A stretch of 64,000 nt of DNA from positions 41,243 to 105,242 of the forward strand of contig JACCGJ010000200.1 in NCBI GenBank assembly GCA_013407085.1, read 5' to 3'. Of the stretch, positions 1-64,000 are shown one piece after another; the stretch's first letter is position 1, and each line of letters opens with the position of its first letter. The DNA comes from Atriophallophorus winterbourni. Its lineage: Eukaryota; Platyhelminthes; Trematoda; Plagiorchiida; Microphallidae. The notes under the pieces were generated by a model. The model was not told the origin of the DNA and ran no database searches. It saw only the letters and a list, made by a program, of their open reading frames with translations. The position numbers and the translations under genes were made by a program.

Positions 1-175
1 TGACACAGAAGCTTGTCAGGCCAAGGGTAATAGTCCGGACAGGGAACATGACTAAGTAGCAGTCAACCCACCACCATTGATTTGACCTTACCGCTAAACA
101 GCCTATATTAGGCCTATGGTGTGTCACGTCTCGTAGGCATGACCAAGACACTGGACGCAGTGTAGATCTTGATAA
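1..175 (+). repeat. Dispersed repeat C (Penelope-associated), copy 1, cut by the window start
   Basis: Begins GACACAGAAGCTT and continues through ACAGGGAACATGACTAAG, GATTTGACCTTACCGCTAAA and TATGGTGTGTCACGTCTCGT. The same blocks in the same order recur at 660-945 and 45935-46250, and in part at 57835. The neighbouring Penelope-type coding remnants suggest this is non-coding sequence of such an element. Confidence 0.75.
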
Positions 176-204
176 CGTGGCAGTGATAAGACGGGGTGTG
201 AAAT

Positions 205-300
205 CTTCACGCCGAGGCAGTTAAAATAACAAAGGCTGGGGCGAATGCGGTGAACAAGGTGGATGGGGCGGATATTTCAACAATCTGGCGTTCGGTTCTG
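205..300 (+). pseudogene. Penelope-like element ORF remnant
   Basis: The plus frame reads ITKAGANAVNKVDGADIS, closely matching a stretch just past the GIY-YIG fragment at 1021-1151 on the opposite strand (EIAKAGRLVVNKVDAAKIS). Both are therefore copies of one coding sequence in opposite orientation. No start, catalytic region or long frame survives here. Confidence 0.5.
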
Positions 301-529
301 TAGCGGATAAGAATTAACGTGCATAACACCTAATGTGCACATGGATTACGTTAGCAGCGGGTCAGCGGACGCTGTTCGCACCTGTATACTAAATAAACAA
401 TTTAGGGATTAACACAGCATTTAGGGGGTGTGATCAATTGCCTTGATCTCGCCTGTCTAGCATAGAGAACTCAGAATTGGTCAAGATAATACCATTTTAA
501 ACCTGAACACTGTTCGTATTGACACCCTT

Positions 530-700
530 GGTGTGACGAAGCTTCTGTGTTCAGAAGCGATACGTTACCAAAAACTTGCTATAACCGAGTCATTGCAAAC
601 TTTATTTTCATGATTCTGGACTCCCGATCAGTCTCAAATATTTTCAAATACATTGGCAACGTTTCACTTCTGACACGAAGCTTCGTCAGCCCAAGGCTGT
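530..700. repeat. Inverted-repeat-bounded unit of repeat C
   Basis: The left arm (GTGACGAAGCTTCTGTGTTC then GCGATACGTTACCAA) recurs reverse-complemented on the right (GCAACGTTTCACTTCTGACA then CGAAGCTTCGTCAG), enclosing about 100 bp. The inner part (GACTCCCGATCAGTCTCAAA) recurs at 25705-25815, so the block is a repeated unit. Confidence 0.65.
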
Positions 701-945
701 CGATACGAACAGTGTTCAGGTCAGAACAGGGAACATGACTAAGTTGAAGTCACTCCCCTAATGATTTGACACTACCTCTAAACAGCCTATATTAGGTCTA
801 TGGTGTGTCACGTCTCGTGGGAATGACCAGGATCAGTGGTCGATTTGTCTGTTAGTTTGTATCAACACCAATCTAATATACGTGAATACAGTCAAGGTCG
901 GTTGACACTGCAGCCAACTAGCGTAAACGTACATAACTAATTGGG
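660..945 (+). repeat. Dispersed repeat C, copy 2
   Basis: Carries the same ordered blocks as the copy at the window start, then continues with ATGACCAGGATCAGTGGTCG and GTCGGTTGACACTGCAGC, which are also in the 46-kb copy. Together the three copies define a unit of at least 270 bp. Confidence 0.75.
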
Positions 946-1020
946 CTAAGGTTAAGGTATTTTTGAAGAAAAAGAAAAATCTAATTAAGTACTGAATAAC
1001 AACTATTTTCCTTCACGTCA

Positions 1021-1420
1021 GTGCAGAGTGTTAGATTATGGAGATTTTTGCCGCATCCACCTTATTGACCACCAGTCGACCTGCCTTGGCAATTTCCACC
1101 GCCATCGCATGTAGGCGTTTGCTATACGCTGTGGCCCGGAGATAAAACGTGCTAGGCCAAGGCGTAATCCCTCGAATCCCGGGGCTGTCTCTGGACACGC
1201 TTTCGGTGTTCTACGATTCTAATATGAAGTTCCCTGGAAGTCTGCCTTATGCAAACACACGAACAGTCCTTACAGTTGATTCTGTAGATGCGGTTCGTAA
1301 TGCTAGATAAAGGCGTCTTATCCTTGAGATGCATCAGAACCGAACGGATAGTTTTCCCTTTCTTATAAGTTACGCGTATGGCCGCCTGGTTCGAGATTCT
1401 ACGTATCACTTCAGATAGGC
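1021..1420 (-). pseudogene. Penelope-like element GIY-YIG endonuclease remnant
   Basis: The minus frame reads KKGKTIRSVLMHLKD, then IYRINCKDCSCVCIRQTSRE, then LHIRIVEHRKRVQR. This is the pattern of the GIY-YIG domain at the C-terminus of Penelope-like ORFs (V-Y-x-I-x-C-x-x-C-x-x-x-Y-I-G-Q-T-x-R-x-L-x-x-R-x-x-E-H-K). The I-G is degraded to I-R and the Y is lost, the frame breaks at about 1152, and matching residues continue in another frame to about 1040. The reverse transcriptase part is absent. A decayed fragment. Confidence 0.72.
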
Positions 1421-3110
1421 ATTTTACAAACGGTATACAAGCTGTATCTCGCCAATTTTTCCTAGATTTTTATTACGGGTATTTTACCTACATCAATTAG
1501 CGTTTTACAAAACATTTTAAATAACCGTGGTCTATAAAACTTTGGCTCGCTTCACGTTGCGCCTGTTTTCGCTCTCTTTCGTCGCTGCACAGGTATTCTA
1601 TCTTATGCTAAATGGAACAAGCTATGGACCTGAAGACCTGTCTAGGATGAGTCGAAGTGTATCGTAGTACAGCATCTGTATCGATAGGTTTCCGATATAC
1701 AGAAGTTTTTATTCAAAAATGGAAGAGTGCCTGTGCAAGATTCCACTTCGTTTGTGGCCGTAATACGTGTTTACAAGATGAATCCTTTTGCTTGTGGATC
1801 GTTTGATACAAACACTATGTAATTTCAGATTACTGGGATTCTCTGAATTTTGTATTGCTGTAGCGAGTGTAGGGAATCAATCATCAATGAGGGTTCCATC
1901 GGTAAATTCATTTTCCTTGATTTCAGCAACCTTATTCAACTTGTCAAGCTCAAATGTATTCAATGGTTCTGGTTTGGAAACATAAGCTCTTTAAATAGAA
2001 AGCAAGAAGTACGCATATGGTTTCTGGATCGTAAATGTTTTAAGATTTAGTAAAACTAACGCGTGTGGCACGGATATACTTGTACACTTTTCTATTATTG
2101 TAAACCATTCCTACCAGCATACCAGGATTTAAGAATCGGTACCCAAAACAGGGAGATCAATCCGATTTCTTCACACATTCGCCTCTGCGCGAATTGCATA
2201 CTCACCAATTATTATTATGAATTCTCGCTTTAATGTTGACTGGTAGATGAGTTGTGCTGAGTTAATTTGATGTTGAGAAGTACTTTTCTTTACATAATTG
2301 CACGAAGTATTGCAACCCTTCAACACAGAGTTTTACATTCTCATGAGAAAATAAGGGAAATCATATATTTCAAAACATTCCAAAATTACGATATGGACTA
2401 TTTTTTCAAATAATTGGCAAGTGTCAAATTAAAAGAAACAAATAACAGCTTTGGAATTCACCTAAAATATATAAATAAATAAATATAATATAAAATATAA
2501 GGTAATTTTGTATTGAATGTTTACTAAATGCCTAATTTTGACAGAGGCTCTGAGGCTAATGGATGAAAGAGAATCGCTAAATTGTATTACTGGATGGCCA
2601 AGGGTGTAACCTTGTGTGAACCTTTAGAGAAACTTGCCACATCCGTATATTACATTTAAATGAAATGCGATTGAGTTAGAAAATTCAAAGGCATTTATTA
2701 CGTGTATTTTTATACAATACGATTTACACATCACTCGAAACATTTTCATTCAATGAAACGATTGCTATTTTTAAACATATTAAAATTATGCAATCCCGAA
2801 ACGTTCCTTAATTTCCTCTATTGTTTCATCCGAATGGACACGCTAAATAATCGCTTTTCCGTCAAAAAATCTAATCCTTCGGTTTTCTCTAATTCGGTTC
2901 ACAGAAACGTTTTGTGCGAGCGTGTGTGGTTAGCGGGCTATCGCAGTTGTTGACTAAAATTTCCCAGATTTTAACGACTCAGTGACTCATTTTTAATTGC
3001 TACATCTTGTGGTAGCGAGGCGATGGATCCGTTAATTACTTCCGAAAATGTTACGCGATAATTAGACAACCGGTTTGACTCCAATAAATTTGATCAGCGC
3101 GACGAATTCT
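1421..3110. other. Unassigned AT-rich stretch
   Basis: Only short open frames, none recognisable, and AT-rich low-complexity runs near 2470-2500. No repeat shared with the rest of the window was noticed. Confidence 0.4.
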
Positions 3111-3173
3111 GTTTGTTTAAAAATGCCCGGAAGTAAGAAAACCACCAAAAAGCAAATATCGTTAGTCTCAAGC

Positions 3174-3263
3174 ATATGCGGATCCTGATCCTATTGTCCC
3201 TACCTGATGAGTGCAGACAGCACGAAACCGGTCGTGCGGTGTGTGTGTGATGGAAACGCATGT
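3174..3263 (+). ncRNA. Hammerhead ribozyme-like motif, subfamily B, intact core
   Basis: CTGATGA at 3204-3210; helix II GTGC (3211-3214), loop AGACA, GCAC (3220-3223); GAAA at 3224-3227; a tiny helix III from A-C-C / G-G-U (3227-3232); predicted cleavage after C3233 in GUC. Helix I: UAC (3201-3203) pairs with GUG (3234-3236), then CC (3198-3199) with GG (3238-3239), and an outer 7-bp stem pairs 3174-3180 with 3257-3263. Every invariant hammerhead position is present. The same repeat recurs at 26.9, 34.9, 38.2 and about 43.2 kb. Known relatives by type: the hammerhead-bearing Sm-alpha elements of schistosomes and ribozymes in Penelope-like elements. Confidence 0.82.
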
Positions 3264-5320
3264 AAATCAGCTTTATCGTCTATCCCAGTTTCAACAATGG
3301 CGGGTGATTCAAAATTAGCTAGAACACGTTCAAACGCGTGTGCTGGATTCAAATTGGCCGTCACCAAGACGTTAAACCATAGTGATAATTCGATTTATCG
3401 TAAAAATAAAAGTAATCCGATGAGTTACCACTTCGAAGAATAAACGAAACCAGATCGAAAAACAGTACAGATTGACGATTAAGAATCAATTTGAACTCTT
3501 GCTCACAGCTTCCGTGTACTCTTGGAACACGAGTTATTATCCTTCATCGGTTCCTCTAACCCTTAACCGAGGATTCGAAGTTTGCATTTGGTGAGCACAG
3601 TGGGTAATGTTAAAATGACGAATTAACACTGTGAATATGTATGAGGTTTTTAAAAGCGAAAAATACACGAATAGAACTGTGATCACTTTGCTTACACTGG
3701 CAGTTCAAGAAAAGTTTGACATTGTATGTGAGCATCCGGTGAAGAAAAAGTGATGGGTTCATGTTGGGTTCATGTAAAACAATTTTACGTTTGCGAAGAA
3801 TGAAGCACTTTTAGACAATTGTATACTCGAAGTGTGAGACTCAACCCAGCAATACCTGTAATTTGGAGATACGTTAAGTCTTGCTTGAGATGGATAAATT
3901 GCATTCGATTATCTCGAAGTCTTACGGACGCGCAAACGTTAGGTGCACTTTTAAAAGAACACATTCGGTTTGTGAATGTGAAGATTAAAGCGATTGAGCA
4001 TTGGTGGGAAATGTGAGACTGTGTTTTGACTAGAGTGGTGTATTCATATGTATGGGTACAAATATTTCATCCTCGTTCCAATTTGATCATGATGCATCGA
4101 GCAAGTTCACCGGGCAAACTAAAATATCTCAATTGAAAGAAAAATATTCGAAAGGATTTGTCGTAGATGAAGTTGAAGTGCAATGATGGTTAAAGGTTAT
4201 AATGCTTTAATCATTTTAGTGTCTTCCCACAAGCTTCAAAAATTCACTGTGAGAAACACCTCTCAAGACTCGGCGACTATTGCCGATCAAGGCTGTAGTA
4301 TTTGTAGAAAGCAACTCGTGGCTTTTTTATGATCTATATATTTTTGCGGGATAGTTCGATTTCTGCCTTGTATTTAAACTATCAAAATCACGAATCTACT
4401 GTGGGCGATTTTCTGGCTTTCTTGGACGTGCATCAGTGAGACTTTCAGTTCGAAAACTCAGTATTGAGTCATTACTAAACGGAATAGTGTCAGAGTTGAC
4501 ACCGAAGACTGGCAGTTGATTGAACCTGCTTTATCTAATAAAGGCTTCAAAGTTCAAGCTTTACTTATCATTTCTACACTGCTACAAGGCATGCAGAACA
4601 TGATCGCACTGTCTCTTTCCGATGAGTACAAACCGAACGAAACCGATTATGGAGTCTATACAATAAAATTCCTGCGAATTCGAAATTTGAGAGTTAGTAA
4701 TTTTTCGCGTTGCCATATACTCACAGATTTTGTAATGCATGTCGCATGTCTTTTAATGCGTAATGTTTAAAAGCATAAAAATATATATCTGGGCCATTGC
4801 TCAACCCGATGTTATACTTAAAGAGACATGAATGATTTTTCGGAAGCAATGTTGCCCGAATACGAGTGAATCGTTTCCTAATAGGTTTTGGTGCCATCCA
4901 TAGTTTGCTAAGGTATTTGGAAGCCTACAGTTGCGAGAAATTCAGTTTCGACTTTTGAGCTTTTTACTCTCTCATCTCTCTTCCACCCTCTCAATTTATA
5001 TCAGTAACTATGACAGTTTATGTTCAATGTCGTTGAGACACCAATCAATATGTCACTGACCTTGAAATAGTTGACTGCCAATTTGCAATACCCCCTAATA
5101 TTGTCTAAACTTTGGGTTTCCAGTGACCGAACTAAATTTACGCCATTTTGCGGGCCATCCCTAATGCAATTATTAATAATTATGTACCACCATTTGCCGA
5201 ACAGCTTTGAATTCAAGTGTGATTGCTATCCTTGGCTGTTTGAATGTGTTCCATTCTATCCATTACTGGCCAGAGTTCAAAATGTGGATCTACCTATTTT
5301 TGTTGACAGTTTGTGAATCT
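3264..5320. other. Unassigned stretch
   Basis: Short frames only (for example 4516-4770, 84 codons, unrecognised). No domain, splice-linked exon pair or shared repeat was identified. Confidence 0.35.
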
Positions 5321-5329
5321 GCCGTAACT

Positions 5330-5700
5330 TTTTCGCAGTCCGTGTATGCTTTATCTGGAACAGCTTACCACCAGAAATGGTTTCCTCATCACACGAAATG
5401 ATATTCAAAAAATGTTAGGATTGAATAATATTGTGTTGGCCCCAGTTTACTGAAATCTCACAGGGATCCCTTCTTATACACATACTTGGAGAAAGAAATA
5501 TATCAAAATATATATTTCCGGTCGATATATCGTCCCTCCATTTCACAGTTGGTATTAATTTTGCTCCTCCTTTGAAGTACATGGATGCAAACCCTAAATT
5601 AACGATTTGTTTAACTTTCATACATATATTCAATGGTATTGTACAGCTATCTGTTTTTTTCCACCATTAAACTTGACTCTTGATTTTATATGCATGCTTA
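5330..5700 (+). repeat. Dispersed repeat D, copy 1
   Basis: Shares ordered blocks with 33030-33350 on the same strand: GAACAGCTTACC..CAGAA, TGAATAATATTG.GTTGG, and further on GATGGTATTGTA (here AATGGTATTGTACAG). Spacing is alike across about 320-350 bp. The 33-kb copy follows directly on a reverse transcriptase fragment, so this may be LINE 3' sequence. No coding potential. Confidence 0.55.
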
Positions 5701-6589
5701 GAATTGTAAGTTATTTTAACCCAATGCAAAATTTGAGGGTAAATACTCAGAAACCTACAGTGGTTATCTATTCGATTATTTCCCGAAAAGCCACGTGTAT
5801 ATTTATTTCAGCTAGTATAAGGATATGCTCGTTCAACCTATCTCCCATTTTGAAGCCTAATAAACTTCAGAGAAAGGTGATTCACACACGGGTTTTGAAC
5901 TACTTTTTAATCTATTTAGAATTAATTTCAATGGTTCCATCTTGAGTTTCATCACACCTTGTTCCCAGTTCCTCTCACGTTTTCCTGTCAATCAGGCATT
6001 TTCACAACCTAAGTTTCATGACTTTTTAATGAGATGTCATGGAACAAGCTAGACTCATTCGCATGAGTCAGTCTCCTCGATGTTTGGGGAAGAGTAAAAT
6101 CCCAGAATTGGATGCTTCTGTACTCTTCTGTACTTGGTAAATAGACAAAAGTATGACCGCGCAGCTATTTAGCCAATGGTTTGTTTTATTGAAATATCTA
6201 AAATTCACGTTTGACCCACACGACCGGTGATATATTTCTAGAAAATACATTCGAAGGTAAACAATTCACAAAAACATTTGGCAAACGGCTCTGAAAAATA
6301 TTATTAGATGCAAATTTGAAGTAATAAAATTTTGGGATTTGCATAAACGATTCATTTTCATATTTGATCATGTATGTTCCACGTCTTGTGTGTTAATAAA
6401 TGTGACGATGCTAAAACTATCAGGCGACAATGAATGGTAAACGAAGCGAACAAAGCACGGGGTAAACTCTCGACTTGAGTGGGGAGATAGTTGTGTTTGA
6501 GTGATGTGCGAGTGATGTGATGTTGATCAATTATCATTAGGTTTAGACATTTTAAAATTGAATACAGTGTATTTACCGCTAGATCATGC

Positions 6590-6765
6590 AAAGTGTCGCC
6601 TTACAACAGAGTTCTGACCATCGTTGCAAGCGCTGCTTGAGAGATTGTTTCTCCCGAATCGGACTGCTTAGTCATTCAAAAAGCTGTAAAACATGAAAAT
6701 TTATTCGACTTTGATGTACATCCATGGTCGACATCGACCGAAGGAGGCCAATAACATGCTATGTA
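6590..6765 (+). pseudogene. ZF-LINE 3' end: C2H2-like finger plus palindromic tail
   Basis: Reads HRCKRCLRDCFSRIGLLSHS then a Cys, a few residues and TGA: a single C2H2-like finger of the C-x-x-C-x(8)-I-G-L-x-x-H type that closes the ORF of a widespread endonuclease/reverse-transcriptase LINE family. About 30 nt later comes the tail GATGTACATCC, ATGGTCGACATCGACC, GAAGGAGGCCAATAAC. Only the 3' end is present. Other finger/tail copies lie at 22.3, 29.4, 37.3 and 58.8 kb. Confidence 0.65.
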
Positions 6766-6909
6766 TACAGAAGGTTCTGGATTTCGACTACAAGCTGAAT
6801 AGATATATGACGTATTCACATCCTGCAGTAATCAGGATGCCACATTGGAAGGGAGTACTCTATTGGGGTCTAGCAACCGTGGGTTTTGAACATACCAGCG
6901 GTCTCTAAT

Positions 6910-8937
6910 GAATTGACTGATTTTTAATTGTGCACTTTAAGTTGCTGCTAACGCTTAAGCCTAGGTCAATCTTGGGTTCAATCTATTCGAGCTTTGAACA
7001 ACAAATGAATTATAGTAAGTAATTTAGTGAAGGAAAAATATACTGCGTTTTTCACCCAATATTGCTATCCTCGTTGATAATTTCGAAATACATTCAGATC
7101 ATATCTTTTTGCTTTCATTTCAGTTTAGCACAAAACTTATGATAAATAAACACCTCTAGTAAATTAAAAATCAAGTGCGTTTAAAGTTATAAGTGCTTAA
7201 CGTTTTGAATACCAAAAATAGATGTGCTACCACCAAAAGCAAACAGAATGCAAACCCGAGTAATATATCTATAACTAACAATTCAGTTCATGAGAGATAT
7301 ATAAATTACTTTCAGAATTATATCGGTTCTCACTTGTGGCACTATAGAATGAATTGAGCTTAAAGTGGTGGCACTAGGTGTTTAGTGAACAACAACCAAA
7401 GCTCATCAACTATTGAGTCAATATTTGCAATTAAATGTCCGAATTATTGATTTAACACCTAGTTGATGTCAGCCATACAATTATGTGAATGCGTTACACT
7501 TCAAGACAATGTTTCACATCTGCGCTGATGTATCAAGTGTTTGACATGTTCGTATTACTGCAGTATCGTCAGCAAATAAACTATCGATCGTGCATCCGTC
7601 AATATCGATCGTGAGTGCATAATGTGAGAACCGTTCACTGCACAGACTTTGTTTTATTCATTCATTCAGTCATTAAACGAGTTCAATTAAGGTTATGATT
7701 CTCTCTTACCCACAAACGGGCGAGCAGTGCATCACAGATATATCAATTCCTATTTGAACAAACAATAAATATGCTTTTGTTGAACTTCAAGCGGCAGAGG
7801 ATTTCTATTATTTTTCCACTTTAGTCTTCAGATGAGCGGGATTGAATTCGAGTATATTTCCCGCCCAAGCGCTATATTTTATCAGCTCATGCCTTGCGCT
7901 ATTAAACAGGTTTGCTGTGCTAATTTTACGCACCAGTTGTTCGAAAGTTCAAGTTAAGTTTAATGCCCTCCGCTATTTCAAGGCTATCTCACTTTGGTTC
8001 GACCGTTCGAGCTGTAACTATTTATACACAGGTTCATGGCCATACTTGATCAGCAGCAGCACAATCTAACCGTTCAGCATGCAAGAGCGTCCAAATTCGA
8101 AATATTCCAACAAGCTCATGCATTTGATTATATTTACGTGAATATATAATAGTGCGATTGAGCACACAGTATGTTTTAATACTTTATAACAGCGGGTTTA
8201 ACACATGCGCATAATTTTTGCGTGCAAAATTTCAGTAAATTCCTGAGAAATAAATATATTTGTAAAGAATGAACTTAACTAATATACGCGAATCTTCACA
8301 CAAGATTTCACCATTTTTCACCGAGAAATATTAAAATATTTTTTGCTGCTATCCACATATTGCAGTTTCGATCATTCATTGGAACCTTTTCAACCAACAT
8401 TGCTGCGAGAGATAGATTTTAAATAACCCGGTCTATGAATTTTGATATGAGCTTGTATTCGATATTTGCATAAAACGCTAATATGAATATCCGATTCTTA
8501 TCGTAAACAAACCGTTTTACAAAAGCTTTTATGGTGTGCACATAAGAGATTAAAATACTATGATTCAGCATTGTATTTCGATGATTGATTTATATCATAT
8601 GATTTTACGATTAACGAAAAATCTTCGCATCAATAAATAACCCGAAACACTGATAACATTCTCTGTCTCAACGTCCACATCTTTTTTATTACTCAGCAAC
8701 CGTGTACTATCTGCATGATCCACTTTCAACAGCCATGAACAGCGCCCACATTACATAACGGACAGTTTGTGTGCTAATTCATAAGCGAAGTAAATTCACT
8801 GTTGATATCTACAATGTCTCGTTTATAATGGTCCCATCAACACACATCAACACATTGGCAAACTTCCTGATTTCAATTATTCATATACAAAATTTTTTAG
8901 ACCGACCCATTTGCGCAATATAAATAACAATATCGGG
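6910..8937. other. Unassigned AT-rich stretch up to the gap
   Basis: Only short frames in all directions and nothing recognisable. No repeat shared with the rest of the window was noticed. Confidence 0.4.
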
Positions 8938-8957
8938 NNNNNNNNNNNNNNNNNNNN
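8938..8957. other. Assembly gap (20 N)
   Basis: Twenty unknown bases. Twenty is a typical placeholder length, so the true distance may differ. Confidence 0.99.
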
Positions 8958-9560
8958 AGAAGTTCATGGAATATTATCACGATAACGTCTTGACCATAGC
9001 TCGAGTATACAGCCAGTAATGTATTTCAAAGAAAATTAATTAATCTAGAAAATTGATGCGGAGCGTTTTTTCTATCATCAACTCGGATGACCACGTAACA
9101 ATCGTACATTCGACGAGATCCATTAATAAATTACAAGGAATATTGAACGAAACGTTGAGAAAAACTTATTGATTGCCCATTTAATTTCTAATCCGGAAAG
9201 TAAATAACCATTCCGTGATCTACGACGAAAATTCGCAAAATTGTTCTCGTCCCAGAGTAAATACACCGTGGGTAGACGGTCACCTGTGCTTCCACACTGA
9301 GGCATACATCACGCGTTGTTTTAGTGGAAGCGACTATATTCGTTCGTCTCGAAAATTGCCCCAGCCCCGGTGGTAATAAATACGTCCGAATAATAATAAT
9401 ATTCTTTGCCAACATTGCTTTCTGGATTTCTCAAACAGGAAAAATATGGGAGGCCCTAAATTTAATTGAAAATACAATAATGTTTGGTTGGAACAAAATT
9501 AATGTAACATATATTTACGTATGCTGGTACACACCAACAGCGATCATGCATGAGATAATT

Positions 9561-9920
9561 TCAATAACACTTTTGTCTTGAATATTTTGCCAATCCATCA
9601 AGTGAAAATATGAACCGGTCACGGATTAACACATGGTGTACTTTGGTTTGTGCTCTTAAGCTGTTCAGGTGAAAAAGCTCGCCATCATATCGTGTGCGTA
9701 GTTCAATAACTTCTATTTTCATCCCAAGAGCGTGCTTCAGCAGCAGAGCAAAGAAAGTACCGAACAGCTTGGGAGCTGGAACACACCCTTGTTTGACGCC
9801 TCGGTTAATTTCATAAGCTTCTGAGCTGCGACCGATGAAAAGGAGTGAGCATGTCATGCCAGAGTGGAAAATAATAAAAAAATTTAACAGGCTTCGAGTG
9901 CTGCCTATACGATCAAGCAT
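9561..9920 (-). pseudogene. ZF-LINE reverse transcriptase fragment
   Basis: A 119-codon minus frame containing FHSGMTCSLLF, then EINRGVKQGCVPAPKLFGTF, then LRTRYDGELFHLNSLRAQTK and VHHVLIRD. This is the palm segment before the catalytic aspartates of a non-LTR reverse transcriptase (G-V-K-Q-G-C-V-x-A-P-x-L-F, then the D-G-x-L-F-x-L-x-x-L-x-A-x-T-K-V signature of the finger-ended LINE family). The F-A-D-D box is lost just beyond (F-I-F-S-L-D). Truncated at both ends. Confidence 0.82.
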
Positions 9921-9959
9921 TCGGAAAATACCCTCCCGAATTAGAATATTTATTCATGC

Positions 9960-10010
9960 GCTTGTGATGTACATCCATGGTTGACATCGACCGAAGGAAG
10001 TCAACAACAA
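9960..10010 (+). repeat. Tail of ZF-LINE (plus strand)
   Basis: GATGTACATCCATGG, TTGACATCGACCGAAGG, AAGTCAACAAC: the same tail as at 6713, but opposite in orientation to the adjacent reverse transcriptase fragment, so a separate insertion. Confidence 0.7.
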
Positions 10011-10659
10011 TAACACAATATATGAAAATATCTCACAGTTGATTGCAATAAAAAAGGATATGATTACTTTTATGACCACCCCTTGCGTACGCGTTGTTAT
10101 TCTGCCAATAAACTTTACCGAGTGCTAATAAAGTTTTATGTACATTGAACTATGAACAAACGGCAGACCGTTACATTTAGATTAATGCTGGTAGATTGAA
10201 GTAGACCGCACGTGAGACTCATACTAAAATAAACTTGGGCGAAAATCGTCGGAAAAATATTCATGACAGCCTGGCACCTTGTCCACTTTGGATGAAATAA
10301 ACCGGAAATTAACACTCGGCCGCTAGGTGAGAAAAACATTAGTTAAACGTTTTGCATCTCCAAAATGCATATTGGGTATACCATGTTAAGTAAAGTTGAG
10401 TGTACGCTGGCGGTGTCAGGTTCTGAAAGACTGTAATGAGTTACGATTATCTTGTAAAATCTATAATTGCTATCTTCTTTAAGTCCACATCGACTATGAT
10501 TTACATACACCTGGAATAATATTCATTCTACGTGATACATTTTCGTAATCTTCTTACGCGCCTGATGATGATGGAATAATTTATCAAGTAAAATTTAAGC
10601 AATATCCTGCTGTTTGGCAGTTTTATTGGTTGTCCGTGCGAAGACGGATTTTGATTTGA

Positions 10660-10965
10660 CATATGCTGGATGATATCCATCATGGATGTAAATCATGAAA
10701 ACGGTTACTTCATACTTGAAAAGGTCGATCGTTACTATGCAGTAAGATTCTGTGGTTACAATATCTCCCATAAAGTTAACAGTGATAAGTAGTACCTTTG
10801 GATCTACAATGTTTGCGGGCTGTCAGTATGACCTGTTTTTAACAGCCGAGCGCACTAAGCGCTCTTCTTCTACATCAAGTTGACGCTTCACACTAGACAT
10901 CCAACGTGAAATGTCAAGATCAAGAACCTGCCAGCTTGTACCCTCAATATCCTATTTCATATCTA
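10660..10965 (-). pseudogene. ZF-LINE C-terminal fragment with degraded tail
   Basis: The minus frame reads EGTSWQVLDLDISRWMSSVK then RQLDVEEERLVRSAVKNRS before a stop. It resembles the equivalent part at 22.1 kb (PTSWKEILRD ... YRVKRRLRAREEKLLLSSAE). Downstream on the same strand lies GATTTACATCCATGATGG, a decayed form of the tail. Confidence 0.5.
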
Positions 10966-11278
10966 TTTCGCAAATGTCTATGACATATGACTTGTTACGT
11001 TAGAGTAAATATTTTGATATACGACCGTCCATCTTTTAATATTTTGGACACAGCCATCACCTGCGAATCTGCCACGTTACAGTTAGCAGGTTCGATAGAC
11101 CAAACTCAGAGAGCAAATCAGTATTTCTTATTCTCTCCATCCACAATATGTTCAAGATGAGACGAAATTTTCCTTAAATTGGAAGCATCCAGTTTCCGTT
11201 CGTATCTTGCTGTTATGGTTCAGGATTTATTAACATACGGTATAAACGTGTTGTATATCATCTTATTTGTATTGTTAT

Positions 11279-11313
11279 TAGCCTCATTCGGTCGATGATA
11301 TACATCAAGAGCG
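11279..11313 (-). repeat. ZF-LINE tail fragment
   Basis: The plus strand reads GCCTCATTCGGTCGATG then ATATACATCA, the complement of the tail with a short internal deletion. No finger coding sequence is recognisable beside it. Confidence 0.5.
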
Positions 11314-11319
11314 TATGAC

Positions 11320-12570
11320 CATTTAGGCTTCAATTCCTCGCTCAAGTTCCCAGTCACATTTCTACAAATCAACTGCATTGGCCAGCTATCTTCAAGATCT
11401 GTATTCAGCGGCCGAGAAATCTACCTACTCTTCTACAGCTTATGGAGCAAAAGCTAGATTTTCACATTTATGAAGCTCAAGGACAAAAGCTTTGATATCA
11501 CGTATGGAAATGTCTCTACCGCAAGTGTTGACTTCCTGAGATGAATTATTCATACAGAATGTCTATAGGAATAAAAGTCAAGCGGAACTTTTATGACACG
11601 GTATATGGATTTGATGCTGTAGTAATTTCAGTGGTGATAGCAATCGTAAAAATGCAAGACAGAGAAGGGATACAACATACCCTAATTTTATTTATGTTAT
11701 CTGAGTAAATTTTGTTTTGTATGCACCTTAACGTCTTTGCAAATATTCCCACGCGTCACTAAATTCATGATTGAACAATAAATTTATCGTCATCAACTGA
11801 AAACGATACCGCTATAATAAAACATATTGAACCACAAACATTTATCATGGAAAATGCTAATTTATCCGGAACTACGCGAACTGAGATACAATGTATCCTC
11901 GAGTTAAATGTTCCGATTTTTATTCACTATCTTCGACTATCATAAATTGTTCCCGAGTATTCTTGTTACATATGCTTATCGATCACGTGATCAAGAATTT
12001 CCTATAACTAGTTTTCCCCTAAATCAAGTTATTATCGCTTGAGAACACTCGCTAAATTAGACTGAGTTCAACTTTGCTAAATAGGCAATTATGTATAATT
12101 AAACGTGTACGAAAATAAGAGTATTTTTGTTGATTCTGGAAATAGGATTACAATATTTTAAATTTAATCGTACTTGGAACGTTGAATTCACATCACTGAA
12201 TACATCTAAGAAACTTTCGAGCATATATGTGACGCAGAAGAAAAAATAAAATTAGTTATTATTGGCTACTGTGTATTGCTTTGAAAGGACCTATGCAACT
12301 CACTTCCGCCACATGCAACCGAAGTGACTGCATATGTTAGACGGCAGTTTAATGTGATGTCTAAACAAAACAGGCTCACACTGAATATACCGTCAGTCAA
12401 CCGTTCATGTGGATTTGAAATACTTGTAGTGCCGAATGTTACAAAACTAGCGTTATTATCGATGATGTGATGTCTAGGGACATCGAACCACTATGGGTAC
12501 TACACATGGATCGATACTTGATCCGGTTTTATTTTGGTGTGCATCAATGACCGTTTGAAACTCGTTACAT
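11320..12570. other. Unassigned stretch
   Basis: No open frame of note, no motif recognised, AT-rich throughout. Confidence 0.35.
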
Positions 12571-12966
12571 CTAATATAGGTTTCGTTTTGTTAGTGATTC
12601 TAAAAATTTGATGCAAATCAAGTAAAGCATGAACTGTTTGAGCTTACAGAGCGATTTGGGTACACTGGGCAACTGGTCAGAAAGGAAAAGGCTCTCATTC
12701 TGACAGTGCAAAATGGTGCAGCTGGGTAAAATATTTCCCATTATTCTATAAGATTGGATCCCGACACCTGGAATGGACAACAGGATGAAAAGGAAATCTA
12801 AGTTTTTATTAGTTGAAATCTGAAGAACCGCTTGCAATGTGAAGCCGTGTAAAGCCGAGCTTACCACATGCCGGTATGCATCGACGTACTCTTGGACGTT
12901 TTCCCGTAAAAATTCCCCCAGCGGATAACGATAAGCTTTGGCGTCATGACTACAAAAGGACATCAA
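12571..12966 (-). pseudogene. Unrecognised 131-codon minus frame beside the CR1-like LINE
   Basis: Among the longer open frames outside the receptor and LINE. It starts MSFCSHDAKAYRYPLGEFLR and ends with a Leu/Lys-rich part; no motif matched a family I know. The upstream minus sequence keeps protein-like stretches in the same frame (about 13065-12990: RANVFKLRCSIRSSYGRL) interrupted by stops, so it may be the open remainder of a decayed mobile-element ORF. Function unknown. Confidence 0.25.
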
Positions 12967-13217
12967 GCAGAGCGACTACATGGTTGGGTCTCTTCACAAC
13001 CTCCCGTATGATGATCGAATGCTGCATCTTAATTTGAATACATTCGCTCGCAAATGAGTTCGATGGAATTCAACCATCACCTATAAAATACTGGATTCAT
13101 CTTTGAGGCATCAATTTCGCCTAAGGTCAAGCCATAATGCACACTGGCATTGGATTCAAGATTCAAGATTAAAGGATTTATGGTTTAAAAAAGTTAATAC
13201 TTTACAACACCACAGGA

Positions 13218-15130
13218 TTACGGTATGAATAAAACATGAAAATTACAATAGTATAAAAGTAATAGAGAATATGAAATGTAAGGCTCACGAATGATGTTCG
13301 TTTGCAAGTGCAAGTCCAATTTCGCTTTAAAAATCGCCAAGCAAGGAGAGTCCACCACATGTTGGGGTAGGGAATTCCAAAGAAATATAGCTCGTACAGC
13401 GAAAAAATGTCGCTGACAACCAATACGGGAACTTGGAACGTAAAGGGATAAGGTATGTCCGCGTGTTACTTTCCCATCACATACATCAAGCAAGTGTTTT
13501 AGTGGATGTCCTTCGGTAGACACAATTCTATAAGTCAGAATAATATCGCGTCGTATCCTCCTTTGGGTAAAGTCAGATAGACCCAGACGTCGCAGTCTTT
13601 CGGTATACGGAACATTGCGAAGACCCATCACTAACTTTGTTGCTCTATGATAGATTTTATCGAAGAGAGCAATATCTTTTCGCAGCCAAAGGAGCCCAGC
13701 CCTCGACCGCATACTCCATCGTAAGGCGAAGGTAGACATTCATCATCATTGGTAGCGTTACAAGGGAGAATCTTCCAAATATTCTTCGAAAGATACCTAA
13801 CAATCTGTTGGCCCGTCGATATATATTCTGGCAGTGCACTGTGCTCTTGAAGTTACCACTAATCCACACTCCAAGATCTTTTTCTAACGAGCTCCATGCT
13901 AGGTTTTCAGTTCCTAATCGATATGTCCATGGAACATTCTTGCCAAGATGGAGCATCTTACATTTCTGTATGTTGAATGACATGTCATTCATGGCAGCCC
14001 AATTCGACACGCTGTCCAAATCCATTTGTAGTTTCTCAAAATCCTCTGCAGAGCTAATCGGCGTCCAAATTTTCATATCATCCGCGAACAGGACTATTTT
14101 AGAAGATATGAGGGGAGGGGTAAATCGTTTATGTATAACAGAAAGAGGAGCGGGCCTAACGCAGATCCTTGTGGGACTCAACTCGTGGTTTTAAACGTTT
14201 TTGATAGCACTCCGTTAACTTTAACTCTGGCGTCTCGATCTGACAAATAGTCACACAACCATGAGAGAAGTGGTTCACATTCCTGAACGCATCAGTTTTT
14301 GGAAAAGCAGATGATGATTGACTCTGTCAAAAGCTTTCGAAATGTCTAGGTAACAAACTTGGATGCAAGAACTTCTATCCAACTCTTTCGTCCAGTCGTC
14401 TAATGCTATGTGAAGATTTTTTGAGACAGGATCGGTGAGATTGAAATCCATGCTGTGCTGGCCAAAACAAATTAAACGATTCAAAGTGTGCAACCATTCT
14501 TTTCGAGACTATACGTTCCATGACCTTAGCAATAACAGGTAAAAGTGTGACGGGACGATAATTTGCAGCGTCAGATCGGCAATCGCCTTTGAAGCTAGGT
14601 GTTATCACGCCGGACTTCCAATCTTTCGGTACAACTCCCTTAAGCAACGAATAGTTAAACAGGCTGGAGAACGGTTCACAAAGCTGACGGTGACAGAACC
14701 TGAGCACATCCGATCTGATGCCATCCGTTCCTGGGGATTTTCTTACATTTAGTTTGAGCAAATGACTTCCAACAATCATTGGATTTATCGAAATATCACA
14801 CAATGTTTCGAATCCTATTTCGATTGAATACTCAAAACGTTCCACTAAAACATTTGGTATGAACACTTTAGAGTAGTAAATTGCTAGAGCATTTGCGGTT
14901 TTTAACGCTGTTTCAGTGAGTTTCTCACCATTCTGGATGGGACAAATACGTCGTTTGACTTTCGCTTTCGAGTTCATGATCTTGTACAGTAACTTAGGGT
15001 TGCTTTCCATTTTTGACAGGAGCATCAATTGGTGCGCTTCCTTATCCTCTCGAATAAGTGCAGTCACTTTGCTGCATAACATACGGAAATGTTGCCAAGA
15101 GGTAGAAGTATTGTTGGCTTTGTGCTGCAC
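13218..15130 (-). pseudogene. LINE reverse transcriptase remnant
   Basis: In order: SPGTDGIRSDVLRFC, DWKSGVITPSFKGD, ANYRPVTLLPVIAKVMERIV, then in a shifted frame CYLDISKAFDRVNHHLL (first catalytic Asp), VPQGSALGPLLFLLYINDL, then shifted again LFADDMKIW (catalytic F-A-D-D), and the C-terminal NIYRRANRLLGIFRRIFGRF and TERLRRLGLSDFTQRRIRRD. All palm motifs survive across at least three frames, so the domain is complete but broken. Confidence 0.9.
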
Positions 15131-16150
15131 TCACGCTGCTCGCTTCAGTGCTATCCACTTTTTTGTTCTGCTGAGGACAACAAAACGAAGTTCATGAACG
15201 CCCCTTTTCTGAACGATCTGCGAGTTCTCGTCTATCTTCATTTTCAGAAAACCTACAAGTTCGTTCCATTGCGAGTCAGCGGTTATATTGTCCGTCTGAA
15301 AATGCGGAATCTGCACGAGCGATTTACTCAGGGCCAATTTATCTACCCGTCGAACCACCCCATTCGGAGTAAGCGATTGTTGAGTACTGCAAACATAGTC
15401 GAACACAAGCACTGAATGGTCGCTAAGACCCAGTGGATCCTGGAATTCGATCGGTTCGATAGATTGTTCCTCCGATGTTAACACCAAATCCAAGACAGAG
15501 GGGCGGTCAGAACCTCTCCTCCGGGTGCATTTGTGAACATGGTTTTCTAACGGGATTGAATCTAGTACCTCTCTAAATCGGTATTCTAACGTTTGTGGGG
15601 AGTGATCGTCCCTGAGATAAAGGGCGGACAGATTAAAATCACCCATTATAGGTGTCGTTGCTTGCTGTGTGCGAGTCAAGCGCTGAAGCACTTGGATCAA
15701 CCTTTCGTTGTACGATTCCGTAGATGAAGGGGACCGATAGACCACACCAATAATGCAAACATCACCAGACATCAGTGTTAAAGAGCGCCTAATTGTATCC
15801 TCGAGCGTGAATTCTGTCTTGTCTATTAGAATGCACTGGAGTCGATTATGATAATAAAGAGAAACACCACCACCACTTCTCTCTCAATCGTTCCTTATCA
15901 AATTCATATTTGGAATTGATGTCTCCGTTTCAAACAATTGGGAAGAATACCATGTTTATGTAATGGCGATAATGTCAGGTGAGTAGCGCGAACATATTTC
16001 GGTTAGCTCAGCTAATTTGTTTGGAAGGCTTTGTGCATTTGTATATAAAATTCTTATAAAGTTTTTGGTGTTAAAATCATGAAAAGTTATAAGAGGGCCG
16101 ACTCGGTTAGAGTCGGAATGCTCAAGTTTTTTGGAGCAATCGCATGACAT
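15131..16150 (-). pseudogene. LINE endonuclease domain remnant
   Basis: N-terminal part: ILYTNAQSLPNKLAELTEIC and SPDIIAIT (the N-A-Q-S-L-x-x-K and D-I-I-x-I-T-E-T-W box). After a stop at 15956 it continues as ETWYSSQLF and SGGGVSLYY, then VCIIGVVYRSPSS, PIMGDFNLSALYL (catalytic G-D-F-N) and LGLSDHSVLVFDY (catalytic S-D-H). The active-site residues are still present, so inactivation is by frame breaks. A single TGA at 15133-15131 separates this frame from the reverse transcriptase frame. Confidence 0.85.
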
Positions 16151-16891
16151 TCAGGTTGAACCTCATCACTAGGCCTTTGTGGGTCAGTACTATACGTTTG
16201 CTTGCTTCCGGCTATTACCTTGGGCAAGCTCAACTTGACGTTTTGTGGTAGGTTTTTTCTATCAGCTTTCCATTCACGTTTGATAGTATCCGTCATTTCG
16301 GTTGTGAAGAAGGTTAGCTTTAAAGGGCTAGGACCTTGCCCTTTATAGTTGGCAGACCGCAGTATCCTAAAAGCATCCACAAGTATGGTATTTTTAATAT
16401 CAATTGTTTCGGCTAGATATTTCCACTGTTTGCGGTCGTGCACAGACTTTTCTTGAGAAGGTACGTCAGCAGCATCTTCCGAAACACCAAGAATTACAAT
16501 ACTTCTTGGATTACGTTCTTCACGATATTTCTGCGACGACTTTCGCTCCCACCATGGTAAGTCTGCATGGATACGATGTCGTCTCTGGAACACCTCTAAG
16601 AATGTTAGCATTTAAGAGTACGTTTTCCATGTCCTCCGCAGATTGCAACGTTATTCTTAAAAGGCGAGGATCATCCGTGTGAGGAGAATTCCGGTGTCGG
16701 TTCAATCGAACTATTGATATGGGAGTAACCGCGGCCAATCTCATCTGGCTGCAGAGTTCATACCACTCAGCTAAGTCATGTTTTTGCTTAGCGTCAACCA
16801 GCGTTTCCTGCGACTCGGATAAAACGCCTTCTTAAAAGAACTGCCATCGGTTCTTCTTTTCAGTGCATGTTTCTTTCTTCTGGAGCTCCAT
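16087..16891 (-). pseudogene. LINE ORF1 (gag-like) remnant
   Basis: ATG at 16891 (MELQKKETCTEKK), then a stop near 16835, an open frame through RLAAVTPISIVRLNRHRNSP and DPRLLRITLQSAEDMENVLL, and a frameshift into RNPRSIVILGVSEDAADVPS and PLKLTFFTTEMTD. The pairing of R-x-I-V-I-x-G-V-x-E with R-P-x-L-L-x-I-T-L-x-S matches the nucleic-acid-binding ORF1 region of CR1/Jockey-like elements. At least one stop and one frameshift. Confidence 0.55.
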
Positions 16892-18640
16892 ACCGTCAGA
16901 TATTGTGCAATCATTTAATGAAACAAGTTTCATAAACAAACTGGATACGTAGTAATTCCACCATTCAATTCGTGCATATAACTTAATGTAGCAAATTGAC
17001 ACCATATTTTCCTCAAGAATATTTTTTTAATCATAGCAAGACAATACATGACATTTTTATAATTGCAATTCTGTCGATCTTCCCAACGGCTCGATTTTTG
17101 TTTATATTATTCTCATTTTACAAATATCCTATGGAGTTGTACAGCAATAAGCTTTATATATCGTAAATTCTCGAATCTTGAATCGAAACATAAAATGTTT
17201 TGCCCTTGATTTTTCAGACAACAAAAATGTATTTTGTGATCCTTGCAAACATTGAATACAATCGTGATATATTTAGAAGTCGGGGATAAATCGTGGGTGT
17301 TTTTCGTATTTGATTGTATCTCTGTTGATCCACAGGATAACAGCAAACTTTTATAAATTTATAAACAACATGAACATGTTAAACAACTTTGAAATATAAT
17401 CTGTATTCGACTTTTATCCATTTGTTCGCCACTTGCATTAAGTTTTATGTTTGCAATCAGTTTGTCGTGATAAGGAAAATTTCAGATATAATTTGACAAG
17501 TTGAAGCAATTTACTTTTCTTCCGGAGGTTTATTTGATGAAAAATACAGCAATTGGTGCCACAAATATGACAGATTTATATACAAAGTTGAACAAAATTT
17601 ATTTTGTTTTTATTAAAGTGCAAATGACCGGAATTTTAAATGGGTAATTGTTAAATCAAGCTAATTTCGGCGATGAAAATATTTCCAAAACCACCAAATC
17701 CGGGGCTGGCATTAAATCAAATGGAAATGTTTCATGTGCTTCCCCTCAAAGCGAGGTATCAAAAAGATTACCGTTATTAGCTTGAGCCATTCCGAACACC
17801 TTGTGGAAATGCTTGTTTAAAAGTTTCAAAGACAATCCATGTCGACCCGGTGTTTGACCTTATCAGTTCATGGATACTTCTGATCCACTGCATTATGATT
17901 TACACAAATATCGATAATCTTCCAAGAATCAGTCGAGAACCTCGTGTTATCGAAGGACTTTTATTCAAAAAGCATCTAAGTACCGCTTTATAAAGTTTCT
18001 TTTTATTGATGTTATACATCAAATGTATCTCGATAATTTGATATCTATAATTTTTATGTTCAATATATATATCTATATATATGACTAGTACAATAATGTT
18101 CATTATTATAATATATAAGCTACATGATTAAGTGTAATTGTCAAAAATGACATGAACCCACGGAAAACTAGGACGCAGTTGCGTGCTTGGGCTTGACAAA
18201 GCTATCATCATATAATGATTTTCTATTTCACGCATCACGAATGCTTGCGAGCTGTTTCTCCTGTTTCGGAGAAATAATTGTGAAAAAGCTTGAAATCTGT
18301 AGCCCCAGATAGGTGAGCTGAAGCGAACAATTACATACACATATACACGCACATATTTATGCAGTTATACTTTCGGGTTTGAATAAAATAAAAATACGTA
18401 AGGCTGGCGTCCCTTTACTGATTATCGTAGATTGTAGTGTATGTCCAACACACGAATTATCTAAGCATAATGTCCAGTTGTTGAACCCACTAGTCGGTAA
18501 CACGAATTATTTCATTAAGAACTCTTTCGATTCTGTTCCTTGATTAAGTACCGTAACGCTTGAGACTGATGAAATGATGGTAAGATTCGATGTGAGTGAC
18601 TTGTTAACAAATATGCATGCCATGAACACTGCTCAAAGGG
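16892..18640. other. Unassigned AT-rich stretch
   Basis: Short frames only; a TA-rich run near 18060-18080. Nothing recognisable. Confidence 0.4.
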
Positions 18641-19740
18641 TATATTAAGCGATCCAGTAACCACTTTATTTACCTTATGATAAATCCTTTTGAGTAGCGA
18701 GATATCTTTTTCCTTCTATGATGTTCAAGCTTATACTGTAAAGTCTACAACTGGATGTTTGTATGTAATAAGTATCTTTAACAATGGAACGTGGGAGATG
18801 TCCGAAAATTCGTCTGAGCAAACCGAGTATGCCGCATGCACTGCAGGCTGTTTATCGAATTTCCGCACACTCATATACCGGAATCGTTCTGCGATATACA
18901 CCACTCAAGCATGTGGCTGCAAAGTACTTATGATAACGCGAATGTTTTCCTAACTTGCAACATTTTGCACTTGCGGATGTTGAAGGGAAGCTTGTTTTGA
19001 ATTGACCATTAGTGTAGCTTATTTAAGTCAGCCTGTAAAACTAGGCAATCCTCGTCAGAGTTTGACTTCATCAAAATTTTTATATCAACGACGAAAAGAA
19101 TAAGCATTCATCGTACCAGTTTCGGTAGATCATTTATAAATATTAAGAAAAGTATTGGATAGAGTAATGAACCTTGTGGGACACTGCTTGTGGCATCAAT
19201 ATTTCGGGAAATATTTCATATATTCTTACCATCGCTTTGCGTTTAGACAGGTAACTTGCAAATCATGATAATAGATAGAATTCCTGCAGCTCATGAAGTA
19301 GTCAGGAGTGATCAACTCGATCGAAATCTTTACATATATCTAGGTATCAGGCGTGTACGGAACTTCCTTCGTATAGTGCTTGCGTCCAATCGTTGAGAGT
19401 CGTGAACAAGTAAGACAAGCATGGGTGTTTTTTCTTAATCCATGTTGTTTCTGAGAAAGAATTTCATGGCTCTCGAGGTACATGCTAAGACTTTCACACA
19501 CCAAGCGTTCCAGCACTTTAGAAGCAAGTGAAAGCAGCGTCAGAGGGCGGTAATTGGCCGGATCAGGATGACTGCCACCTTTGTAGAATGGCGCAATAAC
19601 TCCGGCTTTCCAGTCAGCTGGCACGCTTCCAGTATTTAGTATGTGACTAAATAAATAATATAGTGGGCCACAAGGCTCCAGCCACGTAAATTAAGAATAT
19701 CCGGCGTTATTCCGGCTTGAACCTCGTATTTACATCGGTG
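18640..19740 (-). pseudogene. Second CR1-like reverse transcriptase fragment
   Basis: The minus frame at 19624-19340 reads PADWKAGVIAPFYKGGSHPD, then PANYRPLTLLSLASKVLERL, then QKQHGL. Further downstream come S-V-P-Q-G-S-L-L (about 19180) and a decayed F-A-D-D region (about 19100, with V-V-D). A different copy or subfamily from the 13-17 kb element. Endonuclease and ORF1 are absent: 5'-truncated and heavily mutated. Confidence 0.75.
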
Positions 19741-19860
19741 GCCTGACGAAGATTCGGTGTGTAAAGCGAAACATTACCAAAAATAAGGCTCAACTGATTT
19801 ATTACAATCTTTTTTCATTAACATGAATCCCCGATCCGCCACAAACAGTTCCCAACCCAT
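19738..19860 (+). repeat. Dispersed repeat C, partial copy
   Basis: GGCCTGACGAAGATTCGGTG, AAAGCGAAACATTACCAAAA, CAACTGATTTATTACAATC: the left-arm block also seen at 530-600 and (in part) 25705. It abuts the reverse transcriptase fragment. Confidence 0.6.
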
Positions 19861-21689
19861 ATAAAATTGTTAATTTTTGGTATGGATTGATGATCTAAAG
19901 TAGCGAAATTGTTCTCAGTTTAGAATCAAATATCTTCCAAATAATGATGTTTAAATTTCTTCAATATTTCCGGTTTATAATGCTTAATTCGTTTGGGGTT
20001 TGTCTGCGAATTGTGATAAATTATTTGATTTTACTGGCCAACTTAATTTTGACATTTTACTGTCTTGAAAATGAATTTATCCACCGAGCGATTACAATTT
20101 AGCAGAGAAGGTTTTATAAATCCCGACAGGCGCTTGTTATTATTTACCTTCCTAACTAAAACTTTCTCTTTGAACCAAATTAAATAAAGCAGATTAAATC
20201 ATTTCTGGTTCGTTGTTTATATCCATTGATAATTTATCAACCGGAAACAACAGTAGATTCAAGATCCTGCCTGAAATTAATTATTAAAGTTCCAAGCTCA
20301 TGAAGCATGGACACAATAACGGAAATAGAAACAGAAGATAGGTACACTATTCAAGAGAACGGAAGTAAAGTCCTAGAATAATTGTATTAAATTTCAAAAT
20401 CTTTATGTCTTCGATATCTCCACATATCACACATTGGCCAGTCGTCTACTATCTTTGAAATTACCTGCATTTAATACGGTGATTTAAATCAGGATTTGTA
20501 TTGTAATGATGACTGAACATACGGAAATAGAATGAAAATCTTTTTTTGTAGATTTTCAATCAAACATAAGTGGTTGAAAATTTTTTTACCAAACTGGTTA
20601 CATTGATCAACATTGCAAAATGATACTAAATGCTAGTAATTTAGCGCTTCATGGATTCTCGTATACTGTGTACATTTTGATATTTGATGATCTAATCGAG
20701 AAAAAATTAAAATTTAGCTTTTAATGAGCGCGTTTCAACGTTGTCTGCTGCACATGTGCTGGCTGTTTGCTGATCATAAATACATGTTGATGGCAAGCAG
20801 CAAATTTATTCATCCGGAAATCACACACAATCAACGTAACGTATTGGAGTTTTGAAATTAACTATATTTTGTGTGTGGATATTATCAAGGATTATTGATT
20901 TCCCGTCAAAGTTCAGTTCCTTTTAGTGTGCACTTTTTGTCATGTATTCTGCTATACATAATTGAACCAGTATCATTGGAAAAGCCCAAATACAATTTTA
21001 ATTAATCATACTTTCCGTATTTTATTCATGCGACTCAAAACCTTTGATAACTCAGAAGTAGAACTGTAGTTTTGATTCGATGCGCGCATCTAGCTTTCGA
21101 TACCGACTACATGCACATTTATTTCAGACAAACTGAAGGCATGTTCTATTCGAGTGGATTACTATAAACACATCAAGTTCTATTTCAGACAAGTGCAACT
21201 GTCTACCAACACTACGACGAAATTAAACAGTGTTTTAAAGTTCTGTTGCCCTAAAAGTTGTCTTGCAAGTTACAAGCTGCAATATTAAGATCAACCATGT
21301 CTTCGATTGATGCTAATTTCAAACAGTTCATAGAATGCGTATAATGAGTCATTGATTGCTAATTTTAAGTTATACTACACAACATTGCAATACATTAGGT
21401 TGAAATATCTATCGGATAAAACTACAGCTATTATCATCATGTTCACTGCAGGGTTTTCTACTAAAACACTGGATAACATTGTTGAAAAAATTCAAGAAAG
21501 CATTCATGTATTCAGCATAAACAAAGTTCCAAATCCTACACTCTTGGATCGTGATCCAGACTCAGGAGAATTGTTTCACTCGTGTAACCCAAACCATTCT
21601 TGCAATTAACATCACCACCTTCCAGATAATGCATTGTTTGTAAGAATATTCTTCTATCATTACTTATTTTGAAGAAGATCCTAACTCAA
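19861..21689. other. Unassigned stretch
   Basis: An 85-codon plus frame at 21352-21609 (TAGFSTKTLDNIVEKIQESI) lies directly upstream of the LINE fragment at 21690 and may be its continuation; otherwise nothing recognised. Confidence 0.3.
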
Positions 21690-22352
21690 TGTAACTCATT
21701 TTCGCCGCCATGCAAAGACTCCGACCTGACAATCAGCATGAGCCTGACCAAGGTTTTCGCTCAAAGGACTGCTGATAACGGTCAGTTTGTACCAGTACAT
21801 CATTTCACACATCTTAGTCCAACCATTGCGAATAACCTCTTGGTAGACACGGAGATCGATAAGCTGCAGTGCTTTTTAGAGCTGGTCTAGAGCATGCTAA
21901 CCTTACTGCTAAAATGCCGACTACGATAGCTAGCTAATGAGTACAGAGTGGAAAGTCTTCGTCTTCCGCAATTCTACTCTCTGGTGAGTGAAAATCAGAA
22001 AGTTGACCATTCGACAGACCGCACTTGCAGCACAACGACGTTCGCAAGCAAATATGAAAGCCCTTGACAATAAACCCACGAGTTGGAAAGAAATTTTACG
22101 TGACCGCTGACTTTGGATGTATCGCGTGAAGCGTCGTCTGCGAGCTAGGGAAGAGAAGTTACTGCTCTCGTCTGCTGAATATAGATCACACCAACAACAT
22201 GAAACTAACATCGTTTGTCTGAGTACTACTAATCGCTTTGATCGCCGTGGAAGTGATTGTTTATATCAATACCGAATCTTTTTTATTCAAAAGGCGGTGG
22301 ATCACGTGAAATTCATGAACTTGTGATGTACATTCATGGAGGCCAACAAAAA
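21690..22352 (+). pseudogene. ZF-LINE fragment: RT part, C-terminal part, finger remnant and tail
   Basis: Plus frames read CKDSDLTISMSLTKVFAQ, then HHFTHLSPTIANNLLVDTEI (the L-T-I-S-x-x-K-T-K-V ... F-T-Y-L-G-S-T-I ... D-x-E-I segment after the catalytic palm). Sequence then jumps to the C-terminal part (ALAAQRRSQANMKALDN, PTSWKEILRD, YRVKRRLRAREEKLLL), so the stretch between is deleted. A degraded finger (DCLYQYRIFF) and a tail with an internal deletion (GATGTACATTCATGGAGGCC) close it. Confidence 0.7.
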
Positions 22353-22879
22353 ACAGCAATTTGTCTTATGGTCGCGATTTGATTTTGATATAATTTTTCG
22401 AAACAGTTCCCAGTGACCCCTAAATTATTGCCTCGTAATTGAAAAGCTCATTATCAACAAAGTCGATTTTTAAGTAGTTCCATATATTAAGAATGGAAAA
22501 GTGGAGACCTGGACCTGTGATATTTAGCAGAACCCCTTTCCTGGTCAAATATTCGCTGTTTGCAATATTCTACTTTGATCATGACTTGTTATGAGAAAGT
22601 AAATCTGCTGTGCCTTTCTCCCGACGTTTTTCCTGCATCCATTGTTGTGATACGCTCAATTAGACTTTAATCCACGAGCGCATAAAAGCTAATATTGAAA
22701 TACTATAAACAAGCGAACAGTAAAAAAGTTTTCTAGAACTGCGACTAAACTTTATTTTAAAAGTTCATATCGAGCCTGCTGCGTTCAGTCACTTCGGTCA
22801 CGGACCTGGCGATGCAAAAATTTATGGTTAGCAAAGCGAACTTTTCACAACTCTACAAGACTACAGTAAAAAGGCAAAT
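22353..22879. other. Unassigned stretch
   Basis: No open frame or repeat of note. Confidence 0.35.
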
Positions 22880-23080
22880 GTAAAATATTACGAGTATCCC
22901 AAATGTATGGCTCACGAATGATGTTTTTTGCGTATGTAGTTCCAATTTCCCATTAGATATCGCCATCCACGGAGCGTATACCACATACATTGTATGTTTG
23001 AACCTTTAATGTTTACGTGTTTCCTTGGATATGAATTCATGCCCTCGATGTGATAGAGCAAACGGGAAGTCACCTAAATG
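22880..23080 (-). mobile_element. CR1-like LINE 3'-end fragment
   Basis: The plus strand carries GGCTCACGAATGATGTT, AGTTCCAATTTC and AAAT/ATATCGCCA in the order and spacing of 13280-13340 of the larger LINE, which codes for the extreme C-terminus and start of the 3' UTR on the minus strand. Coding frame lost. Confidence 0.65.
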
Positions 23081-24589
23081 GTTCATTTGGACTAAAAACT
23101 GTTAGTGAAAAGACAATCCAAATGTGGAAAATTTAATTGGGAAAGGTGTGGAAATAATGGAAATTTTTACCTAAGTAACTTTCAGCGATTGTATTTCGCG
23201 GTGATGTTGTAGAGGGTGTAAAGTACACTATCGTAGATTGAGGGTGCCAATCAAGAGGTCTCTGATAATATACCGATGTCCGGCATCCGGTGCGAAACAA
23301 GAGCAACAAGTGCCGGAAACTCCAACAACCAATTTCATAAACCTACAAGAATTCGGGTTTCGGATAATTCTCTACGGGACTTCCTGTTTGGGAACAAAAT
23401 CATATGAAAAAATCACCGCTGTTGTTCTTCATCTGCATTGTCTCCAAATGTGTCGTCTCTCGAAGCGTCTTTACGTGCTTCTTCGAAAGCATGATTCTTG
23501 TGGGTTAGCATGTTGTTATGTGTCTTTCCGGCACTACTTGGTCTCGCGTTATACCGGATGGCGGCGTTCCACATGTCATCTAAGGCATCCAGTGGACATC
23601 ACACATTATAAAACTCCAAAACCATACAACATATTCGCGATACCAGAATGGATTCCTTTTTTATCTATAACATTGCATGTTGATGCTTAAGAATGATTTC
23701 GTTTCTCTGCATATTAGATGCAATACCACTTTAGAACGTTCCAATTTGTTTGTGTGCCTTAAACGTTTGATGGATGGTTGATTCTTGGTGAATCGTCTCA
23801 TACATTCAAATTGCAGTCATCATGCTTGTTATTTTTTGTCAGTGGACTTCATACGAAAACAAATGTACGTGCTACTTCCTAAAATTCTGCTGAAATGACC
23901 GGGTGGTCATCAGGAATTGTTATTTGTTATCCGTTGACATTCTACATGATTTTGCGCATGATGAAGACAATTGAACGAGACGGGAATTGTTATTTTATCA
24001 AAAAAATGATATCAAGCTTTCGACAGCCTCAATTTCACGTGGCTCGAAACTAGGTAAGATGCCTGAAACCATTCCAGATTGAAAGTAAGTTAGTTATGCC
24101 TTGAATTGTATGGTATGATTGTAAAATGAACTACCCTCGAGAACTGAATGAATTTCAAATAAATTAAAGCATGACTAGTTTCCCAATTTTTATGTGTTTT
24201 GGTTGCAATCCACCTTCTTTCTTAATATTGTTCCTCGAATTCGTAGATGAACACAGCTTCTTGTTAATCCTATTTTCTCCTGGTTAGAAAATTTTATAAA
24301 CTCCAGAAATTAACGATTTAATCAAATCAAAGTTCAGGTGTATCCTATTGTTATTCTTTCAACAAACTTCAATTTCCATATTGTATGCTACTTTAAATTT
24401 TCTCGTTTAAAATTGGACTTGACACACGCACTCACGTCATGAGACAAACAATGGGATACGGAGAAGAAACAGTGAATCCCTAAATGATGAAACTTAACCT
24501 TCTGGATGAATAGCTTTTGAATTGATGGATAACAATCAGTAAAATTAAATTGGTAAAATAAAAACTTGAATAGTGTTACTCACCCGTTG
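23081..24589. other. Unassigned stretch, with a 150-codon plus frame
   Basis: The frame at 23238-23690 starts with MRVPIKRSLI and is cysteine-containing, but no domain, splice signals or family were recognised. I treat it as a chance or relict frame. The rest is featureless. Confidence 0.25.
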
Positions 24590-24662
24590 CGCCGACACCC
24601 GACACATCAAAGCTTCACGTGTGAACTTGGCGAGCACTCGCCAACGTTGGTGACCGGTGAAA
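24590..24662. repeat. GC-rich cluster of palindromes
   Basis: In otherwise AT-rich DNA: TTGGCGAG/CTCGCCAA (24627-24644, 2-base spacer), CCAACGTTGG (24641-24650), and the near-palindrome TTCACGTGTGAA just before. The preceding GTTGCGCCGACACCCGACAC is also GC-rich. It could fold into a strong hairpin on either strand. Confidence 0.5.
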
Positions 24663-25704
24663 CATTGTTTACGATTTCGTGTTTGAAAGCGATATGCTTA
24701 AACAAAGAACACTCTAACCTGGTGTTCATTTCGAATCTCACGTAGTTTGTTTTAATGTATCCAGATTGTCACTTGTCACATTTGGCAATTGACAGCGACA
24801 AACGAGACGGCTACAGTAATGTGAAAACTCAGTAACGGTAAACTTGGACATGTTTGGAACAATGCCGTTGGTACAGCTGATTAATTGTAATCGCTCGACT
24901 TGGGGTCCCGTTGAGAATTGAAATCAATGCTGGAGAAAAGTGTGAATAACTTTTTAGATTATATTGCACTATTGAAAACCGGTAACTAGTTTTGTTGACA
25001 GGGTTGAATTTAATTCAATACCAAATTACCGTGAGGAATGTTATTAAAATTTTTCAGTGTATTGTGTTACAATTGGTTAAGGTAAGAATATTTTCCGTGA
25101 GATTTAGAAAAGTTAAGGAGTGGTTAACAAAGTAAGACTTTGAACCCGTGTTGTGATGTTTATTTGCGTAGAATTGGGTCGTTTATGAGCGCCTATTGTG
25201 TGTATATAACGGTAACCCTGCTTATACATTGCCAAACATTTAGCCGAAAGTCCACTTCAAATACGAATAATAGTCTACATCTGCATTAATTAATTTTCCT
25301 ATACTCGATTTTCCAAATCTCCACTCTATGTTATGAAGACGAGTTTGACTTATTCGTTGCAAACATTTCTAGGGTTTTTACATATTGATTCTGCTTTACT
25401 TGAAGCTAGCGAATGCAAAATGGTATAAAAGAATTTCAAAGGTTGTTACTGATGATTTCACACTAAAACTACACGGCTTAAACATCTGTGTGAGTTTTAA
25501 AAAATATTTCTATATTCACAATTATTCCACGGACACATTACAGAACTAAATATTTCAACGTTATCATTAAAACTTCAAAAGTTCAAATACCACGAGAATT
25601 CCGCAATAATAAACTATACTCCAAATCTAGAACGTTGTGGTTGAAGTACACATTTCTTCACTGATGCCTATAATTTTTATGCGATAAAATTGTTGGATAA
25701 GGAC
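24663..25704. other. Unassigned stretch
   Basis: Nothing recognised; AT-rich. Confidence 0.35.
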
Positions 25705-25815
25705 ACAAAACTTACCAAAAATCTGCTCTAACCGATTTATTACAAACTTTTGATTCATGACTCTGGATTCCCGATCAATCTCAAATATATTCAAATTCAT
25801 TGCTAAAGTCACAAC
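25705..25815 (+). repeat. Dispersed repeat C, inner unit
   Basis: ACCAAAAATCTGCTCTAACC, GATTTATTACAAACTTT, ATTCCCGATCAATCTCAAAT: about 110 bp matching 570-660. Confidence 0.65.
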
Positions 25816-26930
25816 CATTTATTTTGCGTTTCTAGTAACGAGGGGTAAATTTATTTCATCAAAAACTGAAAGCAATGTTTTTCCTCAATTAATTTTTCAA
25901 TTGGACCATAATATATCCTTCCGTAATTATTCTCAACTGATCAGAGTTAATTCGCTCGTATTTATATGGTAAATTCGATGTTGCTACAACATTGTACATT
26001 TACTCAAATCAGAATATATATAGAGAGTGGTGAAACTGATTTTTTTCTTCAAAATTCACAATTTTATAAAACCGTTTCCACTGTAACACGAATCCGAAAT
26101 CTTACGCTTGTCTAATTTGCATATTTAACTCAGATTTGTTGAAAATTAAATTTGTACTGTGAGTCTCTTGGGTATAAATTTCGCATCGACGTTTTCTGTT
26201 TTTCATGCGAGTTTATTATTACTTAATGAAGTTGTGATCCATATTCGGGTCAATCTCAATTTAAATTCACTATACGCTTATATCAACTTGAAGCAAGCAA
26301 AACCCACATCGGTGTATAGCATTTGCATTTGCCTCTGTCACACTGCTTCGTGTGTGAAATTTAGCTGTGCACGAAATGGGGGATTACTTTGCATTCAATA
26401 ACGAAAAATAATCTAATAACATTTGATAAAATGTGTAGATTGATATAGAGATATATCTGGAATCGTACAAACAATATCGCCTATGCCTTTGATGATTTTG
26501 AATTGATTTCATAACTTTGCATCCACTGAATCGATAATAGAGACTAATGTGTAATTTGATTCAATGCAGCGAAATGAAAATCATCATGTAATTGGCTGGA
26601 CATACACCGACAAAGTGATCAGTGGAATCAATCGGAGAAAAGTATCGCTTATCTGATATACTATAAAAAAGGCTAAAAATCCTAGTGTTGAAGTGATTGA
26701 CGATTGAGGGTTGTTTCAAGATAGCCGGAGCTGAAATGGTTGTCTTCGCGAATTAAACGCAAAAACCAAAGACGTTTGCGGAGATCGCGCGAGCGGGACT
26801 TTTGCTGCAACCTGCACTACCTGAAGCAGATTGATAGAAAAAACGAACAGATTTTCTAATGCTGCATAACAAATGAATTTGTGAAGTCACTTATGAATTC
26901 AAATCCAGTTTACAATTTCTCAACAAATTC
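25816..26930. other. Unassigned stretch
   Basis: Short frames only; nothing recognised. Confidence 0.35.
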
Positions 26931-26933
26931 GTG

Positions 26934-27030
26934 GCATGCGGATCCTTATAGCATTGTTTCAAACTGATTGGCAACCAGCACGAAACTGGTTGTTTTTGTG
27001 TGTTTTAATGTGACTGATGGAAATGCATGC
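26934..27030 (+). ncRNA. Hammerhead-like repeat, subfamily B, decayed
   Basis: Same arrangement as at 3174: GCATGCGGATCC, CTGATTG (CTGATGA mutated in its last two bases), CCAGCAC, GAAAC at 26982-26986, T-G-G-T-T-G, and GTGACTGATGGAAATGCATG. The outer GCATGC stem arms are kept. Predicted inactive because of the core mutations. Confidence 0.6.
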
Positions 27031-27039
27031 GAACGTTGA

Positions 27040-28050
27040 GTTTTTGAATTAACTTTTTTCTTTCTGTAACAAGATGCATGACTTCTTTTCAGCTAAAATA
27101 TGAATCTGTAGACGATGTTACAAAGTGTGTGGCTCCTCAAATCATTGACTACTGCAGCAGATGAGCAAACAGGAACAGCGTTCTGCTCGCAATTCGATGA
27201 CAATGTTGTGTATTTCTTGTCAACATGTAGATTTACACCGATTTACGATGTTTGAATATACCTGCAAACAAGATGCACCTGTTTTCTTACAGTTTAGGCA
27301 AAATATGCAAAAATCCAAAGACTATTTTTTATTCGTGATTCTTTTCGTAATTAAATAACTGTACGGTTTCCCAAATTAATTGTTCTAGTAGCAAACATTA
27401 GAAGTCACAATTTCTTTCTAATTTATGCCTCATATGCACCTTTACTTTGAAAAACACAGAAAGTTGAATCGTTTGTTTGACTACATGTCCATCATCTCAT
27501 AGTTTGTCAGACAAACTCGGACACATGTCACTCACGGTATGAAATATGTCAGCGATGACAATCCAGAGCGTCGGAAAATCTAGTGGTTCACATTTAGAGA
27601 AAAAATGGATTTTTTAATGCTTCGTCTTATTCCAAAACATTATTTTGTCCTTAGGCTTTCCGTTTAGTGCGATTGATGATATAGCTGAAAAATTTCACCT
27701 TCACGAAATAGCCCTTCGTGACGTCCATGATCGCGAGTTCAAATGAGATATCCGTTATTAGTTTTGATTGAAGATGTAAACCTATTTCGGAATAAATGTT
27801 TACTCTAACTTATATAATTTTACGAACTAGGTTTCTCCCAAATAACCTATTCGAAATAGTTAGCATTAGAAACTCTGCTCTGTTGAGAGAATACAATTCG
27901 GATCATAAGTATGCTTCGTATAAACTTTCATAATCTACCATCTTTAATTAGTAATTATATATGCTCTGAGATATACGAATGCCTTTGTTTCGTTGTAAAT
28001 TGCCCGTTTATTTATCCATCCAACCATTAATGCATCAAACACAAGTAGGG
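27040..28050. other. Unassigned stretch
   Basis: No gene or shared repeat seen. Confidence 0.35.
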
Positions 28051-28052
28051 TA

Positions 28053-28370
28053 ACCAAAGTAATGTGTTGCTAAACTCACCAGTATTTACACTCCGTCATC
28101 AGGTGGAGACAGTAAGATTAGGTTCGGTTAGCCTTGAAACAGTGGATAAATGATAAACAACGTTATACGTGTATGCCATTGTAGCATAGGGTTCGTACAA
28201 CGAACCACGATTTTCAAACACAGAATCACAAAGTCATTCGTGGCCAAACACTCAAGGCGCTTATGGATGACCAAAGTAATGTGTTGCTCACATCCCCCGA
28301 ACTTACATTCCACTACCAGTTTCTGGCTCATTGCCGTCAACAGGTGGATACACTAAGACAGTAAGTAGGG
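28053..28370 (-). ncRNA. Head-to-tail pair of hammerhead-like repeats, subfamily A
   Basis: ACCAAAGTAATGTGTTGCT occurs at 28053 and again at 28270, a 217-bp period; the helix I block AGGTGG occurs at 28101 and 28342, a 241-bp period. On the minus strand the 28097 unit has CTGATGAC but has lost the GAAA side by a deletion of about 24 bp; the 28337 unit reads CTGTTGACGGC, then GAGCCAGAAACTGGTAGTGG, so helix II, GAAA and GUA remain but CTGATGA is mutated to CTGTTGA. A body of about 100 bp lies between. This is a repeat dimer. Confidence 0.7.
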
Positions 28371-29364
28371 TATGTTTGAAGGAAACATCACTTGAAACGT
28401 TATATGTCCAGACATCATGTGCTATAAATTGAAATGTTGCTGGCCGCTCCCAATTGAAGTTGGAGTTGAAGATATTTTGCTAGAACGTTTTGAACCGATT
28501 GGCTTGAACACATCGTAACAAATTCTCTAAGCTCCCCCTCCACCCCGAATTCGTAGTACCTTTATATATCCATTTAGAATATTTATTAGCAGCTTGCGAA
28601 TCATTCAAAATTTGTTTTTACGTCAAAATATCTTTACATAACAACTTGTTAAGCCTCAATATCCTGAAGAAATCGAAAAGAAACCGAAATGAACATCTTT
28701 CCAGACGAGATACTAAAAGTTAAATTGATTCAGGTTTAAAGTTTTGACATAAACCTAAATAATTGATGACGAAAAATCGGAGGCACTGTTTACAGCACTC
28801 ATTCTTTCGAACTAGTCAAAATTCCCGTTATGATAATTGTAGAAACACTAAATATTTATCCAATATGTTCTGTTTGCTATCACTCAACTAATCAGCATGT
28901 CTTCTTTTCTCCTGTTTTTCGTCATGCTTAAAAGCATTTCCGGGCAAATTATTAGCACCAAAGTTTGAAAACATTTTCTACATTTCAATCTGGATGAGTT
29001 TGCATTTTTCAACGAAATCGTTTCAAATCATATTCACCGAGGAAATAGAACACGCGTACCGAGATATCAAAATGCTTACATTTTTTCATAATTCTATCAC
29101 TGTATTCAAATATCTTGAAAAAGTTACTTTAACCGGTGATTAAAATGAGAAAGATTTGATTTAATAAATAATTTATTGCTAAATAGAAGCTAGAAATGAA
29201 ATCAGAGGTTTGCGGTTTGCACTGGTTGTGCATTAAAGAAAAATGTTGATTTCCCTTTATTTTAGACCATACCTATGTGTAAATAGGGTGCACGTATATT
29301 CGTGAAATATGACAGTGACAGTCTATTATACGTTCCAACAAGGTAAACTGTCTCCGTCGGTGGA
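28371..29364. other. Unassigned stretch
   Basis: AT-rich, no feature seen. Confidence 0.35.
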
Positions 29365-29490
29365 CTAATGTTGCTGGCCTCCTTCGGTCGATGTCGACCA
29401 TGGATGTACATCACAATCGCATGAATTTCATGTTTTACAGCTTTTGGAGTGGAGTAATATTTCATGGAAAATAGCACGGGAAGTAACTCA
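29365..29490 (-). repeat. ZF-LINE 3' end with tail
   Basis: On the minus strand: a finger-end remnant (K-A-V-K-H-E-I-H-A), ATGAAATTCATGCGATTG, then the canonical tail GATGTACATCCATGG, TCGACATCGACCGAAGG, AGGCCAGCAACA. A 5'-truncated insertion. Confidence 0.7.
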
Positions 29491-29499
29491 GATCTTAAC

Positions 29500-30490
29500 C
29501 TAACATTCATTCAAAACGTTCAATAGAAATCTCATAGAGATTAAAAACAGGAATTTGTTACTTTGAGATTTCTTTTGAACAGATATTACATCCATTTCAA
29601 TGCATGACTCAGACTGATTGCTAGAATTCATCTTCGCGGTAAACAAAATAAATCAAGCCTAACCCAATGCATACGAGATTGTTGTCATTTTGGCTGGATT
29701 TGACGTTGATATATTGTACATCACACCTTGCAGGCCTGTAGCCTTCAAACTGAAGTGAATGCCAAATATCATTCACCGATCCAATGACAAATTGTACAAA
29801 AACGGAAAGTAGACAGTGTGCAACATTTTCGTTACCGATATTCATATTTTGATATTTATCATCTCCAATGAATTATCACATTGTTGCCTAGAAACCAATT
29901 TATCCATTTCTTCTCTAGCATTAGGAAATGTTTTGCATAAACATGTGTTTTACATGAAATGATTGGATTTTCGTAAACAATTCAAGTATTTTAAAATTGA
30001 TACATCTTTTAACCCCGGTAGCGTATTGGAAATCATTCTCAATAATATCCCGGCTAGATGTGACGTGAGGTTGAATTATTTTGAGCTCTGACCTATTCCG
30101 ATATACTCTTCATAATTGTCATCTGAGTGGTGAGATAATATTTATTTTATTGTTTGCGACAACCTGTATATTCACAAAAGAATTACCCATTTACTGCATC
30201 TCGTTCTTTGTTATAATTAGGGGTGGTGTTCAGACGTTTATTCAAATCGCTAGTGTAATTTTACCGTTAAATCAACTTACCGGTGTTTACCACTATCGAA
30301 GACTACTCAGAAACATATTTGTCGTGCAATCAATATGAGATCAACAATCTCAAGTGAGTTTGCGCGGCAAAATACGTGCCGAAATATTAATAGGCCTTGT
30401 AACGTCACACAAATTCCGCACAAAACTACACCAAACAAACGCGATGTTTTCCTGACTTTTAATTCATCTGTAAAATGAAAGTATATGTTA
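29500..30490. other. Unassigned stretch
   Basis: Short frames only. Confidence 0.35.
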
Positions 30491-30496
30491 ATGTAT

Positions 30497-30700
30497 AGGG
30501 TTGCTCACATACCCCACAATTACACTCCACAACAGGGTTCGGCTTGCCGTCATCATTTGCGACAGTAAAATTAGATTAGTTGAGCCTTGAACCGGCTGTA
30601 AAGATAGAAAGTTTTATAATAGAATGCCACTATTATATAAGGTTCGTACGACGAAACACTTTGCTCAGCAACGAATCAAAGTATTATCCGGTCAAGTGAA
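30497..30700 (-). ncRNA. Hammerhead-like repeat, subfamily A, decayed monomer with body
   Basis: The plus strand reads GTTGCTCACATACCCC, AATTACACTCCACAAC, GGCTTGCCGTCATCA, GAGCCTTGAA, then the body with ATGCCA, AAGGTTCGTACGACGAA and CAACGAATCAAAGT, matching the 28.1-28.3 kb unit in order. On the minus strand the core is AATGATGACGGC ... GCCGAACCC, with CTGATGA and GAAA both mutated. Predicted inactive. Confidence 0.6.
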
Positions 30701-30709
30701 CAAAAGGCT

Positions 30710-32020
30710 CAACATTATCTGCTGTTCTTGAAACATTCTTCGTATGTGAGAAAAACGTCTGTGGAAAGGTCAAATCTAGCAAGTGTCGCAATCATAATCT
30801 CTAGTGTCACAAAAATTGATAAGTCATTATCGCCGGCGGTGATATCACTCCTGGATAATTAAAATGATACTTGGCGTATGTGACATATGTAACAATTGTT
30901 TATTGAAACCGAAAGAAGATTTGCTGTTTTCAACAAGTATCTCCCAGGCAGCCTAGAGCTGCTCGCATGGAGCTTACAACTTAACATGGCAAAGATTAAG
31001 ATATCATTAGAGACCCTTACCACAACTAGAAACTCTTCGTTGGATAGTATAGACTTCTAAAAATAGGACAACACTGTTCTTAATACCAACAGAGAAAAAA
31101 ATATATATTCACGATCACTTCACGCAAATCCTCATTTGGTACAAATGTCACCGAGAGTCTAAAAGCGTGCTCTCTTCATCAAGACAACGCCTTTCTAAAT
31201 GAGACTGTAAACGGTATCTCGAATCGAAACTTCCTGAGATGAAAAAAATTATAAAGCTCAGGCCATCCATTCACCTAATTGTTTAAGTAAGACTAACAGA
31301 TTCAAAACCAAATGTGATAGCGCAAAGCATTTCGAAATGTCTCAGTGTTATTTGTATCAACCTACAAGTATTCAGGGAAAAATGTTATGAATAAAGAGAG
31401 ACACGATCTAAAATAGAGGCCGACAAGCTGTACGATGAAGTGTTTGGAACGCACCAGATCAAGACCATTTTAAAGTTTGGTTCACGAACACAGCTCATCA
31501 AATTTAGGTGACGCACTGGCACTGAAAAAAATCACTCAGCAGTGTAAAGTACATAGAAACGTTTATTTTGAATTCATACTTTCTAAGTGAGTTTCCCCAG
31601 TGCAGAACACACTTAAGCGTTGGTGGGAATAAATAACACAACAAAAGGTAAATCGAGAGTTTTCCTATTCAGACATAAGATCAACTGACAGATAATACCA
31701 GATAATGCATTGGCAACAATTTTAGAGCAATTTTTTGTCCGAATGTTATGACATTGTCAACAAATTTGCAAGACTCGTTACAATATGAAACCTTAAGTGA
31801 TGTCGACGTGAATTCACCGGTTGTACAGGTGCGTTTAACTAGGTTTAGCGTTACCCTATTTTCAAGTGAATACGGATTAGTGCCGTTTATTATGAGGTTA
31901 TGTGAGCTATAGTTTTTTGACCAGCTATGTTATTCGTATGAATAACTGGTAAATACGGGAATCGTACCACCAGACACATAAACTACACTTATTACGCAAA
32001 CCTAATAGTGTTTTTCATTT
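30710..32020. other. Unassigned stretch
   Basis: No recognisable gene or repeat. Confidence 0.35.
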
Positions 32021-32935
32021 ATAGCCGGCCATATTCACCTACGTGAGTCTCAGTTCTGTGGTATCTAAAGTACTGGAACGCTCGGTGTGAGAAAGTTTTA
32101 TCATGAAAATCTAGATGGATGCAAGCATTAGATGGAAGGGGTTGTCTACAAGCCTGATGTTAGATATTTTGAAGCCTAACAGCATTTTGTGCTGCCAGAT
32201 TTCGGTATCAGAGGAAATCTGTTTGCTTCATGCACGAGGTATCTGTCTAAACATCAAGCAAAATTCAGAATTGCTGGCAAAAATGCCCGAGATATCGGGA
32301 CACGAACAGTGTCCCACAAGGTTCAATATTCTGTCCCACACTGTTCCTAATAAATCTATATACACCTTTGCAGTCGTTACGTGAAAAACATCTTCTTTTA
32401 ATGATTCCGTAAAACGTTGGATGAAGATGAACCCTGTTAAGGACTGTACAGTTTTACTGGCAGACCTAAATAAGCTGCATTACCGGACAATTCAATACAA
32501 GCTGCCATTCAAATTCCTTAAGTGCAAAATGACAAAGGCTTTAAACTTAATTGGCAGTTGAAATCTTGGTTGGTGTATATCACATACAGGTCTAGGTATC
32601 ACAGAATGAGGAATTTTGAAAAGCAATCTACATTACGAGCTATTTATAGGCGTGCACGCAGCGTACTGGTCTTACTCGGGAGAATTTTCAGACGTTTTCT
32701 TTCGCCATCATTGAGAAACTCACTTAACACATACACACACCCAGTCGTAGACGATAGAATACATTTTCTGAGAGCCATGGTTTGAGAAAGACATCGCGCT
32801 ACTTGAGAGAATCCAATAAAAGGCAACCAAAATGGTTACCAGATTGTATAACATACAAGTGTAGCAGCGACAGTCTTGACTTGGATTGAGTACACTTGAG
32901 CGCATGAGTATTCGAAGTGACCTAATTCAGGCCTA
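32020..32935 (+). pseudogene. CR1-like reverse transcriptase fragment (plus strand)
   Basis: Frames read R-P-Y-S, then VSLSSVVSKVLERSV-like (about 32030-32090), SVPQGSI and S-P-T-L-F-like (about 32310-32345), AIYRRARSVLVLLGRIFRRF (about 32640) and FEKDIALLERIQ with A-T-K-M-V-T-R-L (about 32785-32850). These are the palm and post-palm landmarks of the LINE at 13-17 kb, scattered over all three frames. 5'-truncated and long dead. Confidence 0.72.
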
Positions 32936-33029
32936 AAGTACTTCATACATCAAGACACTCAGACATTACCTCACCTTTCAAATACCACATTGCTGCATAC
33001 ATTGTCATCCAAACGTTTATCTAGTTTGT

Positions 33030-33350
33030 GTATGATTTCATTAGAACAGCTTACCGGCAGAACTGGTTTCGTCACCGTGTAAAATAAATTTCAAATAAAA
33101 TTTGGGAAATTTGATCTTGAATAATATTGCGTTGGACCTCGTTTATTGCTTCCGTTTTACGCAGATACATTTTCGACTAAAATTTGACCATTCGGTGTCA
33201 TATTTGAAACTAAATTTACTGCCCATTCGAATCCTTCACATGGACTGAATATGAATATAGGATTTATTTAAAAGTTTTACGTAGATTTGATGGTATTGTA
33301 TACCTTTTAACAACAAATCCTAAATCTTGCATATTGTATAGACTGGTACG
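33030..33350 (+). repeat. Dispersed repeat D, copy 2
   Basis: Ordered similarity to 5330-5700. It directly follows the reverse transcriptase fragment, so it could be that LINE's 3' flank. Confidence 0.55.
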
Positions 33351-34850
33351 GCTGCTAGATTTTCAATAAATATATTATGAGTAAAAATAATTTGTTTAGA
33401 ATTCTAGAAATATTTGCTCATTTTTATTTAACATCATAATTAAACAAAAAACTGAAATTCGATTTTGTTCACAACCGAGAGATTGCTGAAAAAAGATTCT
33501 TTTTATTCTTTTTAAAACTTTTTTTATTTTTCTTTGCCATTTACGCAATTGCATAATCAACAAAACACAATCATCATTTTTATATTTTTTCGTTTATTCA
33601 GTTCAAATTTTTCAGTTAAATAGATCGTCGGATTTCCGAGTTTTACTAATGGAACAGTTGGTGCAATTTATCTTTTATTACTAATTTCAGGGATAATTCA
33701 TGGGAGGTAACCATAGCGTCGAAGTTGTAATTCATCGAAATGGTTTTCGGGAACTTGGGGTAACATTTCACATGCAACTTTTCTATGAAAATCTCTCCAA
33801 ATTAAGGGATGCATCAGTCACCGTTTAGAAAAAGCAACTGCTATTTACACATTGGACGGATGGCGATGAAATACTTTGGATATACGCAAGAATATTTACA
33901 GTTATATTTGAAATATTTTGCGCGCGTGAAATAAAAATTGCCGAAATTGCATCTGCATTACTTGCGATTCGACCGGTTTAAAGTAATCTGTGGTACGTCG
34001 CTCTAAATGCTCTTAAACTGTTTAAGGTTGAAAATACTTTTAATGCCCGCGTGATTTTACTGTAACAGTTATGATGGTTTCAGCCAAAGCTAGTCTTCAA
34101 GATGCTGCAGCCAAGTCTTTGTGATATGCTCTGGAGAACCCATACAAATGTCGTAATTTATTTAAACGCTGACGCGAGCGAAACATGGCGCAAGCTTAAT
34201 GACATTCAAATATCTTGCCTTTTCTAAATTTGACCATGGTCAACTCGCACAGCACATACATCACATCGTAACAATTTTTGGTGTATACTAACAGTCTGGG
34301 AGCTCTGAACACAGCGTATAAGACGTACGAATTTTCATTAGACGTTCGTTGCTCGAATTCCGCCGTGATCATACTTTTCAGACAATGTGCTCAACGCGGG
34401 TTATCACAGACCCAAATGTAAAATTTATGTTACAATTGTTGGAAAATATATCTCGGGAACCCAGCATCTACTTTTATCTTGAAAACTTTAATCCATCACA
34501 CAATTTCGTGTGAAAGAAATCGCAAGTAACTACTAGTTTAATTTATTCCAGTAGAATGATAAGGAAAAACTAAGCCAACAGTCGTGTCGTAATAGAACAA
34601 TCTTGACAGGGTTTGATGAATTCGGTTCAATCGATCGACCGAAATTAGTTTCGAACCTTGTATATATTGAATATATAAAAAAACGTTTAAATAAGTTAAA
34701 CTCGTAAGCCACTGTTGGATATGGCTCACACGACCAATCAGTTCAATCACAAACGTGAATCTTTGCTCATGACCATGGGTTTAACACCATCTACCTGTTC
34801 TTGAGCACGTGCTCGGTCAGGTTGGTGGTGCTTACAAACGCAACTGGTTA
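33351..34850. other. Unassigned stretch
   Basis: No gene recognised; T-rich runs near 33490-33540. Confidence 0.35.
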
Positions 34851-34965
34851 ACAATTCTTCCACTGTTTCAAGTCATATGGATCCTGGTCGTATTGTCTCT
34901 ACCGGATGAGTGCGACCAGCACCACACCGGTGTGCACGTGACGGAACTGCGTGCAAACACGGTTT
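34851..34965 (+). ncRNA. Hammerhead-like repeat, subfamily B, dead copy
   Basis: CCACTGTTTCAAG (as in subfamily A), ATATGGATCCTGGTCGTATT, CGGATGAGTGC (U4 of CTGATGA mutated), CAGCACCACACCGG (GAAA lost), GTGACGGAACTGCGTGCAAA. Both conserved core strands are damaged. It carries a flank of subfamily A and a core of subfamily B, linking the two. Confidence 0.55.
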
Positions 34966-34979
34966 TTTAATCGATAATG

Positions 34980-36530
34980 TAAGCAGAATATTTCAGCATA
35001 TACATTAATTACCCCGATTCCAGATGTTCTGAGCACTGAAATATTCAATATTTTGAAACGTGAACATATCTTGCGGAATTATCATCATTTCTGATTTATT
35101 CACATCTGAATTTAGCACGTGGCTGAACCGTGTCCCTGTGAATACCCGCTATCACATCCACATGACTAAGAAGCTATGCAATCGTTCTTACATGTCCAAG
35201 CTCAACTCAAATGAAATATTGGCTTCCAAAAAGCCGCTGATAATTTTGTTTGACAAAATACTATGCTCTCCAAGCGCACACCCATGAGGTTAACCTGTAT
35301 GAAGCCGCGATAAACTCCTCGTATTTCATCCTAATATTCAGCATGGGTATAATACGATTATTGTTATAATCGTTTGAGACACATATCATCGCGTGTAGCT
35401 GAATAATTGCCGAGAAGAAAACTAAACCGGGTTAGTTTCATGCTAAGAAGTTGCGTCAAGTTCAATGGCTCGAATGAGAGAAAGACGTTTCGGTTTTGCA
35501 TCCCCTTTGCCGCACCCACAGATGGAAATGAGACAGGAGAAAAACATACTATGATCTCACATTAGACCGACGCGCGTGTCTTGCACGATTTGTGACATCA
35601 CTGAAGTCGTTTCCTACACCCGTGGAGCTAGTCGCACAAAAACGAGATTGGTAACTTTGACATACCGTCAATAATAAAAACACTGTCTCCAAAATTTGAA
35701 TTTGTTTACCAAACGCACACTCATTTCCAAGCTACTGTTTCTATGCTTATGAACCATTTTCAGCACACAATGCGTAAAAACATTCGTTTATTCATTAGAA
35801 GCGAACAAAGTTCACGATATTCTATTCCAAAATTTCTATACATTAAACTAAGAGTAAAGATTTGCTGCACTTGAAAACGTATTCCTTATGCAATTCTTAA
35901 TCAACATTTGGCACATAGATAAACATGTCATTTCAATGTATATCAACTGACAAAATATTTAGCAAGATTATCCAGTCTATATTAATCTTTTCGCAGATAG
36001 CAAATCAATGATTTAAAAGCAATATGTTATTTTTTCAGTATTTGTGTGACGAACATTATTTAACTCAGTGAACATCACTTTGGCGATGCACAATTTTGCT
36101 GAGATTGAATTAGGTACATTTAACGGAACGATTCATTAAGCCTTACACTAACTTCCGAGCAACTAATCAGAACTAATTTTTTGGGTGACTTTCAGAAATC
36201 GTACAATCGAATTAAACAAATAATAATTCCCGGGTAAGTTTTCAGCTTCGAAAGTTGCCAGGAGTGTGTCTGCGCATTGAACTTGGTTGACTTGAGACAA
36301 ATCTGTGAAAATTGTGATTACTGATCACTGCTTTACAAAGTACCTCGATATTCCTTATGAAAACAATAAGAGGGAGATTATTTACATGATCGAAACAAAT
36401 GCCAATACGTGGGAGCTCACACTGTTTCAGTAAGAGTGCGAACGTCTGCAGTCTCTTTCAGATAGCATTTGAGTGTAGTTATTATATAATTTTAACCGGT
36501 ATCTGCTGCTTCCCGCATTATTTTCGGTAG
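34980..36530. other. Unassigned stretch
   Basis: Short frames only; nothing recognised. Confidence 0.35.
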
Positions 36531-36539
36531 AAGCGGAAT

Positions 36540-37010
36540 GGAGTGTCCTCTCCATTGGTGCGTTGTGAGGTACGTCAGGGCAGTTCAATATGGAGAACTA
36601 GCTGTTGCTCATGCAGCAAGTGCTCCTCCTCCACGGCACCACTGGAATCAAAGGAACAGCTAGGCTGATACGTTTGGACAACGATGCCGTCGCAGGAGCT
36701 GGCAGGACGAAATTGAATGAACTTCGAACTGCCTAACGGGACTCCGGCTCCGAACATTTTCTCGAAATTGACTCCTGAAGCCTTTTCCATGATTGGATGT
36801 AGCCACAAGGCAGTGGGGGTTTACGATAAGGGTTTTCCTTCCCCTAGGTGGACCCCTCTCATGGATTTACGAGCTCCACCTGCCCAAAGCATGCCGCTTT
36901 TAAGGCGCCAGTCAGCCGCCTTCGCCCTTTCTCCTGTCAGTAGAAGCAGTTCCGCCGGGTCACACAGGACCACGCGTGCAGGTCGACATAGACCGAAGGA
37001 GGCCAACAAC
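36540..37010 (+). mobile_element. GC-rich block ending in the ZF-LINE tail
   Basis: Visibly more GC-rich than its surroundings (for example GGTGGACCCCTCTCATGG and GAGCTCCACCTGCCC). It ends with GGTCGACATAGACCGAAGG, AGGCCAACAAC, the second half of the tail found on finger-ended LINE copies, but what precedes the tail is not the finger. Open frames exist on both strands (126 codons plus, 77 and 62 minus), with no recognisable protein. Could be an internally deleted LINE, its 5' region, or a composite non-autonomous element. Confidence 0.5.
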
Positions 37011-37177
37011 TATATACTTACAGAGGCATTATACTATATACATACATGGACAAACGCTAGGTATTTACTTGTTAGCCCCACCGACATGTTTATATAAGTA
37101 GTGCATCGAGTATATATCTATATATATTATTGAGCAGTACAAGAAAGCTCACTTGAAAATTATTTGTTTTAGTGATG

Positions 37178-37405
37178 CTTCTCACCTCCTTCGGTCGATA
37201 TCGACCATGGATGTACATCACACGCACATGATGGTTTCATGCTCAGCAGCTTTTAGAAAGACTGAACAGTCTCAATTGGGATTGACAATCTCTTCCACAG
37301 TGATCACAGCGATAGGCATTACTCGATCAATCGGCGTCGGTGGCACGCAGGCGTCGTTATCTGCGTTCAGCAGCCAACAGCAGTATCTGCTATCTGCTTG
37401 AAAAT
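37178..37405 (-). pseudogene. ZF-LINE 3' end: finger plus tail
   Basis: The minus frame reads YRCDHCGRDCQSQLRLFSLS then K-A-A-E-H-E, a C2H2-like finger remnant (C-x-x-C kept, histidine spacing degraded). Then comes GATGTACATCCATGG, TCGATATCGACCGAAGG, AGGTGAGAAGC. It faces the plus-oriented tail at 36980, giving a tail-to-tail pair 170 bp apart. Confidence 0.65.
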
Positions 37406-38140
37406 TATGCTTTACAACGTGTGTTCTTCGCAACTTGTAGGGTCAAGGCCGAGAGATTTCTCATCTCTTTTGCAAACATCTTTGTTACGCAAGTGCGATC
37501 TGCCCAAACAAACATTTTGGGCATGAAATACAATTCTACAACTCTCCGTGGAATGCTGTCGGTTATTCTAATAAAATAATTATAGTCAAACATTTTCTGA
37601 TCGAACGCCTAGTTGCCTAAGGAAACCTAATTTGCAATAATAATTTTTAGGTCGATATCATGATAAATCTATCAAAACAAGAAAATAAATCACTTTTCAA
37701 TGTGGTACAACACAAGGTTTCCCATCTTTAGTTAGGGAATATTTCGATTGAAATAGTTGAACTATAAACATTTGCAATCATTTCAAAAAACTGCAAATAC
37801 TAGTCACTTCGCTCTTGTAAACTTCGAATACTATGCATAAAATTCAAATTAAAAGCAAGCATTCGAAAACTGCGAACATTTTTATATATAAGTGCCCGGA
37901 ATGTAAGCAACAGATTACACTATTATGTGAGTATTGCTCAAATCAATTCGATGTAGATATGATTTTCGGAATATGGAGGAGAATTGTGATTGTTGGAAAA
38001 CGTGAAATTGTCTCGAATACGAATTCATTTCCGTTACATCAGTCAACGTAAATCTTCTCACAAAAAATGCAAAATTTTGCGACAGAGGGAATATTTAATA
38101 AGTGTCAACGAGAATGTGAAATTAGAAATAAATTAAGCGC
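37406..38140. other. Unassigned stretch
   Basis: Short frames only. Confidence 0.35.
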
Positions 38141-38245
38141 ATGCGGATCTTGATTCTACTATCCCTACCTGATGAGTGCAAACAGCACGAAACCGGTCGT
38201 GGGTTGTGTCTGTGTGATGGAGATGAACTCAAATGAGCTTTTATA
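38141..38245 (+). ncRNA. Hammerhead ribozyme-like motif, subfamily B, intact core
   Basis: CTGATGA 38169-38175; helix II GTGC (38176-38179), loop AAACA, GCAC (38185-38188); GAAA 38189-38192; ACC/GGU helix III; predicted cleavage after C38198 (GUC). Helix I: C38164-C38165-U-A-C38168 pairs with G38199-U-G-G-G38203 (five pairs including one G-U). All invariant positions are kept. It sits about 680 bp past the receptor's stop codon on the opposite strand. Confidence 0.82.
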
Positions 38246-38249
38246 TTCG

Positions 38250-38916
38250 AAGAGCACATTGTTTTCACCGATATCGGAATAAATATCTTTACTTTGCACA
38301 AACATGTCTGTCTAGTATCCATCAAAACGAGTGATCTAAAAAAAGTTATATTAAGCTGAAAAGCAAGGATGGGCAGAAACTTACAGGCGAATACAAAGGA
38401 CAATGATGACTCGCAAATACCGTAAGCATATTTTCTCACAGTCAGGTAATTTTGAATAATATAAATTGAAAGTTAAACGTATCTAATCAATTTTGGTGTC
38501 CTGCATGACAAATAAGAACAAATGATTCTTGGTAAATTTGTGTCATTCCCGAAGATGAATAACAAAATTTACGCTAAAGTTTAATTATACATGCTCAGTA
38601 GCAAATACATTAATTTTCGACCTTAATTATCATGAAATGCAATCGAATATTCACGAGGTAATTAGTGAATTGTTAAAATAGAAAATTCGTTTCGGCTTTT
38701 TGCAAAATTATTACTACACTCGCATTATCCCAAGGTAAATAGATATAAGCATAATTGATTGTGTACTCAATGTATTTACATACGACGCAAGCCAATATAC
38801 AGAACAATAATGCACTAAATTTTGTAAATAATCACATTGGTGAACCTTTTTGAAAATGCACCAAAATTTCGCGTAGAAATGTTTACAAGTAGGATGTTCA
38901 ACAATTTTTGAATCTA
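38250..38916. other. Probable 3' UTR and downstream flank of the receptor gene
   Basis: AT-rich, follows the receptor stop on the minus strand. Apart from one ATTAAA variant, no feature is seen. Confidence 0.35.
38580..38585 (-). promoter_or_regulatory. Possible poly(A) signal (ATTAAA variant) of the receptor gene
   Basis: Minus-strand ATTAAA about 330 nt past the stop codon. It is the only near-canonical hexamer I noticed before the hammerhead repeat at 38145. A single hexamer in AT-rich DNA is weak evidence. Confidence 0.2.
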
Positions 38917-39891
38917 TTAATAGTTGTGTACGGAAAATGTCGCTGTATCATTTTGATGCTTGTTGTGAGGTAAAACACTTGCGCCGAATACACGCAGTGG
39001 CGGTGGTGGAAGAGGGATATTTTCCGCGTCTATTAAATTTTGATTCACGTCATGCGTTAGAAAATTGCCATTCTTCAATATCAGATCTGGTGGAAGGTTG
39101 ATATTATGTCTGTTCAATCCGTTGTCCCCGATGTTGTTGGACTCAGAGTCGTGTTTGCTTGAAGGAAAACGTTTCGAATATGCCACTCGCATCGAGTTTC
39201 GGAAATCTGATGGCGGTTCGAGCAACGGTTCTGTGAAGCTTTCGTTTGATTGAGCGAGTTGTCGATACTGGTTTTCCATGCGTTTTGGTGGTTCATTTTG
39301 CGTCGTATTTCTTGAGGAATAAGGTAAAGCTGGAAATCCATTGAGCAGTCTGTTTTTTGTTACATGGAGTTCGGTTTCTTGAAAATTCACAATTCCATCA
39401 TTGAGTTCGGGTGCACATTTCGCGTTTAATTTTTCGCGATCAGATTGGAGGGAACGTCTATTTAGCGTGGATGGATTACATTCGTCAAAGTTTTCTCTTG
39501 TCTTATGAGTCATGTAATGCATGTTTTCTGAAGGGTGTGGGTATATTTCTTGTTGTGAAGCACTGGGTGGGAGTTGCCCAATATAAGCGTCGTTAAATTC
39601 ATGCGGCCTTGAAAGACCGGAGTACGTGTAAGGAATTAGAGGTCTGAAGCCATTGTGAGCTAATTCGCACGGGTCACTCGCGCCACTGCCGCCATCACAT
39701 CCGCGACCTGAACAGCTGTCTGCAGCGGAGGAGCCTCGAATAACGGTTGGCTCGTTTCGGTTCAGCGGTGCATTCAAAATTGGGAATGTTGGTACATATG
39801 CACTGGGCGATGAGCGAAATGCCACATCGAACGGGGAAGTTTGTTGATTTGGTATTTGTTGCATGTTTGTTGATGCATGTTCCGTATTATA
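38917..39891 (-). CDS. Receptor exon 9: long cytoplasmic tail and stop
   Basis: Acceptor TTGATTTACAG, phase 0, running 324 codons to TAA at 38919-38917. Low-complexity polar tail rich in Asn, Ser, Pro and Gln, with a G-R-G-C-D-G-G-S-G stretch and a P-L-P-P-P-P-L motif near the end that could bind SH3, WW or EVH1 domains. The C-terminus is V-H-N-Y. No canonical poly(A) signal is obvious on this strand just downstream; an ATTAAA variant reads on the minus strand at 38585-38580. Confidence 0.9.
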   Translation of the reverse strand, partial: YNTEHASTNMQQIPNQQTSPFDVAFRSSPSAYVPTFPILNAPLNRNEPTVIRGSSAADSCSGRGCDGGSGASDPCELAHNGFRPLIPYTYSGLSRPHEFNDAYIGQLPPSASQQEIYPHPSENMHYMTHKTRENFDECNPSTLNRRSLQSDREKLNAKCAPELNDGIVNFQETELHVTKNRLLNGFPALPYSSRNTTQNEPPKRMENQYRQLAQSNESFTEPLLEPPSDFRNSMRVAYSKRFPSSKHDSESNNIGDNGLNRHNINLPPDLILKNGNFLTHDVNQNLIDAENIPLPPPPLRVFGASVLPHNKHQNDTATFSVHNY

Positions 39892-42800
39892 CTGTAAATC
39901 AAGCGTTGAGGAAATTTAAATGCTGTAACAGAGAATGTGATTTCTAATCGTTATCTCAAAATGATCAAAAAATACATTGTAGCTAGTGCAGTTTTCAGAG
40001 CATCTCGGTCTCAGTGAGTGTCGAATTGTGATCCAAATATTTCTAGATTTATGGAAGACATTTTATGGCGAAAAGTGTTCGTGAAACAAGATTCGATGTG
40101 TGGCTTTTGGCTATTGCGTAACAGTTAGTGCACCGGATCAATAGTCCACTTCTGAATATTAAATCAAAATACTCATTCAGACAAAAATATTTTTTTGTTC
40201 AGAAATTTAGTTTTTTCGAAGTTTCTTTTTCCCGGATTTCAGTTGAATATTTGAATATTGATCGAAACGTTGAGGCAATTTGGAGTTTCAGCTGAGACCA
40301 ATATTTCACTTGTTATCAAATATTTAAGCTTTTTGTAGCTTCAACACGTATCTAAAATTCGTCATTCTCAGACTTATTCCACAATTTTTTTAACTTTGCC
40401 ATTAATCGCCCAACTTTTTTTAACAGGTTCATCCCAAAGCATCAAGAGAATGAAATAAGCACTTACCAATCCAGGCGATTCCATTTCCGTTATTCCACTA
40501 GCAAACGAGACTGCCCCACTCACATTGTTCTGAACATGTCGATAAGGATGAAAACTCTCGTGCATCAAATTCATCTCATTGCAACAACATTTTTCCACAT
40601 GCATCCCGTTTGCGTTTTTGGATACCGGATTACGACTCGGATCGCATGAGCAACAATGAAAATGAGGATCGTTAGTCTTGATTTGACTGCCGCGTACACA
40701 CAATGGCATCCGTCCGTCCATCGGATCACAATAGGAATGACGCTTTTCAACTAAACCCCTTTTCCTCCGTTGACATATGAGCAATCCCACTCCAAGTAGG
40801 AGGAGCAACATAGCAAATCCAATTCCCAAACCGATAAACAATGGTTGAACCATGACAATGGATAAACTAAACGGTTTGGAAGAGGTGCTCGCCTTTTGAC
40901 TTGCGGGGGCAACAAATTTTCCATGCGGTGGCTCTGAAGTGAAGAACAGTGACAAATGGTTTAATGTAATATCACATGCTATTATAAACTTATCGAAAAA
41001 TGTGTTAACAAATAATTCAAAAATATTGTGTTTTCGGAAAATAACTACTACACACTACGCGCAAAAAATAAACGATTGTCTCGGTGCAAACCTTGCTGAA
41101 CATTCGCGATAATTATACCACAGACGTTAACCGCTAAACCAAGATTTTGTTCGTGTCACCTTTGAAACCACGCAGCGACAATATTGCCCAATCTAGACCG
41201 TCACGCTTCATGAGATTTCATTCAAATTTTCACAGAGGATTTAATTTGATCGAATGCGTTGCTCATTCAACGAATATTTTTCGCATTCAATCAATTACTC
41301 GGATCGCTGAGTCTGAATTCACGGAATATCCACGCACTTCCAAATTCGCAATTTTTGTTTACTTTCTCAGTGAAAAGCAATAGTTCAATCGCCTTCACAC
41401 ATTTTAAAATATATAAATAGCACAATGGTTACTCCTTGCCAGATTCATTAGAGATTTTAGAAATGACCGACATCGTTTAGTTCATTTTTAGTGATGAGTT
41501 CATTGGTGCAAAAAATCTAGTACGATATAAGACAAAAAATAGCAATGTCTTTTTGGAAACAGGAAGTATTCGAATTTCATAATCCACACATACAGAAAGC
41601 ATATAAACTGGTCTGTCTCAGCTGATTTCATTCCTCCAAACTATTTCTTGTGAAATATTTATCTACAATCACTTGCCCGTATTACTCATTCCACAACAAA
41701 GTGATAATTGAACGGGTTCACCTGATTTCGATTCCGTCAAATGAAATCAACGAACACGCTAGCTGGAAATAGTCATTCAAGTTTGACTTCAAAGTCAGCA
41801 TTAAATCCTCACACACAGAGAGAGACATATTATACGCATTGAGTTGAGAAAAGTCTCGAATTGAGCTCAAAATGTCTTCAAGAGCAAGTGTGAGCGATTG
41901 AATTAACGTTGCGTAACCTGACACTTAAACAGAGTGGAGACAATTCTAAAAATCATTTTATTACATTTTGTATTTTGAGTGTGCAATGTTGAATGTCATC
42001 AATGAATGACTAATTTATCTACCTGGATTTTTCTCAATTGAAAAGCCGTGTCCCAAGGCCGGAAGTTGTCGGGTTCCACGTGCGTTGGATTCATTTGCGT
42101 CAAAAGAATGAATTGGAATGTTGCTAGTTGATTTCGGATGTTGCAATCCTGAAAGAATGATACAAATGAGGTTATTTCTGTATTTGAACAACGTGGTTCT
42201 TTGTAAGAACCCTATATAACAGTGGCATACAAGTTTAACTTTGTTTACCGCTTTTCCACTGTTTCAAGGCTTACTGAACCTGATCTTACTGTCTCCACCT
42301 GATGACGGCAAACAGCCAGAAACCGGTAGTGGTGTGTAAGGGATGGGGATGTGAGAACCACAATACAGAGTTTATTTCACATTCGAAAAATTGAATTAGA
42401 AATCGTTTTCACCGCAATTTCCGTTTCTATCAAAACGTTGGTCGTTATTAATAATGTCATTCAAATGATTATTCTATGTGCATTAAAAATTGATTCACGG
42501 ATGACTTCCAATACAAATAGAATCGTTCCAAGCCACTCAAACGTGTGGTACAATGTTCATAGTATATCAATAAACAGTTCTTCCTGCTAGGTTGCACAAC
42601 GAACGAAGAGAAAACATGAAAAAATCAAATGTAAATAACCAGTTTTAAGATCACTCATACCCTGCGTTCATACACCACAACCAATTTCTGGCTGTTTGAT
42701 GTCATCAGGTGAATATAGAAAAGATAATGTTCAGTGAGCCTTGAATGCCTCGGCACAGCTAATATTTGGATGACCGATCTATTCACTGTAGCTGAGTCAA

Positions 42801-45800
42801 CCGATTAAACCAATGGGAATGACGTGTTTTATGGCTGCTCACCGCCCCTGCACTTACAAACCACAAAAAATGCCTGCAGTATACCGTGATGATTGTTGTT
42901 GTAAATTTATTTAACCCTTTACTGCCCTCAGTACCGAATTCGGTACGCTAATTAAAAGTTGTATAAATAAACAGTGATCGGTTCAAATCGTTTCTTTTGT
43001 GTTTTTACTTGTTCAATACAAGTCTAGTATCAGTTTGATACAGAGACACAACAGTCATCCGGCATATAACGCCAGTGTGCATCGAGAGTTTGCGAGAGAT
43101 GGACGTGTAGCGTATTCAGCCTAGAAATTAAATTGGGCAGTTAAGGGTTAACTATATTATGACACAAGGAAACTGATTCTGCTGCCCGTTTTTAATGAGT
43201 ACGTACAGTGCAAATGGATTGCTCTTTTGCTGAGTGACTTGTGCACACATGCAGCTATAGGTCTCAAAATAATGCTACTGTTTCAATGATGAAGCTTAAA
43301 AAGGGACGCGATGGAATGTCTGCTAGGAAAGGAGTAGATTTGTATCTCAGTGTTGTTCTGTAATAATTCACAACTGAGTGTGATGTAACATAGCGGTAAT
43401 CACATTTTCAAACTATACTTTTTGTGACAATTAAGTAATCAGGACCTCTTGAATGGCAAACCATTGCTTCGTGGTGTTTCGCTCTGGTAATAGTCACTAA
43501 TAACGACGTGTAAAACGTTTAAGTGTTTTAATCGTTCAGTGAAATAAAAGCCAATAACGAAGATGATCATCGGTAGAGAGTTTTCAATAGGTAAACTGCA
43601 TCTGTTCGTTCAAATTGGCATAAATTGATTTATTTCGAGACCATATCGTTGAACAACAATTGTTTTTGTTCACTTTTCACGGGCTCAGTGTTGTCAAACA
43701 GTTTATTTCTGTATAAAGGCATTCAATTATGGGCGTAAACAGCGTAAATTTCTTAGTTATGAGGGAGTTGCTGATAAAAATTCAGACAAATACGTTAATT
43801 TTAATATTTCCAATCAGGGGGCTATCCGATTTTTCATTTGAGTTGCTCGACTAAGATGATCGAATTCTTCAGCCTTTCCCTGTGATATCCGAGTGATTAC
43901 TTGATTATCAGCGCAGCAATATTTGAGACAAAATACATGTGTTAGTGAATAAGAATCCTGGTTATTTTTTCATAGTTTTGACCGATTGAATAACCAATGT
44001 GTGAACCAAATTGTCTGAAATCCAGCCCACGTGAAAAATATCAAATTTGTGGTACCATTTTTACGCAACGGCTTCAAAGTAATCATTTATTTGCTGTCAC
44101 CAGCTGCTGAGGTCACAATACCTAAATTGTAGTAGGGAACACATGGACGGTGTGTTGGCACTTCTAGATTTGTTAGTCTTCGCATTGGCACGTATTTTGT
44201 TGCGTACGTGCGTACGGCGACAAGTTTCCTGCTTTAGAACTCAGCGGGTTGGCTTAGTACGATCAGAATCAGCATGTTTTGAAACAAGGAAGAAATGCTA
44301 AACAAGGTGTGAACATATGATTCAATTTGATACAACTGAACATCAAATTTGGCAAATTTGTGGCGTCAGCCTTGCCAAACAGTTGCTTACAGTTGCTTAC
44401 AGCTAGTTATTTTCCAGTTAATAGATCAGTTGTAGCATTAATATTGAACTGGAAACAATTAAACTATATATCTAGGGCACAAAGTGAACTCTGTGACACT
44501 AAGGATGTGACCTTCTTTTTTAATCGCAGTGTCCATTTTGAATTTCACCCAGTCGCACAGTTTGGGCAAAAAAATTTCCTAAACCCAAGTACCCATTTAA
44601 ACCCATCTGTAAAATGCGTAGCAACATTAGTTGGGAAAATAATTACAACTATCTAGCACCCTGTCCAGTGGAATCACATTGATTTTGAATGAAGTGCATT
44701 ACGATACGTCAAAATCACGAGTTTTTGGATAATTGTCAGAACTCCACCCTCCAATAATAGGAAGCGCCCTCACGACCGACGACGACCATCGCGAATTCCT
44801 AATAATTCGGGTTTTCGGAAGGATCGCATCAGAACGATTAGAGCGACAACATCCTCGGAAGTATGAAGAGATGGACAACGGTAACTGATTTAGAATGATA
44901 TGCAAGGTCTGTCAAACAAGCCCTTCGTGGTGTGCGATTGAAGCCTACCGTTTAACACGAAATCCATTTACAATTAAGATCAAAGTGACAACCGGAGTGG
45001 GCGTGTTTCGGGCCAGTGCTGTGGTTTCGTGATTTGTCTATATAAGAGAGGCGTGTCTTTTGTTTTTTGTCATGCGCGCAAAAAAACGCGCTCGATAAAA
45101 TGGCGTTTTATTTTGTTGTCAGACAAATGGGTAGACGGGCTCAACTTTGAAATGATTGATCTCAGGGATGAATTAAAACACAATCGGCAAGTGAGTGAGG
45201 AGCGCGGGAAGGGAATAATTTTAATTCGAGTGTTCCTGAAGCCTATGCATACAACGTGATTGACGATAGAACAGGATTCGGACGCGATTGATGAGCCGTA
45301 TTAACAATTACTCTTTTAAATATGGGTTATACTTCTTTTCGCTAAAAGAATAGGAGATAAGTACTAGCCCTATGCGTTACCTGGGGTTGATTATACTTTT
45401 CAGCTAACTAAACGAAGCAATGCATATTTATTCGTAAAAATCGGTTTTCACATTGGATTTTATTGCTTCTTCCGATTGAACCACTTTAAAAGAAAACTAA
45501 AGGGTGCATGCTTAAGAAATAAAAAAACCTCAAATCTGTTTTGACTGACCAATATCATGAATATCTAGATCGTAAAAAATGACGTTGACACTTTAGCCGT
45601 TCAAAAATACTAACCTTTATTTTGTCGTTGAGTCTTCGATTTTTTGTTTGAATCCTCGAACAGGGTTGTGGTGATCACGGTTGAAGGAACTAAATCAAAT
45701 AATCCATAAATTATTTCATACAAGGAAAGCAAAGTATGCTGAAAATTTTCCAAATTTATTCTAATCTTTAGTTGATCATGTAAACAATTTGGATGAAATG

Positions 45801-48800
45801 ATAAAAAGCTGAATTATCAACTAAAAATCAACATCATCAATAGCGAAAAAACAAATCGTACAACCCTCGTTTGGAATATATTTGGGACACGCCGTGTATT
45901 CATAATGCAAAGAAATTTTAGTGCAAACGGTTAGAGCAGATTTTGGGTAACGCTTCACTTATGACACAGAAGCTTCGTCAGACGAGGTGTGATAGTCAGG
46001 ACAGGGAACATTACTTGGTAGCAGTAAACCCCCCACCACTGATTTGACCTTACCGCTAAACAGCCCATAGTAGGCCTACGGTGTGTCACGTTTCATGGGA
46101 ATGACCAGGATCAGTGGTCGATTTGCCCACTAGTGTATATCCCCAACAATCTAATAAAAGTGAACAAGGTCAAGGTTGGTTGACACAGCGGCCCACATGC
46201 GTATTGTATTAGATTGATGTGGATACACACTAGTAGGCAAATCGCACAATGTAATGAAATTAGCTTGTCCTTTCGAAGGACAGTCAGTTAATGTTTAATT
46301 AACTAGTTTCGATTGAATTACCATATTAATAAATTTTAAATCGATCCCTTAATTTGATTCATTTTGAAGTCTGTCAGCGCTACCCTGCCAGGTCACTGTG
46401 TCATTTATTGATCTTATTTAAATAGGTTAAGCATTAACTTACCACAAACATATTTCAAGCTCAAGTGCATTTTTCCGCAAGCCTGGTCAAATTTTCCAGC
46501 AAAGTTTGGATTCACCGAGCAGGACGATTGACCTTTACAAATAGATTGGATTTCATCTGTCACATCCAAACGGTCTGTGCAAACTGCAGATGGATCAAAG
46601 TAAATATAGATCCATTAGTGAACCTCCAGCATACTACATGATAATTGCGTCAAATTATTCGAGTTATAAGTCAGGCTCCAAACCTTTACATGAACTCTCA
46701 AATTTGGACACAACAAAAATCTCGCCGTACGGAAAATGTTTTTAAACACCGATTCAATCAAATTTAACATTAAAAGATTATGTTTAAACAGCGGACTAAA
46801 ATATAACTAATAAATTCGAATTAATGCGGAAAGAAATACTTGAACGAGATTGGTTCTTTAAATTATGTCTTGTTTTACATTTTGACGAATGGCAGCATTA
46901 TAATACAAGTTCTTACAGCGTGAATGTGATGCTTTAGTACATAATATAGGTATTGAATGTGAAAGCATTGAAAATACATGAAGTATAATATTCTCAGCAT
47001 ACGAGTATATAAACCAATGTGTTGTCAAATGAAACAAGGATAAACGTGTTCGCTACGGTACATGTTTTTGTAATCTGTTGAGTTTAATTCGTTAACAATG
47101 TAGCCAATAGTTCTCCGTCCACAAAGTACCTTTGTTTAAGAACGACAGCTCTCCGTTAGCTTGGAAACATTTGGGAAGTCAATCGCATGTATGATGCTAA
47201 CGTTCTTAGCAAAGGGACTGTAGATCCTCATATCATTGATATTGCATGTCACATTTAACTTGTACATCATTGCATATATTGTGTTTCAGGCATTACCGAT
47301 AACTTCTCGCTAGACCACATGATTATCAAGCGGGCTGGCAAAACAACTGACACCTTGTCCCCTTTTGATCTCCCGTATAGCTTCGGCATGTCATGTATAA
47401 AATGCAATCATTACTACTCAAGCTAATCTGAGTGAAAAACAAATCGCTAGGTTTCCCCGTTCAATTAAATTCTGTTTATACTGCGGCGAGTTGTGAATCA
47501 TCAACGAGACACAAATATAGGGAAATACTTTCCAATTACGAAGCATTCCTCGCACATTGAACACATTGTGGATGGACAGAGTAACAAATGCTGAAGTAGT
47601 TTGTCAAGCTGGTCTACAGAACCTGTACTCTCTGATGTGACAACGCCGTGTACGCTATATGGGTAAGGTCGGGTGTCAACCTTTGGTTAGACTGCGCTTG
47701 CCGTACAAAGACCTACTAGAAAAGATATGAAGGCTCTGATAATTGACCGAACGAGATGGGACATGTTTCTCATTATCGCTTAGTTTGCATGCACAGAGCA
47801 AAGAGTTACCTTCAACTTGGCAAATTATAAGTACATATTTGAACTGCTCAAATGTTGAACGACGCCATATGGACTCCGCCGATCGATTGGATGAGAACTT
47901 CGCTACAGTGCACTACACTTCAAGGGAAGCCAGTCATGAATACATGATTAATCTGCTCAAACTTGTACGTCTCAATCAGAATCAATCTTTAAATGAGTGC
48001 TGAATTGAGTGCTTTGATAGTCGCTTAGAATTTGATTAAAGCTGTTCAATAATACAGTCAGTTTGACCAAAATATCACTTTTATTAGGAATATTTCTACA
48101 AGTTATGTGGAGTTAATTGTGAATTTATTTATATTCTAATTTTATTATGTTATTTTCACGAATGTTTCAGCACATCTAGATATAAAACACGAGACAGAAG
48201 ATTCAAATGAATGAGCGAACGAACTTTTACAAGGAACGTCTGTTGAAAGCAACATTTTTTTGTTTTTATATTATCATCATTCCAAGGTTAATGCTCAATT
48301 TGAATAAAGTGGGTCTTAGAGGATTGGTTCTTACAAACGATTTTGAGACACCACTTCGAATCAATTTACAATATTGTATTATTTGCATCGAGTGCGTCAA
48401 TAAACCTTTCCCCTATAATCATTTCACCAACAAAACAGTGTTGATACACAGAAACATTGTGTTGAAACTGATCTCTGAAATATCTAACCATACATATAGT
48501 TATCACAACTTGGTGTTAAATATTTCTAATGCATGAAATTCAGCATCCGCGATGTTTTGTCATGCATGCAACTGTTTTCACCTCGGCATATAAACCCGGT
48601 CGAGTTTTAAGATAACCTCAAAATTTCTAATTGCTATGCTTTGTTTAAAATGATCGTTTATACTGAGAACACTATCATGTCTCTCATATGTATTCCTCTA
48701 TGCGAAGAGAATGACAGTGTTATTTTCAAAAGATAAAAGTTTAACCGCATATCAATGAGAGTACTTCTTGAGAACCCGATAGAATTATGGCATACCTAAC

Positions 48801-51800
48801 AAACAAACATTTAATGTTCGAGATTCTGAAAATTATCGGTCATTACGATGCATTTTCATACACTACCAACGGGCTGTCTCGTTGGCGAGTTGTTTACTGT
48901 TTACGAGACTTCACACGGTTCACAGCGGTCACAAATTGCAGATGCTGATTCAGGAAATTCCTCATCGATCACCTTTAGGCGTTGTTAGGGTTGACAAGGG
49001 TTTTGTAACCCGCATGCAGTCTGTCCATCAACAGGATGGTTCTTTGTTTTCAGTCAGGTGGACGATGGTGTTGTCATTGGGACAAACGTGTTGAGGGTGT
49101 GAATGGTTTCTCAAGTGTGATAAGTCGTTCGGAATAATGTTTTGGCGTGCACAGTCATCAACGTGTCCCGTTGTACACTGAAAGTGTTTCTTATGTATGT
49201 GTAGGTTGGTGGTAAACAAAACGTAATGTAAATCATATTTCATGTCAAATTGTGAGCGGAATTTATGTTTTCATAGTTGATTCTGCATCAATTAGGTGTT
49301 TTTGCTTAATTAAGCTGGAAATTAGATTATATTTTAATAAAATTGAAAGTATATTTCAGATCTTTCACGTTAGAACTTCGATTAGAAAGTACCGTTTGAT
49401 CGGAAGCGTCTTTGTTTCAACACGGAGATCCTTTGTTACCTAAGCGAAATACTGAATGACACCAATTCAAATTTTTTAACTAAGAACCAGCAGTTCAAAT
49501 TCTCAGGTAATCTGCATTCAACGATAAATCATACATAGTGAACGGATAGCGTGGTGATTAAATTTTGCCGCATAAAAAATTCTACGGTAATACACCCTAG
49601 GCTTCGTGTAGCTTACATCATATCTTAGCATAAAGTCATGCTGACATGTTATTTCATTGAAAACAATACTCACTCGCGGTAGCATATGTAAAAGTTGACA
49701 CGAAAACCTCGATGTTTTACTTTCAAATTAAAAAGAAACCTCAAGTCAGACAGATAATTCGAGACATAAATCCACAAAATAATCTATAGAATTTCGAATT
49801 TCACGTGTAGTTAAAATATGTAAACTATTTTGGACAATTTGTTGAAAAATCTAAATTCGTCGATACTCGAAATCGTTTTGTCTTGCCAGGGAAACGATCC
49901 CTGATTGCGCAACGATACACACCTGCCGCGATTTAAGTTTATAATAAACATCATTTGCATCGTTTGTTCGCAGTCAACTGGAATTAATGGGCTGCTATTA
50001 AAGCGTCATGCAGGGTTTCGACCAGGTAAACATCCGATGGATCTACACGATATTTACGATATCAAGTCAACCTGACGGTAAACAAATTGCGGTCATCTCA
50101 ACTCAAATCTAAACCTTCTTGATCTCCTAATGCGTTCATACACGGCTGATGAAAAAATGCCTGAAATTTTTATAAGTTTCAATCTTACCCAAAGAACTAA
50201 CATTGATAGTAATTAGTCATTATTGCATTCGTCGAGTCGTTATCTGAACGCTTCACACTAGCCGTTCGAATAAATGTTTCACAGTTATTAAAATGTTAGC
50301 CAAACCGTTTCAAGGCTACTACTCAAGCATTCTGATGCCGTTCAACGGAAAGTAATAAAGTGTCGTATAAAATGAACAATGAATGTATATATCATAAAAT
50401 GTCCGATCATGAATGACAGCAAAGTTCATTTTGAAAATATCATCGTCATAGGAAACGACCCTGAGGGCGGGTCTCATTCGCTGTAAGCTTCAGTATTTGG
50501 AAATACATATTTGGATAACCAGACGATTTCCATTGATTAGTGAGAGAAGACTCTAGGATCTCGTTGTGACCAAACATATTTTCTAACGGAAGTAGCTCAA
50601 CGTATTATTACCATGGTTATGCTGATGGATATGACACATTTCAATTACAAAAATTACTTCACGAATATTACAGAACAAATTATTCCGTACATGGGGAATG
50701 CACAGTCGGGCACCACTTACCACGATTGTTTACTTGCTGTTGCTGTTGTTGTAATTTCGGGCATCCCGGATGCTTATGACCAATTGGATCGATCGCCCGA
50801 TCTAAACGAGCTGTCAGGATGACCAGTGAAGTGTGGTGCTGCTGTCCACTGCGCTGTCCATCACACTTGACATCCATGTAGGTGTCTGCGCAAATTGCTT
50901 CAAATAACACAGTGTCCGGGTCTAATTGAAATAAAATTAAAGGGAGAGATGTGATCCATTCTCGTCATCCAGAAGCTGAGCGGCATTAGTAAAAGTGATA
51001 GCTATAATCTATCTAAAGAATTCCGTGAAGTTGATTCTTGTAATTAAAGATGTCATCCGCTATCAGATCAGCAACATCTGTTGTCCGCAGTATATTTTAT
51101 CTATTTAACCAATGTTACAGATAGTTGCATAGCAGTTTATGCTGTTCATTGTCAAAATTTTCTCAGTTAGATTCAAGTCATTTGTGAATTAAAAAGGTGG
51201 TATTAACACACAATTTTAGTGCTGAACGGTGCTGCTTCGAAGCTGCGTTTGTGAAACGTTTTTGCGGAGTTAGTGTTAGTTAAAATGCCGCTTAATGTCG
51301 TGTTGCCATTGCAGTAGTGGATCAAAATGGTACAATTAAACTGAAAATCAATCAAACAGAATATCCGCTAGAATCATCAATTGAGATTTTCTTTTGAGAT
51401 TCGTCTCATTTCGTAATCTAATAAAGCACCATACTACGTTTGTTCTTTGGGTTTAAGCAGACATCACAGTTGATCATGAAAATATATCGTGTCTGATTAG
51501 CTATCTAGTGTTATATTCAAAGTAATGAAATTTATGATTGATTAGATGATTTAATTTTTTCTATGAAATATGGAATTTTTATTAACAAGCAATTGTAAGC
51601 CTATATTTCTCGAACATTGAATTGTCCAAGATTTCTATTGTCACTCTATCTCACTCATCTCTGGTGTCTCTCAGTTATTTGCTCACATAAGATTACCATG
51701 TAAATTACTATTCTGAAAGGTTTCGTTTTATCGATTTTTGTTGAATCTCTAGTTGCGTCTTGCGTGACAAAATGTGGCTGCGGATTGTGACTAATCTGAG

Positions 51801-54800
51801 GTGATGACTATTTTTCGCCACCAGGAATTACGGATATAAAAAACACCTAAACGTGGTAGTAATAAAGAGTGAAACTTTGAATTGTTTCCTGTCAATCAGG
51901 GCCAGCATATAATTAGACGGAGCCAAAGAAGACCGAGACGGATGTCCAGCGACATATGTTCGCTGTAACGTAACGCGGTTAAAACACGTAAACATTACTA
52001 TGAATTTGTAACAGTTGTTGTTTGCGATTAGCGACTACTCTGGTCATGAATTAACGCGAGTGGATAAATGATTCCAAGAACAAAGCTAAATCGACCGACA
52101 AGGATTACATATTCAAATAGAACTTGATTCTGATGTTTATATTGTACTCGTTCGCGGTGAAAGACAAAATATTGCTGAAGTAAATTTACCCACTGGAAAT
52201 TTACGAATGCTATCTAGTTCATCCGAACTTAACAAGTGTTTCAGTCGAAGTGTAAAACTATTTTCGTTTATGAGATTGGAAGCAACGTTACCTGTGACGG
52301 ACGAACTAAATGTAAGTTGAGTTCATCAACTTGAACAACTGCGTTGGTTTTATGGACATCTGTAGGGCAATGTTGACCATTGATATACTCCACATTGTCT
52401 AAATGTTGATACAATCTGATTCTTAAAGTAGAGTTTTTCCCACAGTATTGTCGCGTTGAGCCTTTCGTGGTCGATCGATTGCGCTTGTATGGTAAAAGAG
52501 TGAGCTATTCTCGGCACAATAGCACGGCTCACTTTTGCTCACCTTGCATATTATACCTTGATCTAAATCTAAGGGACCAGTCAAAGCAAGTTCTTCAGAA
52601 TAGAACGGTGGCTGTCCAGAGCTTTCACATTCAGGTAGAAAAGAAAATGTACCACTAGTTCAGCTTACACAGAAGTTGACTTCCAAAGTTACACGTTTTA
52701 AATAGTAGATCTTTTTAAATACAACCGTTTTTCTTTCTACATACACGATGCATCCAGCCTAGACCAAGCTGTCACACTACAGTGAGCATTTCTTGAAGAC
52801 CAGCTTTCGAGAGCATTTTTGCATTTGTTACGATATTCATGCACAATATGTTAACCATTAAACGGATGTTCCGAAATTTAAAAGCATTGCGCTTTCGTTT
52901 GATGAACCAAGTTTCAATGCCATACAGTAACGGAATCAAAATTTATCTCGGCATTTACAGTGAGAGATGCGAAATGATGAACCGGCACAAGCTGTCATTT
53001 CCGAGAGTGGTTTCGGAAGGCAATGTAGCATGTTGTTGCTGATTTCTAGACTAAATAGTTAACATTCAAACGTAATCCATTTTTCACTATAGCCGCTAAT
53101 TAAAATTATTCTATATAGACTGCGTTGTCCAAACGCAACAGTTCACTAAGTTGCTCATCATGACCTACCTAAGTTTCTCTAGTCGTTGCATAAATCATCA
53201 GATAAGGGTGTCGTTGCGGGAGTGTGATTTACTAACGACTGAGGTTAGGAGAAACTCTCATAAGTTGAAACCAGACTTATGAAATATCGTTCCACTTCCC
53301 TTTGCCCACCTGTGTATTTCACCCGAATTAAGCCATACATATTCAATCAATGACAGTAGCAATTTTTATTATGAATTTGTGAATACATTAAATACAAAAC
53401 GTGAAAATTATTCGCGCCTGTATGTAACATTGACCTTGATCAAGTATAAAATAAAATTGAATTCACGTACCTGGTAAACATTGATATTCAAATCGGATGG
53501 GTAGGTTTGACGCTTCACAATCGGTTCGATTTTGTATTAAATAATCGGCATCCAGCTGGCACATATCTCTTCCTTCACATAACAGTCGAATTTTCTGTGG
53601 AGAAATTTAGTAAACAAACTATAGCTAGGTAATTCATCAAAGTTCGATGTTAATATGTAAGAGTTTAATCATAGCCTATCAAGGAATACTTAACCAATTA
53701 CGGCGCTGTGAAAATGATTTGGAGGCAATCGAGTAAGTCAATTATAGTATTCAACACTTGTTCTGATATGGAGGCTTTATCAGACAGATCATTATTATTA
53801 ATAGCGCGTCGTCTAGTTAACAGCTGTTTAAAACATTTTTATATAGATCAGTAGAAAATCAAAACGGAAATCAATCCTGGAATACTTATTATGGTGTTAT
53901 CAAACATGTATAACCTGACAGTATTTAGGCCAACAATCAGTATTTATTTTGCTGAACTTTGCTTGGATTAGGCTTGTGCGATTTCATACGTTTCACTTTG
54001 TCTTAACTTTGCTGAGAAATTAATTTGATTGCTGAAAATTCAAGTAGACAAATAAAGTGATTTTTCTTATTCTTCTTCACATAGTCATTGGCGTTGGATT
54101 AAGCAACTTTGTCACACTTGGATATACAAACAGAGGTGAAAATATCTGCACTTTAATTTTAATGCATGCGCCGCTTTATCAACATCATCAACTCTATAAA
54201 TTAGACAAACCTGTGCAATAATCTAAATGAAACACAAATTGATCGTTAAAGAAGGTTGAGTGTCAGACCCCACAATGTCTGTATCTGTCTTACGCTAAAT
54301 GTGTTTGTTTATTTAGGATTTTTCCAATGATTTTGGATATGCTTCAATAAAGGTTCATGTGGAAGGTGTTTATCATTACTCGGAATTGCCAAGAGCTTGT
54401 ATCAAGCTCACGCATTTCACCTCAATATTCGTACTAAGGATGCATATAAATGAAAACTTTGAAGCATGGCAGCGACGGTTTAAAAAGGTTTGGTCAAGTG
54501 AGTTATACTTTTAAAATTCCAGATTTTAAGATTTATGGTCAGCAATCATTTCACTTTGTGACATACACAGGCTCGAAATATTGGTACAAATATGTCTGTG
54601 AATGAATAATTTGAAGCGGTCCTCATGACTAGGGGTAACGCAAATAAAAGTTTTGTTTATAGGTGAGGGCAATAACAGGGTTAGCTTGCTTACTGTCCTG
54701 GAGCGAGAATGCATTACTCTAAATACATTGCGACTTTTTGCACAATATTCATGAAGTAGCGTGTTAAGTTGAAAAACATTTGTGTACCAGATAGCATCCA

Positions 54801-57800
54801 CATGTTACCAAAATGACGCCCACCCAAGTGCTGTTGAAATGAGAACCAGATGAATTCAGTAGGAACTATGTTACAATTCTACGACCATTCAGTAAGATAT
54901 TTTCCCGCAAAAAAAGGTTTTTTTCAAATATAATGTTGTATTTAATATTGATATGCTAAAATTAAACAAAATGAATGGCTCAGCGGAATTCGAGATCTTT
55001 TCTTGTGATCAGCTACGTGAGATGGAAAACTTTGTGTACATAAATTGTTCAATAAACTTTTGTTCATTTAGTTTGTGATCAGCAGTAAACACCTAATAAG
55101 CCAGTGTTTCGTTTATGCATAACATTTATTCGTTTGGTTCGGCTCCCCCAGACTCAGCTAAATAAGCACTGCTGGTAAATGCGCGGGCTGACCCTATGGT
55201 TGCTTACGGACTTACCTCGTATTATTGATCCACATCTCATCAAAAATTCGATTAAACCAACGAGCTGCATTCGAGCAATGAAGTCTAAATTGGTTTATTG
55301 TTATGCTGTCAATGGGCAATTCGGCAGGACACACTGCATTTTATTATTTCATTAACGCTCGAATGTCTGGCAATGGGACCCGTGGATCACACTATAGTTC
55401 AGCTGTGTTTTATGAACGTTTAAGCAACATTAGTGCAATAAAAAATAAAAAAATCAATAACTAGTGGGAGTAATTCGCTAAATAATCTGGCTGCGACTGT
55501 ATGCAATACTAAATTCAATAAATGAAATTCAAATGTTGTGACAGCGACCCAATGATACAAACTGTCTCGATTCTCGTTCTCTCTCTATATATATATATAT
55601 ATATCCCTAAGCCACCGCTCTTAAAAATTCTCCATCTAATTTGCAAATAGGAAACGCAAGCTGCCCGGAATCAAATGTCTAAAAAATTCCCGATTTGAAA
55701 TCAAATTAATTCCTGTCAAAATCCCTCATTCGTTTGTCTGCAACCAAAGGCAATTCGCTCTGTACAGAAAGCACTTTACCTAATTGTTTGTCGAACGGAT
55801 AGTGAGGAGAGAATCCATGATTTCATTCGATCAGACCGATCAATCTTTAGTCAAAGTTCTAGGATATTCTCATGAAATTTCAGCAAGACTTCCGTCATTT
55901 AAACTTACTGTTTCAACGTTAGGTTCTAAGCAATCATCTGACGGTAGAGTATGCCGGTTGGCAGGAAATGTTTCTCCTTCTGAGTTTGGTGATGAACATG
56001 CGGCAATGTTATCCATTCTATTGGGCCAAGTGTTCAGCTGAGTCACTAGTCCAGGCTTGATATGCATGCGGTAGGGACACTGAACCGTCCTCATTTGAGC
56101 CCTGCAGACAAGCACTGACAGGTGCACAAAATTGTCCGTCTGCGATCTTTCGTGTTGTGACACTGTGTTGATCGCTGGAACACAAGAAAGACACGATAGA
56201 CAGGATGAATCATTCTCTCGCAATGAAGCATATCTTGATCAGTTACACATTAGATACGATAATATGTATATCCCAGTTCTTATCAAAACAACCATTTATC
56301 TTCAGATTGCATGTGGGCTTTTATGATGCAATTTGATGTAGAATAAGAATAAATTATTAACGAATAAATGTGAATTTTAAGCTTCGTCTGGTGGTTTTCA
56401 CATTGCGTTTTAGATGTTTATCGTCTAACCTGTGAACAATAGTCAAGCCATCTAAAAGACCGATTACTCACCGCTAAACAAGATTACATGACGATTCATT
56501 GACGATGATGATGTATCAACATTTTGAAATTTGGACGTTACATGAAACTGATTCTTACAGAAATGATGTTGATTCCTGGTATAAGTTTTGAGGATTTTTC
56601 AAACTAATCATAACATTAACAAAACAAACGAACCATGAATATTTGTAAAGATATGAAAAGATGTAAACCTGAACACTCTTGAAAACAGATTTGAATCGCA
56701 AAATAAATTAAGGTGTGCACAAGTTATTGAGTTGGTATGAATTATTAATCAGCTTCATTCCCACAAAACAGTCTATAACCGGGATGAAACATAAGACCAT
56801 AGCTAATATGATATTCTCTTTTAAGTTCCGTTTGTTCCAATACAATTTTATCTTCGTGATGATACCACTGATTGTACTGTTTTGAAAACTGTTAACTTTG
56901 TGAAATTTTAGTGAAACCTTTTCATTGTGTTGGCAAGGTTTTTAGTTTCTAAATTTCGACAAGTGTGACTAGTCGCGTTGAATTAGAATATGCAACAGGA
57001 ATGATCCGGAAAAGTTCAAAGAGGATCGTCTGATAAACCAATATACTAAAGACACTATAAGCAATAATGGTTCCAATGACTTTTAGTGCATGTCATTTTC
57101 AAATCAGATGAGCTACTTTTAACGAACTTTTCGGATGAATAATTGAGAATAGTTTGACTGAATTTGAGGTTTGAATTATCGGATATGAACAATACGATTG
57201 AGTAGGTAGTTTAACAGATTAGGTGATTATTTAGTTTTAAGCAGAGAAACGCTTAAGTTAAATTATTTTTACACTCGCATCAACGAATTAAAATAACATG
57301 AGTATGTTCGAAGAGGAATGCACAGCTTGCAATTAATAAAATATAGTCACTGAATTACTGAACACGAATTTGCGAATCAGGTTGCGTATGAGTTCCTGAT
57401 AATAAGTGTTTTACCCGTAAAATCATGAACTACATTTTGTAAAGGATCAAAGTATTTGGTGATTTATCGTTATAACTGAATAGTTTTAATAGTGATCTCA
57501 CCAAAATTGATGCCGAATCATCATACTGATAAAACGTTTTACTGTTCAGCCATGAAAATCGTATAGAGTTGTTAATACTTATTTCGGTGCACTTCATTAA
57601 CCATTCGTTAAAATCAAGAAACAGTTGGTAATCTGAGGTTTGCGTGGTAATAAAAATTCGCAAACGAAATACGTCAAACGTGAATATTTTGGTTCCACAT
57701 ACTCAATGCAATCACAAACAGCCTTTGGATTTCAAGTGCATAGCGTCATCAATATAGCGAGAAAATGTCTATGACCGTTTGGGGAATCACATTCATGGAA

Positions 57801-60800
57801 AAGAAGTTTTCTAATGAATCAGCTAAAGCAGTTTATTCGTAACGTTTCGCTTTTGACATAGAAACATCGTCAGACCAAGAGTGTCTATACGAACAGGGTT
57901 CAGGCTTAAATTGTATTCACATGACCAAGCATAAGCTGGCTAAAAACTGCACAAGCCATGGTGGGAGCTGCGGGTTAACATTTAAATACGTGGCCCCTAG
58001 TGTGTACGGATTACGCAATCAAGCTATTCTGTCAGCGGATATCATTAACACCTGCCACGAGCAAAATAATTAATGGATTACACAGCATTTATAGTTGGTA
58101 GTGCGTCAATTGATCTAATCACGACGGCATATCTTAACAAGCTCAGCGCCAACCATGACCAATGCTGATCTTATCCAGATTAGGATTGGTCTGGTTAATC
58201 CCATATATAGCTTACCTCTGGCTAAGATTCTGGGCCAGAAACGAAACGTTACCAATAATATGCATGTTGTCCTTTTTGCATACTGCGTGCTCTGATCAAC
58301 TTTTAATCGAGATCTTGTTCACACCACAACCCATAGTAATAAAAAATCGTGAACTTAAGAATTTTTTTTGCTTAATCTCAGGATTACATACATTCATGCT
58401 TCAATGAAGCTTCCTACCCTTTTTTATTTTCTTTTACATGATTTTTATAGCAAATAATGTGGATGTCCATTCATCACACTGAGCAAAGCGCCTGCTAATG
58501 TTGTGTTCTCTATCACGTCTTTTACTGACCCACGAAATAAATATAATTCAATGTAAAATATTAATGAAAATAGTCAACAATCGTTAAAAAAATTCTTTAA
58601 ACAAAATTGTTAATGGTTTATTGAATGCTACATTTTATCGCTTACTGTACATATTACCAGTTTTATTTGATAAGACGAAGTCATAATTGTAATCCGTGTG
58701 TTGGCCTCCTTCGGTCAATGTCAACCATAGATGTACATCACAATCACATGAATTTTCATGTCTTACAGTCCGATTCGAGAAAAATAATTTTTCCCGCAGC
58801 GCTTGCAACGATGGTCAGAACTCTGTTGTAGGGCGTCAGTTAGACGCCGGCGGCGTGATCTGCGTTCAGCAGCTGTAATCAGTATACTTCGCTAAGAATC
58901 GCAAAATCTCGAGTCCCTTCTGAATAATAATAAAATACGTACTGTGCGTTGTACGAAGATGTGCCCTATATCACAGTTTTCATCCCCGGTTCCTGATTGA
59001 TGATATTTTATCAATTCAGTGGGAGAATTCTATCTCATCCGATTGACACAGGCCACCAAGTAAAGCCTGAAAAGGTGTTTTCAGTCGTTTACATGGTTCC
59101 TTACAACGTGGCTAACTGATGATTTCTTGTTTTGGGTACCGGCTGTGCTTAACATTTAACGTGGTGTTCTCAGGGTGTTAATCGCAATAAAATAAAAGGC
59201 TGGACGGACAACGGGGTGTCGATGCGGTTAATGTTAAATTGAGTGCCTACAAAGTGTGAGTTTACAAAGTAATAGGCGTTAGAAATGGAGCAGATCGGGA
59301 CCTAAATGAGCTGATATATTTAGCTAAACCCATCAGAACTGAATCATTTCACACATCTGTGGCTAACTTACGAAAATTTATGATTAAATAAGTTAGCCAC
59401 CGTTCGTTAACATATTTTAAGAGCGAAAGTCAATCAGTTTCATATATCTTAGCAATAGCAAAAATGGAACTCGCATCAGTTTTATATGCTAATAATTAAG
59501 GGCTATAATTTTTCAATTGCTCTACAAATTGATTTTTTTAATTTTAACCAAGAATCCACATCAATCAAACGAGGAATTAAATTTTCCGCTTCCAGAAATA
59601 TAATTGCTTGGATCGCCGTCATGCTAAAATAGTTAAATGAAAATCTGAAGTTTAGAGGTACTAGACGCTTTCTGCTATCAGAAAATCTTTGTCAGTTTTC
59701 ATAGCTACTCACAATTTAGATTCAGGATTTCTAAAATTTACTATAACAAACATATAGCGCATCATAATATTCAACTGTTCTCCAATCTGAGTCTCCGGAA
59801 TAACAGACCTCCGGCTGAATTTAGCTCGGTTCCTAAAAACGAGACAGCATTTTGTCATTCTTTCCATTAACAAAAATGTGATTGACACTTCGATCCAGTG
59901 GCGTCGTGCATCTTTTGTGACATTTCTCCCAAATAGTAGACTTCTTAAGAAATATTTCTTGTATGCCTGAAGTTTAACGTAATTGTGATTCCCGAAGAAA
60001 AAAGAAAAAGTTCTCTACTCTGCTATCAGGCAGACATGACTATGGTACAATAAATAATGTTTTCTACAGGGAGTCCATTAAAGTGTCAATCTTGTTGATG
60101 CAGGCAAATTCGTCACAATCAGCATACACATGATTTGTGATAATAAGTTATTATGATTATTGTCATAATATAGCTATGCATATTTTCGGTAAAATTAAAG
60201 ACACGTGTTTTCAGTGTGAGGGCACAGTCGGAAATATTGCTTCGAAACGGTGCTTAAACAAATTTGTCAGTGATTACAGGTATGAAACGTCCGCGATCAA
60301 TGGCTAAAATATAGATAGTGGTAACCTAACCCTTCATTCGTTAAAAGCAAATTCGTGAATTCAGTTTTAACTCAAATTAAACACTGATCCCTTTTTGAAG
60401 ATAAGCCAAAACGTTAATAACTAAATAAAACTATCAGTAAGTTGGGCGTGATTGTCTATAAAATCATTCTAGATTTTTTTTGAGGCAGTGAAGTTGTCAA
60501 GTTTTAAAAATTTATATACTAGGCCTAAACTTTATTGTTTCCCGTTTGTCTCAAATAAGGTAAATTTACTTGGCGCAGCATCAGTGTTCAGCTAACCCTC
60601 TAAAACGCTACTTTTGGAAATAGTAAAAACATACATAGAGTTCTGTTAGATTATCCAAATTTTAAATTACTGCAAAAGAAAATAATCTCAAATTGTCAAC
60701 GAATTTGGAGACATTACTACGAGACGCTTTGGATCGCAATGCAGTTTTGTGCTCATGTTGCACTCATTCAAACACTACAACCGCTTTCAGGCTGTTTCAG

Positions 60801-63355
60801 TTATTATATGTAAATCTGTACGATTAGATTCAGTCAGTAGCGACACAGTTTTAAAGTGTTATACTAAGGTATAATGTCATTGTTGAATAACCTTAGTAAA
60901 GCCAACTGGTATATTCAAATACAGAAACACAACATGATTCCAGTTGAGGCGCACAAAACAGGATACTGTTGTTTCGATAACAAAACTTCCAACAAAATCA
61001 ACGCAACCTCAGCGAAGACGATTAGAAGAAAATGAACACTCAGAGCTACGAATATTTTCCGCTATTGCTCAAGAGAACATTCCTATAGCTTATTATTAAA
61101 GGAATTGTGTTGCTGTCATTCGTGATATTTAATCACATTTGTTTACTAACTAGTTCGAATTTAGCTCCAACATTATTGAGGCATCTATTTGTATCACACA
61201 GAAATACGAATATATTAAGCACCTAACATAATTAGAACCCACACGAAAAACATTCACTGGAGTCTTTAAATGGAATAATTGAAAGTAGAACTCATTTGAG
61301 AATTTCTTCAAATTTAATAAATAAAATGTTAAAAACTGATACCATGTATACACAGTGTTCCATTCTAAAATAAACTAACTAATGATAAATCAATCAAACA
61401 ATCGTAAAGCAAAGAATAAACCGAAAGAAAATGCCACATTATATCGCATAATGTATACTCTGATGTTTGACAGAAAAATGTCAAAAAGTGTTGTGCTCAA
61501 AATGGTTCGGTTAATGCGCATCGCACGTTGTTGAATTCATGACAAAAATAAGAACGCCTTCCGTGGATTGTCCTGGTTATTCATGTCAAGATATAAGCTC
61601 GAGATACAACGGTTAACCCCTTATGATCAATTGCTGGTCTTACGACCAAACAACCGATTGAAATTCTGGTTGTGTTCAAAGTCCGAATCATTTTGCCTGT
61701 TTGCCTAGCGCCGCGTTATCTGAACAGATGACAGTTTGGATCACAGGTGCACGACTAAACGTGTATAGCAAAATGGCCAACGTTGAACGGTATTTAATAT
61801 AAACATAATTTTTAAATGAATTAAGGTTTGTTCACTGCAGCGTCAAGCTCATATGGTGGAGATCCCAGCCAATCTACCATTTTGGCACATGTCTATCAGT
61901 CTTCGTGATCTCCATTGTATCTTCATGCACGCGTTCTCTATAAGGCTTAATATTACGTCGTCGTACATCTACACTGTGAAATTTTACATTACATGCTCAG
62001 CTATAGCCGAGTCCAGAACTGGGGACTGATAAGCCGTCTGATTTTGTGAACGTTTCTCTATGCGATTCGTATACTCCTTAATTCAAGTAAAGAATTCAAT
62101 GTCTCATTGTCCTATGAACGCACCAAAACTCTTTTTGCACTTGAGGCTATGAGCACAATTGTTAGAGTTATCCAAATTACACTTTAAGTATATCATAACC
62201 GACCGAGGAGTGCAACTATTCTTATACAACACTCGTATTGACGCCTCGCTAAAGATTATAGTTATCGTTCCAGAAACTCTTTTGGTATACATTATGAATA
62301 CCTAAACTCGCCGATTTTATTCTGTTTTCTTGTGGGAGGCGTCTAAGGACAAGCATAATATGTACGTTGTGAACTAGCTTCTTGATGAGCAGGTTTTTAT
62401 TTAGATAGCTGCTCAATTTTATGTGGGTGAGCTAAATTTTAGCGTAGGAATGCTTTCATGCCAGTTGATTTGTAGTAGAATAACGTTTTTATTCTATCGG
62501 TGAAAAAACAATAGTTCTTATGTTAAATTTTACTTCTTTTGTAACTTTAATTCCAAGGATCTAATTTGTTCAAGTAATCATAAAATGTTTCAAGCTTTCA
62601 CATTTATTGATGGAAAATGTGTCATCAACATAACGCAAACACAGCTTTCGTTAAATATTTTAAATCTGCGTACTTTAATTCAAACGTTCTTCAGGTTCAT
62701 AATTTCTAATTTTGGGGATGGCAATCCATCTTACTGTATATATAACTGCCACCTTCCGAAGAATTATTTCATGTTCAAGCATATCGACTTTCCGTTAATA
62801 ATTTACTGAGCAGTCACATTTGTGCTTAATGACAATATACTTCAAGCCATGTTTAACGCAATAGTTGTATAATACATCCGTGAACAAAACACTCACGTCA
62901 TAACTCATCATAAGATCTTTGTCACTCTATAGATACCTATCTTATGCTTTTCGCGAAGTCACAAGCATTCTTATTGATTGAATCTGTATTGCCGACTAGC
63001 AATTTAACAATTGAGCGAGATACCTACCTGGGATTCCAGCTCATTGATAATGTATATACCTGGATTGCTATCCTTGTGTATTTTCCGTTAATCATAAAAC
63101 GTGTTCGAGTGGTTAGATTTAAGGTATTTGGCATGCCACAATCCCAGCCGAGAATTCTCCACGTTCGTAGCTCGACACAACCACTTTGCAGTAATTGTTA
63201 TTGCTTTTCTGTTTACTATTGTCGACTAACTCATATGGGCTTTCACATAAGCGCACCGTTACATTCCACAAAATAATCATAAATATGAGCCAAATTGTCA
63301 GTGGACCTTGATTGAGTTCATGTAGCGCTGAGTATAAAAGTCTATAGATCCACAT
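38917..63355 (-). CDS. EVA-1/EVA1C-like transmembrane receptor with two SUEL lectin domains (nine exons)
   Basis: Nine exons joined on the minus strand: 63355-63217, 56174-55909, 53594-53471, 50921-50721, 46583-46443, 45689-45615, 42148-42023, 40933-40467, 39891-38917. All junctions are GT-AG and every phase matches, giving 2514 nt, 837 residues plus TAA. Seen: hydrophobic leader (about 20-35); lectin 1 with Cys 70, 79, 106, 128, 141, 147, 161, 174; lectin 2 with Cys 187, 196, 230, 245, 259, 265, 279, 290; Thr/Ser/Lys-rich stalk; transmembrane helix about 389-410 followed by QRRKR; tail 411-837. Eight cysteines per domain and the closing F-x-Y-x-C / K-Y-V-C motifs are the SUEL/rhamnose-binding-lectin signature. 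Tandem SUEL domains plus one transmembrane helix is the EVA-1/EVA1C layout; that family binds Slit and heparin and acts with Robo at the cell surface. Odd: the tail is far longer than in vertebrate EVA1C, and I see no FAM176 signature. It could instead be another SUEL-lectin membrane protein. The lectin part is near certain, the family name likely. Confidence 0.85.
40467..40933 (-). CDS. Receptor exon 8: transmembrane helix and Cys-rich juxtamembrane tail
   Basis: Acceptor TTCTTCACTTCAG, donor GTAAGTGC, phase 1 in, phase 0 out. Encodes residues 358-513. A Leu/Gly-rich helix at about 389-410 ends in the stop-transfer run C-Q-R-R-K-R, so the following part is cytoplasmic. That part carries clustered cysteines (H-C-C-S-C and K-C-C-C), which could be palmitoylated or bind metal; this is inference. 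Confidence 0.9.
40934..42022 (-). other. Receptor intron 7
   Basis: Holds the candidate 199-nt cassette exon and otherwise only short frames. Confidence 0.6.
41722..41920 (-). other. Candidate cassette exon in the receptor's intron 7
   Basis: An open stretch of about 65 codons bounded by an acceptor (TTTAAGTGTCAG) and a donor (CAG/GTGAAC) enters in phase 1, exactly matching exon 7. It encodes a helical-looking segment containing SLTLALEDILSSIRDF. Its 199 nt are not a multiple of three, so joining it straight to exon 8 would shift the transmembrane frame. It may be a poison or alternative exon, may need a micro-exon to restore frame, or may be chance. Confidence 0.3.
42023..42148 (-). CDS. 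Receptor exon 7: stalk segment
   Basis: A 126-nt exon with acceptor ATTCTTTCAG and donor GTAGATAA, phases 1/1. Encodes residues 316-357, a polar Ser/Asn-rich stretch ending G-H-G-F-S-I-E-K-N-P, plausible as juxtamembrane stalk. Phases agree with both neighbours. Confidence 0.75.
42180..42362 (+). ncRNA. Hammerhead ribozyme-like element, subfamily A, near-intact core with body
   Basis: CTGATGA 42299-42305; helix II GGC (42307-42309), loop AAACA, GCC (42315-42317), with one C-A mismatch at its base; GAAA 42319-42322; ACC/GGU helix III; cleavage site GUA before G42329. Helix I: CCAC (42295-42298) pairs with GTGG (42329-42332), an internal loop, then CTTAC (42285-42289) with GTAAG (42336-42340), the interrupted helix I of natural type I hammerheads. 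The body upstream (GTGGTTCTTTG, CTATATAACAGTGGCATAC, CCACTGTTTCAAGGCTTAC) matches the reverse complement of the 28-kb unit. Lies in the receptor's intron 6, antisense to it. Confidence 0.8.
42645..42880 (-). ncRNA. Hammerhead-like repeat, subfamily A, with a partial second unit
   Basis: Minus strand: CAC-CTGATGA (42708-42702), then ACATCAAACAGCCA, GAAA (42688-42685), TTGGTT, GTGG. CTGATGA and GAAA are intact and helix I pairs, but helix II is weakened and the cleavage triplet is GUU. At 42835-42872 the next unit begins (plus-strand GCTGCTCACCGCCCCTGC, ACTTACAAACCACAA), so this too was a tandem. It is in sense orientation with the receptor transcript. Confidence 0.65.
42911..43151. mobile_element. 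piggyBac-like MITE (TTAA-bounded, 17-bp inverted ends)
   Basis: Left end TTAACCCTTTACTGCCC (42911-42927), right end GGGCAGTTAAGGGTTAA (43135-43151): inverted with one mismatch in 17 bp, bounded by TTAA on both sides as piggyBac-superfamily insertions are. 241 bp long, no coding capacity. An internal palindrome GTACCGAATTCGGTAC lies at 42931-42946. Non-autonomous; any transposase would be elsewhere. Confidence 0.8.
43165..43232 (+). ncRNA. Hammerhead-like repeat, subfamily B, relic
   Basis: GATTCTGCTGCCCGTTTTT, AATGAGTACGTACAGTGCAA, ATGG align base by base with the 3188-3232 core region, but CTGATGA is TTAATGA and GAAA is reduced to CAAA. A relic recognisable only by comparison. Confidence 0.35.
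43240..45614 (-). other. Remainder of receptor intron 6
   Basis: Unrecognised frames only (for example 109 codons on plus at 44327-44656, which includes a short tandem CAGTTGCTTA at about 44390). No supported feature. Confidence 0.4.
45615..45689 (-). CDS. Receptor exon 6: stalk segment
   Basis: A 75-nt exon with acceptor TTTGATTTAG and donor GTTAGTAT, phases 1/1. Encodes residues 291-315: a Thr-rich start (P-S-T-V-I-T-T-T) followed by a Lys/Gln-rich stretch, consistent with an extracellular stalk. Its frame is open and its phases fit both neighbours, but it has no homology signal of its own. Confidence 0.7.
45935..46250 (+). repeat. Dispersed repeat C, copy 3
   Basis: GTTAGAGCAGATTTTGGGTA, GACACAGAAGCTTCGTCAGA, ACAGGGAACATTACT, GATTTGACCTTACCGCTAAA, ATGACCAGGATCAGTGGTCG, GGTTGACACAGCGGCC: the most complete copy in the window, in the receptor's intron 5. 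Confidence 0.78.
46120..46243. repeat. Foldback (about 37-bp inverted repeat) inside repeat C
   Basis: The left arm 46120-46156 (starting GATTTGCCCACTAGTGTATA) and right arm 46207-46243 (ending CACTAGTAGGCAAATC) are reverse complements at most positions, with a loop of about 50 bp. The copy at 660-945 has only the left arm, so the right arm was gained here or lost there. Confidence 0.7.
46443..46583 (-). CDS. Receptor exon 5: second half of lectin domain 2
   Basis: Acceptor CCATCTGCAG, donor GTAAGTTA, phases 1/1. Encodes residues 244-290: V-C-T-D, then I-C-K-G-Q-S-S-C-S-V, then F-D-Q-A-C-G-K and the ending L-K-Y-V-C. This matches the C-terminal half of rhamnose-binding lectins (C-x(5)-C-x-V ... 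F-G-x-P-C ... K-Y-L-x-V-x-Y-x-C). It was found by translating between splice sites; the exon is too short to stand out as an open frame. Confidence 0.93.
47520..47720 (+). pseudogene. ZF-LINE post-RT fragment
   Basis: The plus frame reads RTLNTLWMDRVTNAEVVCQA, then GLQNLYSLM, stop, QRRVRYMGKV, then PLVRLRLPYKDLLEKI. This matches the conserved region after the reverse transcriptase (L-R-x-I-L-x-I-x-W-x-D-K-V-T-N-x-x-V-L-x-x-A-G ... Q-R-R-x-R-W-x-G-H-V ... R-P-x-L-R-Y-K-D). Interrupted by stops. The 86-codon frame at 47743-48003 may continue it. Lies in receptor intron 4. Confidence 0.65.
48010..50720 (-). other. Rest of receptor intron 4
   Basis: A Cys/His-containing minus frame at 49243-49028 (FQCTTGHVDDC, then HPQHVCPND) and a 109-codon plus frame at 48207-48536, neither recognised and neither with phase-matched splice sites that I could confirm. 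No repeat shared with the rest of the window. Confidence 0.35.
50721..50921 (-). CDS. Receptor exon 4: first half of lectin domain 2, with Gln run
   Basis: Acceptor TTTCAATTAG, donor GTAAGTGG, phases 1/1. Encodes residues 177-244 with C187, C196 and C230. The usual Y-G-R of the lectin fold is replaced by A-R-L-D-R. Six consecutive glutamines (234-239, CAA/CAG codons) sit in the loop between Cys 3 and Cys 4, a likely site of length variation. Confidence 0.9.
50922..53470 (-). other. Receptor intron 3
   Basis: AT-rich, short frames, nothing recognised. Confidence 0.5.
53471..53594 (-). CDS. Receptor exon 3: second half of SUEL lectin domain 1
   Basis: Acceptor TTTCTCCACAG, donor GTACGTGA, phase 0 in and phase 1 out. 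Encodes residues 136-176: LLCEGRDMCQL followed by a Cys and the closing IRFEYQCLP. These supply cysteines 5-8 of the first lectin domain. The intron that splits the domain falls at the same relative place as in domain 2, apart from phase. Confidence 0.9.
53595..55908 (-). other. Receptor intron 2
   Basis: Contains the (TA)n run near 55590 and no supported gene. Confidence 0.5.
55578..55604. repeat. CT/TA microsatellite
   Basis: A short (TC)n run passes into (AT)9 at 55587-55604. Confidence 0.9.
55909..56174 (-). CDS. Receptor exon 2: first half of SUEL lectin domain 1
   Basis: The acceptor follows a pyrimidine-rich tract ending TTCCAG; the donor is GTAAGT at 55908. Encodes residues 47-135 with the first four conserved cysteines of lectin 1 (C70, C79-P, C106, C128). 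The C...C-P spacing and the Cys-Leu-Glu-Pro stretch align with the N-terminal half of EVA1C lectin 1. A short open stretch upstream of the acceptor is intronic. Confidence 0.85.
56175..57830 (-). other. Receptor intron 1, proximal part
   Basis: AT-rich, short frames only, nothing recognised. Confidence 0.4.
57835..58150 (+). repeat. Dispersed repeat C, diverged copy
   Basis: AACGTTTCGCTTTTGACATA, ATCGTCAGACCAAGAGTGTC, CACATGACCAAG, then ATGGATTACACAGCATTTAT and GTGCGTCAATTGATCTAATC, matching parts of both 660-730 and 340-450. Confidence 0.6.
58690..58890 (-). pseudogene. ZF-LINE 3' end: finger plus tail
   Basis: The minus frame reads SDHRCKRCGKNYFSRIGL then a stop, ATGAAAATTCATGTGATTG, and the tail GATGTACATCTATGG, TTGACATTGACCGAAGG, AGGCCAACAC. 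Its closest relative is the 6.6-kb copy, which shares CGTTGCAAGCGCTGC. Lies in the putative first intron of the receptor, sense to it. Confidence 0.7.
58900..63216 (-). other. Receptor intron 1, distal part
   Basis: No supported gene. At 61616 a TTAACCCCTTATGATC end followed by TGGTCTTACGACCA recalls one end of a TTAA-type transposon, but no partner end was found. Confidence 0.35.
63217..63355 (-). CDS. Receptor exon 1: leader peptide (least certain exon)
   Basis: ATG at 63355-63353. The exon encodes about 46 residues with a hydrophobic core PLTIWLIFMIILWNV at about 19-33, suited to a signal peptide, though the polar lead-in is long. The donor GTAAAC (63216-63211) leaves phase 1, which exactly fits the phase-1 acceptor of exon 2. 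The intron to exon 2 is about 7 kb, so another first exon is possible. Choice rests on strand, hydrophobic leader and phase agreement. Confidence 0.5.
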
Positions 63356-64000
63356 CACTTGAGTTCAGGATTTCAAATGGCTGTTTATTGTTAGGAGCAA
63401 ATACGAGCTTGAATGTTATTTAATTAATTCCTTGATTTGACTATCACAGTTCGTGTGACAAATCTTATGTGTTAGAGGAGAAACATTACACCATAAGTTC
63501 CCAGAACAATTGCTTCCAATATTCATTTTCATAACAATAATCGATTAATCTGCCTCAAATCTATCAACTCTGATCAAAATTTGTTGGATTGAATCGGATG
63601 TTATTGCGTTCTCAGCCTTGTGGCTCATCGTGTCCTGTGACCAAGGTATTTAGCTCTGTATTACAAGGAGAATAGATAGATTTATATTAAATTTGACTGA
63701 CGAGATGACCGATATTTAATTTACCGCTTGCTTAAAGACTTGTTTTCCAAATTGCACTTAATATAATAAATATCCAGGACAATATGAACACTACGCTACG
63801 GCTACAGTCGATCGATAATACACCAATCTGAGGAATGTATGAATGTAAAATTTATGTTCCTATTACTCATCAATACACTGGAGTCGATGAAGCCAGTCAT
63901 TATATCCGGTTACTTTACCAAAAGCTGTAAAAGTGACACGATTTCACACGATTGGCTGGGTGTTCCGCAATGTCAGTAGTTATTCCAACTATTTCGGTAC
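63356..64000. other. Upstream flank of the receptor gene
   Basis: No clear TATA box, initiator or CpG-rich segment; whether the real promoter lies here depends on exon 1 being right. Confidence 0.3.

Follow-up and report, generated by a model that had tools for sequence, protein, structure and literature searches.

An abundant hammerhead retrozyme family in the trematode Atriophallophorus winterbourni with insertion ends suggestive of Penelope-type reverse transcription

A hammerhead motif in a 64,000-nucleotide stretch of Atriophallophorus winterbourni DNA (hereafter the window) belongs to a single copy, short and old, of a non-LTR retrozyme of the metazoan kind, as judged by its hammerhead, unit size, GC content and target duplications. 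The anatomy of the family, its copy number, covariation and insertion ends were established directly, as were target duplications in about a fifth of insertions. From insertion anatomy, ends, duplications and the coexistence of Penelope-like elements (PLEs) in the same genome we infer that the retrozyme, which is non-autonomous, is copied by a Penelope-type reverse transcriptase (RT) acting in trans, a reading to which we give a probability of roughly 0.7. The palindromic helix III, the 233-bp tandem unit, the abundance of the subfamilies and the Penelope-type insertion ends described below were absent from the initial annotation of this DNA.

Results

The type I hammerhead motif lies on the forward strand at 3198-3239 and contains the CUGAUGA core, C3 to A9 (CTGATGA in the DNA), at 3204-3210, followed by helix II GUGC/GCAC with its AGACA loop at 3211-3223 (strands GTGC 3211-3214 and GCAC 3220-3223, loop 3215-3219), GAA at 3224-3226, ACCGGT at 3227-3232 and C17 at 3233, on the 3' side of which the scissile bond is predicted; the numbering (C3, A9, C17) is that which we take to apply to these letters. 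Helix I pairs CCCTAC (3198-3203) with GTGCGG (3234-3239) and includes a C-C mismatch at 3200/3237 and one U-G pair. An outer stem of 7 bp, with one U-G wobble, is formed by ATATGCG (3174-3180) and CGCATGT (3257-3263), as had been claimed. The initial annotation had described a complete hammerhead core with all invariant letters in order, and every letter was indeed found at its position; completeness holds for the letters but not for helix III. The conserved core CUGANGA...GAAA...UH and three helices, with helix I open-ended, are present, helix III being only the self-complementary, loop-free ACCGGU (3227-3232). Because this helix is a 3-bp palindrome without a loop, a normal hairpin cannot close within one molecule. 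The available text on newt and axolotl hammerheads (PMC7229834, PMC6155905) reports that these have weak helices III and need dimers for efficient cleavage, and by this analogy a dimer is probably the best working form of the present hammerhead.

A scan with the Rfam type I model Hammerhead_1 (RF00163), which had been proposed as a check, did give matches in the window, yet all were below the gathering score of 34, at which the Rfam scan of the window returned no match. The motif at 3198-3239 scored 26.5 bits (E 0.032) and that of a sister copy at 38163-38204 scored 29.7 bits (E 0.0029), these being the two best among five matches that the Rfam listing gave for the 64-kb window at E values of 10 or lower, and the best score for the 233-bp family among the relatives scanned was 32.9 bits. 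When folded, the window copy was no more stable than its shuffles (z 0.45); for the 233-nt unit z was -2.22, with 5 of 200 shuffles folding equally well.

A profile seeded with three copies detected twelve copies in the window, which fall into two subfamilies. The suggestion that the hammerhead belongs to a dispersed repeat resembling the schistosome Sm-alpha elements was right in kind. The copy under study, a short hammerhead-only form of subfamily B, spans 3165-3279 on the forward strand (about 115 bp; nhmmer profile 101.7 bits, positions 69-181 of the 233-bp unit) and shares 90% identity with a further short copy (L033) across 110 bp. A second short subfamily B copy, found by both Rfam and the profile, occupies 38135-38248 (forward strand). 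Further profile matches were assigned by eye to subfamily B at 26907-27041 (forward), 4515-4689 (forward, diverged) and 44215-44333 (reverse, diverged), and to subfamily A at 42652-42745, 30493-30655 and 60742-60906 (all reverse, the last diverged). The profile also matched a subfamily A copy (CTGATGACGGCAAACAGCCAGAAACCGGTA) at 42195-42355 on the forward strand. Two incomplete tandem subfamily A copies lie at 28086-28358 on the reverse strand, with cores at 28103 and 28344, 241 bp apart, and a composite copy at 34688-34970 consists of inverted halves whose outward-facing 3' ends are at profile 55 and 181. Decay is evident in the window copies, which have 87-93% identity to their relatives.

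Subfamily B has helix II GTGC/GCAC and the cleavage-site triplet GUC, while subfamily A has CGGC/GCCA, which leaves a C-A mismatch at 10.1-11.1, and the site GUA. The mismatch at the first helix II pair was seen in the subfamily A core that was searched for, for example at window positions 42299-42329, and going by these letters cleavage by subfamily A would be expected to be weaker. In the 537-Mb assembly (15,840 contigs) the subfamily B core occurs at 10,909 places (37-mer, up to 3 mismatches) and the subfamily A core at 12,949 near-exact places (38-mer), with 0 for the reversed control in each case, which is more than chance would give. Scaling from 12 copies per 64 kb would give roughly 100,000 copies genome-wide, an extrapolation from one window.

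Tandem arrays define the unit. Three units with a period of about 233 bp are found in locus L008, and more arrays in L009, L010, L017, L023, L025 and L028; the subfamily A unit is about 241 bp, from the window core pair 28103/28344 and from exact core pairs on contigs C74 and C381. With its 233-bp period and a GC content of 0.459 the subfamily B unit falls within the description of retrozymes as tandem hammerhead units of about 170-400 bp with GC below 50%, and its target duplications of 9-15 bp agree with the more than 4 bp expected where duplications are present. The longest stop-free stretch over three tandem subfamily B units was 162 aa, without a Pfam match, and the 233-bp unit does not encode the RT and GIY-YIG domains of an autonomous PLE. 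Monomers are no more alike within arrays (0.924) than between them (0.9255), and the idea that one circle was copied into each array is thus unsupported. Searches of phage records (601-bp query) and of IMG/VR (one pattern) gave no match. A MIR6140 match was seen in L001; its identity was rejected, the match being a long inverted repeat scored for pairing.

Several other repeats were noted. A dispersed repeat (CTCCTTCGGTCGATGTCGACCATGGATGTACATC...) has direct copies at 29372-29428, 37179-37235 and 58699-58755 (those other than the reference at 82 and 91% of it) and inverted copies at 6699-6756 and 9952-10009. Direct repeats of 134-171 nt, 81-85% alike, occur at window positions 15-925 and 45977-46203, with inverted pieces at 501-545 and 677-721. 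In the assembly, 24 COX1-like stretches (contigs C6618, C4859, C4746, C8922 and others), 19 of which have an internal TAA or TAG, suggest mitochondrial insertions or contamination. By eye, the COX1 stretch of C6618 is read best with AAA as N, ATA as I, AGR as S and TGA as W, as in the mitochondrial code of flatworms, although this contig may itself be foreign or a nuclear insertion.

The initial annotation had named a lack of compensatory changes in helices I and II among genome copies as one refuting outcome, and the idea of a self-cleaving RNA survives this test in 62 copies. Its other refuting outcome, the lack of a significant model hit, is half borne out, as the Rfam matches are below the gathering score. 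A sample of 250 core-spanning copies was reduced to 139 by filters on identity, length and N, and then to 60 (below 90% identity, 80-112 nt, complete ends), to which two window copies were added by hand; the 62 copies were aligned blind to structure and all 62 rows were counted. Over the hammerhead and outer stem 82.9% of cells were paired; shuffles gave 79.1%, and no slid control exceeded 53.2%. Two-sided changed cells numbered 46 against 15.0 in shuffles, and further pair types 38 against 29.3, neither value being reached by any of 500 shuffles. The number of pairs with a two-sided change (13 of 19, against 9.4 shuffled) was reached by 22 of 500 shuffles and equalled at slide -1, a weaker margin than that of the two-sided cells. 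Such changes occurred at 5 of 6 pairs in each of the outer stem and helix I, at 3 of 4 in helix II, where U-A was replaced by G-C in 4 of the 62 copies, and at 0 of 3 in helix III, which had one-sided changes only.

The outer-stem changes arise chiefly because subfamily A differs from B in that stem, most aligned B copies having GCATGC/GCATGC and A having GCTCAC/GTGAGC. Three adjoining pairs of the A-type stem were swapped together in 7 copies, which may be a single old inherited event, in which case there were fewer events than the cell counts suggest. That the stem is a peculiarity of the window copy was rejected, since it is family-wide with two-sided changes at 5 of 6 pairs; in the copy at 38135-38248 it is degraded, its 3' side reading GAACTC in place of GCATGC.

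Insertions of the 233-bp family were collected by a hammerhead pattern (8 loci and 20 of its listed places), by likeness to window positions 38070-38290 (30 loci) and by the exact subfamily B core (30 loci and 20 further places). The spacer of the pattern was 13, not 11, which brought in other variants and families. Matches up to 60 bp apart were merged into one insertion, and 117 of 141 interior clusters were kept, 24 flank duplicates being dropped. These 117 distinct insertions comprised 90 simple copies with a single 5' and a single 3' end, 26 composites with 3' ends outward, like that at 34688-34970, and 1 with 5' ends outward, a bias (26 versus 1, two-sided p 4e-7) by which chance inverted neighbours were rejected as the source of the composites. 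Exact target duplications of at least 9 bp flanked 22 of the 117 insertions, against 0.63 expected from swapped flanks, and exact shared words of at least 11 bp were present at the ends of 11, against 0.05 expected; the other 95 had no exact 9-bp duplication. Duplication lengths, taken from 130 of 157 clusters (the remainder lying near a locus end or being duplicates), were 9-15 bp, and the duplications were 67% AT compared with 62.8% in the window. At the window copy, TATCGT at 3157-3162, repeated at 3274-3279 on the same strand, is a possible remnant of the left target duplication, although a 6-bp exact match alone is insignificant, 23% of swapped flanks sharing at least 6 bp.

The 3' ends of these insertions fell largely at two places in the unit. 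Among simple copies 62 of 90 ended at site I (profile 170-200), 5 at site II (positions 45-67 of the next unit) and 23 elsewhere; 15 of the 26 composites paired site I with site II, 2 had site I at both ends, none had site II at both, and 9 had at least one end elsewhere. Exact ends were taken from 24 loci with duplications, ignoring opposite-strand rows, which are 5' ends; one locus (L074) gave no row and another (L077) could be read as either 163 or 60 nt. With the duplication as end point, site I lies 35-53 nt after C17 (21 values, median 45) and site II 146-163 nt after it, at about 153 (6 values, one ambiguous). The combination of outward inverted halves, target duplication and two fixed 3' ends that marks Penelope-type insertion is therefore found in part of the copies, 26 of 117 being composite. 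The subset gathered by exact core, after removal of 7 overlapping loci, held 42 insertions, namely 34 simple, 8 composite with 3' ends outward and 0 reverse; 26 of the 34 simple 3' ends lay at profile 170-200, and 13 of the 42 insertions were of the short hammerhead-only form. The 5' ends of simple copies were seen to cluster at profile 62-80, at or just outside the outer stem, giving the recurrent 115-bp form; an RT stop or an RNA 5' end are candidate causes. Four subfamily A copies were fetched, and by our own reading two (L127, L129) have 10-bp duplications and end 43 and 40 nt after position 17, one (L126) is a composite without clear duplication and one (L128) continues in tandem.

PLEs of the same genome were approached through a fragment in locus L066, spotted by what we took to be a GIY-YIG-like motif. 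Used as query, this fragment gave 4,979 candidates, of which 150 were scored, and PLE-like open frames of up to 924 aa were found among these. On several contigs PLE-like copies stand about 2,531 bp apart as separate units of about 2.5 kb. One element matched RVT_1 at 25.9 bits and GIY-YIG at 19.9 bits, below the Pfam cut-offs of 29.6 and 22.6; the L066 fragment itself had no Pfam match, and a PDB sequence search with the GIY-YIG piece gave none. The RT piece had 954 relatives at E up to 0.001, with RVT_1 and PF26215 on many of the 120 proteins listed; among the matches listed were proteins of the flatworms Dicrocoelium and Spirometra, the best coming from a shark. In the stretch between PLE open frames (L109) a minimal hammerhead overlaps the next start codon, an arrangement already published for the anole PLE.

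Opposite-strand PLE neighbours up to 5 kb apart, by our own count from the 150 of 4,979 candidates, had their 3' ends outward on all seven contigs. One end of each pair lay 41-46 nt after C17 in 7 of 7, and the other lay at 78-91 nt in five, at 1 nt in one and was not reached in one. Four pairs carried exact duplications of at least 9 bp, and the other three had duplications of 5 bp. The available text of PMC11167929 places the RT start of an anole PLE 111-118 nt and its hammerhead cut 26 nt into the ORF, figures that compute to 85-92 nt after cleavage, near the second end of the PLEs here (78-91 nt). Comparison of the retrozyme with two PLE stretches (901 and 761 bp) gave no nhmmer match and blastn matches of at most 27 bp at E of at least 0.089, so that no sequence homology was found in these stretches; the link between retrozyme and PLE is consequently one of anatomy.

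At least two further tandem hammerhead families, with units of 257/258 bp and about 304 bp, were present among the loci (L004, L006, L001, L007, L024, L005, L002). Both match Rfam Hammerhead_HH9 (RF02275), at up to 43 bits against a gathering score of 52, and have 53 bp in common around the hammerhead, while the 257-bp and 233-bp families share only 37 bp, at the hammerhead, with 81% identity. In three of five loci of the 257-bp family an end resembling site I (43-49 nt) was found: L001 (15-bp duplication) has ends at 45 and 173 nt, L006 (13-bp duplication) at 49 and 165 nt, and L007, which lacks a clear duplication, at 43 nt. The other two miss site I. In L004 the single end that was reached lies at -4, and L024 ends at 79, or at 62 by its own unit. 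The 304-bp family, represented by diverged copies only (L002), ends at 68, 114 and 217 nt and does not fit.

Discussion

These insertions are most simply explained by a Penelope-type enzyme that carries out target-primed reverse transcription on one nicked strand or on both. Tandem copies would be transcribed by read-through and the RNA would be cleaved 3' of C17, with pairing of two ACCGGU helices III assisting, to give circular or multimeric forms. A PLE protein with RT and GIY-YIG activities, the presumed enzyme, would nick both target strands in trans, and reverse transcription would begin at the fixed internal sites I (about 45 nt) and II (about 153 nt) after the cleavage site. A start on one strand would leave a 5'-truncated copy ending at site I, such as the window copy, and a start on both strands would leave head-to-head inverted halves with their 3' ends outward and a target duplication flanking them. 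The available text of PMC11167929 describes cutting of both target strands and two internal start sites for the anole PLE, and that of PMC3846280 describes rotifer PLEs that have an inverted pLTR next to them, a 9-bp duplication and, in some cases, a tail of 31 bp.

Several observations count against this account. Site II lies at about 153 nt, compared with 78-91 nt for the second end of the PLEs; 9 of 26 composites have at least one end outside both sites, as do 23 of 90 simple insertions; 95 of 117 insertions have no exact 9-bp duplication; the duplications, at 67% AT, are hardly AT-rich, whereas the published PLE favours AT-rich targets; and array monomers are no more alike within than between arrays. 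The misses in the 257-bp and 304-bp families, the PLE domain scores below the Pfam cut-offs, the absence of sequence likeness to the two PLE stretches, the Rfam scores below gathering and the unremarkable fold of the window copy weigh on the same side.

The alternative that retains most weight, possible although we lean against it, is that the hammerhead now serves chiefly as a structural handle, with cleavage dispensable for spread and many copies, chiefly of subfamily A, catalytically weak. Subfamily A carries C-A in place of G10.1-C11.1 together with a GUA site and has nevertheless reached 12,949 near-exact cores, and two of its copies show 10-bp duplications and ends at 43 and 40 nt; hammerhead mutants of the anole PLE insert normally in vitro, according to the available text of PMC11167929. 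Set against these points are the thousands of subfamily B copies that keep the standard core, and C-A may be tolerated in subfamily A. This alternative is compatible with copying by a PLE enzyme, and the odds of the two overlap.

Movement by a LINE is less probable and we consider it unlikely. The retrozyme would then be SINE-like, spread by target-primed reverse transcription with twin priming, and its likeness to Penelope would be convergent. LINE insertions also show 5' truncation, target duplications and inverted halves, and twin priming leaves 3' ends outward; moreover, a decayed endonuclease/RT stretch of LINE type lies on the reverse strand of the window at 13657-15772, where a match to Exo_endo_phos_2 exceeds its cut-off, two RVT_1 pieces fall short of theirs, and the frames are separate. 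To our knowledge, however, the second end of a twin-primed LINE is not expected at one fixed site, and site I was paired with site II in 15 of 26 composites. No poly-A tail was seen by eye at the 3' ends inspected, and the same two-ended pattern is present in the PLE-like elements of this genome, the mapping of 3' ends having covered the retrozyme families and PLE-like elements. A plain dispersed or satellite repeat spread at the DNA level, its hammerhead letters reflecting recent descent and not function, is very improbable, for although arrays exist and the window copies are decayed (87-93% identity to relatives), it would not be expected to produce target duplications, fixed ends and two-sided stem changes.

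Within the account of copying by a PLE enzyme we raise, tentatively and with the balance of likelihood well against it, the idea that the hammerhead fold could serve as a docking site and ruler for the Penelope RT, copying beginning 41-50 nt after the cleavage site. RNAs of the 233-bp family, the 257-bp family and the PLEs, whose 60 nt downstream of the hammerhead show no detectable likeness, have ends at that distance, and a hammerhead and a start distance shared without shared sequence suggest that the fold may position the enzyme. It is equally doubtful, as a corollary, that the enzyme would recognise the ribozyme and not its sequence, in which case any hammerhead RNA could be a passenger of Penelope. 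The distance, itself noticed post hoc, is not kept by two of the five 257-bp loci, nor by the diverged copies of the 304-bp family. Since an anole template that begins 20 nt into the ORF and so lacks an intact hammerhead retained activity according to the available text of PMC11167929, the hammerhead is not strictly needed for the start. The odds of both the ruler and PLE copying are held down by the miss in L024, the weak AT bias and the PLE domains that score below cut-off.

Were the fold to act as a ruler, this would explain why hammerheads are retained in PLEs and retrozymes, how a hammerhead-only piece of 115 nt could spread and how subfamily A multiplied despite its damaged helix II. The persistence of hammerheads in retroelements would gain a concrete answer if the hammerhead positions the RT. 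Insertion ends point to a candidate enzyme, retrozyme and PLE are both abundant in this genome, and the fixed ends are testable.

Comparison with known systems

Published work already describes metazoan retrozymes and the suspicion that they depend on PLEs (PMC7229834, PMC7761336, PMC8969392, each in the text available). As described in the available text of PMC7229834, the non-LTR retrozymes of metazoans have, like the family here, a type I hammerhead, tandem units of 170-400 bp with GC below 50%, arrays that range from dimers to long ones, and PLEs in the same genome. That work regards PLEs as a strong candidate on the grounds of hammerheads in common, copies in tandem and coexistence, and the word "inverted" is absent from its main text; in the sample described here, by contrast, most insertions are truncated or composite and their fixed ends were mapped. 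The newt and axolotl hammerhead HHR_Amex1 has, as here, a very weak helix III, made of one pair and a palindromic tetraloop, and cleaves efficiently only as a dimer, the newt/axolotl unit being about 330 bp compared with 233 bp here (same text). Schistosome Sm-alpha (PMC8490949, available text) is likewise a SINE-like flatworm repeat with a type I hammerhead, and is likened to the present family by description only.

Searches of the open-licence literature found no paper that joins retrozymes with twin priming, no paper on retrozymes and Penelope whose title concerns insertion ends, and, in the text covered, no published name for the 233-bp family. PLEs, in the available text of PMC11167929 and PMC3846280, resemble the retrozyme in having halves inverted head to head, target duplications (8-10 bp in rotifer PLEs according to PMC3846280, 9-15 bp here) and two start sites after the hammerhead; the retrozyme differs from PLEs with minimal hammerheads in its 233-bp unit without a Pfam-matching frame. 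As far as these searches go, the 233-bp family joins a known kind of retrozyme, and the evidence from its insertions is new within the open-licence literature searched.
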